A stretch of 64,000 nucleotides of DNA from positions 10,333,712 to 10,397,711 of the forward strand of contig JAJEKV010000011.1 of the NCBI GenBank assembly GCA_021234155.1, written 5' to 3'. Below are positions 1 through 64,000 of the stretch, in pieces; within the stretch, counting starts at the first letter, position 1, and each line of letters begins with the position of its first letter. The stretch comes from Isoetes taiwanensis (taxonomy: Eukaryota > Streptophyta > Lycopodiopsida > Isoetales > Isoetaceae). Below the pieces are notes generated by a model that saw nothing but the letters and a program-made list of their open reading frames with translations, made no database searches and was not told the origin of the DNA. A program made the translations under genes and the position numbers.

Positions 1-2050
1 GTAACGTGTGCTGTTCAGGATGGTGAAGGACGTCATCCAATACCTTGCGCACAAGTTTGAGCCATAAGGAATGGACGTTTAGGGTTTAGGGCCCATTCCC
101 TGATCTTCCTATTCTTAACCAACGGCAAAATCCTTCCTGTTCGGAACATAATCCCCAAAGTTGTCGGGCAATAGATCACTTCCCCGGCTGTAAAAATACT
201 CCTTCAAGAATTGCCTGAGTTCTCCTGCATAAATCAATTCCCAAAGATCAATACTCAGAAGCAAAACCTTAATATATTATCCAACACTTAAATGCTTGGA
301 TATGTTACCCTAATGACACTTGAAAATAAAAATATCCAAAGATATCAAACAAACCTCAAACCAAGAATCTTAATAGGAACCCGGACTAATTTACTGTGGA
401 GGATTATTGAAATGGATATAAGACCGTAAGGTCACATGCTCTATAATTCACATTTCAGTCTGCGACTACTTGAAGAACCTAGAAGCTTACGTCTTGGCGG
501 GACATAGGATAATTTTCTTACAACAAATAAGGGGTTTGCGGTTCGTGATTTTTCATTAATCTGCTCATTACTCCAAAGGTAGAAGACCTCTAGTTCCTTG
601 GTCGAATGCAAGGGTTTATGATGGAAAATTAAGTATTATCATCGGTATGAATGGCTAAAATCTCAAATCATTTGAGCCATGCTATGATGATCGAAAACAT
701 ATTACGGAAGATCCGATTCCATGAATATCAAAATATAACTGTTGAAGATATGAGAGAAAGATTCATCATATACACCGATCATGCGCTTTGCACAAGGGAA
801 AAGAGATTGGAGAATTGAACCCTAAGCACCGGAAGACATATGCTTTTCCTCATTCTCGGGGCGGTCTCCAAGAAGCATTGCCATGCGTTCTTGCATATGG
901 GCAGCGAGGAGAATGCATGATTAAACGTCATGAATCAACGGCAAATGGTGGCAAAACAAATAAGTAAAACTTGAAGAGAGAAGAAAAGATAAGCGTAGAC
1001 TTACACCGCTTTTCAGTTGGAAGAGAAATATTTGCTCCCAATTAAGTGAAAATCAAACCCATCACGGCATCTCGGATCTGGATCTTCCACGACTCCACTA
1101 CCGCTGATTAGCAAAAACGGCCCTCAAAAGCGAAAACGCTCACACCTAATTGCAAAATACTATGTTAAATGTCCGAGAACCTTTGCAGAACTTTCGGATC
1201 ATGATGACGGTAGTGGGCTGGATTCTCGCCAAATAGGGGCGAAATGCCTCGATTTTCGCCGAGGTTTGATTATTTGAATTTCATATGGTGCTTTGCAATT
1301 AGTGGAATCGTTACCCCACAGGCGAGAATCTCGTTAGGCGTGAAAACTTGACTATCCGGAAAAGACGCACAATCGGTGCAACACCGAATAGCCACATTGG
1401 GGTACATGCATGTATGGGCTTTTGTCTTTAGATAAAAAATAACAAGAGTGAAATGAAATTGAAATTGTGTAAAAAGTACATACGCTTTATCGGTTTCACC
1501 GAACAACAAGTATGCGTGCAAAAGAGCGAAAACGTTTCCAGGCTTTGGATGGGCACCCGAGCTTCCATATCTTTCTCCACCTTCTTTGGCATGTCGACAC
1601 CCACATTTGCACCGATCAAAAAAAAAAAACTTGCCTAAAAATTGATTGATGCATGAGGGATTAAGCTTAGTCCAAAGAAATATCGAAAGGTTCATCTATG
1701 ATTGAAGCTCAAAATCGAGTTATCGGCCGAGACGCCGAAAGTGCCTTCATATTACAGAAGAAACCCGCAGAAGGAGCCCCCCACTTTGCCCCGACCGTGA
1801 CATAAGCAATGGTGAAAGAAAATGGATTTTTTCTAAGCGGATTCCATCTCACCGCTTGGATTAAAAAGACTATTACTTCAAAATTAAATGCAACATTAAA
1901 TATAATGTGCCACCTGTTTACTTAGGGTTCGACTTTACCTAAGGTAAATTGCAAACAAGAGTTAGACTAGGGCCACCTCACAAGTTGGACACTAAATGCC
2001 TTGCACCTCATTATTACTTGACATTAATATATGCACCTTCCCTAAATAAA
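1..2050. other. Unassigned AT-rich DNA
   Basis: I see no supportable gene in this stretch. Open frames are short and lack any recognisable motif. The stretch around 1,200-1,330 repeats TTCGCC/GGCGA words, but not in a regular array. No tRNA, LTR end or poly-A-tailed insertion could be assigned. Confidence 0.5.
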
Positions 2051-2510
2051 CCACCTTTTATACAAACGGCTACGATTGAATCCCTAGACCTAACGGTCCA
2101 CATCAAAAGCCCCAAATAAAGGTCCCTGCATCTGGGCCGTCGATCTCGCACATTCGACGGGCCAGAATGATCTGGATTAAAAGCCCCAATTCTATCACCT
2201 TACCTTCCCTGCAACTTCCTATCCAAAATTGACGGCCAAGATTTGACTTTCCCTTTTAATCCGACGGCCCATATGAAAAGCCCCAAATAATTTTAATCGA
2301 CGGTCTAGATAAAATGCCCCAATTTCGAGGGCCCAGATTAAAAGCCCCAAATAAGGGGGGATGCTTGGGGTGTTACGAGGTGGCACCGTCTGGGCCGTCC
2401 ATCTCAGAGATGGACGGCCGAGATCAATCTCTACCAAAAATTTGTGGCATCAATCTCTACACCATTTGAGACTCTACATCATTTGTGGCACCCAATATAA
2501 TTGTATATAT
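2051..2510 (+). repeat. Dispersed repeat d1 with AAAAGCCCCAA motifs
   Basis: The motif AAAAGCCCCAA or a close variant occurs about five times (near 2,105, 2,179, 2,275, 2,313 and 2,337). It is usually preceded by a CGACGG-type word and CCAGAT. The block ends in TATAATTGTATATATATAA near 2,497-2,515. A related block lies at 8,881-9,275 in the same orientation, with the same TAAGGGGG, GCTTGGGG and terminal TATAATTG sequence. These look like two copies of one non-coding repeat family, or the two ends of a larger element. The family name is unknown to me. Confidence 0.55.
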
Positions 2511-2515
2511 ATAAG

Positions 2516-4605
2516 GATATATATATACAAGTTTTTATATTATCAATGGGTTTGTGAGCTATGGTTTATGAAGACTTGGGAGTAAACCCAAGCTTAAAAA
2601 GATCAGTATCTAAAGTTGAGTGTCAAAAATTAAGTTAGAAGAAGCCACGATGGAAGCTGGATCGGTCATGAAGTTTGAAGCTAAATCTCTTGCATGATAG
2701 CCATTCAATGAAGCTTACTATTGTTCGTTAAAGCTTTTAGAAGTCACAAGTTCACGTCTTTTTATTAGAACCTCTTTGTCCACAGAATAAGAATGATTCA
2801 ATGACGTGGAAAGTACCATATTGAAACATTCGATATATCGTCCCATTTGGAAATTATTAAATTGATTTTGTAAAGGTAATAACTCGGGATACTTTTGCCC
2901 TAGCTTTCATTGATTGCAAAACAAACATACGAAGTGCATCTCCTTCGAAATCCCCACTAAATAAAGATCACACTAAGGGGATTATTGCTTTTGCCTTTAA
3001 TTTTTGAATCCTAACTCTAGCTGCAATCCGAGAATGTTTGTGAATGGAAGGCAATATCTTAGAAAAAAATGAAATTACTCTAGAGTTCTTGATGAAGAGT
3101 TTGTCAAGAAAGTTGAAAGTTGAAGTTACCTTAACGGGCAAAGTCAAAGAAAAAATTGAAGTTAAATCTGAATTAAACTAAAAGAGTCGGTTCTCTCAAC
3201 ATGGTCATGCCTATACTATTAAATGTCAAAAACTTGAATGTCTTTCTCAATATGATATTGTGATCACATCTAATATGAAAGCAATGATATTATAACAAAT
3301 AGCTATGCTAAATTTATATAGAGGTGGTGATATAATGTACTAGGTAATTTTCGTGGGAGGGGCCTTTGTGCCCCGTAAAACGTTGGGGCAGTGTTGCCAG
3401 ACGAGGCATCACGAGCGGTTGGAAAAGAGATTGGAATTAGGTTCTAAGGCTGAAACACCATATGAAATGGGTCTTGCAAAAACCAAGCACTTGCCAAGAC
3501 AAAAGCTTGACATATCATGTTACCCATCTCACTTAGGCATTTACATAAAGCATGGTAAAAGGATCAAGATGATGAAATATTTATGTACATATTGATGCTA
3601 GGTTTTAATGTCTTATAGACCTTACAAAGATTGTACATCAGTATAGTTAATTTTATAGGCCATGCAAAATCTGCATATTGGCTCAGACAACAATAAAAGA
3701 AATTTGGGCTTTTGGGGCTATAGTTATTTGGATCGAACTTGTATAAAAAAAGCCTAGAAATTGTAATTTTTTGCATTATAGATATCGAAAGAATAGGTTA
3801 GAGGATTTTGATTCCATATTATGCCTGATGCTGGTCTTCCTTCACATTGTTCTAAAAAGGCGAAGAATTGGATATGCCTGAACAATCATAGAACTACATA
3901 AATTAGTGTCCAATGACTTAAGCCTTAGTAGTGCACACATTTGAAAGGCATGTTTCGTTTGTGTTTAACAATCATATGGTTTTCTTATTGGGGAGGATAG
4001 GTAGCAACTATATAGAATAAGATTTATCTTTTGATATGTCTTCATTACCAATAACCGCCATTGGAAATATTACCACTTTTACTACAAAATATGTTTTCAA
4101 CTTCAACAAATAATTCCTACTCTGTGGTGCTATAGTATTACCCCAAGCAAGTAAAAATTGTAAGGCATTCTCGTCAAAAGAGGCAAATGATCTCAACTGA
4201 AATTCTGAAGCACTTGATAGATATCAGGCACAATGCAAAAATAGAAAGTTAATTAAAACTGTGAAGTCATTTTTAAATCTTTCAATTAGCTTTCCCAGTG
4301 CACGATCTTCCATAAAAATTCAAAACTGTTCATACTTAGGTGTCCAATAATGAACAGTTAAAACTTGAGTATGAACAGTTTTGAATCTTTACATATCTGT
4401 ATAGATGCGAGCTTGTGTATTTTGTTGATAAATTTATATGGTGGTCATTACTACTGAGGATCTTTGTGCTATCTTTATCCTTAACGCCAAAGCGGAGCCG
4501 TTAAACTTTATTGCTAATCCTGTACTGCTCTGATCATAACAATGTCTTAATGTGCAAAATCGTTTATGTGGAACAATTGGTTATAATGTGTTTGTAGTGG
4601 TGCAG
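2516..4605. other. Unassigned DNA upstream of the gamma-SNAP exon
   Basis: AT-rich sequence with only short open frames. I looked for upstream exons of the gamma-SNAP gene represented at 4,606-4,752 and could not recognise any. A short direct repeat is present near 4,320-4,390 (CATACTTAGG/GTATGAACAG words around CAAAACTG and GTTTTGAA). Confidence 0.4.
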
Positions 4606-4752
4606 GTCTTTAGAAGATGAATTACTTGATGAAGCAATAAAGATGTATGTAGACTCGTGCGCATTGCTTGAACATGAAGACAGAGAGCAAATGGCCTTTA
4701 ACACGTATCGTGCAGCAACAAGCCTGTATTTGAACCTGGAAAGGCATGAATT
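4606..4752 (+). pseudogene. Single exon of a gamma-SNAP-like gene (NSF attachment protein)
   Basis: This 147-bp segment is bounded by a good acceptor (GTGGTGCAG before it) and a donor (GTGAGC after it). It translates without stops as one base, 48 codons and two bases. The peptide contains DEAIKMYVDSCALLE, REQMAFNTYRAATSLY and LNLERHE. These match the central TPR-like helices of plant gamma-SNAP, where the family reads close to DEAIQLYTDAC and EQMAFDLYRAATNVYIKLEK. Gamma-SNAP works with NSF in disassembling SNARE complexes. I could not find the preceding or following exons within several kb, so I treat it as an orphan fragment. It could still be one exon of a host gene with very long introns. 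No expression evidence is available from sequence alone. Confidence 0.65.
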
Positions 4753-7700
4753 GTGAGCACTCTCACACCTATGAATGTGAGCAGTAGATACATAATGACT
4801 AGCACCTTCAAGATATGATGGTCCCGAACACAATGTCTATGTCAATTCCCAACGTGGCAGACCTCAATAAATCGTCAATAGCCAGCAAAGAGCACATATT
4901 AGAAGTAAAACGACCTCCGATACAAAATAGACTGAGAGAAGACGAGCAATGTAAAATAGCTAATACTGTCGCTTACTGCTTACTGTCACCTATTTGGTGA
5001 TGAACGTGCATGCGAGCTGGCAAACAGACTTTTCATATAGGCATGTACTTCCTGAAAGACTTGAGAGCCCCTGTTTTTCATATCACAAAGTGCTTCGCAT
5101 CATTGAATATATAATAGATTAAACCTTGATGCAGAAGTTTTCAGCATCATTAAGTAAAATCAGCATTTACTTAATTCCTAGCATATGCAAAGGTTATGGA
5201 CCAGAAGAGTTACTAAACATATGTACAACTAAATCCATAAGCTCTGAATCAAGTTTTAGTTGAAGATATGCAGCATCTGTGGCATCTTTTAATGCTTAAC
5301 CTCAGCATCTGTCTACTACTTTTTGAATATATGCGAATGATCACTTTTAACATGCGTTTGTGCTCATGATGAGCTCCCTACATCAGCAGTGAAATGTTCT
5401 GATCTCTGCATTCTGACTAAAATATGCTTCAGCAATCAAGTATTGTTGAAAAGTGACTGGACAATACTGCATGCACGACCCTCTGAAAATCAAATTCTGA
5501 TCACATAACCACTTTGCAGCCAAAATAACAGAACGGATCTATGCTTTAGGGGGATCCCAGAAAGACGACGTGGCTATCAACAAATTTATAATGGCATAGG
5601 AAGGAAATTTCAACAAACTGCAGCACATGCCCATTGATTTTGTAGAGTATTTATGACTGGATTGGCTTAGATAATGCATTCCAGTCAAATGAATAATAAA
5701 GTCTACAGCACCTGTTAACATTACCATTAGTTGCCTGCTTGTCTGGACCAGGAAAATGGCAAACTTGTGCATCAAACAATCTCAGAAGGGGAAGCAAGAA
5801 GGGCAAGCTGTCTTTGGTCAATTACATCAGCAGGGCGATATGTCCTTGGCCCAGATAGTGTGTGATAGCTATGAAACTGCACCGAAACACTTTCAGAGTA
5901 TTCTATATTCCACCAAATATGGGTGGCACATGATTTGACAACAATAGAGCAACTGTGACAGAGAATAGAATATGAGAGAGCAATAGCGACAGAGGAAACA
6001 AAAGCACAACTAAAAACAAACTAGGAGCAAACAGCAAAGGTACAAAACCTAAAAATGCTGGGTAAATGCATCGAGTTGTGAAAGCACAAGTGCATTGCTG
6101 TAACTAGGGATGCTAAATACAAAACCTGACGGAACAACAAAGCCATAGTTTCCCAATAATACAACAAAGCCATAGTTTCCCAATAATACAGTAACACTCA
6201 CAGAAAATAGAGCAAGAGAGAGCAACAGCGACAGAGGAAGGTAGAAGATTAGCTTCAAGGCAAATAGAGAATTGGGTCACCCGATCTCCACACAGGTTTA
6301 AGCTAGATGATAGAACGGCATGCTTGTCTTTTCCAAACTGGCACCCAGCTCTTACCTTTTCTTGCCTCTTTTTATAGATGTCCAAAATCAAGAAAGAATT
6401 GCAAATTGGCATGGTAACTTACAATATTGTTAAGTCCAACAATTACAGTTGCCCGTCTCTGCTTAGGAACATAAAACCTGACATGCTGCAAGAACAACCC
6501 GACATGCTGCAAGAACAAAAACCATATGCATTTAACATAAGTTACAGCCCACTGGAACTTGTGGATCCATTGGCAGAAGCTCACATATAATGATTGGCAA
6601 AGTTCAAAAGGAAGGCAAGCACATAGGCATCATCACATTTCATAAATCAAAGCTCCGTCCATTTCAAGAAAGGCGCTCGGACTTCATGTCCAAACGCTTG
6701 AACTTATGAAAGCATAGGGAGATCATTATAGAGAAGTAATACCAATCAGCTATCAAAGTTTTGCTGCAAGAACTACCTCGATATGGCATATACGTTTTCT
6801 CTGTTTTGCACCATTTCTGCTACCAATCTGAAAAATATACACCTAAGAAGATTTGTAGATCTTTCTCCAACCTTTCCAACGCATGTTTTCGCACCAAAAA
6901 TGGAGCTCGTTTATGGGAGTTATGCCCATTTTTCTGATGAGGTCTAAAATAAATTTAAACTATCCTAAATTGAGCAACGAGCAAAAGACAGCGGCGATCT
7001 AGAAATAGTGCACACAGACATAAGATCCCGCACACAAGTAGACATAAGCTCTTGCACACAAGTAGAACTGCCATCAAACTGTAGTTCCCACCTCATCATC
7101 AATGAATGCTGGCCGGCAGTGATTAACCAGAGATCTAATTTATCAAAACCCTCTTAGATATTTCAAAAGCCTAGCCACGTTGAATAATGTTAACAAAGTG
7201 GCGTCCAGCTGATATATGGCAAATGTTTCATATGACCCATCCATATTTAAGCATTTGATCCACAAAATGAACAAACTGGAATGCAGCCTAATCGCTTTTA
7301 AAAAACTTACTAGCTAGAATAGCAAAGTAGAACTAGTCTCCGTCTCTGCCACCATAGAGGCGCTTTGAATTTTTTGCTACGACCTGCCAAGAGTTGCCAT
7401 GACTTACAAAAGCAACAAAAAACAATGCAACGGTGTGAGGTAAAGAAGAACAAAAATATTTAATGTGGAGGAAAAGGTAAACAAAGATCCACTTGTACGT
7501 AGACTGGCTACGCATTTGCCAGAACATCCCAACATCAGAACACAATCACGATTGATAGTCCATAAATTTCACTTGCTTTTTTGTCCAAGCTAAGGTGTCG
7601 TTACCTGTTACCTGTAAATATTGGCTTCAAAATGCACAACCAATATAAGAACAAAATCTGTTGGCTGCCAAGTACAGGAGCATTTCTTTTCTTGCCGTCA

Positions 7701-8880
7701 CGTTGCTAGATTGATGTCCTCAGAAATGCCGCATCTATATCTTTGGCATGCCAAATGCATCTACAAACCCAACCGACACATTCCGAAATGAAAAAAATGC
7801 ATTCCACCTTGTCTTTCAACCTTATCATGAAAAGGACAGCATAATAACATGAGATATAAATACCTGGAAGAAGAAGCAAAAGCAACTGCAACTCCTAGAC
7901 CAGCTGATGCATAAACTGCGACAGATGATCGGCCAGCTTACATCCTCTTAGCATCTTGGAGATCTGTAAAACATTGGCAAGTTAGACAAAGTGATTTAGC
8001 ATAAATTTAGAACACAAAGTATACAGAACAAAAATTATATTAGACTTGATCTGAACTAGCTTTAAATATTGCAAATTATATTTGTGTCTCAACAACCTGA
8101 AGGTTTTGCAGACAGATTTACAGCGCAATGAAGGTCAAATACTAGAAAAATAGAATCTTTGCATCAAAATACCTGAGACAAAATCCAAAGAAACTGACGG
8201 ATAGAAGCAGGGGATCGTAGAAGGACATCCGTAGGACCAAACGTTTCCAGACCAGGGCCTGTATATGGAAAAAAACAAAGAAGGAGATCGAATGTTGGGA
8301 GCTTGCATTTTGCTCCTTAAACATAATGCCTGGTAGCTGACCATATTTGGCACACATCATTCGAATTTATAGATGGCAACGCCAAACCCCAGCCTATTTC
8401 GCGATCAAATCCGGCAAAGCTGGTCAGCCGTTTACGGTTCCCATACAAATCCGAGCCCGAAATTCAACAAGGAGTCTTTCAATAGTCTAACCTGTGCGCA
8501 AGAGAAAGCAGGTAAATCCAAATGCAGGTGCTTAGAAACTTATGGCTTTAGAAACAGGCAACCGCTGCTATTGCACCATTTATGTTCTTCTACAGATTAA
8601 AAATTTATGCCGAAGAAAACCATCTGCCAAATCGAACAACAAAAGCAAATGCAAACGCAAACCTGGTAGTAAATCGGCCGGCTCGAGAGCGTCCTTTTAC
8701 CGGAGGGAAGCAACCTCATTTTGGATCACTCTCACTACTTCGCATTAGAAGCTCGAAAATCGCTGGACCTGGCAGACGAAGAAGCCGCCTTCAACAAATG
8801 TATCGACTCTTTTGGCATATCCATTAATGGTTTTTGACACGCTTAGCAAAGGTAAACGATGCAAACTTCGGGAGGAGAGA
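4753..8880. other. Unassigned DNA with small local duplications
   Basis: No gene is recognisable. A word beginning CAACAAAGCCATAGTTTCCC is tandemly duplicated near 6,133-6,190. CGACATGCTGCAAGAACA is duplicated near 6,478-6,515. A GAGAGCAATAGCGACAGAGG word recurs at about 5,970 and 6,215. If the gamma-SNAP exon belonged to a live gene this would be intron and later exons, but none of the expected C-terminal helices is visible. A short open stretch at 8,700-8,830 has no family match that I know. Confidence 0.4.
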
Positions 8881-9275
8881 ATATCATTATTTTTTTATGC
8901 CACCTCATTGTGGAGTCAGATACGTGGCCTAAAGTGGTGCCACCTCTTCAAATGCATTAAATTGTATTAAATTGCATTGACTTTTTAGCCGACGGTCCAG
9001 ATCGAACCCCTAAATCCAATGGTCTAGAACAAAAGTCCCAAATAAGGGGGTTGCTTGGGGAGGATGACGTGGCTTCCTCTCGGCCGTCGGATCTCACAAT
9101 CTGGACCGTCCAGATGGCGACACCTCGGGTCTGAAACATTTGGTACACTTATTTAAGTGGGGTGCTTAGGGATGATGACGTGGCTTCCTTTCGGCCGTCA
9201 GATCTTACAATCTAAACCGTCCAGACGGCGACACCTCGGGTTACAAACATTTGGTACACTTATATAATTGTATAT
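8881..9275 (+). repeat. Dispersed repeat d2 with internal ~110-bp tandem duplication
   Basis: Related to the block at 2,051-2,510 and in the same orientation. A segment from about 9,048 is repeated from about 9,157. Both copies carry GATGACGTGGCTTCCT, TCGGCCGTC, CCGTCCAGA, GCGACACCTCGGG and ACATTTGGTACACTTAT. The block ends in TATAATTGTATATATATAA, then a TA-rich tract and a run of about 15 T. Each tandem unit carries an ACGTGGC (G-box/ABRE-like) core. Whether that has any function is unknown. Confidence 0.6.
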
Positions 9276-9312
9276 ATATAACAGATATATATATATATAT
9301 TTTTTTTTTTTT

Positions 9313-9744
9313 TATGGTCAACGGTCAAAATCGGCGGACTTGGGGATTTTTGAGTTTAAAATCGAAAAAGAAAACCGTTTTTCCCTAAGTGCGTCGGTTT
9401 TGAGTTTTCTCTCCTGTTTTCACCATTTTTGGTCGGCCAAAGGGTGTTCTAAGCTAATTAGAATGTTCCGGACGCAATGGAACAAAAATCGCCGCAATCC
9501 GAGCTTCCTAGAGAAAGTTATGGTCCATCTAAACTTGGGTCCTCCAGTCACCCCCTTTTCCCTCCAAAGTCGCCCTAACTTCCTAAATCTCAACAATTTC
9601 TTACATCAACCTAGCACAAGACTAAATCACCGAAAATTTAGGCAGTCCAACTAGCTTAACTTCCACTTAACTACCGAACTAACGGGTTAGAGATTTGGCC
9701 AGTGCTATGATTCCGGTCAACCAGAATCATGGCTCTGATACCAC
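9313..9744 (-). mobile_element. Internal leader and PBS of LTR retroelement family a
   Basis: Reading on the minus strand, the LTR at 9,745-11,325 is followed after one base by TGGTATCAGAGCC (plus positions 9,731-9,743). This is the standard tRNA-iMet primer-binding site of plant LTR retrotransposons. The sequence after it, down to about 9,313, resembles in style and partly in sequence the leader after the family b LTR at 60,015. The element stops at a poly-T/TA tract near 9,280-9,315. No gag or pol follows, so this copy is truncated. Confidence 0.7.
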
Positions 9745-11325
9745 TGTGACGCTCCCTGAATATATACGACGCTCCGGAGGTATACATATAGGGACTTCCC
9801 CCTCCCATGGCAATCAGCTCACCATGAGCAGGGCCCTCCGTCTAACTCGGACCATCCGTAGAGAGATGCCCGGGTGAAGGACACAGAGGTGTCATTCGGC
9901 CCACGCCTTCAATGGGACTCCTAAGTTGCGGAAGCATGAATACATGTTAGCACACAGCATAAATCATATATAAATAACACCACGAAGGGTGGCACATCCA
10001 TCCAAGTACTAACGACAAAGAATATGCATCTAATCCTAAGGAAAACACCCCAAACCCATGGTTCTACCCCGGCTCAGACTCCAGTGAGGATCGACTGAAG
10101 CTAAGTCTCAAGAGATCAGCAGACCGAATCTTGGCATGGCGTTGGCTGGCATAGAACATCGGCTAGGGTTGTCCACTCCATCCGCCCCTCCTGTGCACAC
10201 TTTGCAGATGAGTCGAATCATGCTATGGCATCACTATAGCCTTTCGGAGACGCAGACTCAAGGTATCACCCTTCGAGCCTACTCCAGGGTTCATGAAGTC
10301 CTGGTCCGATGAGGCAGGTCAGGGAAGTGTCCCCTTCCAGGATCACAGCGGTTCCATGGGTGAGCTAGAGAATACGTGCCGCATCAGCGACCCCCGCATC
10401 CGTACCCGACCTACTCCCCTAACTTTATCTTCAAAGTGCGGGGATGCCCCATACGGGTCACACCTCTCGCACCCGTGGAGTGTCGGACCCATACCCGACC
10501 CTCACGCGGACCAGGGCTGTCTCGGGCCCTAGCCCATCAGAGGGAGTCCCACGAGCCTTTTATGCTCGTGCAAGACCCCACCTCCACTTCACCACTGCGT
10601 CCCTTCTCTGGTGCTGAGCAATTCCATAGCATCCACGGCTCGGTGGTCTCTTGTGCACAGGCCGCATTTTTTGGGTTTTAAGGGTTCTATCTAGGAACAT
10701 CTCTACTTCTAGAGGGCCTTTAGGTCTCTACCCCCTTACACCGGGAGGAACATAAAGAAAGCTATCCCTATGCATCCATCCATCCATAGCTTTGAATAGA
10801 ACATAAAATAGAGATTAACCATACATCTATTCATACAAGGGTTAACCCTAGCTACCTTCCTCGAGCATACAAGGGTCAGTCCTATGACTATCTAGGAATT
10901 TAAGCTATCTACGTACTAACCGGGATCATAGCTAGGTCCACTATCGCTCGGGTGCTCCATCCTCCCGGCTGGAACATGGTGGAACAACAGCTCTTCCTCC
11001 ACCAACCTCCCCCAATTCGAATTGGGGCAAATGGGGGTACAAAACCCCAATTTGGGTCCCAAGTTATTAACTCTCCTTGCCCAATCGATTTGGGCCAGGT
11101 GGCAGCTCCGGGTTGGCTAATATTAACTAATTTGATATTTTAGCCCTTTTAATATTAGGTTAAGCCCTAAATTCGAATTAGGGTTTTAGGTTAGGCTCCA
11201 CTTTAATAATGAATTATTAACATAGCTAACCATAGCTTATGAATAATTAGTGTGCCATTAATTATTCATAATGACGTGTCATGTATTTATACTCAAAGAG
11301 GCGTATAAATATATGGAACGTCACA
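9745..11325 (-). mobile_element. LTR of retroelement family a (1,581 bp)
   Basis: The segment begins and ends with the TGTGACG/CGTCACA ends expected of TG...CA LTRs, and abuts a TGGTATCAGAGCC PBS on its 3' side (minus strand). It aligns in reverse complement with 58,453-60,014. Shared words include CTCATGGTGAG, GATTGCCATGGGAGGG, the CATCCGCCCCTCC/GGAGGGGCGGATG block and the TGTGACGTTCCAT start. It was inserted in the endonuclease region of the LINE to its right: LINE coding sequence reads directly up to 11,326. The outer side of that LINE is not seen beyond the truncated element. The short open frames inside are not genes. Confidence 0.85.
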
Positions 11326-12590
11326 TTATCCACAAAGTGTGCTGCTGCAATAAAATAGTCCACCACACTTTTTCCTCTACATGTACACTTAGAGCTTTCT
11401 GGAAAATTTCTAGTGCCATTATACAATACTAAATTCAGGCCACTGCACATGTTCAACAGAGCGGTACCCATGGGTGTAGGCCACGGATCCATATCCATTG
11501 ACACACGATTCCATCCAATATCACACATTTCGTCTAACTGCTCCATCCACACTGGGTCCCCAGGTGCACTTGCTATTGCTGCCTGTTTTTCGCTGTTCTA
11601 CCATTAAAATCTCCCATAAGCACCACTTCCCCCCTGGACAAAAAACCAGTTATGTCTTGCTCAAGTGTTTGAAAAGGATCCTCCATGTCCAAGTTGTACA
11701 TACTATAAGTCTGTTGTTTTAAAGGCGGGAAATAGCACCCTGCAATCATTAGGGTTTTTTTGAGATTAAAAAAGGGCCTTCAAAACATGCCAACTAAGCC
11801 AAATGAAGATAAATAAAATCTCCCGATCAGAAATCACGACGGTCCGGTCAAATAAAGCTCATTATAACTAACTCACTGGATCACATTTTCTAGCATAACT
11901 ATTGATAGAAAAGTCCAAATGAGCTCTCGTTTAGTGCAATAGATAGATCTCATTGAGATCTTTCCAATCTTAGGTGCTTTGCACATATTTCAACCACTTA
12001 TGATTGTCAAAACTCCAAAAAATATGATTTTTACCATTTTTTACTATCTTACGGGGCTAAAAGATATGCAAACCACCCAAGGTTGCAAAGATCTCAATGA
12101 GATCTATCTATTGCACCAAACAAGAGCTCATTTGACTTTTCTATCGACACTTATGCTAGAAAAAATGTGATCCAAAGGAGTTAGTTATAATCTTTTTGGC
12201 CCGACCGATTACCGTTTTTTTCGATTGGTAGTTCATATAGCTTAGTCAGCAGTTCTTAGAAGGCCCTTTTATGATCTCAAAAAATCCCTAATAGAACATC
12301 TTACGGTTCTTTTCCCCCAGCTCCACCCATATATATTGTTTTGAGTCCTTAACTATGCTCACCGCATGTTTTAATTCCCTTCGGATATAACAGGCAACCC
12401 CTCCATATCCTCTTCTCCTCCACCCCTTCCTATTCCATACTGAGTGTAACAAACAGAAACCTGGAATGTCTGGCAAACCAAATTCCTCATGTTCCCATGT
12501 CTCTAGAAAAAAGACCAAGTCTACTGATGCTAGAACATCATCCATTGAGTGCACTTTTTCCGCGCTCAACTGGCTTATGTTCCATGCCAT
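11326..12590 (-). pseudogene. LINE-2 ORF2 endonuclease domain, interrupted
   Basis: Apurinic-endonuclease-like (EEP fold) domain that nicks target DNA for LINE integration. On the minus strand ORF2 starts near 12,590 (MAWNISQLS) and shows the expected DLVFFLETWEH and GYGGVACYIRRE motifs. After the MITE at 11,749-12,291 it resumes with GCYFPPLKQQTYS and then MGDFNGRTA (the GDFN metal-site motif). The last part contains LNLVLYNGTRNFP and KSVVDYFI, the usual end of the domain. A frameshift or stop lies between GDFN and the last block, near 11,560-11,600. The reverse transcriptase that should follow is absent, so this is a dead copy. Confidence 0.75.
11749..12291. mobile_element. Fold-back MITE in LINE-2 endonuclease
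   Basis: The ends are TTAGGGTTTTTTTGAGAT and its near reverse complement ATCTCAAAAAATCCCTAA. The inverted match continues inward through AAAGGGCCTTC, CAAATGAGCTC, GATAGATCTCATTGAGATC and TTGCA words, giving arms of roughly 230 bp. There is no coding capacity. A TA dinucleotide is present at both outer ends, so a TA target duplication is possible but cannot be separated from the inverted repeat. LINE coding sequence resumes on both sides, showing that the MITE is younger than the LINE. Confidence 0.8.
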
Positions 12591-13029
12591 AATCCTAATG
12601 GTCTCTATTCCCTATGCTGCAATTTGCACCTTCCCATTCCTCCAGAAAGCCCTCTGGTTATTCTGCTTTGCTACCCGGGGGATTCAGTAGTCTTTGTAGT
12701 ACGGGACATGTGCATGCAAGAAAGGGGGGTTTTTTTTACCATTTCGTATTTGTATACTTACCATTAGGGGGTTTTTTCACCATTATCTGGGGCAAAATAT
12801 ATACTTTAGGGGTTAAACTAGCTTCCAAAGATCAGTATACTAGGGATGTTTTTGGGCACCCTTCGAACGCAGATGTCCATACCCCTTTATTACTAAGTGC
12901 ATCCCCTGGGCTTTGCTACCTTGAATTTCTGAATTTCTACTTTATACGCTTCATATTGCTCTTTGGTGAGATCTTCATTGATCCAAATATTTGCCCCTTT
13001 GAGCTCTATCTTTTTCTGTAGCACCCTCA

Positions 13030-13350
13030 TAGTTGTGCCCCATCAGGCCTTGCATGAGCTACTGAGCACGGCCTCTGTAGGCTTGTTGGGATCGTTACCT
13101 CCGGAGGTAATGGATCAGCGGACTTCGGTTATGCCCCCACGTCCGGCATTAACCTCAAATTGTACTTGTGATTATGTATATAAGCATTGCGGTATGTCGG
13201 CATCCTTATTGCTACTAAGGTTTTCCCAAAAACCCTTGAGTGGGGTTTTTAATCACGGTAGTATCGCTGCTGCTCTCTCTTTGTACTTGGGTCCCATAGG
13301 CCAGTTGGTCTCCGTGGACGATAAAATCATATTCTATTCTATTCTATTCT
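13030..13350 (+). mobile_element. SINE-like insertion with (ATTCT)n tail
   Basis: About 300 bp separates two parts of LINE-2 ORF1 that should be contiguous, so this is an insertion. On the plus strand it ends in three to four ATTCT units near 13,330-13,350, a pentanucleotide tail seen in some plant SINEs and LINEs. A similar AATAG run occurs near 49,090-49,108. I could not find a convincing pol III A/B box or target duplication, so the SINE label is tentative. Confidence 0.4.
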
Positions 13351-14038
13351 GCTGGTCCGGTTAGCAAATTTAACCACCATGTTTCGTGGCTTAGAACCCT
13401 TCGGGCCTGCTCTAAAAGCGTCTTCAATTTCAATGCCTTCTAGTTTCATTTGATCGAGAAACAGGGGCGAGCCACCGTTTTTAGTGTTTTCACCTTCAAA
13501 TTCCGAGAGTCCGGCCACTCTTAAATTAAGAGCCCTTTTCTGCCTCTCCTGCTGCTCCAAGACATCGTTCATTCGTCCATTCAGTTTGTTTACTGCTTCT
13601 TTAACAGATTCATTAGCTAAAGTGTCTTCTTCATTCTCATCCCCATCACACAGAGCTTCAGCTTCCCTTTCTTTCAAAATGTTAATTTCCTCTCTAATAC
13701 TTTGATTCTCTTGTTTCAATTCTGTTTTCAAAGCAGCAAGCTCATTCTTCAAGGATCTATTATCCTGCTGCAACTCAGAAAGAGAACTAGAAATTTGACG
13801 TAGCGTACATACCATTTCAGAATCTTTGTGTGCTGCCTCCTTACGCATTTGATCTAAAGTTTCCATTAATTTCAGCATCACCAAGCTCAGATTTGCAAGG
13901 AGGCCCCCAATATCAAGCTGTGTCTGCCCATGCTACTGGAGAAAACCAGATCCAAACACCATCCCTGCGTGCATTGTGCCTGCATTCAATAATATATTTT
14001 CAGATGATTTCAGATTTGGGCTGATGCTTCCATCTGTG

Positions 14039-14358
14039 GGGTAAAAGCATGTTAGGGTGTCCCTTAAAAAGTATTATTTAGTGACCAAAAAAGTACCTAA
14101 AAAGGTACCCAGGACTGGGTACTGCATACCCGTGTAATATCTCAATAAAAGTTACATTTTAGAACTTTTATATATATTTTGGTCTCCGGTAGTATTATCT
14201 TTATCTTAACTTTGAATATTAATGCTTTCTTGACTTTTATTTTGGACCTTTGTACTAGTTTTAATGAAAATAAAAATGAGAAAGTACCCAGTTCTGAAGT
14301 ACCTAGTGTATGTACTTTTGCAGGTTCCAAAAGTGGTACACCCTAACATGCTTTTACC
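14039..14358. mobile_element. 320-bp MITE with CTGTG target duplication
   Basis: The terminal inverted repeats GGTAAAAGCATGTTAGGGTG and CACCCTAACATGCTTTTACC bound the element. The direct duplication CTGTG is present at 14,034-14,038 and 14,359-14,363. Internal AAGTACC/GGTACTT words are also inversely repeated. There is no coding capacity. It interrupts the LINE-2 ORF1 coding sequence. A 5-bp duplication does not fit Stowaway or Tourist. An hAT-like origin with a decayed 8-bp duplication is possible. Confidence 0.8.
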
Positions 14359-14936
14359 CTGTGACAGCCTCCAGTTCTTCTGATCCGCTATCCCCCTGCA
14401 AAGCTTCAATGGGGATTCCCTGTTTTTCACCTAAACTGCAGCCGGATGTGGCCACAGACCTCTTCGTGCTTTGAGTATCTCCATCTATTCCCCTACTGCC
14501 GAACACAGACCCAGACCCATTCTTGTTTCCAGTGGCATCTATTCCATGTTTCCTACTACCGAACACAGACCCATTCTTGTTTTTTCCACCAGAGAAAGCC
14601 GCAAATGCGACCTCCCTATTTTCTACAGTTGCCTTGCCTTCACCCGAAGCCAGAGAAATGCCATCACCATCAGTTCTGTTTTCCGGATTCATCACATGTA
14701 GGTATGGGCCGGACTCCTTTGTTTTTCAAAGAAGTGCGGACTCCTTCTTGTTTTTTTCAACAGTGGAAGCCGCATGTGCGACCTCCCTATTTGCCACAAA
14801 TTCTTCACCAGAAGATGCGAAGATGCCACTGCCTGCTTTATCATCGATCCCCTCGTAAATGATCCGGGGACCCGTGGACCCGGTGTCCACCTGGGGAGAC
14901 TTTTTTTGCCCTAGTTTTTTTTTTTGCCATAGAGAG

Positions 14937-16668
<1,732 letters not shown>

Positions 16669-17290
16669 TGTTAGTCCCATGCCACCAGGCACTGGACTAT
16701 TTCTGAGCACAACACGGGCCACTACACAAGAGCTCAAAGGCAAGGGCCAAAGTCAAGCGAGGCGTCGTCGGTGTGACTCACGCCCCAAAAACCCACATAC
16801 GTAAACCCACACCCCCATCAAAGAAGAGGATAAGGCAAGACAAGTGGCGCCTCTAGGGAGTCTTGACCTCAACTTAGCGGGATTAAGTGGCACTAATGAC
16901 TGCACATAAGAGATTCCCTCAAATCAAGCATATGATCTAGGAGTTGGTAACCAGGATCCGCGAAGGCTCTGCCATATGTCTATTTTAAGCTCAAGACCGT
17001 TGTACTATATAGATATCAGTAGAGTTAGGCCTCAAGTTTTAGATGAGACTTAGTATCGTCTTGTTTTAGTCTTTTGTCTCAGCGTCTCGCGAGACCTCAT
17101 GTACCCTTTTTGATATTCAAAGGATTCTCATCTTGGCAGATAGTTCCTTTGCTTTTTTGTTTTGCTTTTTCTGTTCTTATCTCCGTTGCAAAATCCCGCG
17201 TGACACCCTATACTAAGGATTTGTCTGTTTGATCCAAGGGTCCTCACAGAGGGTTGTCTTGCAGACAATCCCGAACCTAGACCCTAAACA
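16669..17290 (+). repeat. 5' LTR of the Athila/Tat-like element (622 bp)
   Basis: Starts TGTTAGTCCC and ends CCCTAAACA. It aligns with the solo LTR at 42,774-43,360, sharing AGTAGAGTTAG, TTAGATGAG, GCAAAATCCCGCGTGACA versus GCAAATCCCGCGTGACA, GGGTCCTCACAGAGGG and CCCGAACC. A TATA-like TACTATATAG near 17,004 and the downstream region could form the LTR promoter. Confidence 0.85.
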
Positions 17291-17291
17291 C

Positions 17292-17309
17292 TGGTGCTAT
17301 TGCATCTCC
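17292..17309 (+). other. Primer-binding site
   Basis: TGGTGCTATTGCATCTCC starts one base after the LTR end. It resembles the TGGCGCCGTTGCC class of primer-binding sites used by Athila/Tat elements, with several changes. Its position directly after an LTR whose boundaries are set by a second copy supports the call. Confidence 0.65.
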
Positions 17310-17312
17310 TAA

Positions 17313-19560
17313 TTGTCGACATTACTCTCACCCTCAATCAACGCATCACACTCGTGCATCGGACTCCTCACTATTTTCAAATGCCGAAAAGTACTTATAT
17401 TCATATTCCCTCTGGGCAAGCACTGTTGCCTCCGCAACCGTCTCCCCACAACATGGTATAGGCTTCACTCGGGTTTCTTTTGGTCCCAACCATGTCCAGG
17501 AATTTCAGTCCTCATCATCTTTACAACCTCCTGCCAATGTATACAATATTGGTGATCTCAAATTGAACGAGGATGGGCCACAGTGTATATTGCCCAATGA
17601 CGCCCAAATTTCTGGACCTCCCGGGTTCACTATTCCCACGTAGATGCCTTCTTCACAGCCCTCTGTTGTGCCTCAAGGACCTGCCTATTCTTATGCATCA
17701 CCTCTTTGCACCCAGATCTCTGTGTCTCTGACTCATTATATTTATGGCAACCCTGCCAACACTCAAGTGCTCACAACCTCAAACTTCCCTATCCTATTTT
17801 TGGGACAAAGCTCGCGTACTCCTTTTGATCCTTCGGAAAGTTCAATGTTATCACTGCCGGGAATGGGGCCACACCACCATGACATGTCCACAACTCCACC
17901 AAGTTCAAGTACAAATCCCAGGCACTAACCAAATTGCCTCGGTGTGCCTCAATCCTATCAACTTTGGGTGGCAAATGGGTAACAAGGCCCACGCTCCACT
18001 CTAAGAAAACCTACTCGTGCTCCTCAATAGCAGTATAACCAACAAGCTCCTCTGCCCACTGTATTGCCAAGAAGCCCAAGAAGAGATCTATCAAGCTCTT
18101 AATCCTTCTGTGCAACAATCCAGCTTGGTTGGTCTGGTATCACACCAGTAACTTGGCACTCGACACAGGACATGCAGCCTGCTTTTGGTGTGGAAGTTGT
18201 CTCTCCTGAGCAACACAAGACGGTGCATTTTGCTCCAGATCTTGAAAAACTCACGCCTCATGTTATGCAAAACTCACGCCTCATGATATGCCCAAGGTCC
18301 GTCAAAGTATCCTCAAGCTCATGCAAGCAGCGGAAGGATGTACGCGTGCCAATGTTCACGCTATAACACACGCTCAACAATGTAAGGAGGCGCCCTCCAT
18401 GTCCACGCCTACTTCACGTGTTCAACCACATTCAAACATAGTCGTTGAATTAGAACTCCTCAATAAAGTTTCTGGCTCGATGCCCAAGCAACCGGTGCCA
18501 TTGGATCCTGCATATCCTTTAGCCCATGTTCCATTGGATCTGCAAGAAGAGTTCGCTAAGATCAAAATCCCCCTCAGTCTCCCCACCATTCCAAAGCTAT
18601 GTCCTACCCTACGGGAACATTTGCCCTTATCCACTATTCTTGTTGGTGATGTCACCACTTCCACGCCCACGGTTCACGCAACTGTCAGGAATCAACAGCT
18701 TAATCGTGTATAGATTGATGGGGGCAGCACTATCAATCTCATCATGGACAAACTCAAGAAACAACTCGGCATCATTCAACTGTATCGTGCCCCTTATGAT
18801 ATCAAGCTGGTAATGGTCACATCACACGCCCTTAAGGCGTCACCCCTATTCTCCAAATCAGCATTGATGATCTCGAATTTCCGTTGGAATGTGGTGTTTG
18901 GAAAACCGGGGAAGATCTTGGTGATTATGAAATGCTGGTTGGTCGACTTTCCTCCGCTAAGCTAAAAGCACCCATTATTGGGTCACTGATCAATTTGCCA
19001 TTACTGATGGACAATTGAATGCCACCATGGATATTGAAACTGGGAAACTCATTTCTGTTAGAAATGCGGAACCTTCACTCTCTGATAGCGACTCTAATGA
19101 CCTCCAAAATACTTATCAAGTCCAAGCTCCGGAAGCTGGTTTGCCATTATTTGCCTATCCTGAATATGCCGATCCCTGGAGAGATATGAGTCTAGATAAA
19201 GACCATGCTGTTGCTGCCTTGCTTGATCATTATCTTGCGCCTTGCAATCGAATTCAGCATGTTGACATCTTCAGGATGTTATCCCTCACGACACTGTTGA
19301 TGTTGCTGCTATCATGAAGCAACCCTTGCTTGAAAAACATCAACATCCCTTATTTTTTTTCCACTCAGAGTGCTGAACCACCGGTTCTGCTATAACCACC
19401 TGCTCATACTATCATATCTACGGATGTTATTCCGCACATTCAAACTCTGAAAGTCGAAATCATTGATTAGAAGACAACCAACCTATTCTGTTGGCTGCCA
19501 ATCTTCCTAAGCCATATAAAGCTCTCGCACTCAGTCTCTTTAAAAAATTCAAACATATCT
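17313..19560 (+). pseudogene. gag-protease region of the Athila/Tat-like element
   Basis: Encodes the remains of Gag and the protease linker. The clearest landmark is a CCHC zinc knuckle, CYHCREWGHTTMTC, at about 17,843-17,884 in the frame starting 17,744. Such knuckles bind the genomic RNA. Upstream and downstream the frame changes repeatedly (open pieces at 17,644-17,928, 18,288-18,713 and 19,015-19,317). The protease active site was not identified with confidence. TCATGGACAAACTC near 18,740 follows DGGSTINL-like coding, which may be the degenerate protease motif. The region is broken by stops and is unlikely to yield a working Gag. Confidence 0.6.
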
Positions 19561-19599
19561 TTGCATGGAGCTATAAAGATTTACGAGGCATAAAAAAAG

Positions 19600-20418
19600 A
19601 GTTGGGAGAACTCACCATTCCTACCAAACCTGATGCAGGCCCTATCTAGCAATGACAGTACAGGCTCAACTCCAACTATCATGACCGCATCAAAGCAGAA
19701 ATTGATAAATTCTTGGCTGCTGGACTTATTTATGAGGTCAAACATTCTGAATGGGTGAGCCCCATTGTTATTGCCCTTAATGTTCACGTGAATTATCGAA
19801 AACGCAATATGGCCACGAAACATGATCATTTCCCACTACCCTTCATAGATCAAGTCCTTGAAGAAGTAGTAGGCCATGAAATGTACTCCTTCATGGATGG
19901 CTTTTCTGGCTACAATCAAATTTCCTTTCGCTCTAAAGATCAGTTGAAAACAACTTTCACTACGTCGTGCGGTATTTTTGCCTACAAAGTGGTGCCCTTT
20001 GGTTTGTCAAACTCATCTTCCACTTTTCATCGCATTATGCTTTCTGTTCTTCTGGATTACTTGAAAGATAATGCTTTTCTACAAGTCTTTCAAGATGACT
20101 TTTCCGCTTATAGCACCATAGATGATCACCTCACCAAACTCGAACTCGTTTTTCAAAAATGTGATGATTGGACATCAGTTTGAATCCCAAGGAAGTGTAC
20201 TTTCTGTGTCACTTCAGGTGTTCTTCTGGGCCACGTTTAACGAGGGCATTACCACGGATCCTGCCAAGATCAGTTGCGTTCTCAAGGCTCAGATGCCTAT
20301 CAACATTAAGGAGACACGCTCCTTTCTTGGGAAAGTCAATTATTATGCTACTTTCATTCTTGAACTAGCTTCCATTGCTGATCCCATCTATAAACTCAGG
20401 GATAATGAATCCACTTGA
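19600..20418 (+). pseudogene. Reverse transcriptase of the Athila/Tat-like element
   Basis: The RT palm and fingers are recognisable: KHDHFPLPFIDQVLEEV, then SFMDGFSGYNQISF, TTSCGIFAYKVVPFGLSNSS and VFQDDFSAYS. The last holds the catalytic DD, with FQDD where the lineage usually has FMDD. The thumb/connection continues in another frame at 20,122-20,418 with TRSFLGKVNYYATFI, the usual motif before RNase H. At least one frameshift near 20,180 and stops upstream of 19,713 break the polyprotein. Confidence 0.85.
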
Positions 20419-20481
20419 GCTTAGAATCCCCAAGCAAATGCGGCCTTTCAATACACAGGCCACTGTTCTTGTTCCACCTCA

Positions 20482-20940
20482 ATGGGACAACTATTTCACG
20501 TCCATGTAGATGTTTCAGCTTTTGCTATTGATGTTGTTCTCTCCCAAGAATACGACTCTCAACTTCGACAAACCAATTCGATATCACGGCCGGAAACTCA
20601 ACCCTGCATAGAAGAATTATTCTGCCACAGAATGGGAAGTGCTCGGCCTCATTTTTTGTCTGCAACGGTTTTGCCACTATCTACTGAGTAGCAAAATCAA
20701 GTTCTTTGTAGATCATCAAGCTCTTCTTTATTCATTCATAAGACAGGAAAGTCTCATGTGGTGCCTGATTATCTTTCGTGCATCCATACTGATGATTCGT
20801 CCTCAGGAGTCTCAGACACTTTTCCAGATGCTCAAGTCTTTTTGCTCACGGCCATGCCTCACTAGTTCCATGACTACCATCAATATCTTCTCTCGGGTGC
20901 CTGACCCTCAGAGGATCCCGCGCTTTCTCCCCACAAGTTA
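20482..20940 (+). pseudogene. RNase H of the Athila/Tat-like element, internally deleted
   Basis: The start FHVHVDVSAFAIDVVLSQ corresponds to the D-containing first strand of gypsy RNase H. FFVDHQALLYSF follows at about 20,700-20,735. Almost immediately after it the sequence reads SHVVPDYLSC, which in the family lies some tens of residues further on. I therefore infer an internal deletion near 20,745. Frames switch at least twice. Confidence 0.7.
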
Positions 20941-20985
20941 TGCTCCTGCCATCAAGAATTCCTTCAATAAGTCCGTGACTATATT

Positions 20986-21576
20986 ATGGTTGCAGGACAT
21001 CTCTACAAACGTGGCAAGGATATAACTTTGCGCAGATGTGTACATTCTCATGAGGTCCCGGAGATTGTTCTCCAAGCACATGAAGGATTTGATGGAGGGC
21101 ATTTTAGTGGCGATAACACGACATGGAAAATCCTTTTGGCTGGCTATTTTTGGCCCACGCTGTTCAAAGACGCTCACGCTCATGCGCACCAATGTGATAT
21201 CTGCCAGCGCGTGAGAAGGCCCACGGCTCGTGACGCTCTACCTTTAACTCCAGTTGCCACACCTCTACCCTCCAGCAAATGGGAGATGGATTTTGTTGGG
21301 CCCATTGATCCATCTGCTTGTAACTCCCGTGCTCGATATATTCTTGTTCTCACAATTTATGCCACTAAGTGGGCTAAAACTTGTGCGTTACCTGTTACCT
21401 GATAACACCGCAACCAGCATGGCACGAGTGCTCTACACACAAGTCATTACATGCTTAGACTGCCCCACGGAACTAGTGAGTGACAGGAGTGTTCATTTTG
21501 TCAATCACACGATTAAGGAACTCATGGACTATTTGCACATCCATCATTGGAAGAGCACTCCATATTATCTACGAGG
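20986..21576 (+). pseudogene. Integrase of the Athila/Tat-like element, truncated
   Basis: The N-terminal zinc-binding part is visible (HEGFDGGHFSGD ... QCDICQRV, an HHCC-type finger). GYFWPTLFKDAH lies between, and KWEMDFVGPID begins the catalytic core with the first Asp. The second core block, ELVSDRSVHFVN, is in another frame (21,430-21,570). Coding similarity stops at 21,576 where a fold-back element begins and does not resume after it, so the C-terminal core, including the Glu, is lost. Confidence 0.8.
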
Positions 21577-22064
21577 AAATTTTTTTAATATAATAATCAA
21601 CACACAACTACAATTAACATTATTAACATAAACCATTGCATTTAACACATTTAAATTAAAATCCCCCTTAAACCCCCTTTGGCTTGGGTGCATATTCACA
21701 CGGGGGGTTACGTAGGGCAGCGAGAGCCCCAAAAATATATTTACAATACATGTACAAAATTAACACCATTAAGTACATTCTCTCAAACCTTATAGTATTT
21801 TGCAAACCTTAATATACAGTATACAAAAACTTGTACATGCATACCCCACAAACGAGGATCGCTATGTATGGTCCAGATCTTGGAATAAAGGGCAAATATG
21901 CCCATCCGACAGCTCTCATTGCCCGGAGTAACCCCCCGTGTGAATATGCACCCAAACCAAAGGGGGTTTAAGGGGGATTTTAATTTAAATGTGTTAAATG
22001 CAATGGTTTATGTTAATAATGTTAATTGTAGTTGTGTGTTGATTGTTATATTAAAAAAAAATTT
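21577..22064. mobile_element. 488-bp element with ~140-bp terminal inverted repeats
   Basis: The left arm (21,577 to about 21,716) and right arm (about 21,925-22,064) are near-perfect reverse complements. Both contain ATCAACACACAACTACAATT, ATTGCATTTAACACATTTAA and CCCCCTTAAACCCCCTTT. The outer ends read AAATTT on both sides; because AAATTT is palindromic I cannot say whether it is a target duplication. The loop of about 210 bp has no gene. It truncates the integrase region, and integrase sequence does not resume beyond it. Confidence 0.85.
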
Positions 22065-22768
22065 GGGCCCTCCGGGCCCTAACTAAAGCAAACATAGGTA
22101 AACTTTATGGGTCTAAACATTAATTTCTAAAAAGCACAATAACATCAAGACAAACAAATTATTTCCATTGCATACCAAGAGCTGCCCAAATATACGCAAA
22201 CACACTGTTATAAAATGGGCAAGTAGAATCAAAGGCAACTTCATAATAACTACCAGCGGATACAATAGTGTCATCAGTGGAGCAAGAAGCTGTAAGAGTT
22301 TTGGATTGCATGGTAATCATTAGTTAAAAAGGGAGAAGATATACAGTAGAGTCCAAGTATTTAAATCCCTCATTGGGTGTTACCACATGAAAATCCACAA
22401 CTTCAGAGCATTGATGCATTCCTGCATTGCATTACATACATTGGAGAAGGCACGAAATAGATGCACTGACCTTTTGACCTTTTGACCTTTTGTAAATTAA
22501 AGAAAATTGCATTGTTGTTTTGTAAAGAATTGCTGCTTGCTCCTATAATGTGAGCTGTGATATAGGCTGAAACCTGATTGCCATCATTATTACCATCATT
22601 ATTTAAGGCATTGCTCTTCTATGGGATGGTGATGGTTAAGCTTTATCAAGCTACCAGTATCTAGAGGAACAAGTTGATGGAACATGTTGGCTTAGTGGTG
22701 ATTACATTCTGATTACATTAAGATTGCATCTGTTGTAGTTAGAGTTCACTAATGTTCAATATTTTGCA
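22065..22768. other. Spacer upstream of the Ulp1-like gene
   Basis: AT-rich, with no coding signal. A short repeat, TTTTGACC three times, lies at about 22,473-22,494. It may contain the 5' part of the intron-containing gene that follows, since that gene's first recognisable exon begins with an acceptor site. Confidence 0.4.
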
Positions 22769-24562
22769 GCAGATGTTGTTTTCCAAAAAGAGATCCCACC
22801 TGTTGAAGCCGAGCTGCTATTATTGGAGCAACTAGCTGAAAGCCCAGAAAGTAATTCTCTCTCCTTTTCAGGGTTTCTATTTTTTTTTTTTGGTATTTTG
22901 AAACTTACGTTGACGTGTTTACAGATAAAATTACTGAAGATGTTGGTGACGACATTGAAAACAGTCCTGAAGCTGCTGTTGAAGTTCAAGTTGAGGAAAA
23001 GGCTTGTTCTTTGGCGGTGCGTGTTTCTTTTTTTTTGTCTTGCTTTCAAAACATTAGAATGAAGCACTTTCTTGTCTTCGAGACTTGCGGCGACGATTCA
23101 AAGGAGCTAGATGATGTTGAAGAAGCCTTGGAGATTGTAGCCAAGGCAACGACTAAATTTGTGGTCAAAGCCGATGCCAAAACAAATGGAAAAAGAGAGT
23201 GCAAACCGGATAAAAAAATCACAATCTAAAGCTAGGGGACATCCATTTTTTAGCAAAACGGTAATTGCTAGCTTACATTGACTTACTTATACTTCAAAGA
23301 GCTTATTATATTTTACTCGTTTTGCAGGTCTAAACCACTTTGGAAACAGAGATTGGAAGGTATCAATTTATGCTTTATTGTCATGGATCAATTGTTAATA
23401 TGACACTAACATCTTGGATCTCGACAACGAAATGATGACAAGGATAAACTTATGGAATTTACACCATTCACGCCATTCAAGAACCGTCCACCGGCTGAAA
23501 TGAAAGTGGTTGCATCCGACATAGCAATTTTATGTGCAACTAACTCTAAAATGAGTAGCCGCTTAGTGGATCTTTATGGCGTAATAACCCGTTGTAAACG
23601 AAATGTATTTGTTGCTATTCCTTGTCTCTAATGTTAATCTTAATCTAATCCAGTGCTTGTATGAGACATTGCCTTTCGAGTGGAAGAGCAAAATCTTTTT
23701 TTTTATCCCCTTTACAACTATATAAGGTTTAGAGAAGCTACCAGCAAAGAAAAGAAAGGGTGAATCACCAAGAATCACTGAATGTCATTGAAATAGTGAA
23801 ATCGGGGGATGAAGGGGATTGTGGTAGCTAAATGCCATCATATCCTTGCACCTATCCTTGAGAATGACCATTTTGTCTTTGGCTGTTTTTACGCCGCACC
23901 ATCGATTCAAAGATCCTACCCGCACCGTGAATTCACGTCTTCAATCCTCTTACGGGTTATCGCGACGAACGAGAAAGCAATCAAAGGGTATGTAATACTT
24001 TAAGTTGTTGCTTTGCTTTTCTTCGCTAATTGATTCTGCTAAATTTCGTGATATGTAGGTTTTTTACACACAAATGTTAACCACATCGATCGGTCAAGTA
24101 TCTAGAGGCATCGATTTCATGAAGAGAAATAATGTTAATCGGATTCAACAAGTAGAGGTGCCACAAGAGCCGATTTAACATCATGTGGGTTGTACGTGAT
24201 GGGATTTATGCACAAATATGTTGAAGCTCTTGTCTCTGGTAGAGATATGGAAGTAAGTTGTATGCCTTCCCTTGTATATGCACTACATCTCATGTTCCTT
24301 TAAATATTTCTAACCTTATTTATGGATGTCACAAATTGCATCTAAATGGTTCTCTCATGAATACGCCCTATCACGACGACAATTTCTAATAGATGCTTTG
24401 GTCATGCATTGTGATGCCAATCCGAAAGAACGTGTCGGCCAAAGATCCTCTCCTCGATTTCGAAATGATCATGAGTCCGAGTATCCGATTTTGCAAGATG
24501 AACTATGTAACAGGCTTATATATATCTTTTGTTCACATTTGTGTTCACATTTCCTATCATAA
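22769..24562 (+). pseudogene. Broken Ulp1/C48-type cysteine protease gene (transposon type)
   Basis: Several exon-like segments with GT/AG borders can be followed on the plus strand: 22,769-22,850, 22,925-23,016, about 23,056-23,260, 23,328-23,359, about 23,412-23,632, about 23,715-23,990 and about 24,060-24,252. The early ones encode acidic then Lys-rich sequence. The later ones carry the protease signature. PILENDHFVFGCFY (codon for His near 23,869) fits the HW-type catalytic His. VPQEP, shortly followed in another frame by TSCGLYVMGFMHKYVEA (Cys codon 24,183-24,185), fits the DCG active-site Cys block, with the usual Asp replaced. The donor GTAAGT follows at 24,253. Ulp1-like proteases are common passengers of plant MULE, CACTA and related DNA transposons. 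The frameshifts and the altered DCG suggest that it is inactive. Confidence 0.55.
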
Positions 24563-24738
24563 GGAATGTGTAAATGACACTATGCTGAATAGTATACTAC
24601 TGATAGTATACTTTATGACTATGTAAGTTTTTTTTCTTTGAAGAAAAAAGATTTCTGATTTAAAGAAGCCTTGTACCCTTTTTGGTCAATCAAAACAGTT
24701 ACTTGATTGTTTCGACTGATATATTTTGTGACCTTGTA

Positions 24739-25195
24739 CCACACCACACCCCTCCACCACACTTCACCACCACCACCACACCCCACCACCACACTCCACC
24801 ACACCACATCATACCACCACACACCACTACCACACCACCACCCCCCACCACCACACTCCACCACCGCTCCACACTCCACCATTTGGTGTATGGTGTACCC
24901 CCCACCACCACACTCCACCACCGCTCCACACTCCACCATTTGGTGTATGGTGTATGGTGTGTAGTGAATGGTGTGGTGTGTGGTGGGGAGTGTGGTGAAT
25001 GGTGTGGTGTGTGGTGGGATGTTCTCGTTCTGGTGAATATGATAGTTGGCGTATGGTCTATGTTGTATGGTGTGTGGTGAATGGTGTGGTGTGTGGTGGG
25101 GTGTGTGGTGAATGGTGTGGTGTGTGGTGGGATGTGCTCGTTCTGGTGAATATGATAGTGTGGGGCATGGTATGGTGCATGGTTTGGTGTGGTAT
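24739..25195. repeat. Strand-asymmetric CCACCA / GGTGTG low-complexity block
   Basis: From 24,739 to about 24,942 the plus strand is almost entirely CCACCACAC-type sequence. From there to 25,195 it is GGTGTGGTG-type, so the two halves can pair as a large hairpin. A 57-bp unit (starting CCACCACCACACTCCACCAC and ending in TTTGGTGTATGGTGTA) occurs twice at about 24,845-24,956. A unit of about 125 bp containing TCTGGTGAATATGATAGT occurs twice at about 25,010-25,160. Open frames here are low-complexity artefacts. Confidence 0.85.
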
Positions 25196-25713
25196 ACACA
25201 CCCTAATAGTTTAGTGTTCATTTGAGGCAGATGGTATTGTTCAAGAGGTTTCTGGACCAACATCCAGAAATTTTTGGCAGATGCTTCAGATGCTTCAAGA
25301 TGCATTTAAAGAAAAATACTCTGAACATATTTTCCTATTGGCTGCTGGTTACCATATTTTATTAGTGTGTAGATCATAAATTCTGCACCTTGAAATTCCT
25401 TGTTGGCTTTAATGTTTGTTTTGGTATACTATTTCAGTAATTGTACTTTGCATTTTATAATTAATGACAAAATTTAAACTGTCATTAACTTGAGTTGCAC
25501 CAAAAACTTGAGTTGCAAACTAAGTACCAAACATGTTTCTTATATCTATACAGAAAAGGATAGAAATAGTTCAGTTAACTAAAAGAACAGTGGAAACTCA
25601 GAGAACAGTTAAAGCAAAAAAAATAGTCACAACAGCTGTAGAGAAGAGGAGTTTCATTAATGAAAAAGCTTTACAAAAAATGGAAAAGCTTTACAAAAAA
25701 CAAGGCTTGATCT
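25196..25713. other. Unassigned DNA after the low-complexity block
   Basis: No recognisable gene. A Lys/Thr-rich open frame at 25,533-25,850 (+) includes duplicated AAAAGCTTTACAAAAAA words at 25,660-25,700. It overlaps the better minus-strand frame at 25,714-26,039, so I do not call it as coding. Confidence 0.4.
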
Positions 25714-26039
25714 TCAGGCCATCTTCAGCTCTATATGAAGGTGGTCCTCCACGGCATGCATCTTCATTTCGAGGAGTCGCTCCTCGTCGAGGTAAGCCTC
25801 ATGCACCCATTCGATCACCCGCAACGAAGCGACAGCCTGATGATCCATGATGAGCTTCTCCACCTCTGGTGGAGTGAACTTCGCCCTGACTGTAACCGAG
25901 TGGCCTCCGGAGGAAGACACGGATTCTCCGGAGGAAGACATTGATCCTCCGGAGGAAGAGGAGGACCGTGTGGCGGGGGAGGAGCAGGCACAATGGCCGG
26001 GATAGTGTTCCTGCGGAGTGTGGTCTTGAACTTGGCCAT
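25714..26039 (-). pseudogene. Unknown Ser/Pro-rich protein fragment, frameshifted
   Basis: On the minus strand an ATG at 26,039 opens MAKFKTTLRRNTIPAIV. It runs into a three-fold repeat of CTCCGGAGGAAGA (plus strand, 25,913-25,965), encoding Pro/Glu- or Ser-rich repeats depending on frame. A second frame then gives FTPPEVEKLIMDHQAVASL, EWVHEAYLDEERLLEM and ends at 25,714. The second part has balanced amino-acid composition and looks like real protein, so I infer one frameshift within the repeat. No family is recognised. GC content is higher than in the neighbouring DNA. It may be part of a retroelement ORF. Confidence 0.35.
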
Positions 26040-26679
26040 GGCGGAATGGGGAAGGAGTGAAGGAGATGGCGGAATTAGACGATGGGGACGGAATGGGCGG
26101 AATGAAGCTGCAGGGCAGAATTTTGGGAATAAAAGGGATGTTTGCATGCATACGATTTTGTTTCGGGAATTAGGCAGAAGAGGAAAGGGATGTATCCATG
26201 CATACGATTTCACACCTCGGGAGCCGATCCACCCACCTCAACATTTTTGCAAATGTAAAATGGATAGGTTGAACCATATTATGAGACCAATTGCTTGGTA
26301 TGCAGTTAGCACAACCCTAACACAAAGTTAGCAATATCCCACATGCATATATCACAAAAATCGCGCGCATATATAAGTAGGGTTTTGCTGCTTCATTGAT
26401 AAGTGTGGATAGAGATTAGATGTTGAAAAGTTATGGCTCACCGCTTTGTAATCTTGATTCATGTGCCGGGCATCATAACTTGTCCCAAGATGTAATCCTA
26501 GTCCACCCTTTTTTTTAGTAATGGGCTCAAATATCCCACATGCATTCAATGTTCCACATGTTCAAATCAACAATTGCCAAATCAACAAATGCCAAATGAA
26601 TGGATTATGTTAAGGCATATTGTGTACCTATGCATATTGTGTTTGGTAAAGCGTGAGTCAACAATATAGAGATAATAAG
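26040..26679. other. Unassigned DNA
   Basis: The first 150 bp are purine-rich (GGAATGGGGAAGGAGTGAAGG type) and could be the leader of the minus-strand frame ending at 25,714. The GCATACGATTT word is repeated at about 26,148 and 26,199. Nothing else can be supported. Confidence 0.4.
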
Positions 26680-26990
26680 GAATATTCCTTATTACCTTGA
26701 AAGGAATATTCCTTATTGCATTGAAAGGAATATTCCTTAAGCTTAGTTATCGAGGAATATTCCTTATTACCTTCAAAGGAATATTCTTTAGTTTGTTTAA
26801 GTGCACCCATAGTTACAAGGAATATTCCTATTACCTTGAAAGGAATATTCCTTTTTGCATTGGAAGGAATATTCCTTAGTGCCTAGTTAACAAGAATATT
26901 CCTTATTACCTTCAAAGGAATATTCTTTAGTTTGTTTAAGTGCACCCATAGTTACAAGGAATATTCCTTATTACATTGAAAAGAATATTC
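26680..26990. repeat. Array of twelve GAATATTC palindromes with ~140-bp higher-order period
   Basis: Exact GAATATTC starts at 26,680, 26,704, 26,728, 26,755, 26,779, 26,820, 26,843, 26,867, 26,894, 26,918, 26,959 and 26,983. The spacings 24-24-27-24-41 then repeat as 23-24-27-24-41, so a five-palindrome unit of about 140 bp is present in nearly two and a half copies. Most copies are extended to AAGGAATATTCCTT. The octamer fits both the plant P1BS motif (GNATATNC, bound by PHR1-type MYB factors) and a minimal heat-shock element (GAAnnTTC). Function is not shown; it may simply be a minisatellite. Confidence 0.9.
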
Positions 26991-28019
26991 CTCATTGAGT
27001 ATAGCCCTTTCATTTGAGCTAGGCTTGTGGGATATATGCCAAAGATCAACCATTGGCCAATTGGGTCTGAAAAAGAGGACAGTGGGAAAGATTTTGAGAA
27101 AAGGATGTTGAACAAATCATTGGTTAAGGAACAAATCATTGGCATGGTACGAGCCATACCGTAAAAAGGGGGAGAAGGGAATAGACAGGATAAAAATTCC
27201 TTTTTACCTGTGGTGACCGGGTTGATTCCGATGGCGGAGGAGATCGAACGACTAGATCACAATCCATATCCCCAATTCAAATGCAAACTCACCGGCGCAC
27301 CCGATTCTTGAGGAGATCAATGCCGAAACGGAAACCAATTGAACAAAATCAAACGGAGAGGCAAATACGAAGTTCGAGAGGTTCTCCTATTCTTAAACAT
27401 GCTTTTGTTCCTAATCTAACAATTGCTTATGATGTTCTACTACAATGATGCACGAGAGGAGACTTAACAATGTTGGAAGCATGGATCGAGCTATGGGAGT
27501 AGCGGACAACAAGGGGATGAGGAATCCCAATTATCTAAAAGCGTAAACTAGAGAGTATTCTCATTCAAACTTAAACAGAAGTTGTGCATGCAAAAGCAAT
27601 CAACAAAGTCTTTGAAAAGGGCTGAGGTTTGGAGATTCAATAGCCTCAAACCATACTTTTTACCAATCTCTATCATAAATGGCAAATGTGCGAGAAGCAC
27701 ATGTCTTGCTTGCTCATTAGACTTCACCAACTTCCAAACAAATTTGTCCCGGACACTCTTCTCACAATTTTGGGAATGGGGACCATTGCTGATCTCACAC
27801 CTGCAGACCTTTCGGATGAATCTTGAGTCTTGAATCTTGAATCTTGAGACCTTCTCACATGATTTTTTACAACTTACACTAAGTATAATTGATCTTGGAA
27901 CTATATAAACAATATATTAATGTTTGTGTTTTAATCTGGTTCACATTCTGATTACATTCAGGTTTGCAAGTCCATGCCTTAGTGCATAGAAAAGTTACTT
28001 CAACAACAGGGTTAACATA
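26991..28019. other. Unassigned DNA between palindrome array and transposase-like gene
   Basis: No gene can be supported. A short frame starting near 27,319 (MPKRKPIEQNQ) looks like a basic N-terminus but does not continue. TCTTGAATC words are repeated near 27,820-27,850. This region is 3' of the transposase-like gene on the minus strand. Confidence 0.4.
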
Positions 28020-28344
28020 TTACGTAGATTCTACAATCTCGGCAAATTTCCCAAAGAACATTTCATGCCAATAGTTAGTCGGTTCATATGCATAAGATGT
28101 ACCTTTAATCTTATGTTTGATCTGCTCAATGGAAATCTCACCCCAATTCTTGACTTCGGGATGGACAAGAACTTTCTTTCCTTGAATAAGCCTCTGTACT
28201 TTTGATGGCAACCAGAATCAATTCAAAGTAGTTACCAGCTATAACTTCATTACCACAATAAAATTCATTTCCATAGTCATCCTTGGTGTCTTCTTCGAGG
28301 GCATGTTTCACTACATAATTTGGATGAGATAATAAGGGACCCTT

Positions 28345-29855
28345 TCATAATTGTGCCGGGGATGTGAATGATGCAAAATAATCTCCAACCTCGCGCCTTT
28401 GTCTCATCCACATTGTCCACGCCATTTGCCCACAAGTCCTCCTGCCTGCACCCATCTTCTTCAACATTGTCCCTTTGTTTGTAGGCTCTAGTTTTCTCAA
28501 CTCCCACCTGCCACAATGATCAGCATTCTCACAAGCAGGCCAATCAAAATTGATGCATGCCTTACAAAAACATGAAAGAGATCTACACATTAACTTTGTT
28601 GGATCATTTGGATCTATGGATGATACGCAATGAAGAGATTGCACCCCTTTCACTTTGGGAGCACATCAAATCTTTGGGAAACGGTCAATGTCGGACACCT
28701 TCCAAAATACCCTTTCCACATCAGAATTTTTCTCTTCAAGAACCTCACATGCGGTTTACGCATTTTTTATCACTTTCCCATCCTTTTTCTTTGTTGCTCG
28801 CCGAGCCATAGTTTGGCTATGGCTCCTTCTCCGTCATGTGTGCCCTTCCCATGTCCTGAGCCAAAGAAATTCCAGTGCATTCTGATCTTATGCTCTTGAT
28901 GATACCTAGTTACATGATAGAAAGCTCTTCTCGACTTGAATTGGGCTGCACAATCGGCCGGACCAAACTAAGTGGTATTTCATATGGCCAAAGACCATTT
29001 TCTTTCAGCCAATTGAGGTGCATCTTGAATGCTTTTTGTACAAAGTGAGTATCATGTGTTTTGTCATCTGAAATAAAGAAGTGCACACATTTCCTCATTT
29101 TACCACTGTACCTTGAACATCGTGATGTGGACCAATATGCTGATTTGTTCATTGTACCAATGTTGTGCTTGAATCTCGTTGAATGGCTTCAAAGTATAAT
29201 TCTCCGAAAATCAACAACCGATAATACGGTATCATCAATCGAAGACTCTTCATGGATTCCTTGAATTGTTTGCTTTCTGCCAATGTGCCACAAAGTTATG
29301 ATATACAAACTTCGACATATGATCAAACATGTTATCCAACATATTACTGGAGCTGCCTTTCTTGTCAATTAGCTTTAGTCTTCGTGAAGTTCCTTTCTTC
29401 GTGGGCTCATTAACGTAACCATAGACTTGCCAATCAAGCGTTTGATCAATCTGCTCCTTGTATTCTCTTGGACACAACTCAATTAATTGTTTCCCACAAT
29501 TTCCACAATCTGATTTGATACATTGTAGCTTATGCCACTCGTTGCCTGCTTCTCTGTCACATACTATAGCCCTCCAAAATGTGCTAACATTATCAAATGT
29601 CTTGTTCTTGGCTTGACATATTCCAGCATGAGCTTCAGATGCGCACACACCACAATTGCACGAACAATTTTCATGGAGTCTTGACCTCATCAAATTAAAT
29701 GCATGCTTGTACAGATCTGATTGCTCATGTTTCACGCAACAACATGTGTTTCTTTCCTTTAGCTTTCTAATGCAAGAAGGTTTTAAGTATTCAAATTGCC
29801 TAAGCCCAATCCGAACCTCTGGATACTGATCCACAAAATTCTGGAATAATTCAGC
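28345..29855 (-). pseudogene. Catalytic-core-like region of the transposase gene
   Basis: Starts at an acceptor (TTTTACAG before position 29,855 on the minus strand). The first 200 residues are Cys-rich (RNTCCCVKH, ENCSCNCGVC, KSDCGNCGKQ, many CxxC pairs), suggesting zinc binding. HNFVAHWQ ends that part. The following segments are in shifting frames: SVVDF and AQHWYNEQISILVHI (near 29,240-29,130), HFFISDDKTHDTHFVQ (about 29,090-29,040), DCAAQFKSRRAFYHVTRYH and WNFFGSGHGKGTHDGEGA (about 28,960-28,800), and SLSCFCKACINFDWPACEN (about 28,590-28,530). The order is that of the intact family. Only the frame is lost. Confidence 0.6.
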
Positions 29856-30365
29856 CTGTAAAATTACAGTGAAATAAAATTAGTCACCTCATTACATTAC
29901 ATTACATACAAATCTTTTACATATTCAAGACCCTAAACTCCCACACATACATGTACATTCTGACATGAATTTTATTTCATTTACTATGAAGTCACATATT
30001 TTTTTGACAATTAATACATCTCCACACTAATTTCTTCTTAGTTACTACCTACATCTACAATACATCCAGAATATACATGTAAACAAATATATATCTAGAA
30101 TATACATGTAAACAAATATACATGTACGTGTTGCCATGAAATAATTTGACATTTCCATGTAGAACAACTAGGGCAGACTGCATCTACATTACATTCAAAA
30201 AGTAAAGAAATCTGTTACAAACTTTACATCAGTGTTACAAAATAAAAGACATTTTTATTCTGCCAAAAAGTAAAGAAATCTACAAACTTTACATCAGTAT
30301 TACAAAATAAAAAACATCTTTATTCTGAAAAACAAGATGCAATTACAGCTAAATTACAGTCGTAC

Positions 30366-31076
30366 CTGTGTAATGTCAATATATTGAATTGGTTGTGTCC
30401 TCTTCTTCATGACATCTCTAATTTTTGGTGAAACCTTTGAGTTATCTAACCAAAACTGAGCAACCATATCCTTCATAGCCTGATCTATCGTATTTGTTCT
30501 TGGATTTCGACCTGCTAATGCCCACAGATTTGTTCCACCTAGTGACATTCTTTTCCTTCTCTCCACTGCTAGTTTCATATTTATAGGATGTATTTTCAGC
30601 AACTTAGCTGCTAGTGGAGTCTTCTGTAATTCTCCTTCCTCTCCAACCACCATAGATAGTACAAAATGCTTTGTAGCAAGTCTGTCATTGCTATTTGCAT
30701 TTTTGACGTCTTGGAGGCCATCCTTTAAATTCTTTACCAGATCTGTTTTCACGATAGCCTCTTGAGACCTTCCAATGACTGGCTCAAATAGGAATTGCAA
30801 TCTTTTGTCCTGCAATAATCTTCTTGCAAATATACTTTGATGTTTTGGAGTCAAATTAGATACCTCATTCATTATGAGATTTACAGAAGCATTCACCTTT
30901 CTTCTAATTGGCCTTGTCACGTATCCACCCCTACAAACCCTCTGTTTCGATTTTCTTTGCCTGCTTGTAACAGTGCTTTCCGAAACTTCATCAACAGGAG
31001 GATTGAAATCAACCCGATCTCGACCTCGAAGTGCTTGCATGAGAGTCCAATCCTTCTTCCATAGTTTCTTCTTCAA
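30366..31076 (-). pseudogene. N-terminal exon of the transposase-like gene
   Basis: An uninterrupted frame of about 237 codons from an ATG at 31,076 to a donor (CACAG before GTACGA). It is strongly basic: Lys/Arg clusters near residues 2-7, 40-46 and 56-60 could act as a nuclear signal. It is predicted to be largely helical (LTPKHQSIFARRLLQD, LVKNLKDGLQDVKN, KLLKIHPINMKLAVERRKRM). The last codons (QPIQYIDITQ) join across the intron to AELFQNFVDQYPEVRIG. I know no named domain here. Confidence 0.5.
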
Positions 31077-31576
31077 CCGGGTGCTTTAAGACATCGATCC
31101 ATTCTCGCGAAGGGGATACAACATCTCGCACAAAAAAATCGAGATTATTAACCGTGATTTGTATTATCGCTTGAAGGGATTTGTATTATCGCTTGAAGGA
31201 AAGGGATTTCAATTTCCTCAAGATACATTTGTTTCTTGAAATGCATTCGATTTAGGAGCAAAATATAATCGATTCGGGCCAAGTTTTCGTTGAGGTAGAA
31301 TCCGGAGCCATGTTTGATCGATTGAGGAAAGTTCAAAATGTGCGCCAAAGCTTTTTTTTTTTTTTTTTTCGCAGGCAAGATATTTAGATTTTATTGATAG
31401 AGAAGCTAGTACAAGATTTCGGGAGGATTTGGTATAATTATGGAGAATATTGTACGTCAACCGCCTTTATTAATGATAGGCAACTCCATGTAAAATTCAA
31501 AATGTACATTACAAACACTTTAACCCAGTTCAAATTTTTACATCAATATACAAAAAAATTCAATCACCCTTTCATG
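31077..31576. other. Spacer with poly-T run
   Basis: Lies upstream of the transposase-like gene (minus strand) and could hold its promoter. TTGTATTATCGCTTGAAGG occurs twice at about 31,161-31,199. An uninterrupted run of more than 20 T lies at about 31,346-31,369. No gene is seen. Confidence 0.4.
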
Positions 31577-31768
31577 CTTCTACCCAACTGCCTATGCATG
31601 CATGGCCCTGTTTCTGCCTGTGCACTGTGATCAAATAGCATGCATGGCCCTGTTTCATGCCCGCCTTTATTCAAGTAACTGCCTGTGCAACTTAACTCAT
31701 GCAGAAATTTAGTGCATTCTTAATCTGTGATCCAGCGTAAGACAAGCAAATATATAGCCTGTCAACAA

Positions 31769-32130
31769 CTGCTTTTGGCAATTTACCCAAGTACCTGGAC
31801 AGAGTTACAAGGCCAGGCTTTTCATCTAGCAGCAGGATGGTTGCTTTGGACTATCTGGAAAAGACGAAGATTGGTAATCTTCAAAGGTCTGGATGTGGTA
31901 GATAATCGTGTTCTCCAAGAAGCTCAAGGTTACATTGTAAAGTCGTATCATTGTTCTTCACTTGCCCCTCGCAAGAGGCGAGTGATTTTTGAGGAGTTTT
32001 TGGATGTGCACTCTTATGCTTAGGCAGGTTGCTTCACTCGGTGGGTCTCCGCTTATCCGCTGAGATTTTATTCCTGTCTCTGCATTTATACTTGTATTTG
32101 ACTCTTTGATTGAATAAAGTCTGACGTCCT
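31769..32130 (+). mobile_element. 5'-truncated LINE fragment (C-terminal end)
   Basis: Present in unit 1 of array R and absent from units 2 and 3, so it is a recent insertion. The open frame (to 32,023) contains GWLLWTIWKRRRLVIFKG, the W-LLW-WK-R pattern typical of the C-terminal end of plant LINE ORF2. It is followed by an untranslated tail with GATTGAATAAAGTCTGACG. TCAACAA is present at both ends (31,762-31,768 and 32,131-32,137) and is a candidate target duplication. Confidence 0.7.
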
Positions 32131-32604
32131 TCAACAAAAAAATTAAGATAATACAATTCCCTGCAGCATGAAATACTAGACCTTAGATTTTTTAGAGCTT
32201 AGACTGAGCCTTTTAGTAGACAATATGAATCGATGCAATCATAGATTTGTGTCTCTGTTGTTCCAAATGCTGAAGCCATAGTGTTTAAACCCCTGGCTTA
32301 AGAAGCATTTAAAAGACATCTATATATTATCTAGCTTCACTATTAATTCAAGAGCAAGTACCTTACAAGAAAATAGCTTAGCTTAACAACCACATGCCAG
32401 CGACTGCAAAGACATGCACATTGATTGCCCAATTATTTATTGTTCTGAGCAGATCTATACATTAAATAGAGTGGCAAACAAATATACCAACAATTACTAT
32501 AAATGCTATTGCAGATAAGCAAAGCACACATCCAGTATAATAGCAAATGCATGCACCCTTATTTATTGTGAAGAAAATAGCAAAAATAACTTAAGGCACT
32601 GAAA

Positions 32605-33232
32605 GTGAAGTCCTTGTGTTCGCTTAGATGTTTTCATGTTCATTTGAGAGGAAGGCAATTGCCCATAGCTACATTTGTTCCTTGTAAATCCAATGTATCG
32701 CCACCGTGCATGCGCAAGACTGCCGTGATCTTCCAATACCGATTGCACTCTTTCAATTACTGGGTTATTAAAAAACATGTAATATTGCATCATCACAGCT
32801 CTATCTTGCCAATTTTCTTGAGCTAAAACCTGTCAATGTTCATGTTCAAAAATTTCGCAGCATAAGAGGAAGCATAGCAAGTTCTTCCTGCAAATAGATA
32901 GGTTATCAAGCAAATGTGCTAGAATTATTATGTTAAGCCTATTGCAAATTTACACCCATATTTATTGTGAACAGAAATATAACAATGAAAATAACTTAAG
33001 CAGACCTGCGATACTTTGTGTCTGCTTTAATATCATCAGCATTGCACATTTGTTTGATAGAAGGATCACTGCACATAGCTCCATCATTCTCTTGTAGATC
33101 CACTGCAATACTAGCTGTATGCTCAAGACTGCTACAATTCTCCTTATCAGTGTGCCCTTCAGCTTGGATTACTAGCAACATGCAATATAGTGATCTGTGC
33201 ATAACTTTCTGGCTTTCTAAGCCAAGAGGCAA
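32605..33232 (-). pseudogene. Two diverged copies of an unknown exon in array R unit 1
   Basis: The stretch 33,232-33,018 (minus) is open and reads MPLGLESQKVMHRSLYCMLL ... DGAMCSDPSIKQMCNADD. The stretch 32,796-32,605 is a diverged paralogue by alignment of the DNA: TTGTGTCTGC/TTGTGTTCGC, CATAGCT, CTTGTA and CTCAAGACTGC/CGCAAGACTGC match in order. The flanking CCCTTATTTATTGTGAAGA and CCATATTTATTGTGAACAG also match. This shows an older duplication of about 400 bp inside the unit. The first block recurs at 36,447-36,208 and 40,032-39,840. The family is unknown; it may be a captured host exon. Confidence 0.45.
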
Positions 33233-35399
33233 AACCGGAATACCCTAATTAGGGTTCAAGAAAGGGCTCAAGGAAAGCATCCGGGTCTGATCTTATCTTT
33301 TAATCTGCCGAAACCCTAAATCATGCCAAATCAATGCCAATTGTATGGTGGCAACAGAGCGTTCCAAGTCCGTGCAATAGCCAAGCTCATGGGAAAAATT
33401 AGGGCTACGGTTTTCATAGCCGGATGAATTTCGTTTTTGCTACTGCATTTTTTTTCCAAAATGTATTTCGTTTTTGCAACCAGCCAAGTTAAAAATATCA
33501 CCTTCTCATAAAAATATTAGAAAACCATATGACACTAGAACCTATACAGATACAAATATAATTTTGATCATAGATCACTTTATACATTAGGTAACGTATC
33601 ATGCACATACATATCTTCCATACCGTAAAGCTCCAAATGCGGAGCATATCTGGCAAGAGCTCCAGTTTTTGAGCCTTATGACTACAATGCCTTTGCATCA
33701 TTTGAGCCGTAGATATTAAGCCTTGCATATCATGACCACATATGCCTGTGCAAATCATTTGAATAATAAAAAAACCCTTCCTCCTTCCGTAGATAAAGGG
33801 GGCCCTATTCTTTATCAGACCAAACATGGAATATGTAATGGTCTGTTTATAGCAACAAGGGGAGTAGGGCCTTGTTGCTACAAGGGCCCTACCCCACCTA
33901 TGTTCTTTATGAAAAACTGTCTACTCACACTTATTGGCAAGCTCCCTATAATGTACCATTATTCTAACCATCAATGCTTGCTTCAGCAATGTACGCATTT
34001 GAATAGAATAAAGATAAAATTTGAGAGAGAATTACCTTGCAGGCAAGCCTGTCTGTATGGGCACAGGTTGTTGCTACCAGTCCAAATGTTGGCTGAAAAT
34101 CATCAAAGTTTTCAGAACATTATGAAGCAAGATGCATACAATGTTAGCAGAAAATCATCAATTTTTTCGGAGCATTATATTCCAAAAAGCCCAATGGCAT
34201 TTTCCAAAAAGCCCAATGGCATTTTCAAACATGCCCAATGGCATTTTCCAACTTATACCATGGATCTCCAACCTATGGATTACTTGTAGCATCATTTCCA
34301 ACCTATCATTTCTAGCCTATGCCCCTTCCTATAAATGTTCAAGAAGTATTAGTAACAAAATATACACACCTGTACTTTAACCAATTCTTAAGGTCTCTAG
34401 TATAACTAGAGAACTGAGTAAGAGAAAAAACACCTTTTAAAATCTGTTTAAATAGACTTTTACCTTTCATGGACTTTTGCAAAGACCACTTCAGGCCAAT
34501 TTGCAGCCTTAAGCCAAAACAGGTGTAAATTTGACTTAAGCCCTAAGAATGGTTAACATTTATTAAATCACAAGAATTTACCAGAATCTATAGCCAATAA
34601 CATTTTCGTCCAAATAACAATTTCGTTTTGTCAATCATATTAAAACTTTGGTCCATACATCATGTTTACCTTCAGGAAAGTTCAGAATTGACTTTCGAAC
34701 ACCTTAAGATTACATAAATTTTGGGATCAATCCCATAGAACTCTCAGCAGACTTGATATCTTCATATCTTCAATGCCGCAAATGTATCTTCAATGTCATC
34801 ATGTCTTATAGCTTTCCAACTTGAATAATTGGGAAAACAAACCAAGGAGCAAGAAACCTGGTTACCTGTAGTAGAACCAAAGGACAGTTAGCCTTAATCA
34901 GGGTAAGAGCCTAAGCTACTAGCAGGTAAGCTATAGGTTTCTTGAGCTTAACGCCCTTCACCTCATTTGCAATCCAAACCACAATAGAGCGAGCATACAT
35001 GCAATTGAAATTATGCGCAAAAAATACCAAGGAGCTCTGCCCTAGTTAAATAACCAGCCAGCATCCTCTACTTTACACATGCATGCTAAACAAACCTCTA
35101 GCTATGCTAACTCTGCCAGAATAGTAACGTAAAGAGCATATTGTGCGAATATCGCTATTGCAAAACCCTATGCAGTAGCAGCAGTATTATTTTCGAGAAT
35201 TTATCATTGTGACCACTCATAAACCAGCATAAGCAACGTTACTTTGGACCTCTGGAGTAAGCATAATTAGCAGATAGGCATGTTCCTCTGCTTAATCATA
35301 CATTGCTATTACATAACCCTATAGGTTAACAATAATATTTCAGGGAATAATACGTCAGTTTAACTTGAAACATTCTTGCACTTAGTCAGATTCTATTTA

Positions 35400-38300
35400 A
35401 TGATGTGATCAAATAGCATGCATGGCCCTGTTTCATGCCCACTTGTCATATGCCTTTATTCAAGTAACTGCCTATGCACTGTGATCAAATAGCATGCATG
35501 GCCCTGTTTCTGCCTGTGCACTATGATCAAATAGCATGCATGGCCCTGTTTCATGCCCAGTTGTCATATGCCTTTATTCAAGCAACTGCCTGTGCAACTT
35601 AACTCATGCAGAAATGTAGTGCATTCTTAATCCGTGATCCAGCGTAAGACAAGCAAACATATAGCCTGTGAACAAAATTAAGATAATACAATTCCCTGCA
35701 GCATGAAATACTAGACCTTAGATATTTTTAGAGCTTAGACTGAGCCTTTTAGTAGACAATATGAATCGATGCAATCATAGATTTGTGTCTCTGCTGTTCC
35801 AAATGCTGAAGCCATAGTGTTTAAACCCCGGGCTTAAGAAGCATTTAAAAGACATCTATATATTATCTAGCTTCACTATTAATTCAAGAGCAAGTACCTT
35901 ACAAGAAAATAGCTTAGCTTAACAACCACATGCCAGCGACTGCAAAGACATGCACATTGATTGCCCAATTATTTATTGTTCTGAGCAGATCTATACATTA
36001 AATAGAGTGGCAAACAAATATACCAACAATTACTATAAATGCTATTGCAGATAAGCAAAGCACACATCCAGTATAATAGCAAATGCATGCACCCTTATTT
36101 ATTGTGAAGATAGGTTATCAAGCAAATGTGCCAGAATTATTATGTTAAGCCTATTGCAAATTTACACCCATATTTATTGTGAACAGAAATATAACAATGA
36201 AAATAACTTAAGCAGACCTGCGATAAGCCTTTGTGTCTGCTTTAATATCATCAGCATTGCACATTTGTTTGATAGAAGGATCACTGCACATAGCTCCATC
36301 ATTCTCTTGTAGATCCACTGCAATACTAGCTGTATGCTCAAGACTGCTACAATTCTCCTTATCAGTGTGCCCTTCAGCTTGGATTACTAGCAACATGCAA
36401 TATAGTGATCTGTGCATAACTTTCTGGCTTTCTAAGCCAAGAGGCAAAACCGAAATACCCTAATTAGGGTTCAAGAAAGGGCTCAAGCAAAACATACGGC
36501 TCTGATCTTATCTTTTAATCTGCCGAAACCCTAAATCATGCCAAATCAATGCCAGTTGTATGGTGGCAACAGAGCGTTCCAAGTCCGTGCAACAGCCAAG
36601 CTCATGGGAAAAATTAGGGCTACGGTTTTCATAGCCGGATGAATTTCGTTTTTGCTACTGCATTTTTTTCCAAAATGTATTTCGTTTTTGCAACCAGCCA
36701 AGTTAAAAATATCACCTTCTCATAAAAACATTAGAAAACCATATGACACTAGAACCTATACAGATACAAATATAATTTTGATCATAGATCACTTTATACA
36801 TTAGGTAACGTATCATGCACATACATATCTTCCATACCGTAAAGCTCCAAATGCGGAGCATATCTGGCAAGAGCTCCAGTTTTTGAGCCTTATGACTACA
36901 ATGCCTTTGCATCATTTGAGCCGTAGATATTAAGCCTTGCATATCATGAGCACATATGCCTGTGCAAATCATTTGAATAATAAAAAAACCCTTCCTCCTT
37001 CCGTAGATAAAGGGGGCCCTATTCTTTATCAGACCAAACATGGAATATGTAATGGTCTGTTTATAGCAACAAGGGGAGTAGGGCCTTGTTGCTACAAGGG
37101 CCCTACCCCACCTATGTTCTTTATGAAAAACTGTCTACTCACACTTATTGGCAAGCTCCCTATAATGTACCATTATTCTAACCATCAATGCTTGCTTCAG
37201 CAATGTACGCATTTGAATAGAATAAAGATAAAATTTGAGAGAGAATTACCTTGCAGGCAAGCCTGTCTGTATGGGCACAGGTTGTTGCTACCAGTCCAAA
37301 TGTTGGCTGAAAATCATCAAAGTTTTCAGAACATTATGAAGCAAGATGCATACAATGTTAGCAGAAAATCATCATTTTTTTCGGAGCATTACATTCCAAA
37401 AAGCCCAATGGCATTTTCCAAAAAGCCCAATGGCATTTTCAAACATGCCCAATGGTATTTTCCAACTTATACCATGGATCTCCAACCTATGGATTACTTG
37501 TATCAGATTCATCATTTCCAACCTATCATTTCTAGCCTATGCCCCTTCCTATAAATGTTCAAGAAGTATTAGTGACAAAATATACACACCTGTACTTTAA
37601 CCAATTCTTAAGGTCTCTAGTATAACTAGAGAACTGAGTAAGAGAAAAAAAAAACCTTTTAAAATCTGTTTAAACAGACTTTTACCTTTCATGGACTTTT
37701 GCAAAGACCACTTCAGGCCAATTTGCAGCCTTAAGCCAAAACAGGTGTAAATTTGACTTAAGCCCTAAGAATGGTTAACATTTATTAAATCACAAGAATT
37801 TACCAGAATCTATAGCCAATAACATTTTCGTCCAATAACAATTTCGTTTTGTCAATCATATTAAAACTTTGGTCCATACATCCTGTTTACCTTCAGGAAA
37901 GTTCAGAATTGACTTTCGAACACCTTAAGATTACATAAATTTTGGGATCAATCCCATAGAACTCTCAGCAGACTTGATATCTTCATATCTTCAATGCCGC
38001 AAATGTATCTTCAATGTCATCATGTCTCATAGCTTTCCAACTTGAATAAATGGGAAAACAAACCAAGGAGCAAGAAACATGGTTACCTGCAGTAGAACCA
38101 AAGGACAGTTAGCCTTAATCAGGGTAAGAGCCTAAGCTACTAGCAGGTAAGCTATAGGTTTCTTGAGCTTAACGCCCTTCACCTCATTTGCAATCCAAAC
38201 CAAAATAGAGCGAGCATACACGCAATTGAAATTATGCGCAAAAAATACCAAGGAGCTCTGCCCTAGTTAAATAACCAGCCAGCATCCTCTACTTTACACA

Positions 38301-38655
38301 TGCATGCTAAACAAACCTCTAGCTATGCTAACTCTGCCAGAATAGTAACTTAAAGAGCATATTGTGCGAATATCGCTATTGCAAAACCCTATGCAAAGAA
38401 AAGCAGTATTATTTTCGAGAATTTATCCTTGTGACCACTCATAAACCAGCATAAGCAACGTTACTTTGGACCTCTGGAGTAAGCATAATTAGCAGATAGG
38501 CATGTTCCTCTGCTTAATCAACCACATAGTGCATCTAATCAAGGCAACATATATTACATTGCTATTACATAACCCTATAGGTTAACAATAATATTTCAGG
38601 GAATAATACGTCAGTTTAACTTGAAACATCCTTGCACTTAGTCGATTCTATTTAA
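35400..38655. repeat. Tandem array R, unit 2
   Basis: A copy of unit 1 at very high identity, offset by 3,215 bp at the exon block. It lacks the LINE fragment and about 325 bp corresponding to 32,580-32,905, with the junction at GAAGATAGGTTATC near 36,107-36,120. It has an extra 29-33 bp (near 38,521-38,553) absent from unit 1. The leader sub-repeat GATCAAATAGCATGCATGG occurs three times at about 35,408-35,545. Confidence 0.9.
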
Positions 38656-40664
38656 TGCTTTGATCAAACAAAGATGCATGGCCCCTGCTTTCATGCCCAC
38701 TTGTCATATGCCTTTATTCAAGTAATCGCCTATGCACCGTGATCAAATAGCATGCATGGCCCCTTTTACGCACAGCACTTTGGATCAAATAGCATGCATG
38801 GCCCTGTTTCATGCCCACTTGTCATATGCCTTTATTCAAGTAATCGCACAGGCAACTTAACTCATGCAGAAATTTAGTGCATTCTTAATCCGTGATCCAA
38901 ATAAGACAAGCAAACATATAGCCCGTGAACAAAATTAAGATAACACAATTCCTGCAAAGATGAAATACTAGACCTTAGATATTTTTAGAGCTTAGGACCG
39001 AGCCTTTTAGTAGACAATATGAATCGATGCAATCATAGATTTGTGTCTCTCATTGCTTGCTCCAAATGTTTGAAGCCATAGTGTTTAAAACCCCGGCTTA
39101 AGAAGCATTTTCTATATATTATCTAGCTTCACTATTAATTCAAGAGCAAGTACCTTACAAGAAAATAGCTTAGCTTAACAACCACATGCCACCCGCATCG
39201 CAAAGACATGCACATTGATTGCCCAATTATTTATTGTTCGGGCAGATCTATACATTAAATAGAGTGGCAAACAAATATACCAATGATTACTATAAATGCT
39301 ATTGCGGATAAGCAAAGCACACATCCAAATATAATAGCAAATGCATGCACCCTTATTTATTGTGAAGAAAATAGCAAAAAAAATAACTTAAGGACTGAAA
39401 GTGAAGTCCTTGTGTTCCGCCTTAGATGTCTTCATGTTCATTTGAGAGGAAGGCAATTGCCCATAGCTACATTTGTTCCTTGTAAATCCAATGTCTCTTG
39501 CCAAATTTGATGCAAAGACCGCCGCATCTTCCAATACTAGTGCACTCTTCACCCATTTGGGTTATTAAAAACATGTAATATTGCATCATCACAAATCTAT
39601 CTTGCCAATTTTCTTGAGCTAAAACCTTTGTCAATGTTCATGTTCAAAAATTTCGCGAAGATAAGAGGAAGCATAGCAAGTTCTTCCCCGCAAATAGATA
39701 GGTTATCAAGCAAATGTGCGAAATTATTATGTTAAGCCTATTGCAAATTTACACCCATATTTATTGTGAACAGAAATATAACAATGAAAATAACTTAAGC
39801 GGACTGCGATAAGCCTTTGTGTCCGCCTTTAATATCATCGATTGCACATTTGTTTGATAGAAGGATCACTGCACATAGCTCCATCATTCTCTTGTAGATC
39901 CACTGCAATACTAGCTGTATGCTCAAGACTGCTACAATTCTCCTTATCAGTGTGCCCTTCAGTTTGGATTACTAGCAACATGCAATATAGTGATCTGTGC
40001 ATAACTTTCTGGCTTTCTAAGCCAAGAGGCAAAACCGGAATACCCTAATTAGGGTTCAAGAAAGGGCTCAAGCAAAGCATCCAGCTCTGATCTTATCTTT
40101 TAATCTGCCGAAACCCTAAATCATGCCAAATCAATGCCAGTTGTATGGTGGCAACAGAGCGTTCCAAGTCCGTGCAACAGCCAAGCTCATGGGAAAAATT
40201 AGGGCTACGGTTTTCATAGCCGGATGAATTTCGTTTTTGCTACTGCATTTTTTTCCAAGCCAAGTTAAAAATATCATCTTCTCATAAAAACATTAGAAAA
40301 CCATATGACACTAGAACCTATACAGATACATATATAATTTTGATCATAGATCACTTTATACATTAGGTAACGTATCATGCACATACATATCTTCCATACC
40401 GTAAAGCTCCAAATGCGGAGCATATCTGGCAAGAGCTCCAGTTTTTGAGCCTTATGACTACAATGCCTTTGCATCATTTGAGCCGTAGATATTAAGCCTT
40501 GCATATCATGACTACATATGCCTGTGCAAGCTCCAAATGCGGAGCATATCTGGCAAGAGCTCCAGTTTTTGAGCCTTATGACTACAATGCCTTTGCATCA
40601 TTTGAGCCGTAGATATTAAGCCTTGCATACATATGCCTGTGCAAATCATTTGAATAATATAAAT
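38656..40664. repeat. Tandem array R, unit 3, truncated and locally duplicated
   Basis: Retains the 325-bp block lost from unit 2 and ends near 40,664, where units 1 and 2 continue. A piece of about 125 bp (GCTCCAAATGCGGAGCATAT ... TTAAGCCTTGCAT) is tandemly duplicated at 40,405-40,505 and 40,529-40,629. Up to about 39,845 its differences from units 1 and 2 fall mainly at CAG/CTG triplets. After that point it is nearly identical to them. Confidence 0.85.
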
Positions 40665-40938
40665 TAAAATTAAAAAAAAAAAAAAACAAACTTCTTTTTT
40701 CCACCCGCGTTTTGAACTTATGACCTTCTAATTCCGACTTTAGGTCCTTACCAACATGCCACCTTTCTTTTTGTGTAATGTACATGTTTTACATACTTGT
40801 TATACATACTTGTTATACATATCTAATTTCTATTGCTAGACCACAACTCTTTTTAGAAGAAAGAGGTATATAGTGGGATTGAACCCCTGACCTCCTACAC
40901 CCAGCCAAACGCTTTACCAACAGGGTAAGCCTCCCTTT
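40665..40938 (-). mobile_element. tRNA-derived SINE sequence, two tRNA-like heads
   Basis: On the minus strand 40,938-40,868 looks like a tRNA 5' half and T arm: GGCTTACCCTGTTGGTAAAG (A-box region), then AGGTCAGG and GGTTCAATCCC (perfect B box, plus 40,875-40,885). A second, more decayed tRNA-like stretch lies at 40,775-40,710 (GGTGGCATGTTGGTAAGG ... AAGGTCATAAGTTCAAAACG). The minus-strand sequence then ends in a run of about 14 T near 40,672-40,686, a pol III terminator-like tail known from some plant SINEs. These could be two SINEs in tandem or one dimeric SINE. Confidence 0.6.
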
Positions 40939-42768
40939 AGTAAATATAACTCTTTATCGTACATAACCAATAGTATTACTGTTTCTCTAGAACGACTCAT
41001 GTCTACCATCACTCCTCCCTAAACCAACGCTGCGGTGGTAACACTCCGCCGGACTTGTGCAACCATGGTGGGGTAGGAATACCCTAAGGGTTCTTACCAT
41101 TAACGCGGATTGTTTTCCGCAACCATATCGACATACGTTCACGTTGAGCGATGGAAGGGTATTCCTCGGAGTAAAATAGAAACTTCCAAGTTGGATTCTA
41201 ATCCACTATTCACCTTGGACATCCTTTAGGCAGACGATAATAATGTCCAGTTATCGAGATTCCTCGGCCTATGGCTTTAAATAATTCCCTTGGTAGATGC
41301 TTTGGTAACAAAATTTCTTCGGCCCTTGCCATGATCCAATCTATACTACATTCATATGCTTTATATTAGACCTTATTCGACGTTATATATTAAGGGCTAA
41401 GTAATATTTTATAGACATAATTATAATTAACGTTGTCTCTCTCTAGTGTCTAAACCTTGACTCGTCTCATTTCCCAGAGAAAGGATCTCTTTTCGCCCAA
41501 CCAACTAGGGACCGCCATGCAGCACCCCTCTAGACCGTGGGTAGCTTTAATCCTACCCCCCTTCACTACTTCTTCTCAATGGCCGTGTTCTTTTTATGGA
41601 CCATTTCCCCACACCACGATACCTACTCTGTAAGACGTGGTGCGTCCTTGTGTTAGAACCCCCACAACGCCACGCGCCTGTCAAATTGACAGCAACCTAC
41701 CCTCTTTTGGAATTCTTCCACCGTAAGGGTCCAATGGCATCCAACCATTGTTGACTACTCACCTCCTTTATAGGGTATCTAGATATGGTCCGGGCAAAGT
41801 ATTTCCAACCTTTATTGTAATGCCTAGACGTCTTTAAGTTCCGCAAATGAACTTACGTATTCCAAGGGATTATGTGAATATCCCAACGGACAGTACCATC
41901 CAAATACCTCTCAAGATAGGCTTCTACTATTAAGAGATCTTGTGTTCAAGTCTCTGGGGGTCCGTCATATGTCCTCATGGACGCTGCCAATGTCGCATGA
42001 CGTATAGATATTATCTAACTATCTATTTATCTATTAAAAAGGTTCTTGGTGAATTCAATTCACCTTGTTGTCCTAGGACGCGGAAGTCTTCTTCCCTAAG
42101 CCATGCACCAAATCTTAAAAGAGTTTTTCAGCTCTTGTTACATTTCAAGCCGGAAACCTATCTTTGCATGTTAGCAAAGACCATCCTTCATGTTAAGTAA
42201 TAACCTTTCTATCCAGATTGCTAAATACCATTCATCAAGGTCCTTTATTCCTTCTCTTCTTCAATATGTTTTCTAAGTCTATGATCGATTTTCAGTATTC
42301 CAACCCTTACGCCTGCCACAGCGTACACATTTCACCCTTTGGCTGTGACCTTTATTCAGTACAGGCACCAATCCATTTACTCCTTTATGTATTCGTTAAC
42401 CGTCTTGTGGCTTCTAAGCCGCTATTATATGTTCCCTATATTGTTAACCCATCTATCATTGGGGGTTCTTGGAAATGTTAGTCATTACATTTCTCTGTCA
42501 TCATGCTATAATCCTGTTCTGGAATTCCAAATGACTTGGCATCCTCATTTAAGCCATACTCATGGCCTAAGAGCAGGTGAGCCTTTGTAAATTACCTGGA
42601 GTCATCAAGGTGCCTGCCTGGTATTTTGTGAGTCTCCCTACAATTACCTACGTTTGATATGACCTGGACTTGTATCAATGTTCGAGTCCTATATATTCTA
42701 ACTTGACCTCCGCCTAATCCGTGTATGGATCATGTAGGAAAGCTAGTCTTGGGTGTCTATGCAAGACA
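40939..42768. other. Unassigned DNA left of the solo LTR
   Basis: Same style and composition as the array A sequence that starts at 43,440, and probably part of the same ancestral locus. No long frame, LTR or RNA gene can be supported. Short frames (for example 41,940-42,200 and 42,218-42,481) have no recognisable motif. Confidence 0.4.
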
Positions 42769-42773
42769 CATTC

Positions 42774-43360
42774 TGTTAGTCCTGTGCCTCCTGGTACAGG
42801 ACTATTCATGCATACGACAGACCAGGTCAAGCTCAAGGATCCTCAGTCAGCCACGGGTCAGACATCCAAGGCTCCGCAGAAGACCAAGCAGCAGACCACG
42901 CAGTCAAAGCCTGTGGCTGTCAACAAGAGGCGCCGCTCAGACAAGTGACGGCCCGTCACCGCCCGCGTCAGCGTCAGCGTGATTCTAGGCACTTCAAAAG
43001 GCACCGCCAACATTCCTGCAAATCAGGCCTCCTTCCAGGAGTCGGCACCGAGATCAGTCAGAGTGTCTATATTGGGCCCAAGGCCATTGTACTATATATA
43101 TGAGTAGAGTTAGCACATAAGTTTTTTAGATGAGTTTTGAGTCTTGTCTCCTTTCAGTTTTCTCTCTATTGCGAGAGCTCATGTATTTTCATCATTGATA
43201 TCAAGGAAGCTTATCATCTTTCTCTCATTTGTTCTGTTTTCTTCTTTTTCTTCTCTTCTTGCAAATCCCGCGTGACATAGTCCCCCGGACTCTCTTGTTA
43301 GATCCACGGGTCCTCACAGAGGGCTGTCTTCCAGGAGTTCCCGAACCCAGACCCCAAACA
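42774..43360 (+). mobile_element. Solo LTR of the Athila/Tat-like family with CATTC duplication
   Basis: Begins TGTTAGTCC, ends CCCCAAACA, 587 bp, and aligns with the LTR at 16,669-17,290. It is flanked by exact CATTC on both sides (42,769-42,773 and 43,361-43,365). No PBS or internal sequence adjoins it. This is the signature of LTR-LTR recombination leaving a solo LTR. It also fixes the LTR ends of the 16.7-kb element. Confidence 0.9.
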
Positions 43361-43439
43361 CATTCGAACTTCTAGCAAGTAACTGCTATTTGATACCTAT
43401 CCTGGAATTGTACTATTGTACTATTCAACCCCCTCATCT

Positions 43440-46400
43440 TAAGCTTCATTTTATTGGCCGTTGACATTCCCAGTATTTATATTGGTCCTTGTGTCGCCAC
43501 TTAGATTACCTCTCCAAGATCTTTATCGTATGTGTACATGCTATGTACATAAGAAACATATATCCTCATCCCACAATGCTAGAGCTCTGCTCTAACTTAG
43601 CTAAAATGTAACCTTGGTAGTTCTTTCAAACCAAACCCATTGCCTATATACCTTCACGATGTGGCTGAGCCACAGACTTCCCAAATGGACAGGGGCTAAC
43701 TCTATGTTGGACTTGTATATGTTGCCTATATTTTGATAAGGTCTCTAACCATTTCAACCATTCCTTTAGTGCCTTATGGTACTTTAATCCCGTACATAAA
43801 CTATGATTCCCCCATAGGATTATGCCATAATTCCGAAGGCTACTACCCCACATAAGGAGCTTTTCTAAAGGCTTCTTTCGCTAAGGATCCTTTGTGTTCC
43901 ATACCACCCATGCTTAGTTACAATTAACCTATTTTTCTTAAGTTATCATGTGGACTTCAGCTTTTTGATCAGCTTCAAATGTTTGCCGCCGCCTTTTTGG
44001 CTCCTTCATAATGAAGTGGAGGCACTAAAACCTCCTGGTCTTCTAATAGGAAAACCTAATGTTTCAATCTTCGTTAGTAACCGCTATATGATTATCCAAT
44101 TCCTTACCCTCTTAAGAATTTCAAAGTCATAATCTCTAACGGGTCTATGCCGCAAGGCAACGGATCCTCCAGCTTCTACTGCCGTACCTACAATTGTTCC
44201 CCGCGAGTAGGGTAACTCTGAGGATATATGGATTTGTTGGTCTATATAATCTCACCCCTTCGATCTATACACCTCGTCTTGATTTTCATTGGGACTCGGA
44301 ATTGCTATGTATTGCCCTCTTCTCAGTTATCCCTAAAGGTATAATCGCCAAAGTCATCGTACTCCTTCTTTTCGTCCATCAGGGGGATGCGATATTTATA
44401 CATCTTTTTATTCCCAAACCCGAATAAATGCTCTCAGCTTATAACGCTGAAGTAATTCATTGGTATCTAGAACCTTTCAAGAGTTAAGCTCTTCCTGGGA
44501 TGTTTTTGAATGTATATTACCGTATATGCTACACTTACTCTAGCTATTTTCACTGATTCAAACTCTTTCCATATCCCTTAGTACGACGTATCTAAGATAG
44601 CCAACTCCAACCATTGGAATAACTTCAATGCTTATCTCTGGTGGATCATACCTTAACCCAATATCTTCGTATATAAGCATATCATTATGCTTATTCTTTA
44701 AGCCTTCCTAAGTAATATTTCATTATGCCTTTATACATCTAGATATCACAATCGACATCTTCGATAGCCGTATGACCCTATCAAGGGTTTCGAGATCGTT
44801 AACATCCCTCGCGATCACGCTTTTCAACATTTACAAACATACGCCTCTTGTCAAGACTTGGCATTATTGGGATTGTACTAAAGCGGAAGCCTTTCTTTAT
44901 CGCGAACAATCACCTCAATTTATTCATCATTAGCCCTACTTTGAACTATCAGTATGTTATAATTCAGGCTTGGACTAGGTACACGTGTGAGCCAATTCTA
45001 CGTCTAGATTCATAGTGATTATTTGACATAGCCACCTAGCTATGTTCATACTTGCCACCAATTTATTTCCTCGACTCGGTTCTCTGCTGCCATGGGCATG
45101 TTGTGGTTTCGACACCACACCTTCTACACTCTCTAGCCATAGTTGTCTTGGTCCTCAAGCTTGAGTCACAAATTCCACAGGGGCAAATGCCACCCTAAGT
45201 CCTAGTGGACATGTTTAACGACTCGTATAGGAACTCTTTTATATGGAATGTGAACTAAAAGTTCTATTATGCACCCTTTCTTTTTCTTGTTATGTTTTAC
45301 CATTAAGTGGTCCTAGTATGCATATACCAATGATGAGCTACTCCTTGGGATACACACGCGATACCGAGTCCAAAGCACATTCTCCTTGGTGAGATGTTCA
45401 TTGGACACCTCTCTTATTCATACTCCCGACTTTGGTCTATTCAAAGTATCCTTCCAAACTCTCTATATTTGAAACGTTGTTTACAACAACTTTCAAGCAC
45501 CTCTTGTCTTCCACTTGTCGTGTGAATATATTACTTTCGATCGTTGCGCCTGCTCCTACCAATTGTCGTTTTCTCTTCACCTGCAAACTACTATTGTCCA
45601 GTCTGATATTCGGCATCTCCATGCTCCCAGCAGACATAAGATGTGTCCATTTCCTTAATTTATATCCTTTGTAATGGTCATGCATTTGACCAACGTCATT
45701 AAGCGTATCCAAGTGACTATGTCATCATCTTAATCATGCGCCCGCTTGCATTGTTATTGCACACCTTAGGAACACCAATCTCCTTAGGAAACGTAGCATA
45801 TGCGTAATTTTATAATCCGTAGTTTATGGATCCGCATCCTCATACAACATTATTCTCTACCTTCCGCGAATCATACCTCCATTCAAGTGGAAATAGCTAT
45901 AAAATGTTGGCTCGACATTCTATGCCTGCACCATCATGATCGAACCCTACACTTCTAAAGTCGTCTCCCTCTCAGGAGCTGGGTACTCATAATCCAGTTT
46001 CCACCTTAGTATGGTACCTCTCTAACGTGGTCTATGGTAGATAATCATAAACCACTTCTTCCTCGGATATATGCTGTATGGCAATATATATGTCGCATAA
46101 TAAATCAATCTTCGTAATTATTAGGTCCAGCGTTTCAATCAGATACCAAACATCGTCATACAAATTTTCTCGAGTATCCATCCAAAATAGGGATACCTTA
46201 ACACTCCTTATTCCCAACATTCAGCACTTTTACTTTAAGTAAGAGCCCAGAACCTGCTCAGTCATCACCCTATAACAGGCTCAGGACAGACCAGGCATGG
46301 TTTCGATGCTTCCGCCGTGGACACCATAGTTACAACTGGACTTCCGTGATACAGGATGATTGCATAGCCATAGCACTGCCGGATAGCGACCGGGGCGGTA

Positions 46401-48077
46401 CCAATTACGTCGAATGTATATGTCAGCTGTACCTGTGCTCTGTAAATATAAGAATGTATGTATGTGTCATAGATTTACGAAAATAGCAATAAAATAAATA
46501 AGTAATCAAATGTAAGAATATCGGGACGTCTGGTCAGTGTATAAACATAACCAATAAATTAATATGTGTCCTCATGTGACTTTAATCTATGCTAAAGATA
46601 AAGAGTGTGAGTGTGGAAAAATTAAAGATAATCGAAAGGAGCAAGCTATTTAAACACATAATCAAATATAATAGAAGGAGATAACTATGTATGTCTTACA
46701 CAGACTTCTGAGGGAATAACGAGACTTAGATTAGGTTATAACAAGCTTATGAATAATAAATCATCAAGAACGTCTGTCTGTGTTTAATATTAAAGTATAT
46801 AGGTAAAACTGTCCGATACAGTACAATATATAATTCTATTAAAGGGTAAGTATAAATGTGAGGGGCATGTAAACATTGACGATAGCAATATACGAGTTGT
46901 TAAAACTGTAACAAAATACGAAAACAAAATTTAGATGCAAAATTACATTAAGGCTGGCTGTAATAAAATCACTTGCAAAGTCAAGGGAGAATATAATAGT
47001 CATATACACAGAAGTTAATATGATTAGAATGACTTTCTACTAAACAGTGCGCGATTAATAAGTCTGTACTATATTAAAAGAATTGCACGTATGTATAAAA
47101 AGAATGATCTCTAAATTAGATAAACTCCGAACTCGTCACCACGAATGAAACAGTGAGACTTTCACAAACCTTGCCTGTTGACTTTTGACAGTCCTAAGCC
47201 ATGATCATGTCTGATCTATACCTCTACCCTTTATATTCCAGAGTTATAAATTGCACATTACAAGCAGTAATGGAATTTGCAAGACACTCCCTATACTTCG
47301 GAGGACAGGCAATAAAATTTTCTGCTTTTCATGTGAAACAAAAATCTAAAATTAAACTTTTCATGTGACAAGTAAAAATCAAGAATGAAAATTTTAAACA
47401 AAAATAAACAAACTATTGTATAATCCAACAAAAGATGATGTTTCAATAAAACACAATAAACTTTTAGTGATCCATTAGATAATGTTATCAAAATAGCCAA
47501 AGGTTCAACAGATTATGTTTCTATCAAAAGTAAGAGGTATGGCATATTCAATAAAACCTGGACATATTCAGATATAAGAGACAGGGATATCATTTTAAGG
47601 TTATATGTCATGTTTAATTCTTCGTGATTCTTTTAATTTTTACAAGTTTTCAATTACATCACTTTATCTTTAAATTTAAAGTATAATTGTTATAACAACA
47701 TAAAATTGCTTTCTAAACTAACTTTCACGTGAATCTATTTAGAATTAGACATTTCAAGAATATAAAATTTTAATTTTTAGTAATTTCTTTATAAATTTAA
47801 ATTTGGCAATCAGGATAATTTGTAAATGAAATATGATAGTTTGATAAGTGATTGACTTAAAATTATATGAGAATTTCACAATTTATAAACTCTTAGCACT
47901 TAAAAAATACTTTAAAAAAGTGTTAGATTTAAAAGATAAAGTTCATGTTTAGTGACAAATATTGAATAGTTTATTATTGATGAAATAAATCAGATATAAT
48001 ACAGAAATATCATTTTAAGGTTATATGTCATGTTTAATTCATTGTGATTCTTTTAATTTTTACAAATTTCAATTACA
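43440..48077. repeat. Tandem array A, unit 1 (4,638 bp)
   Basis: Begins TAAGCTTCATTTTATTGGCC and runs to the next TAAGCTTC at 48,078. It can be divided into A (43,440-46,770), B (46,771-47,266) and C (47,267-48,077). Segment A recurs at 55,117-58,452 and segment C at 48,420-49,185 plus 55,041-55,116. No known gene is present. Short frames conserved between copies (for example minus 43,644-43,853 and 45,437-45,712) are conserved because the DNA is nearly identical, not by evident selection. Segments B and C are AT-rich, whereas A is more balanced. Confidence 0.9.
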
Positions 48078-48183
48078 TAAGCTTCATTTTATTGGCCGTT
48101 GACATTCCCAGTATTTATATTGGTCCTTGTGTCGCCACTTAGATTACCTCTCCCATTCCTTTAGTGCCTCATGGTACTTTAAT

Positions 48184-48419
48184 TTATAAACGATTATAAT
48201 CTGAATAATCCCAATCTTCCAGCAGAGCTGCAAGTTCCTCGTCTGGAGGAGGAGGATCAAGAGCGGGAGCGGGAGCGGGAGCGGGAGGGGAGCGGGAGCG
48301 GGAGGAGCTTGCCAATTTCTAGGACGGCGAGGTACAATCACTCTTAAAGCATCTAAGAATAACTCAATTCTTCTATTTTCATCAATTTGGTCAAGTCGTC
48401 TCCTTCGTTGCCGCCGATC
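48184..48419 (-). other. Foreign segment with GAGCGG minisatellite, possible captured exon
   Basis: Not present in the other array units. GAGCGG is repeated about seven times at 48,261-48,306. On the minus strand the region reads RRQRRRRLDQIDENRRIE, VIVPRRPRNWQAPPAP, a Pro/Ala or Pro/Leu repeat depending on frame, then DEELAALLEDWDYSDY. The mix of a basic start, a Pro-rich repeat and an acidic end suggests a real protein fragment. I do not recognise the family. Confidence 0.35.
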
Positions 48420-49175
48420 AGTAATGGAATTTGCAAGACACTCCCTATACTTCGGAGGACAGGCAATAAAATTTTCTGCTTTTCATGTGAAAAAAAAATC
48501 TAAAATTAAACTTTTCATGTGACAAGTAAAAATGAAGAATGAAAATTTTAAACAAAAATAAGCAAACTATTGTATAATCCAACAAAAGATGATGTTTCAA
48601 TAAAACACAATAAACTTTTAGTGATCCATTAGATAATGTTATCAAAATAGCCAAAGGTTCAACAGATTATGTTTCTATCAAAAGTAAGAGGTATGGCATA
48701 TTCAATAAAACCTGGACATATTCAGATATAAGAAACAGGGATATCATTTTAAGGTTATATGTCATGTTTAATTCTTCGTGATTCTTTTAATTTTTACAAG
48801 TTTTCAATTACATCACTTTATCTTTAAATTTAAAGTATAATTGTTATAGAAACATAAAATTGCTTTCTAAACTAACTTTCACGTGAATCTATTTAGAATT
48901 AGACATTTCAAGAATATAAAATTTTAATTTTTAGTAATTTCTTTATAAATTTAAATTTGGCAATCAGGATAATTTGTAAATGAAATATGATAGTTTGATA
49001 AGTGATTGACTTAAAATTATATGAGAATTTCACAATTTATAAACTCTTAGCATTTCAAAAATACTTTAAAAAAGTGTTAGATTTAAAAGAATAGAATAGA
49101 ATAGAATAGATAAAGTTCATGTTTAGTGACAAATATTGAATAGTTTATTATTGATGAAATAAATCAGATATAATA

Positions 49176-49185
49176 CAGAAATATC
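49176..49185. repeat. Target-site duplication of LINE-1, 3' side
   Basis: CAGAAATATC, identical to 55,041-55,050. The uninterrupted site is preserved in array unit 1 near 48,001-48,014 (ACAGAAATATCATTTTAAGG), which proves that the LINE inserted after the array formed. Confidence 0.95.
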
Positions 49186-49420
49186 TTTTTTTTTTATTGA
49201 AGGCTATATTTGTATTAATAAGTTATACATAGAAATACATATGTATATATGAGTACAAAAAATCAACTTTTTTATCTTGGGAAGTGATTAACCCATTCGA
49301 TCTATCTTTTAGATTCTGGGAAAAATCTAAAACTTAGATACTACATCCATAGTCATATAAGACTTAACAAAAACTTAAAACTGAGATGATCTAATATATA
49401 GTTCTATGATAAGTCTGATT

Positions 49421-49729
49421 TCAGATTTCTGGTTTAGCAGATCCAGATGCTTCTCCAACTTTTCTTTTATCCTTTCTGCCCATGCCTCTGGTAGCAGAAA
49501 TGAATGAGCAGAACGGGCAGCTACATGACTGACATTTAGAAGGGTTAAAACGACCTGAGTGGTCTATTGCTTCACAGATGAGTCCTCTCCTGGCATCCAG
49601 ACTTTGAATGCACGAACAAATCCAACGACAATGATCACCATGGTAATCTGTTGGTGTGGCTCGAATTGGTCCACCCACATGGAATTTACCCCTCGAGATT
49701 AATCCTATTCCACTTCTTCTTTTGTGCAA
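49421..49729 (-). pseudogene. LINE-1 3'-terminal Cys-rich frame
   Basis: An open frame of 102 codons downstream of the reverse transcriptase. It contains HCRWICSCIQSLDARRG and DHSGRFNPSKCQSCSCPFCS, a C-x2-C-x-C-P-x-C cluster likely to bind zinc, then a basic tail (RGMGRKDKRKVGEAS). A matching DSNGYFNPEM ... ECPCPNCKK stretch is found near the 5' end of the same element. Plant LINEs often carry Cys-rich modules near the ends of their ORFs, but I do not know this one. Confidence 0.5.
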
Positions 49730-50042
49730 TGAGAATATTACCTACGGTCGAGAAAACGCGGAGACGCTTAGTGAATTGAGAAAATCTCTCTTATCCAAGA
49801 GATATCATATTTGGTTTGCTTGATCACCTAATCGGCGATAATCTCTTGGTCAAAAATGATTGAGTTCCTTGCTTTCCGGATCCTCCGAGTAGAATGTAGA
49901 TTCTCCAAATCCGAGGATCATTAGGAAAGAGGATTTCAACCAGGGGGTGGAGGACAAGGTTGGGAATTTGGAATTCCTCGGCAGCCTAGCTCAAGTACCC
50001 ACTCAAATTTATAAACGGTTCTTGAACAAATGACTTTCATCT

Positions 50043-51142
50043 TCACTTCTGTAAACATCTCTCACATAAGTTAGAAGCGACCATGTTCAATCTAAATCTT
50101 TTTACATTGGTGGCTAAAGCCTTATGCCAGAGTTGCCACATAAAGGCTTTGATTTTGGGGTTGATAGGAGAGTTCCACATGAATTTTAAATTTGCCATAC
50201 ATCTCTCCTCAGTGATCTCCCATTTGGTATGAATGGAGATGGTGTAGCTCCTTGTCAGGAATTTGTAAGCGTTTTTAACCCTATAACCTGTGTTACCATG
50301 AACATGCCATTGGGTTTCTTGGTTATGCCACACTCCTTCATTAAGGCAACTCCTTATGGCTTGATAGAGTCTCTCATGATCTTCACCCATGTCTGCAAGA
50401 ACTGAATTTTGAAATTCTATAAAGCCCACATCATTAAACAAATGAGAAATGTGAGTGATGCCTCTATCTGACCATTTTTGCAATTGAATAGGAAAATGCA
50501 TAGCCAAGCAGATGTCAGGGTTATTTAGAATTAGAGAGGGGTTCCAAAAAATTGTTTGATCCTTAGAAAGGCCCTCCTTCCAAGAATACATCCTGCTAAC
50601 TGCTTTCCATGCTCTAATCCACTTTTTAATGATTCCAGGAGTATTATTAGGAACCTTGAAATCAAAGAATAAGCTTTCAGGGAGGTGCATGTTCACATTT
50701 CTCCACCCGAAGGGTTTACACTTAGCAAGGTAATTATTAATAAGCTTTGACACAGGGTGATTAATCTCATCATGGCCAGCTCTGTAAATGTATTTGGCTG
50801 CCAGGGCCAGCCCTTGTTTCTCAATATCCAGAACTCCAAGACCACCATGCTTCCTTTTCTTCATACATTCTTTCATGGAAACTGGAACCCAGGTTCTGTT
50901 GCTACCCCACTAGCAATAAATCTACCTAAAATGCCCTGGAGTTTAGAAGTGACCTTTTTAGGAGCTAAGAGGATAGAAGACTGGTAAACATGAGAAGAAG
51001 AAATAACCGAGTTGGCTAAGATAGCTCTTCCATTTTTGGACAGATATTTACTGTTTAAGAGATCAGCCTTCCTGTGGAATTTCTCAATAATATCCCCCCA
51101 AAGATTACTAGCATTAGTCCTTAAAGCAAAAGGAATACCCAA
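50043..51142 (-). pseudogene. LINE-1 reverse transcriptase C-terminal part with zf-RVT domain
   Basis: Two frames (51,142-50,873 and 50,876-50,043) give the thumb and downstream part of plant LINE ORF2. SNLWGDIIEKFHRKADLL, the family-typical KKRKHGGLGVLDIEKQGLAL and RVKNAYKFLTRS are visible. The zf-RVT ending FMWNSPINPKIKAFMWQLW, with NLCERC, follows. The zf-RVT domain is a Cys/His domain common after plant LINE RTs. The frame is broken at about 50,875 by a small shift. Confidence 0.85.
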
Positions 51143-52578
51143 GATTTTAGATTTAATAATTGGGGAGAGATACTCACACCAAGGGTTTTGGGCGGTTTGC
51201 TGCCCCTTTTACCCCGATTTCTTGCAATGAGCTTGGATTTGAGAGGGTTGATCTTACATCCCGAGCAATTTCCAAAGTCTTGGAGAACAATTTGGGTGTT
51301 TGTGATGGATCTTTCTTCCATAGTGACAAAGAGAAAAGTGTCATCTGCAAAGTGAGCATTAAGGAAAAAACATGCCTCTTGATTATCAGGAAGTTTGAGT
51401 CCCACAATTCTCTTCTCCTGGTCAGCTTTTTTGAAAGCACAATTCAAGGCTTCCATGATTATAAGAAAAAGAAAAGGGGCGAGAGGGCAACCTTGCTTGA
51501 CGCCTCTCTTTATCTCAAAGAAAGGGCTGCATTCTCCATTGATCAGAACCGAGGATCTTGAGTTGTAGAGGATGGCTTGAAAAATACTTATCACTTCCTG
51601 GGAGAACCCCATCTTTTGACAACATTTGAAAAGGAAACTCCAGCTGACCGTGTCAAAAGCCTTAGTATATCCAGTTTGAGCAGGGCAATGTCCTGTTTAG
51701 TTTCTTTAGCCCAATGCATGCCAATGATAGCTGTGGCAACATTATCTAGAATGGACCTATCCTTTAGGTAAGCACTTTGGGTATTGGAGATGGTGAGATC
51801 CAGAATAGGTTTCAGTCTAGAGGCTATGGTAGCAGAGATGATTTTATAAATAACATTGGTGAGGGATATGGGTCTGAAATCGAGAAAGTTTCAGGTTCAT
51901 CTATTTTAGGGATCAAGGAGATGAAGTGGTATTGATTCTCATCTAGATTCCTGAGAATTAAAAACTCATTACACACATTAGTAACCTCATTTCCAATAAT
52001 ATTCCAAGTTTTTTTAAAAAATTCCACTGGGAGGCCATCAGGACCCGGAGTCTTACCATTTTCCATACCTGAAACATTTGCCCACAGTTCTTCATTGGTA
52101 AAAGGAGCATTCATGCTATCATTCTGCTCATCTTGGATGGATCTCTCGAATCAATGAAATTGTCAATATTCTCCTCCCTAGTAGTAGGAGAGGTTCCCAT
52201 TATTCTCTTAAAGTGATCTCAGAAGCGACTTGTTTAAGATCATTGTCCTCGAGAGATGGGATTGCCATTGACCTTTACACTATAGATCTGATTTCTCTTA
52301 GCCCTCCCTTTAGCTTTGATGAAGAAATACTTGGAATTACTCCTCTCATCATCCTTAAGTTCCCTGATTTTTGCTTTTAGCTTCCAACCTTTAGCAATTT
52401 TGAGTTCTTCTCTCTCAACTTGAATTTTTATATTCTCTTGCTTGATCCAAGGGAGTTTGTTTGGAGTTGAGTTCTCAAGTCCATCAGTGCATCGCTTTTT
52501 CTGATTATAAATCTGCTTACCCCGGATTTTGAGCCGCTTTTTATATTTTTGGCAGTTTTCACCCACCATTCCATCCAT
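51121..52578 (-). pseudogene. LINE-1 reverse transcriptase domain
   Basis: The RT copies LINE RNA at the nicked target. Segments: 52,578-52,240 (linker, LKDDERSNSKYFFIKAKGR), 52,114-51,824 (GKTPGPDGLPVEFFKKTW and FISLIPKIDEP, the start of RT), and 51,612-51,121 (EIKRGVKQGCPLAPFLFLII and NAHFADDTFLF). FADD holds the two catalytic Asp, a normal variant of YADD. Between 51,824 and 51,612 the expected QSAYLKDRSILDNV block is present in another frame. Several frameshifts make it inactive. Confidence 0.9.
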
Positions 52579-53540
52579 CCGAACTGATCTCTAGGTTTAG
52601 GGGTCTTCCTATAAACCTGTTCAAATTCAGGAAGAAAGGTATTCTGATCAAGAAGAGAGACATTTAACTTGAAGTAGGATTTTCTCTTGGCATTTGAGGT
52701 GTCTCCTCTTATTTCCAGCAACTGGGGAAAGTGATCAGAGATAGTAAAGCCATTTAGATTGGAAACCCTATCACATTGGTTCCAAAGGTTCTCACTGACA
52801 TAGAAACGGTCATGAAGGCAGTGGATAGGGTCATCAATTCTCTGATTAAACCAGCTAAAAGTATTTGGTTGAGTTCTAGCCAGTTTAAGATCATGCATGG
52901 AGATAAGGTGCCCCCAAGAATTCTGCTCTTGGTTGAGGAGAGGTCTAAAGTTAGTACTCCTCATAAAATCATGAGTAACCATGTTAAAATCACCAGCAAG
53001 AATGCAGTTATCATAAGGGATATTAGCTAAGCTATTTCTGATTATATTCCACATGGGACTTCTCTCACCAGGCTGATTATGAGCATAGATATTGACAAAG
53101 GCAAACCTTTTGGTTCCGAGATCTCCATGGAGAATTTGCCATCTCCCACAGTTGCCATGCATCATCTGAATGTTGGATATATTTAAACTGTTTTTCCAAG
53201 CTATAGAAATACCTGCAGAGTTATTATTTGCCCTAATAGCCCAAAGTCTAAAATTAGGAGGAAGGGTGTTAGCTATAAGCCTCTCAAAATCATCATCATG
53301 AAGCTTATGTTCCTGAAAGAAAATCATGTCAGCATTAATGGATGAAATGCAAACTTTTAGCCTATCTCGTTTGACATTTGAATTAATACCTTGGAGATTC
53401 CAAGATACACATCTAAAGTTAATATCCATAAAAATCAGTTTTTTTCTGGACCCTTGAACTCCTCCTTGAGACTTCAAAGGTTTGTTTTTTATTTCTCTTT
53501 TTTCTGTTTGATGTGACCAGTTCCCAAGAGCCTTTTTCAT
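52428..53540 (-). pseudogene. LINE-1 ORF2 AP-endonuclease domain
   Basis: A 370-codon open frame. The endonuclease starts near residue 38 (MDINFRCVSWNLQGIN). Motifs in order: WNLQG (47-51), FFQEHKL (74-80, catalytic Glu), ILAGDFNMV (180-188, GDFN) and ISDHFPQLLE (267-276, terminal SDH). All are as in EEP-fold LINE endonucleases, which nick target DNA. The frame overlaps the end of ORF1 in another frame, so the true ORF2 start is probably the Met at residue 38. The frame runs on into the linker before RT and stops at 52,428. This is the best-preserved domain of the element. Confidence 0.88.
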
Positions 53541-54312
53541 CTTCTTTATCTAGGTCCCTTTCAATCCCCTGCTCTAGGAAGTGCTGTTCAGAATGGTCAC
53601 TATCATAAACATAGTGAATTTCTTCCAAAACTTCTTCTGTTATAACTAAAGCTTTGTCATCCTTCATCTCTTCAATCTCCTCGATAATCACATTATTTGC
53701 CTTGATATTTTCAATGTTATTCACCTTATTAGCACAGCAGATCATAAGAGGAATGATGTTTATAGGATTATCATTCCTTTGTTTGCTGGTTTCCCCTCTA
53801 CTGCAGAGATCTCCCTCTTGCTTGCTACTGTTAGGCTTTTTCTGAACCCAAACCTTTTTAGGCTGGGGGGGGTACATTGGAGCCTTTCCTTTATCAGGGG
53901 GGGCTTTATCTTCCTTATATTCCTTTTTGACAGGAATTTTGGAATACTTGATTACAACATCTAGAAAGATGTCTTCATCAATCCTGGTACCAATGAATTT
54001 CTCCCAGTCAGATTCAATTTCTTTCAAAATGCAGATAGAGGGGAAGTCGGTTTGTGGGATAGAAATATCGACAACTTCCCCCAGACAGCTTCCTATAGCA
54101 GTAAGGTGATTATGAGTCCAGAAATTTGGGGGAAGGTTTGGGCAGGAAACCCAAGTAGTAGTGGCAACACCAGAAAAATTGCCCGGGATATAGAGGGGAT
54201 TCCAGTCCATAATGTAGACCGGGCAATTAGCTATGGAAGAAATTTTCCTTGTGAGCATAATTTTTCTGTGATTGCTGTCTCTGCATAAGATTTGGTAGGT
54301 TTTGGAGTCCAT
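53419..54312 (-). pseudogene. LINE-1 ORF1 with DUF4283-like RNA-binding domain
   Basis: An open frame of 297 codons. Residues 30-100 carry the second half of a DUF4283 domain (WNPLYIPGNF, TTWVSCPNLPPNFW, LTAIGSCLGEVVDI), typical of plant L1 ORF1. The first half (DHFAIKDNEAKVKYYANG, SEVKHWFNRAINIP) lies just upstream in shifted frames at 54,480-54,313. The remainder is charged and low-complexity, with an acidic stretch and a basic end (NRKKRNKKQTFEVSRRSSR). A CCHC knuckle often found after DUF4283 is not seen. It is expected to coat LINE RNA. Confidence 0.75.
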
Positions 54313-54649
54313 TCTAAGGATGGAAAGAATGGGGATATTTATGGCTCTGTTAAACCAATGCTTAACCTCACTTATGTTAGGACACTTAGCGGAAAAAATG
54401 AATCATAATCCCATTAGCGTAGTATTTTACTTTAGCCTCATTATCCTTAATAGCAAAATGATCAACCTTGAGACCCCTTAGTATAAGTGTCATTTTCCCC
54501 TGTTTTTATTACTCTTTTCTCCCCTATCGAATTTAAAAGAACATTTTTGAATGAAGGGGACGTACCATTTAGTTTGTCATACTTGCCCATAGTTGGAATC
54601 TTTGACTGAAGCTTGGAATCTGAGATCTTGGTTGACTGTTTGTCCAAGT

Positions 54650-55040
54650 GGAGGCTGACTACTTTTTTACAGTTGGGGCAAGGGCATTCTCCTCACATCT
54701 CGGGGTTGAAGTAGCCATTGCTATCACTGATCATGCACTCCTTGGTTGGTTCAAGTTTGTGCATGAAGGTGTCATACTCTACTTTCACATTCTTTAATTC
54801 CTCTGCAGCTATCAAGGACAGATCTTCTTTGAATTTTTCCTTGAATTCAATTATCTTGTGGTCATCTGCACTCTCCCATACCCGAACCAGTCGGAAATTA
54901 GCCTTAGATTTCCATTCCATGAGCTCTAAGTCCTCTGCCAGGTCCTTGGTTGTCTGGAGAAGGTCGGTCATCGATTTTTTGAAGACTTGGTTCTTGAGGC
55001 TGCAGCAGTCTTCTTTGGAGTGCCCGGACTTGACTCGAAT
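54650..55040 (-). pseudogene. LINE-1 5'-terminal leader frame with Cys cluster
   Basis: From the 5' end of the element an open frame reads SGHSKEDCCSLKNQVFKKS, then helical sequence (LLQTTKDLAEDLELMEWKSK, KEKFKEDLSLIAAEELKN). It ends CMISDSNGYFNPEM, stop, GECPCPNCKKVVS. The stop (TGA at about 54,693) stands where a Cys would complete a C-x2-C-x-C-P-x-C cluster. The similar sequence near the 3' end of the element suggests a shared module. The function is unknown. Confidence 0.45.
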
Positions 55041-55116
55041 CAGAAATATCATTTTAAGGTTATATGTCATGTTTAATTCATTGTGATTCTTTTAATTTTT
55101 ACAAGTTTCAATTACA

Positions 55117-58100
55117 TAAGCTTCATTTTATTGGCCGTTGACATTCCCAGTATTTATATTGGTCCTTGTGTCGCCACTTAGATTACCTCTCCAAGATCTT
55201 TATCGTATGTGTACATGCTATGTACATAAGAAACATATATCCTCATCCCACAATGCTAGAGCTCTGCTCTAACTTAGCTAAAATGTAACCTTGGTAGTTC
55301 TTTCAAACCAAACCCATTGCCTATATACCTTCACGATGTGGCTGAGCCACAGACTTCCCAAATGGACAGGGGCTAACTCTATGTTGGACTTGTATATGTT
55401 GCCTATATTTTGATAAGGTCTCTAACCATTTCAACCATTCCTTTAGTGCCTTATGGTACTTTAATCCCGTACATAAACTATGATTCCCCCATAGGATTAT
55501 GCCATAATTCCGAAGGCTACTACCCCACATAAGGAGCTTTTCTAAAGGCTTCTTTCGCTAAGGATCCTTTGTGTTCCATACCACCCATGCTTAGTTACAA
55601 TTAACCTATTTTTCTTAAGTTATCATGTGGACTTCAGCTTTTGATCAGCTTCAAATGCTGCCGTCTTTGGCTCCTTCATAATGAAGTGGAGGCACTAAAA
55701 CCTCCTGGTCTTCTAATAGGAAAACCCAATGTTTCAATCTTCGTTAGTAACCGCCATATGATTATCCAATTCCTTACCCTCTTAAGAATTTCAAAGTCAT
55801 AATCTCTAACGGGTCTATGCCGCAAGGCAACGGATCCTCCAGCTTCTACTGCCGTACCTACAATTGTTCCCCGCGAGTAGGGTAACTCTGAGGATATATG
55901 GACTGTTGGTCTATATAATCTCACCCCTTCTGATCTATACACCTCGTCTTGATTTTCATTGGGACTCGGAATTGCTATGTATTGCCCTCTTCTCAGTTAT
56001 CCCTAAAGGTATAATCGCCAAAGTCATCGTACTCCTTCTTTTCGTCCATCAGGGGGATGCGATATTTATACATCTTTTTATTCCCAAACCCGAATAAATG
56101 CTCTCAGCTTATAACGCTGAAGTAATTCATTGGTATCTAGAACCTTTCAGTAGTTAAGCTCTTCCTCGGGATGTTTTTGAATGTATATTACCGTATATGC
56201 TACACTTACTCTAGCTATTTTCACTGATTCAAACTCTTTCCATATCCCTTAGTACGACGTATCTAAGATAGCCAACTCCAACCATTGGAATAACTTCAAT
56301 GCTTATCTCTGGTGGATCATACCTTAACCCAATATCTTCGTATATAAGCATATCATTATGCTTATTCTTTAAGCCTTCCTAAGTAATATTTCAGTCGCCT
56401 TATACATCTAGATATCACAATCGACATCTTCGATAGCCGTATGACCCTATCAAGGGTTTCGAGATCGTTAACATCCCTCGCGATCACGCTTTCGAACATT
56501 TACAGCATACGCTCTGTCGCACTTGGCATTATTGGGATTGTACTAAGCAGGAAGCCTTTGCTGATGCGAACAATCACCTCAATTTATTCATCATCAGCCC
56601 TACTTTGAACTATCAGTATGTTATAATTCAGGCTTGGACTAGGTACACGTGTGAGCCAATTCTATGTCTAGATTCATAGTGATTATTTGACATAGCCACC
56701 TAGCTATGTTCATACTTGCCACCAATTTATTTCCTCGACTCGGTTCTCTGCTGCCATGGGCATGTTGTGGTTTCGACACCACACCTTCTACACTCTCTAG
56801 CCATAGTTGTCTTGGTCCTCAAGCTTGAGTCACAAATTCCACAGGGGCAAATGCCACCCTAAGTCCTAGTGGACATGTTTAACGACTCGTGTAGGAACTC
56901 TTATCTTCATTACTTCCGTATTTATATGGAATGTGAACTAAAAGTTCTATTATGCACCCTTTCTTTTTCTTGTTATGTTTTACCATTAAGTGGTCCTAGT
57001 ATGCATATACCAATGACGAGCTACTCCTTGGGATACACACGCGATACCGAGTCCAAAGCACATTCTCCTTGGTGAGATGTTCATTGGACACCTCCCTTAT
57101 TCATACTCCCGACTTTGGTCTATTCAAATTATCCTTCCAAACTCTCTATATTTGAAACGTTGTTTACAACAACTTTCAAGCACCTCTTGTCTTCCACTTG
57201 TCGTGTGGGTATATTACTTTCGATCGTTGTGCCTGCTCCTACCAATTGTCGTTTTCTCTTCACCTGCAAACTACGTTCCATACTATTGTCCAGTCTGTTA
57301 TTCGACATCTCCATGCTCCCAGCAGACATAAGATGTGTCCATTTCCTTAATTTATATCCTTCGTAATGGTCATGCATTTGACCAACGTCATTAAGCGTAT
57401 CCAAGTGACTATGTCATCATCTTAATCATGCGCCCGCTTGCATTGTTATTGCACACCTTAGGAACACCAATCTCCTTAGGAAACGTAGCGTATGCGTAAT
57501 TTTATAATCCGTAGTTTATGGATCCGCATCCTCATACAACATTATTCTCTACCTTCCGCGAATCATACCTCCATTCAAGTGGCAATACCTATAAAATGTT
57601 GGCTCGACATTCTATGCCTGCACCATCATGATCGAACCCTACACTTCTAAAGTCGTCTCCCTCTCAGGAGCTGGGTACTCATAATCCAGTTTCCACCTTA
57701 GTATGGTACCTCTCTAACGTGGTCTATGGTAGATAATCATAAACCACTTCTTCCTCGGATATATGCTGTATGGCAATATATATGCCGCATAATAAATCAA
57801 TCTTCGTAATTATTAGGTCCAGCGTTTCAATCAGATACCAAACATCGTCATACAAATTTTCTCGAGTATCCATCCAAAATAGGGATACCTTAACACTCCT
57901 TATTCCCAACATTCAGCACTTGTACTTTAAGTAAGAGCCTAGAACCTGCTCAGTCATCACCCTATAACAGGCTCAGGACAGACCAGGCATGGTTTCGATG
58001 CTTCCGCCGTGGACACCATAGTTACAACTGGACTTCCGTGATACAGGACGATTGCATAGCCATAGCACTGCCGGATAGCGACCGGGGCGGTACCAATTAC

Positions 58101-58452
58101 GTCGAATGTATATGTCAGCTGTACCTGTGCCCTGTAAATATAAGAATGTCTGTATGTGTCATAGATTTACGAAAATAGCAATAAAATAAATAAGTAATCA
58201 AATGTAAGAATATCGGGACGTCTGGTCAGTGTATAAACATAACCAATAAATTAATATGTGTCCTCATGTGACTCTAATCTATGCTAAAGATAAAGAGTGT
58301 GAGTCAAAGATAATCGAAAGGAGCAAGCTATTTAAACACATAATCAAATATAATAGAAGGAGATAACTATGTATGTCTTACACAGACTTCTGAGGGAATA
58401 ACGAGACTTAGATTAGGTTATAGCAAGCTTATGAATAATAAATCATCAAGAA
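55117..58452. repeat. Tandem array A, unit 3, truncated by LTR element b
   Basis: Segment A again, near-identical to 43,440-46,770 apart from scattered small differences, several at CAG/CTG triplets (for example near 55,640, 56,395 and 56,500-56,560). It ends exactly where the LTR of family b starts (TGTGACG at 58,453), in the middle of sequence that continues in unit 1 as CGTCTGTCTG. Confidence 0.9.
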
Positions 58453-60014
58453 TGTGACGTTCCATGTAGTTATACGGTCTACGTCATGTATTTGCAATGG
58501 GAATTTAATTGCAACCTAGGGAGTTACCTTAAAAAGGATTAAATTAGCTATGCTAATTTAACACATTAATAATAATAACCTATAACCTAGGAAATTAGGC
58601 TAATTACCATTTGGGGAGGCGCCACCTGCCCCAATCGATTGGGCAGCATGGGGATTGCCAAGTTTGGATGCCAGCTTGACCCCTATCCCCGGGATTGACT
58701 CACGAAGATCGACCAAGGAAGGCCGAGAGCCGGCGCCATCATACACTTGCGAAGATCACCATAACGATCGTCCACGGAAGTAACAATGAATTCTCAATTC
58801 CCGGAAGATGGAGGCCCCATGGAAACGAGTCCGGCCCGAATTCGTGTAGGTGGCTATGTGAATTCTAGATAACACTTGGTTGTGTCCGCTCTCTCTCTTC
58901 TCTTTGTGAATCAATCATAGAAACTAACCCTTGATTGTACAAACAAGTTCTCTTTATATATTCAATTCTTGGTCTTACTCTGAAAGGATGGATTGTTAGT
59001 CCCTTGTTTAATCGACTCACGAAACGGGGGATTACGGGGTAGAGGCCTCTCGAACCGTGTATTGTAGTATGCTCCTAGATAGCGCCGTAGAGAGTCCCAT
59101 TAAATGCGGCACATTGCACAAGAACCCACCGGGTCCTAGATGCTATGGTCCGGCTTAGCACCGGACAAGGAACACAAGGTGTGACATGAGGGTGGGATCT
59201 TGCATGAGCATACAAGGCTCACGAGACTCCTACATGGGCTAGGCCTGATAGCCTGGTCACGCGTTGAGGGCGGGTATGGGTCCGACACTCCCTCAGGTGT
59301 AGAGGTGTGATCCGTATGGAGCACCATGCACTTTGAGTAGATTTAGGGTGAGTAAGTCGGCACGGATGCGGGGGTCGCTGATGCGCACGTATTCTCTAGC
59401 TCACCCATGGAACCACTTTGTGATTACGGAAGGGGCGCCTCCCAGGCCTGCCTCATCGGACCAAAGGCCATGAACACAGGTAGGCTCAGAGGGTGATGCC
59501 CCGAGTTTGCATCTCCTAAGGCTATAGCAAAGCCATAGCATGAATTGACCCATCCGCAAAGTGTGCACGGGAGGGGCGGATGGAGTGGACAACCCTAGCC
59601 AATGCTCTATGCCAGATAGCGCCATGCCAAGACCCGGTCTGGCGATCTCTTGAGGCCCGACCATCGGTCGATCCTCACGGAGTCCGAGCCGGGTAGAACA
59701 CCGGGTTCTCGGGTGTTTTCGTGGGGATTAGATGCATATTCTCGCCCGTTGGTATGTTAGATGGATGCGCCACCCTTGTGGTGGTTATTTATGTATATTC
59801 ATGCCGTGTGCTAACCCTTGTATTCATGCTTCTGCGACGTAGGAGTCCCATCAAGGCGTGGGCGAATGACCCTTCGTGTCCTTCTTTTCGGCCTCATTTC
59901 ATAGATGGCCTGAAATAGGCGGAGGGCCCCGCTCATGGTGAGATGATTGCCATGGGAGGGGAAAGTCCCGTATGTATACGTCCGAGGGTCGTGATATATT
60001 CCGGGGCGTCCACA
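58453..60014 (+). mobile_element. LTR of retroelement family b (1,562 bp)
   Basis: Starts TGTGACGTTCCATG and ends GGGCGTCCACA, followed directly by a primer-binding site. It aligns with the reverse complement of 9,745-11,325, sharing the CATGGTGAG, GATTGCCATGGGAGGG and TGTGACGTTCCAT blocks. It interrupts tandem array A at 58,452, so it is younger than the array. The short frames inside it (for example minus 59,401-59,664) are not genes. A matching 3' LTR is not found before the window ends. Confidence 0.88.
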
Positions 60015-60037
60015 TGGTATCGAGCCGTGATTTCGGT
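60015..60037 (+). other. Primer-binding site of element b
   Basis: TGGTATCGAGCCGTGATTTC lies directly after the LTR end, against TGGTATCAGAGCCATGATTC in family a. It is a variant of the tRNA-iMet site. The missing A in ATCGAGCC falls at a CAG triplet and may be a sequence error. Confidence 0.8.
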
Positions 60038-60750
60038 TGCTTTCGAAATCATAGCACCGGCAAACACTAACTTCGTATACGGTAGTTAGGAGGAGGCTAA
60101 GTCAATGTGTCGTTAGTTCTCTTTGTTGTTTGGCTTGGTGTTAGGTTAAGTTAAGAAATTGTAGCTTTGAAGTGGCCAAGATTGGAGGCCTAAGGTGTCG
60201 ATGGGTAGCTCAAATGACGAAGGAGATGGTTTCCTTGGATCGGGCGTACTTGAATTACCCTAGAACAAATCAACTCAGGCGAAAAATAGTCAAGGGCAGG
60301 CCCAAAAACGAATTCGGGCGCCGCTTGCTTTTTGTCGCTTTGCGATCAAGTTCAGCGCCGAAAATCTTTGTCGGCGCCCGGCCGTCGGACAGGAAGTCAA
60401 CGCTGGCCCGCCAGGTCAACTTCGGGCCCGCTTGCATTCGGCGACACCGTCGAAGCGTGGCCCGTATAATGCCATCGGCGCCCGACCGTATGTGGCGCGT
60501 ATTTCCGCCGTATAATTTTTTTAATAATAAAATTTTGAAGTTAATAAGAAAAAATTTTGAAATTTTAAAAGTTAATTGGCCGTTTAGCAAACCATTTCCT
60601 GTCATTTGCTTTTGCTTCCGTGCCTCCAACCGCCTGAGCCGCCCTCCGCCATCGCCACCAGACCGGACCTTGATCCTGCGCCCTTGTGCCTTGTGCATCT
60701 TAAGCCCCCCCTTGCCATCCCCCAAGCGCCACGGTACCGCGCTACCCGCT
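60027..60750 (+). other. Leader of element b
   Basis: Between the PBS and the first good ATG (60,751). The frame is open from 60,172 but starts with composition unlike protein and includes a very AT-rich stretch (60,510-60,590, TTTTTTAATAATAAAATTTTG type), then a CCGCC/CCCC-rich stretch just before the ATG. I read it as untranslated leader with a possible promoter-like AT/GC transition, not as coding. Confidence 0.5.
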
Positions 60751-61119
60751 ATGGCCATTACCAAGAGCGCTCCGGATCCGTCCACCATGAGCATCGTGGA
60801 GATCTATGCCATGATTACTAAGCACATGGCTACTGACCCAGCCCTCATCGACATCTTGTTGGATGAGCTGGTCAATAGGTTTGAGAACAACGATAGGATT
60901 CCATATCCTGTCTATCACTTCTCAGAGCCATTCCTCATCCGGCTGAACCTACGCCAGCTCCCATATACCCTTGTTGAGCAACCTGATATGGTAATGATGC
61001 TCATCAAATTTTATCCTCCCGAACAGGAAGGCCATACGGAGGGAGGAAGATGTCGGGGCGGGAGGCCGACCGTGATTAGGGTTTTGCCGGGGAGGGGCGA
61101 CCAGGAGATTGAGCGGTGA
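60751..61119 (+). CDS. Upstream ORF of element b, unknown protein
   Basis: ATG at 60,751 (CGCTATGGCC, good context) opens 122 codons. Residues 1-92 have normal composition and look helical: SIVEIYAMITKHMATDP, ALIDILLDELVNRFEN, YPVYHFSEPFLIRLNL, QPDMVMMLIKFYPPEQ. The last 30 residues are Gly/Arg-rich and may be out of frame. The position directly after LTR, PBS and leader is that of gag. The coding sequence of the histone-like ORF (61,305-61,976) is two bases out of phase with it. A frameshift or an intron in 61,040-61,330 could join them. No database family is recognised. Confidence 0.45.
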   Translation: MAITKSAPDPSTMSIVEIYAMITKHMATDPALIDILLDELVNRFENNDRIPYPVYHFSEPFLIRLNLRQLPYTLVEQPDMVMMLIKFYPPEQEGHTEGGRCRGGRPTVIRVLPGRGDQEIER

Positions 61120-61304
61120 CCGCGGCTTCGGGGTAGGGAGTAATCTGTATTCGGGGGCGGCTTTGCGTCATTGATGGCGAAGCCATTGAGGTTCCCCATA
61201 CCACCGCATGAGGGTTCCAACAGCTTTTGTCCGGGGAGAAATCCCCGACATTAGCATAGACTATCTGACAACTATTCGAGATAGATATGGGTCTCAAACC
61301 CTAA

Positions 61305-61976
61305 CGGTACCACGCTGAACTTAATCGCCGTGCCGCAGCCCAGCTTTTTGCTCAGATCCAAGAAGACCTAAGGAGAGCTCGGGAAGAGCGCGAGAAGTTG
61401 GAGCAAGATGAGCGGGACCGACAAGATCAGCGGGACCAACAGGGAGGAGGTGCATCTGGGAGTGGCTCGAACCCAAAACCGACGCATCCGACCGTTAAGC
61501 TCCGGAGGAAGGGAGTTGCCCATAAGGCCGGCAGTCAATACAAGGATAAGTTAAGGACTGTCGGGGCTTTTGGGAAGAAGACCAGCTCCGACCGGAGGCA
61601 GCAGAGAGTGGATAACTCCCGGCCGGTTGCTGGGGCTAAGACGGTGCCAACATCGTCGGGGCCTGGGCCACAGCGGAAGCCTCATCGGTTCCGACCCGGT
61701 ACCGTGGCATTGCGGGAGATCCGCAAATTTCAGAAGTCCACGGACCTTCTGATCAGGAAGCTACCTTTTCAGAGGCTGGTACGGGAGATCGCACAGCAAT
61801 TTAAGACCGATCTCCGTTTCCAGACCTTTGCAATTTTGGCGCTCCAAGAGGTCAGCCAAGCCTACTTGGTAGCACTTTTTGGTGATGCCAACCTTTGCGC
61901 TATCCACGCAAAGAGGGTCACCATAATGCCTAAGGATTTAGCCCTCGCCCGTAGGATACGGGGGGAGCAACCTTAG
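61305..61976 (+). CDS. Histone H3-fold protein (H3/CENH3-like) inside LTR element b
   Basis: Open from the stop at 61,302-61,304 to TAG at 61,974-61,976 (223 codons). The first part is a charged, Ala/Gln/Arg/Glu helix ([20 protein letters not shown]), then a Gly/Ser linker and a basic tail of about 80 residues unlike the canonical H3 tail. The last 98 residues are a complete H3 core: [16 protein letters not shown] (alpha-N), [16 protein letters not shown] (alpha-1), FKTDLRFQ (loop 1), [17 protein letters not shown] (alpha-2), [15 protein letters not shown] and [10 protein letters not shown] (alpha-3, C-terminus). Substitutions such as TFAIL for SSAVA, VSQA for AAEA and GDAN for EDTN recall centromeric H3 variants, but loop 1 is not lengthened. 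No ATG occurs in frame before the core. No intron is needed within the core. It could be a captured retrocopy, or a domain of a Gag-like fusion. Confidence 0.85.
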
Positions 61977-62022
61977 CCTACTTGCGGGGATCCGCATTTG
62001 TACATATTTTTTTGTGATAATT

Positions 62023-62028
62023 AATAAA
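62023..62028 (+). terminator. Polyadenylation-type signal after the histone-like ORF
   Basis: AATAAA lies 47 bases after the stop codon, in an AT-rich stretch with TTTGTGATAATT before it. The placement fits a plant polyadenylation signal and would end a transcript carrying the histone-like ORF before the next ORF. Confidence 0.4.
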
Positions 62029-62089
62029 GAGGCTTTTATTTTGAATTAAAAGTTTAATGTTTTTTTATGTTAAATTTAAAATAAAATGC

Positions 62090-62175
62090 TGACGTCAGCT
62101 TTAATAAAAGGGTTTAAAAGGGGACTGTAAGGTTATTTTAAACGCTTCTTTTCCTCTCTCCTCCCTTCTAGCGCC
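62090..62175 (+). promoter_or_regulatory. Possible internal promoter before ORF at 62,176
   Basis: TGACGTCA, a palindromic bZIP (CRE/TGA-type) site, lies at 62,090-62,097. A TTTAAAAG TATA-like word follows near 62,113, then a CT-rich leader (TTTTCCTCTCTCCTCCC) and the ATG at 62,176 in GCGCCATGGC context. The spacing is right for a plant promoter. This is a motif-based suggestion only. Confidence 0.4.
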
Positions 62176-62930
62176 ATGGCTGCCGCCGCCGACCTTGCTG
62201 CCTGGTACCTTGATGGAGAGAAATGGGATCCACAGGTTCCCTTCGACCTGCTGCAGCCTTTGCTATGCCAATGCGTAGATCTCCTTGCCAATATCTACGG
62301 CATCCTGACTCACGCCGGATTCCTTGACTTTACATGGAGGAAATGCTTCCTCATGGTATTCCTCTGGGGATCCTCCCCACTTGTATTTGGAGGCGGAGAT
62401 AGTTCGGCGGATGCTAGGCGGGGACACACATGCTTATGGCGTCTTGAAGGGGAAACTCCGATGGGGTAAACACCTACCAGTGGTCCAGCATGAGGGGCAG
62501 CAATATCCGAAGCTACTTTAAGCTCTAGCCATCCTCATGGACCAATACGTTGAGGATGAAATCTTCGGGCCAGAGAAGGGCGGGCTACGAGAATCCTCCG
62601 AGGAGGGGGATGACGAAGCATATAGGAATGGGCTTACTTTGCCCGCTGGAAAGAGCTAGCCAGAGGAGCTACCACCGCCGTGACCAATCTATAGGCTTGT
62701 CGGGGTTAGACGGCCTTCCGATTATTTACCACCGGGAGCGGGAATACCTTCTCTTGGATGATATTATCCGGGCGTATCACGCGTGGTGGCGGTTTCGGCC
62801 TAGCGCGCAAAGACCATGTACTTTACGAGCTTGCGGAGTATTGTATGGATGATTTCATCGACTTCACTTCTACCGAGCTTCCTCCTCGGTGCACCGGTAT
62901 TCGTTCGATCGAGGAGACCCTAGAGCCGTG
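62176..62930 (+). pseudogene. Second ORF of element b, unknown protein, frameshifted
   Basis: Begins MAAAADLAAWYLDGEKWDPQ and continues PFDLLQPLLCQCVDLLANIY to about 62,375. The sense sequence then appears to shift into the frame reading LYLEAEIVRRMLGGDTHAYG (to 62,521), and later YVEDEIFGPEKGGLRES and DHVLYELAEYCMDDFIDF in other frames. Composition in each piece is protein-like, so I infer one ORF of roughly 250 codons broken by several small shifts. I recognise no domain: it is neither RT, integrase nor a plain zinc knuckle. It could be an element-specific protein or a second captured gene. Confidence 0.4.
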
Positions 62931-63610
62931 AGGAGACTCTATTACGTCTTCGCGACTTCGTGATGCGGGGAACCGGCCAAGAACCGCACGGAGATGCCTT
63001 CCGCGGCTATGGGACCTCACGCCCCAAACATTAATATGGTTGAAGTTCCCTCAGGCTTCGGATGATGAGGGTGAAGATTTATACCATAACCCCTGCGCAC
63101 AAGAAGGAGGAGCAACAGAGCTCAAGGGAAGAAGAAGTCCCCATGGACTTGGATAAAGAAGTGGCGACATCCGAGACTTCGCAAGGGAAAGTCTTTGGGT
63201 AACCACCTTTACCCGCTTTCTTCTTGTCGGCCTTCAAATACCGGACAAGTCCTCTTCATAGCCCGAGATCTAGGGCCGAGGGTCAAGCTTCATGGTGGGC
63301 CCTCCGTGCACTCTCTACACCGGCCGCCACAAGAAGCTTCCCTATCGATGCGTTCACGTTATGTACTCGTCTGACGGGATCTTGCCCCACGGCGGCCTTG
63401 GGTCGGGACATTGCGCCTTGGATGGGCATGAAGCTCCTCACGGCAGCCCCCATTGGCGTTGCCTATCCACCCGGAGGTTGCATCACGCTGCGGCCGCCAC
63501 GGTGAGACCACAGGGTTACTCTCTTCATGACACCCCAGCCTCCACCACCTCCTAGGGCTAAGGATCGGGCGGGGCCTAGTTCCTAGTATAATTTTGCTAT
63601 AAAAAAAATG
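62931..63610. other. GC-rich remainder of element b internal region
   Basis: GC-rich with very few CTG/CAG triplets in 62,880-63,500. Fragments of protein-like frame are present (for example near 63,060-63,200, Glu/Lys-rich). No pol domain is seen, so element b may be non-autonomous, or its pol may lie beyond the window. Confidence 0.4.

Positions 63611-63616
<6 letters not shown>

Positions 63617-63678
<62 letters not shown>
63617..63678. repeat. (TA)n microsatellite
   Basis: About 31 TA dinucleotides, followed by TATAAATATAAATATATATA. The apparent reading frame through it is an artefact. Confidence 0.95.
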
Positions 63679-63682
<4 letters not shown>

Positions 63683-64000
63683 TAAATATATATAACAGGT
63701 TGGAGACGGTTGCGACACAAGAGCTAGTTACAGCACTTGTGAAGCTCATACCGCCACATGGGAGATGTCAAATACTCTCCACTACTGCGGCTCAAAATAC
63801 TAAGAGTTATGTAGTCTCCTTTATTGCATTGGTGGCCTAATTTGCTATGGCACCACTCTGTACTCTTTTCTTGTATGGATGCAATAGAACAATATCTTGA
63901 AGTGCAAAAAAACATGTACACACACTTGGTCAAAAAACAATATTTTGGCTGGCTGAAACACATTAGCCGGTTACAACATTTGTGGAAGCTCAGACCGATT
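63679..64000. other. Unassigned right end of window
   Basis: AT-rich and without recognisable coding sequence. It shares no sequence with the start of LTR b, so the 3' LTR of element b is not here. Confidence 0.4.

Follow-up and report, generated by a model that had tools for sequence, protein, structure and literature searches.

A histone H3 carried in an additional gene by a Ty3/gypsy-type retrotransposon family of Isoetes taiwanensis

An LTR retrotransposon family in the genome of Isoetes taiwanensis carries an additional open reading frame, ORF1, whose C-terminal part is a histone H3. The H3 frame is a feature of the family, occurring at hundreds of loci and as an extra frame in most copies. 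That ORF1 is a gene of the element is virtually beyond doubt, and its selection as a protein is nearly as secure. The explanation favored here, with moderate confidence, is an old capture of a host H3 that has since been kept as a chromatin-assembled histone, its tail replaced by about 300 residues. Retroelement silencing works through the tails of histone H3, which chromoviruses are thought to read when they choose insertion sites; an element that brings an H3 of its own, differing in its tail, would, if this explanation is true, act directly on the layer of silencing and targeting. A family with its own H3 fused to a new domain and selected in many copies suggests a home-made chromatin protein in the life cycle and makes it testable whether a transposon can write chromatin of its own.

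The window (the whole 64,000-nucleotide stretch of DNA that was analyzed) contains the 5′ part of one copy (Table 1). A first-pass annotation of this DNA had reported an LTR followed by a primer-binding site (PBS), both of which were confirmed, and had placed an H3 core inside the same element. In agreement with this placement, rightward extension located the 3′ LTR and a second AAGAA, and the element closes far past position 61,305. The copy spans about 27.8 kb from the 5′ LTR to the end of the 3′ LTR, including about 14.8 kb of other sequence that is taken as a nested insertion and after which the element resumes just before gag. Its PBS is one base shorter than that of a complete copy described below. 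AAGAA flanks the outer edge of both LTRs as a 5-bp target-site duplication (TSD). The element adjoins the second copy of a 3.3-kb direct repeat (43440-46770 and 55117-58452, 97% identity); this second copy ends at the LTR, the first continues through a single AAGAA, and the DNA beyond the 3′ LTR matches the continuation of the first copy at 90%. The LTR pair, the AAGAA on both sides, and the empty site in the first repeat copy thus identify a real insertion. The insertion is also old and decaying, as indicated by core substitutions private to this copy (A95V, A96S, and E97Q, absent from the other 15 rows compared) and by the divergence of its LTR pair (K2P 0.175). At the LTR substitution rates usually assumed for plants, which may not fit Isoetes, the pair would be millions of years old.

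Table 1. Features of the window copy and its insertion site (window positions unless a contig is named).
Feature	Position	Strand	Remarks
Paralogous empty site, single AAGAA	46766..46770		In repeat copy 1; the element sits in copy 2
Left TSD, AAGAA	58448..58452		Right copy at L067:1916-1920 (C919)
5′ LTR, 1,562 bp, TG...CA ends	58453..60014	+	3′ partner beyond the window
Primer-binding site, TGGTATCGAGCC	60015..60026	+	Counterpart in copy L033 is TGGTATCAGAGCC
ORF1: N-domain, coiled coil, basic linker, histone H3	60751..61976	+	Frameshifted in the window copy
H3 part of ORF1 (KPHRFRPG...RRIRGEQP, stop)	61677..61976	+	Pfam and solved-structure match
ORF2 remnant	62176..63586	+	Frameshifted in the window copy
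Start of other sequence inside the element, about 14.8 kb	63631..64000		Far end near C919:10412142
3′ LTR	C919:10418366-10419914		Outside the window; 85.6% to 5′ LTR by BLAST

A complete copy of 13.1 kb lies at C974:15271966-15285078 (L033:998 to L034:4110). Its LTRs, about 1.6 kb each, are 93% identical (K2P 0.049), and it has a TSD (CCGGC), a PBS, and a purine-rich tract ahead of the 3′ LTR. Pfam matches in this one copy give the order LTR-ORF1-ORF2-gag-PR-RT-RH-INT-chromodomain-LTR. Its gag has capsid and zinc-knuckle matches (Pfam), its pol is divided among several open frames, and the chromodomain is at the integrase C-terminus (PF00385, E 2e-08, L034:1372-1992). An LTR pair with TG...CA ends and a 5-bp TSD was found in two copies, this one and that of the window. 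Judged by the domain order and the chromodomain of the one complete copy, the family is a Ty3/gypsy chromovirus. It has LTRs, a PBS, gag-PR-RT-RH-INT, and a C-terminal chromodomain in common with plant Ty3/gypsy chromoviruses as described in extracts of PMC3350952, and differs from them by ORF1 with its H3 and by ORF2, both upstream of gag.

ORF1 of the window copy begins with an ATG at 60751 and ends with a stop at 61974-61976, its opening frame ending after 122 codons and its H3 core starting 1.66 kb past the 5′ LTR. The 98-residue H3 core of the first-pass annotation is real (Pfam Histone, E 1.7e-40), although it does not stand alone, being the C-terminus of the longer, frameshifted ORF1. 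The closest solved structure is an H3.3 (E 6.8e-52, query residues 77-191), and as sequence matches both are far beyond chance. ORF1 is intact in other copies; the 14 intact examples in alignment A3 are 394-451 aa long and lead from an N-domain (about 200 aa) through a coiled coil whose length varies and a basic linker to an H3 running through the last residue. The order of these parts is identical across three clades (A, B, and C). PF00125 matches all 14 ORF1s, and outside the H3 they have no above-cut-off Pfam match among the families shown. The best predicted structure of the N-domain is fair (pLDDT 83, pTM 0.77; other four models 61-68) and has no match at E <= 0.001 among solved and viral predicted structures. 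The coiled coil is predicted as a helix at residues 185-233 (block pLDDT 71-82). Identity between clades is 32-38% in the N-domain, 26-44% in the coil and linker, and 85-92% in the H3. ORF2 is broken in the 13.1-kb copy and open over about 430 aa in five other copies, where it runs to the end of the DNA examined; the ORF2 piece of the 13.1-kb copy has no Pfam match, and comparison of ORF2 with the N-domain gave no relationship (hhalign probability 0.1).

This layout bears on the possibility that ORF1 serves the particle in its structure or in nucleic-acid packaging, with a basic histone fold that condenses RNA or cDNA and has no role in host nucleosomes. ORF1 does precede gag, and its basic linker and H3 adjoin a predicted coiled coil. 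However, the element has a separate gag with its own capsid and zinc-knuckle matches, and packaging alone needs no near-complete H3 fold kept so similar between clades whose remaining ORF1 sequence has diverged so far; a packaging protein is therefore considered unlikely.

The H3 itself is of a canonical type. Wherever element cores are readable, their alignment to host H3 is gap-free, and 15 cores from the three clades differ from the main host H3 at 11-17 of 97 residues. Seven positions (86, 87, 89, 105, 107, 124, and 135) differ from the host in all 15 cores, and position 102 differs in 14. H3 residues 87-90 are the chaperone-recognition site (extracts of PMC9145170). Three of the seven universal changes (S86T, S87F/H, and V89I) are in or beside this site, which reads FAIL or HAIL in the element versus SAVL or HAVL in the host. 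Position 87 is F in clade A and H in clades B and C; a host H3.3-like sequence (L049) also has H87, and this one site suggests an H3.3-type source for the captured H3. The residues that we take to make DNA contacts and H3-H3 contacts are mostly retained, with fold residues altered in some copies (e.g., R52C in L082 and R116Q in L069). In a tree, a split with support of 95/81 separates canonical H3s (host and reference rows) from those of the element, which require one label change, on a weak branch (29/0). The first-pass annotation had raised a link to CENH3, with which the element shares a divergent H3 and an unusual N-terminus. That origin is rejected: the core is gap-free to H3 and sits beside canonical H3, lacking the loop insertion of what we presume to be the Arabidopsis CENH3 sequence and lying far from it in the tree. 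By these comparisons the element core is canonical-type H3, not CENH3.

The clustering of part of the differences at the chaperone site would also suit a decoy, an ORF1 protein that interferes with chromatin assembly through binding to H4 or to host H3-H4 chaperones, without being deposited itself, and a lone H3 would depend on host partners. Yet the mostly retained DNA-contact and H3-H3 contact residues would be superfluous in a decoy, which is judged improbable.

The genome searched comprises 1,658,258,908 bases in 1,110 contigs; counts of H3 and ORF1 loci are lower bounds, lists from different queries overlap, and sampling leaned to good matches. Element-type or likely element-type H3 loci number at least 150, 135, 99, and 150, in overlapping lists, with the window H3 region, a plant H3, the full ORF1 of L059, and the divergent H3 of L069 as respective queries. 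All 150 alignments to the window H3 region extend to query residue 21 or lower, into the linker. Among the best 150 loci for the plant H3, host H3 genes account for 15 (96-98%), and the other 135 match at 71-86%; the 15 of these 135 that were read (L050-L064) are all of the element type. The L059 query matched its loci at 72-100%, and by hand count 44 of the 99 listed ORF1s have internal stops and 55 are without. A listed H3 lies upstream of RT, on the same strand and within 20 kb, at 42 of the best 150 RT loci, and in 28 of the 150 the spacing is fixed at 4.3-4.8 kb; the controls gave one H3 downstream on the same strand and two on the opposite strand. Against the same 150 RT loci, the list of L069-type H3s gave 24 pairs, at least 16 of them new (controls 0 and 1). 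Of the 108 RT loci without a listed H3, the first 60 served as the pool for a random draw of 12 (seed 1): ten of the 12 have ORF1 sequence, several of these decayed, and eight have the H3 part. At two loci (L073 and L076) ORF1 ran past the edge of the DNA examined, the H3 of L076 then being found as L080, and at two others (L077 and L078) there is no ORF1 in the stretch examined. The earlier proposal that a retroelement family carries a histone is thus upheld, with the H3 core in the corresponding position elsewhere in the family and the window copy not its sole carrier.

Comparison between copies points to selection on the protein. For 16 of 30 loci found with the window query, namely those whose alignment retained the start and the frame (all 16 open), summed pairwise dN/dS is 0.081 in the N-domain, which was outside the search query, 0.189 in the coil and linker, and 0.059 in the H3. 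Within clades (14 ORF1s), dN/dS of the H3 is 0.071 in young A, 0.016 in old A, 0.040 in B, and 0.032 in C, and that of the N-domain is 0.080, 0.065, 0.098, and 0.183, respectively. Among 12 clade A cores, dS of the H3 reaches 2.4 with dN at or below 0.062 throughout (e.g., dS 0.75 and dN 0 between L052 and L056). Choosing good matches favors intact copies, yet it cannot erase nonsynonymous change at such dS. As read from these substitutions, the ORF1 H3 is under strong purifying selection, and the core has not undergone neutral decay. Synonymous sites of the H3 are saturated both from one ORF1 clade to another and in comparison with host H3, so the capture is far older than the window insertion. 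Where the first-pass annotation had offered recent capture or selection, low dN/dS retains the selection and synonymous saturation removes the recent capture, the two together also ruling out a neutral retrocopy. That the H3 is a passenger, whether a retrocopy that landed next to an LTR by chance or a hitch-hiking captured fragment, has next to no likelihood despite the frameshifted, decaying state of the window copy, since dN/dS of both H3 and N-domain is far below 1 and the architecture is common to three clades.

The clades also differ in how ORF1 and pol are combined. The clade A query shares 96-97% identity with the RTs of four copies, two from B and two from C, and between clades RT dS is 0.56-1.39, whereas H3 dS is saturated. 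Within clade A (six pairs) the RT and H3 values are similar (e.g., 0.36/0.34, 0.21/0.17, and 0.26/0.34), and two C copies are reversed (RT dS 0.64, H3 dS 0.29). From these values we infer that the ORF1 region has been swapped between pol backbones. As natural variants, the three diverged clades show which H3 parts such a parasite must keep and which it changes.

In the favored explanation, captured H3 kept as a chromatin histone, a Ty3/gypsy chromovirus lineage would have captured a host H3 gene long ago, and the captured gene would have become the C-terminal part of the extra 5′ gene ORF1. The H3 part probably pairs with host H4 and enters nucleosomes, which is the simplest reading because a lone H3 fold is so constrained; assembly would probably be replication independent. 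A domain of about 300 residues, specific to the element, would then be presented in place of the normal H3 tail, which bears the K4 and K9 sites. This tail would tether the integration complex to chromatin or, alternatively, shield the element DNA or the target site from H3K9-methyl silencing; a function in tethering or anti-silencing is conceivable, though short of probable. More tentative still is the full proposal that the element supplies a nucleosomal H3 variant of its own and builds element-specific chromatin, in which a swappable, fast-diverging N-domain replaces the modifiable host tail, steers integration, and escapes H3K9-methyl silencing.

The idea that the tail is brought into chromatin draws on a likeness to single viral histones; the best-studied example, a bracovirus H4, has been recovered in host nucleosomes (extracts of PMC9145170). 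Single viral H3s are found in DNA viruses (xenomavirus, DSLPV1, and sylvanvirus); according to the same extracts, these are lone H3s at 73-87% to a possible host H3, often with a longer or divergent tail, and several share I89 with the element H3 (SAIL, TAIL). The element H3 fits this pattern of high host identity and an altered chaperone site, by analogy and not by descent, and would, if the favored explanation is true, be a reverse-transcribing counterpart to the single histones of DNA viruses. Viral H3 tails are at most 68 residues longer where a length is given in those extracts, whereas the Isoetes retrotransposon has about 300 residues before the core, in hundreds of copies. The text of this review (PMC9145170) mentions neither retroviruses nor retrotransposons. 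Among plant LTR elements with additional ORFs, Gypsy elements of Phalaenopsis have captured a 2-ODD (AlkB-like) domain (extracts of PMC7264820 and PMC9289625). Such elements are alike in having an extra gene in many copies; that of Isoetes differs in joining a core histone to a new domain and in lying upstream of gag. No histone is among the extra domains named in the extracted text of a survey of 121 angiosperm genomes (PMC9289625), titles and abstract openings in the open-licence PMC literature yielded no retrotransposon-borne histone, and the word "histone" is absent from the main text of both Isoetes genome papers (one being PMC8566536).

Two resemblances to the H3 tail were considered. 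ORF1 of clade C begins with MARTKGTKS in three of four rows and MARTKGIKS in the fourth, and H3 begins with MARTKQTARKS; that ORF1 could be an H3 whose tail has received an insert is a lead only, the linker having failed shuffle tests in A and B. With the full linker these tests gave, per 1000, 8-67 for the four rows of clade C, 326-518 for B, and 49-386 for A, and without the last five linker residues only L082 was under 100 per 1000 (17). An H3K9-like ARKS as a histone mimic was dropped, the motif being unconserved across clades: three older clade A members have ARKS (L056 and L059) or ARKT (L064) in the linker, and the matching motif is AHKA or AHKS in young A, TPQRSG or TPRKSG in B, and SPTRLG or SPTCLG in C.

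ORF1, the extra gene that the H3 element (a Ty3/gypsy LTR retrotransposon family) carries upstream of gag, falls into clades A, B, and C. Divergence between these clades was compared using reverse transcriptase (RT) from loci L088-L094 and from L033, the locus of the complete 13.1-kb copy, and using H3 from loci L016, L024, L029, L013, L069, L085, L080, and L083. In pairs across ORF1 clades, RT dS is 0.56-1.39, but synonymous sites in H3 are saturated; this suggests that pol backbones have exchanged their ORF1 regions. In a set of 16 ORF1 copies, dS is lower for the H3 core (0.15) than for the N-domain (0.36) of those copies. In three clade C members (L080, L081, and L083), ORF1 begins with MARTKGTKS, which resembles the H3 N-terminus MARTKQTARKS; this likeness may be either a relic of the H3 tail or chance.

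ORF2, the second extra frame, is 96-97% identical among the five copies compared. A Pfam search with the L033 piece of ORF2 gave no match, and no relation was found between ORF2 and the ORF1 N-domain.

Features of the window and of ORF2 at locus L013
Feature	Position	Strand	Description
ORF2	window 62176-63586; L013:2285-3574		conserved second ORF, between ORF1 and gag
3.3-kb direct repeat	window 43440-46770 and 55117-58452		copies 97% identical, 11.7 kb apart
Truncated second LTR and leader	window 9655-10700	minus	H3 element's own family; without adjoining ORF1
Gypsy pol remnant	window 19533-21297		another element; RT, RNase H, and integrase pieces
Direct-repeat unit, roughly 3.2-3.6 kb	window about 32189-40629		three imperfect copies

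The H3 element in the window interrupts the second copy of the 3.3-kb direct repeat, and the first copy supplies the empty site. The pieces of the gypsy pol remnant are 28-48% identical to the H3 element. The other sequence that lies within the window element (read at window 63600-63690 and L065:1-7024) starts at an AT microsatellite and contains a 3.2-kb direct duplication that is 95% identical.
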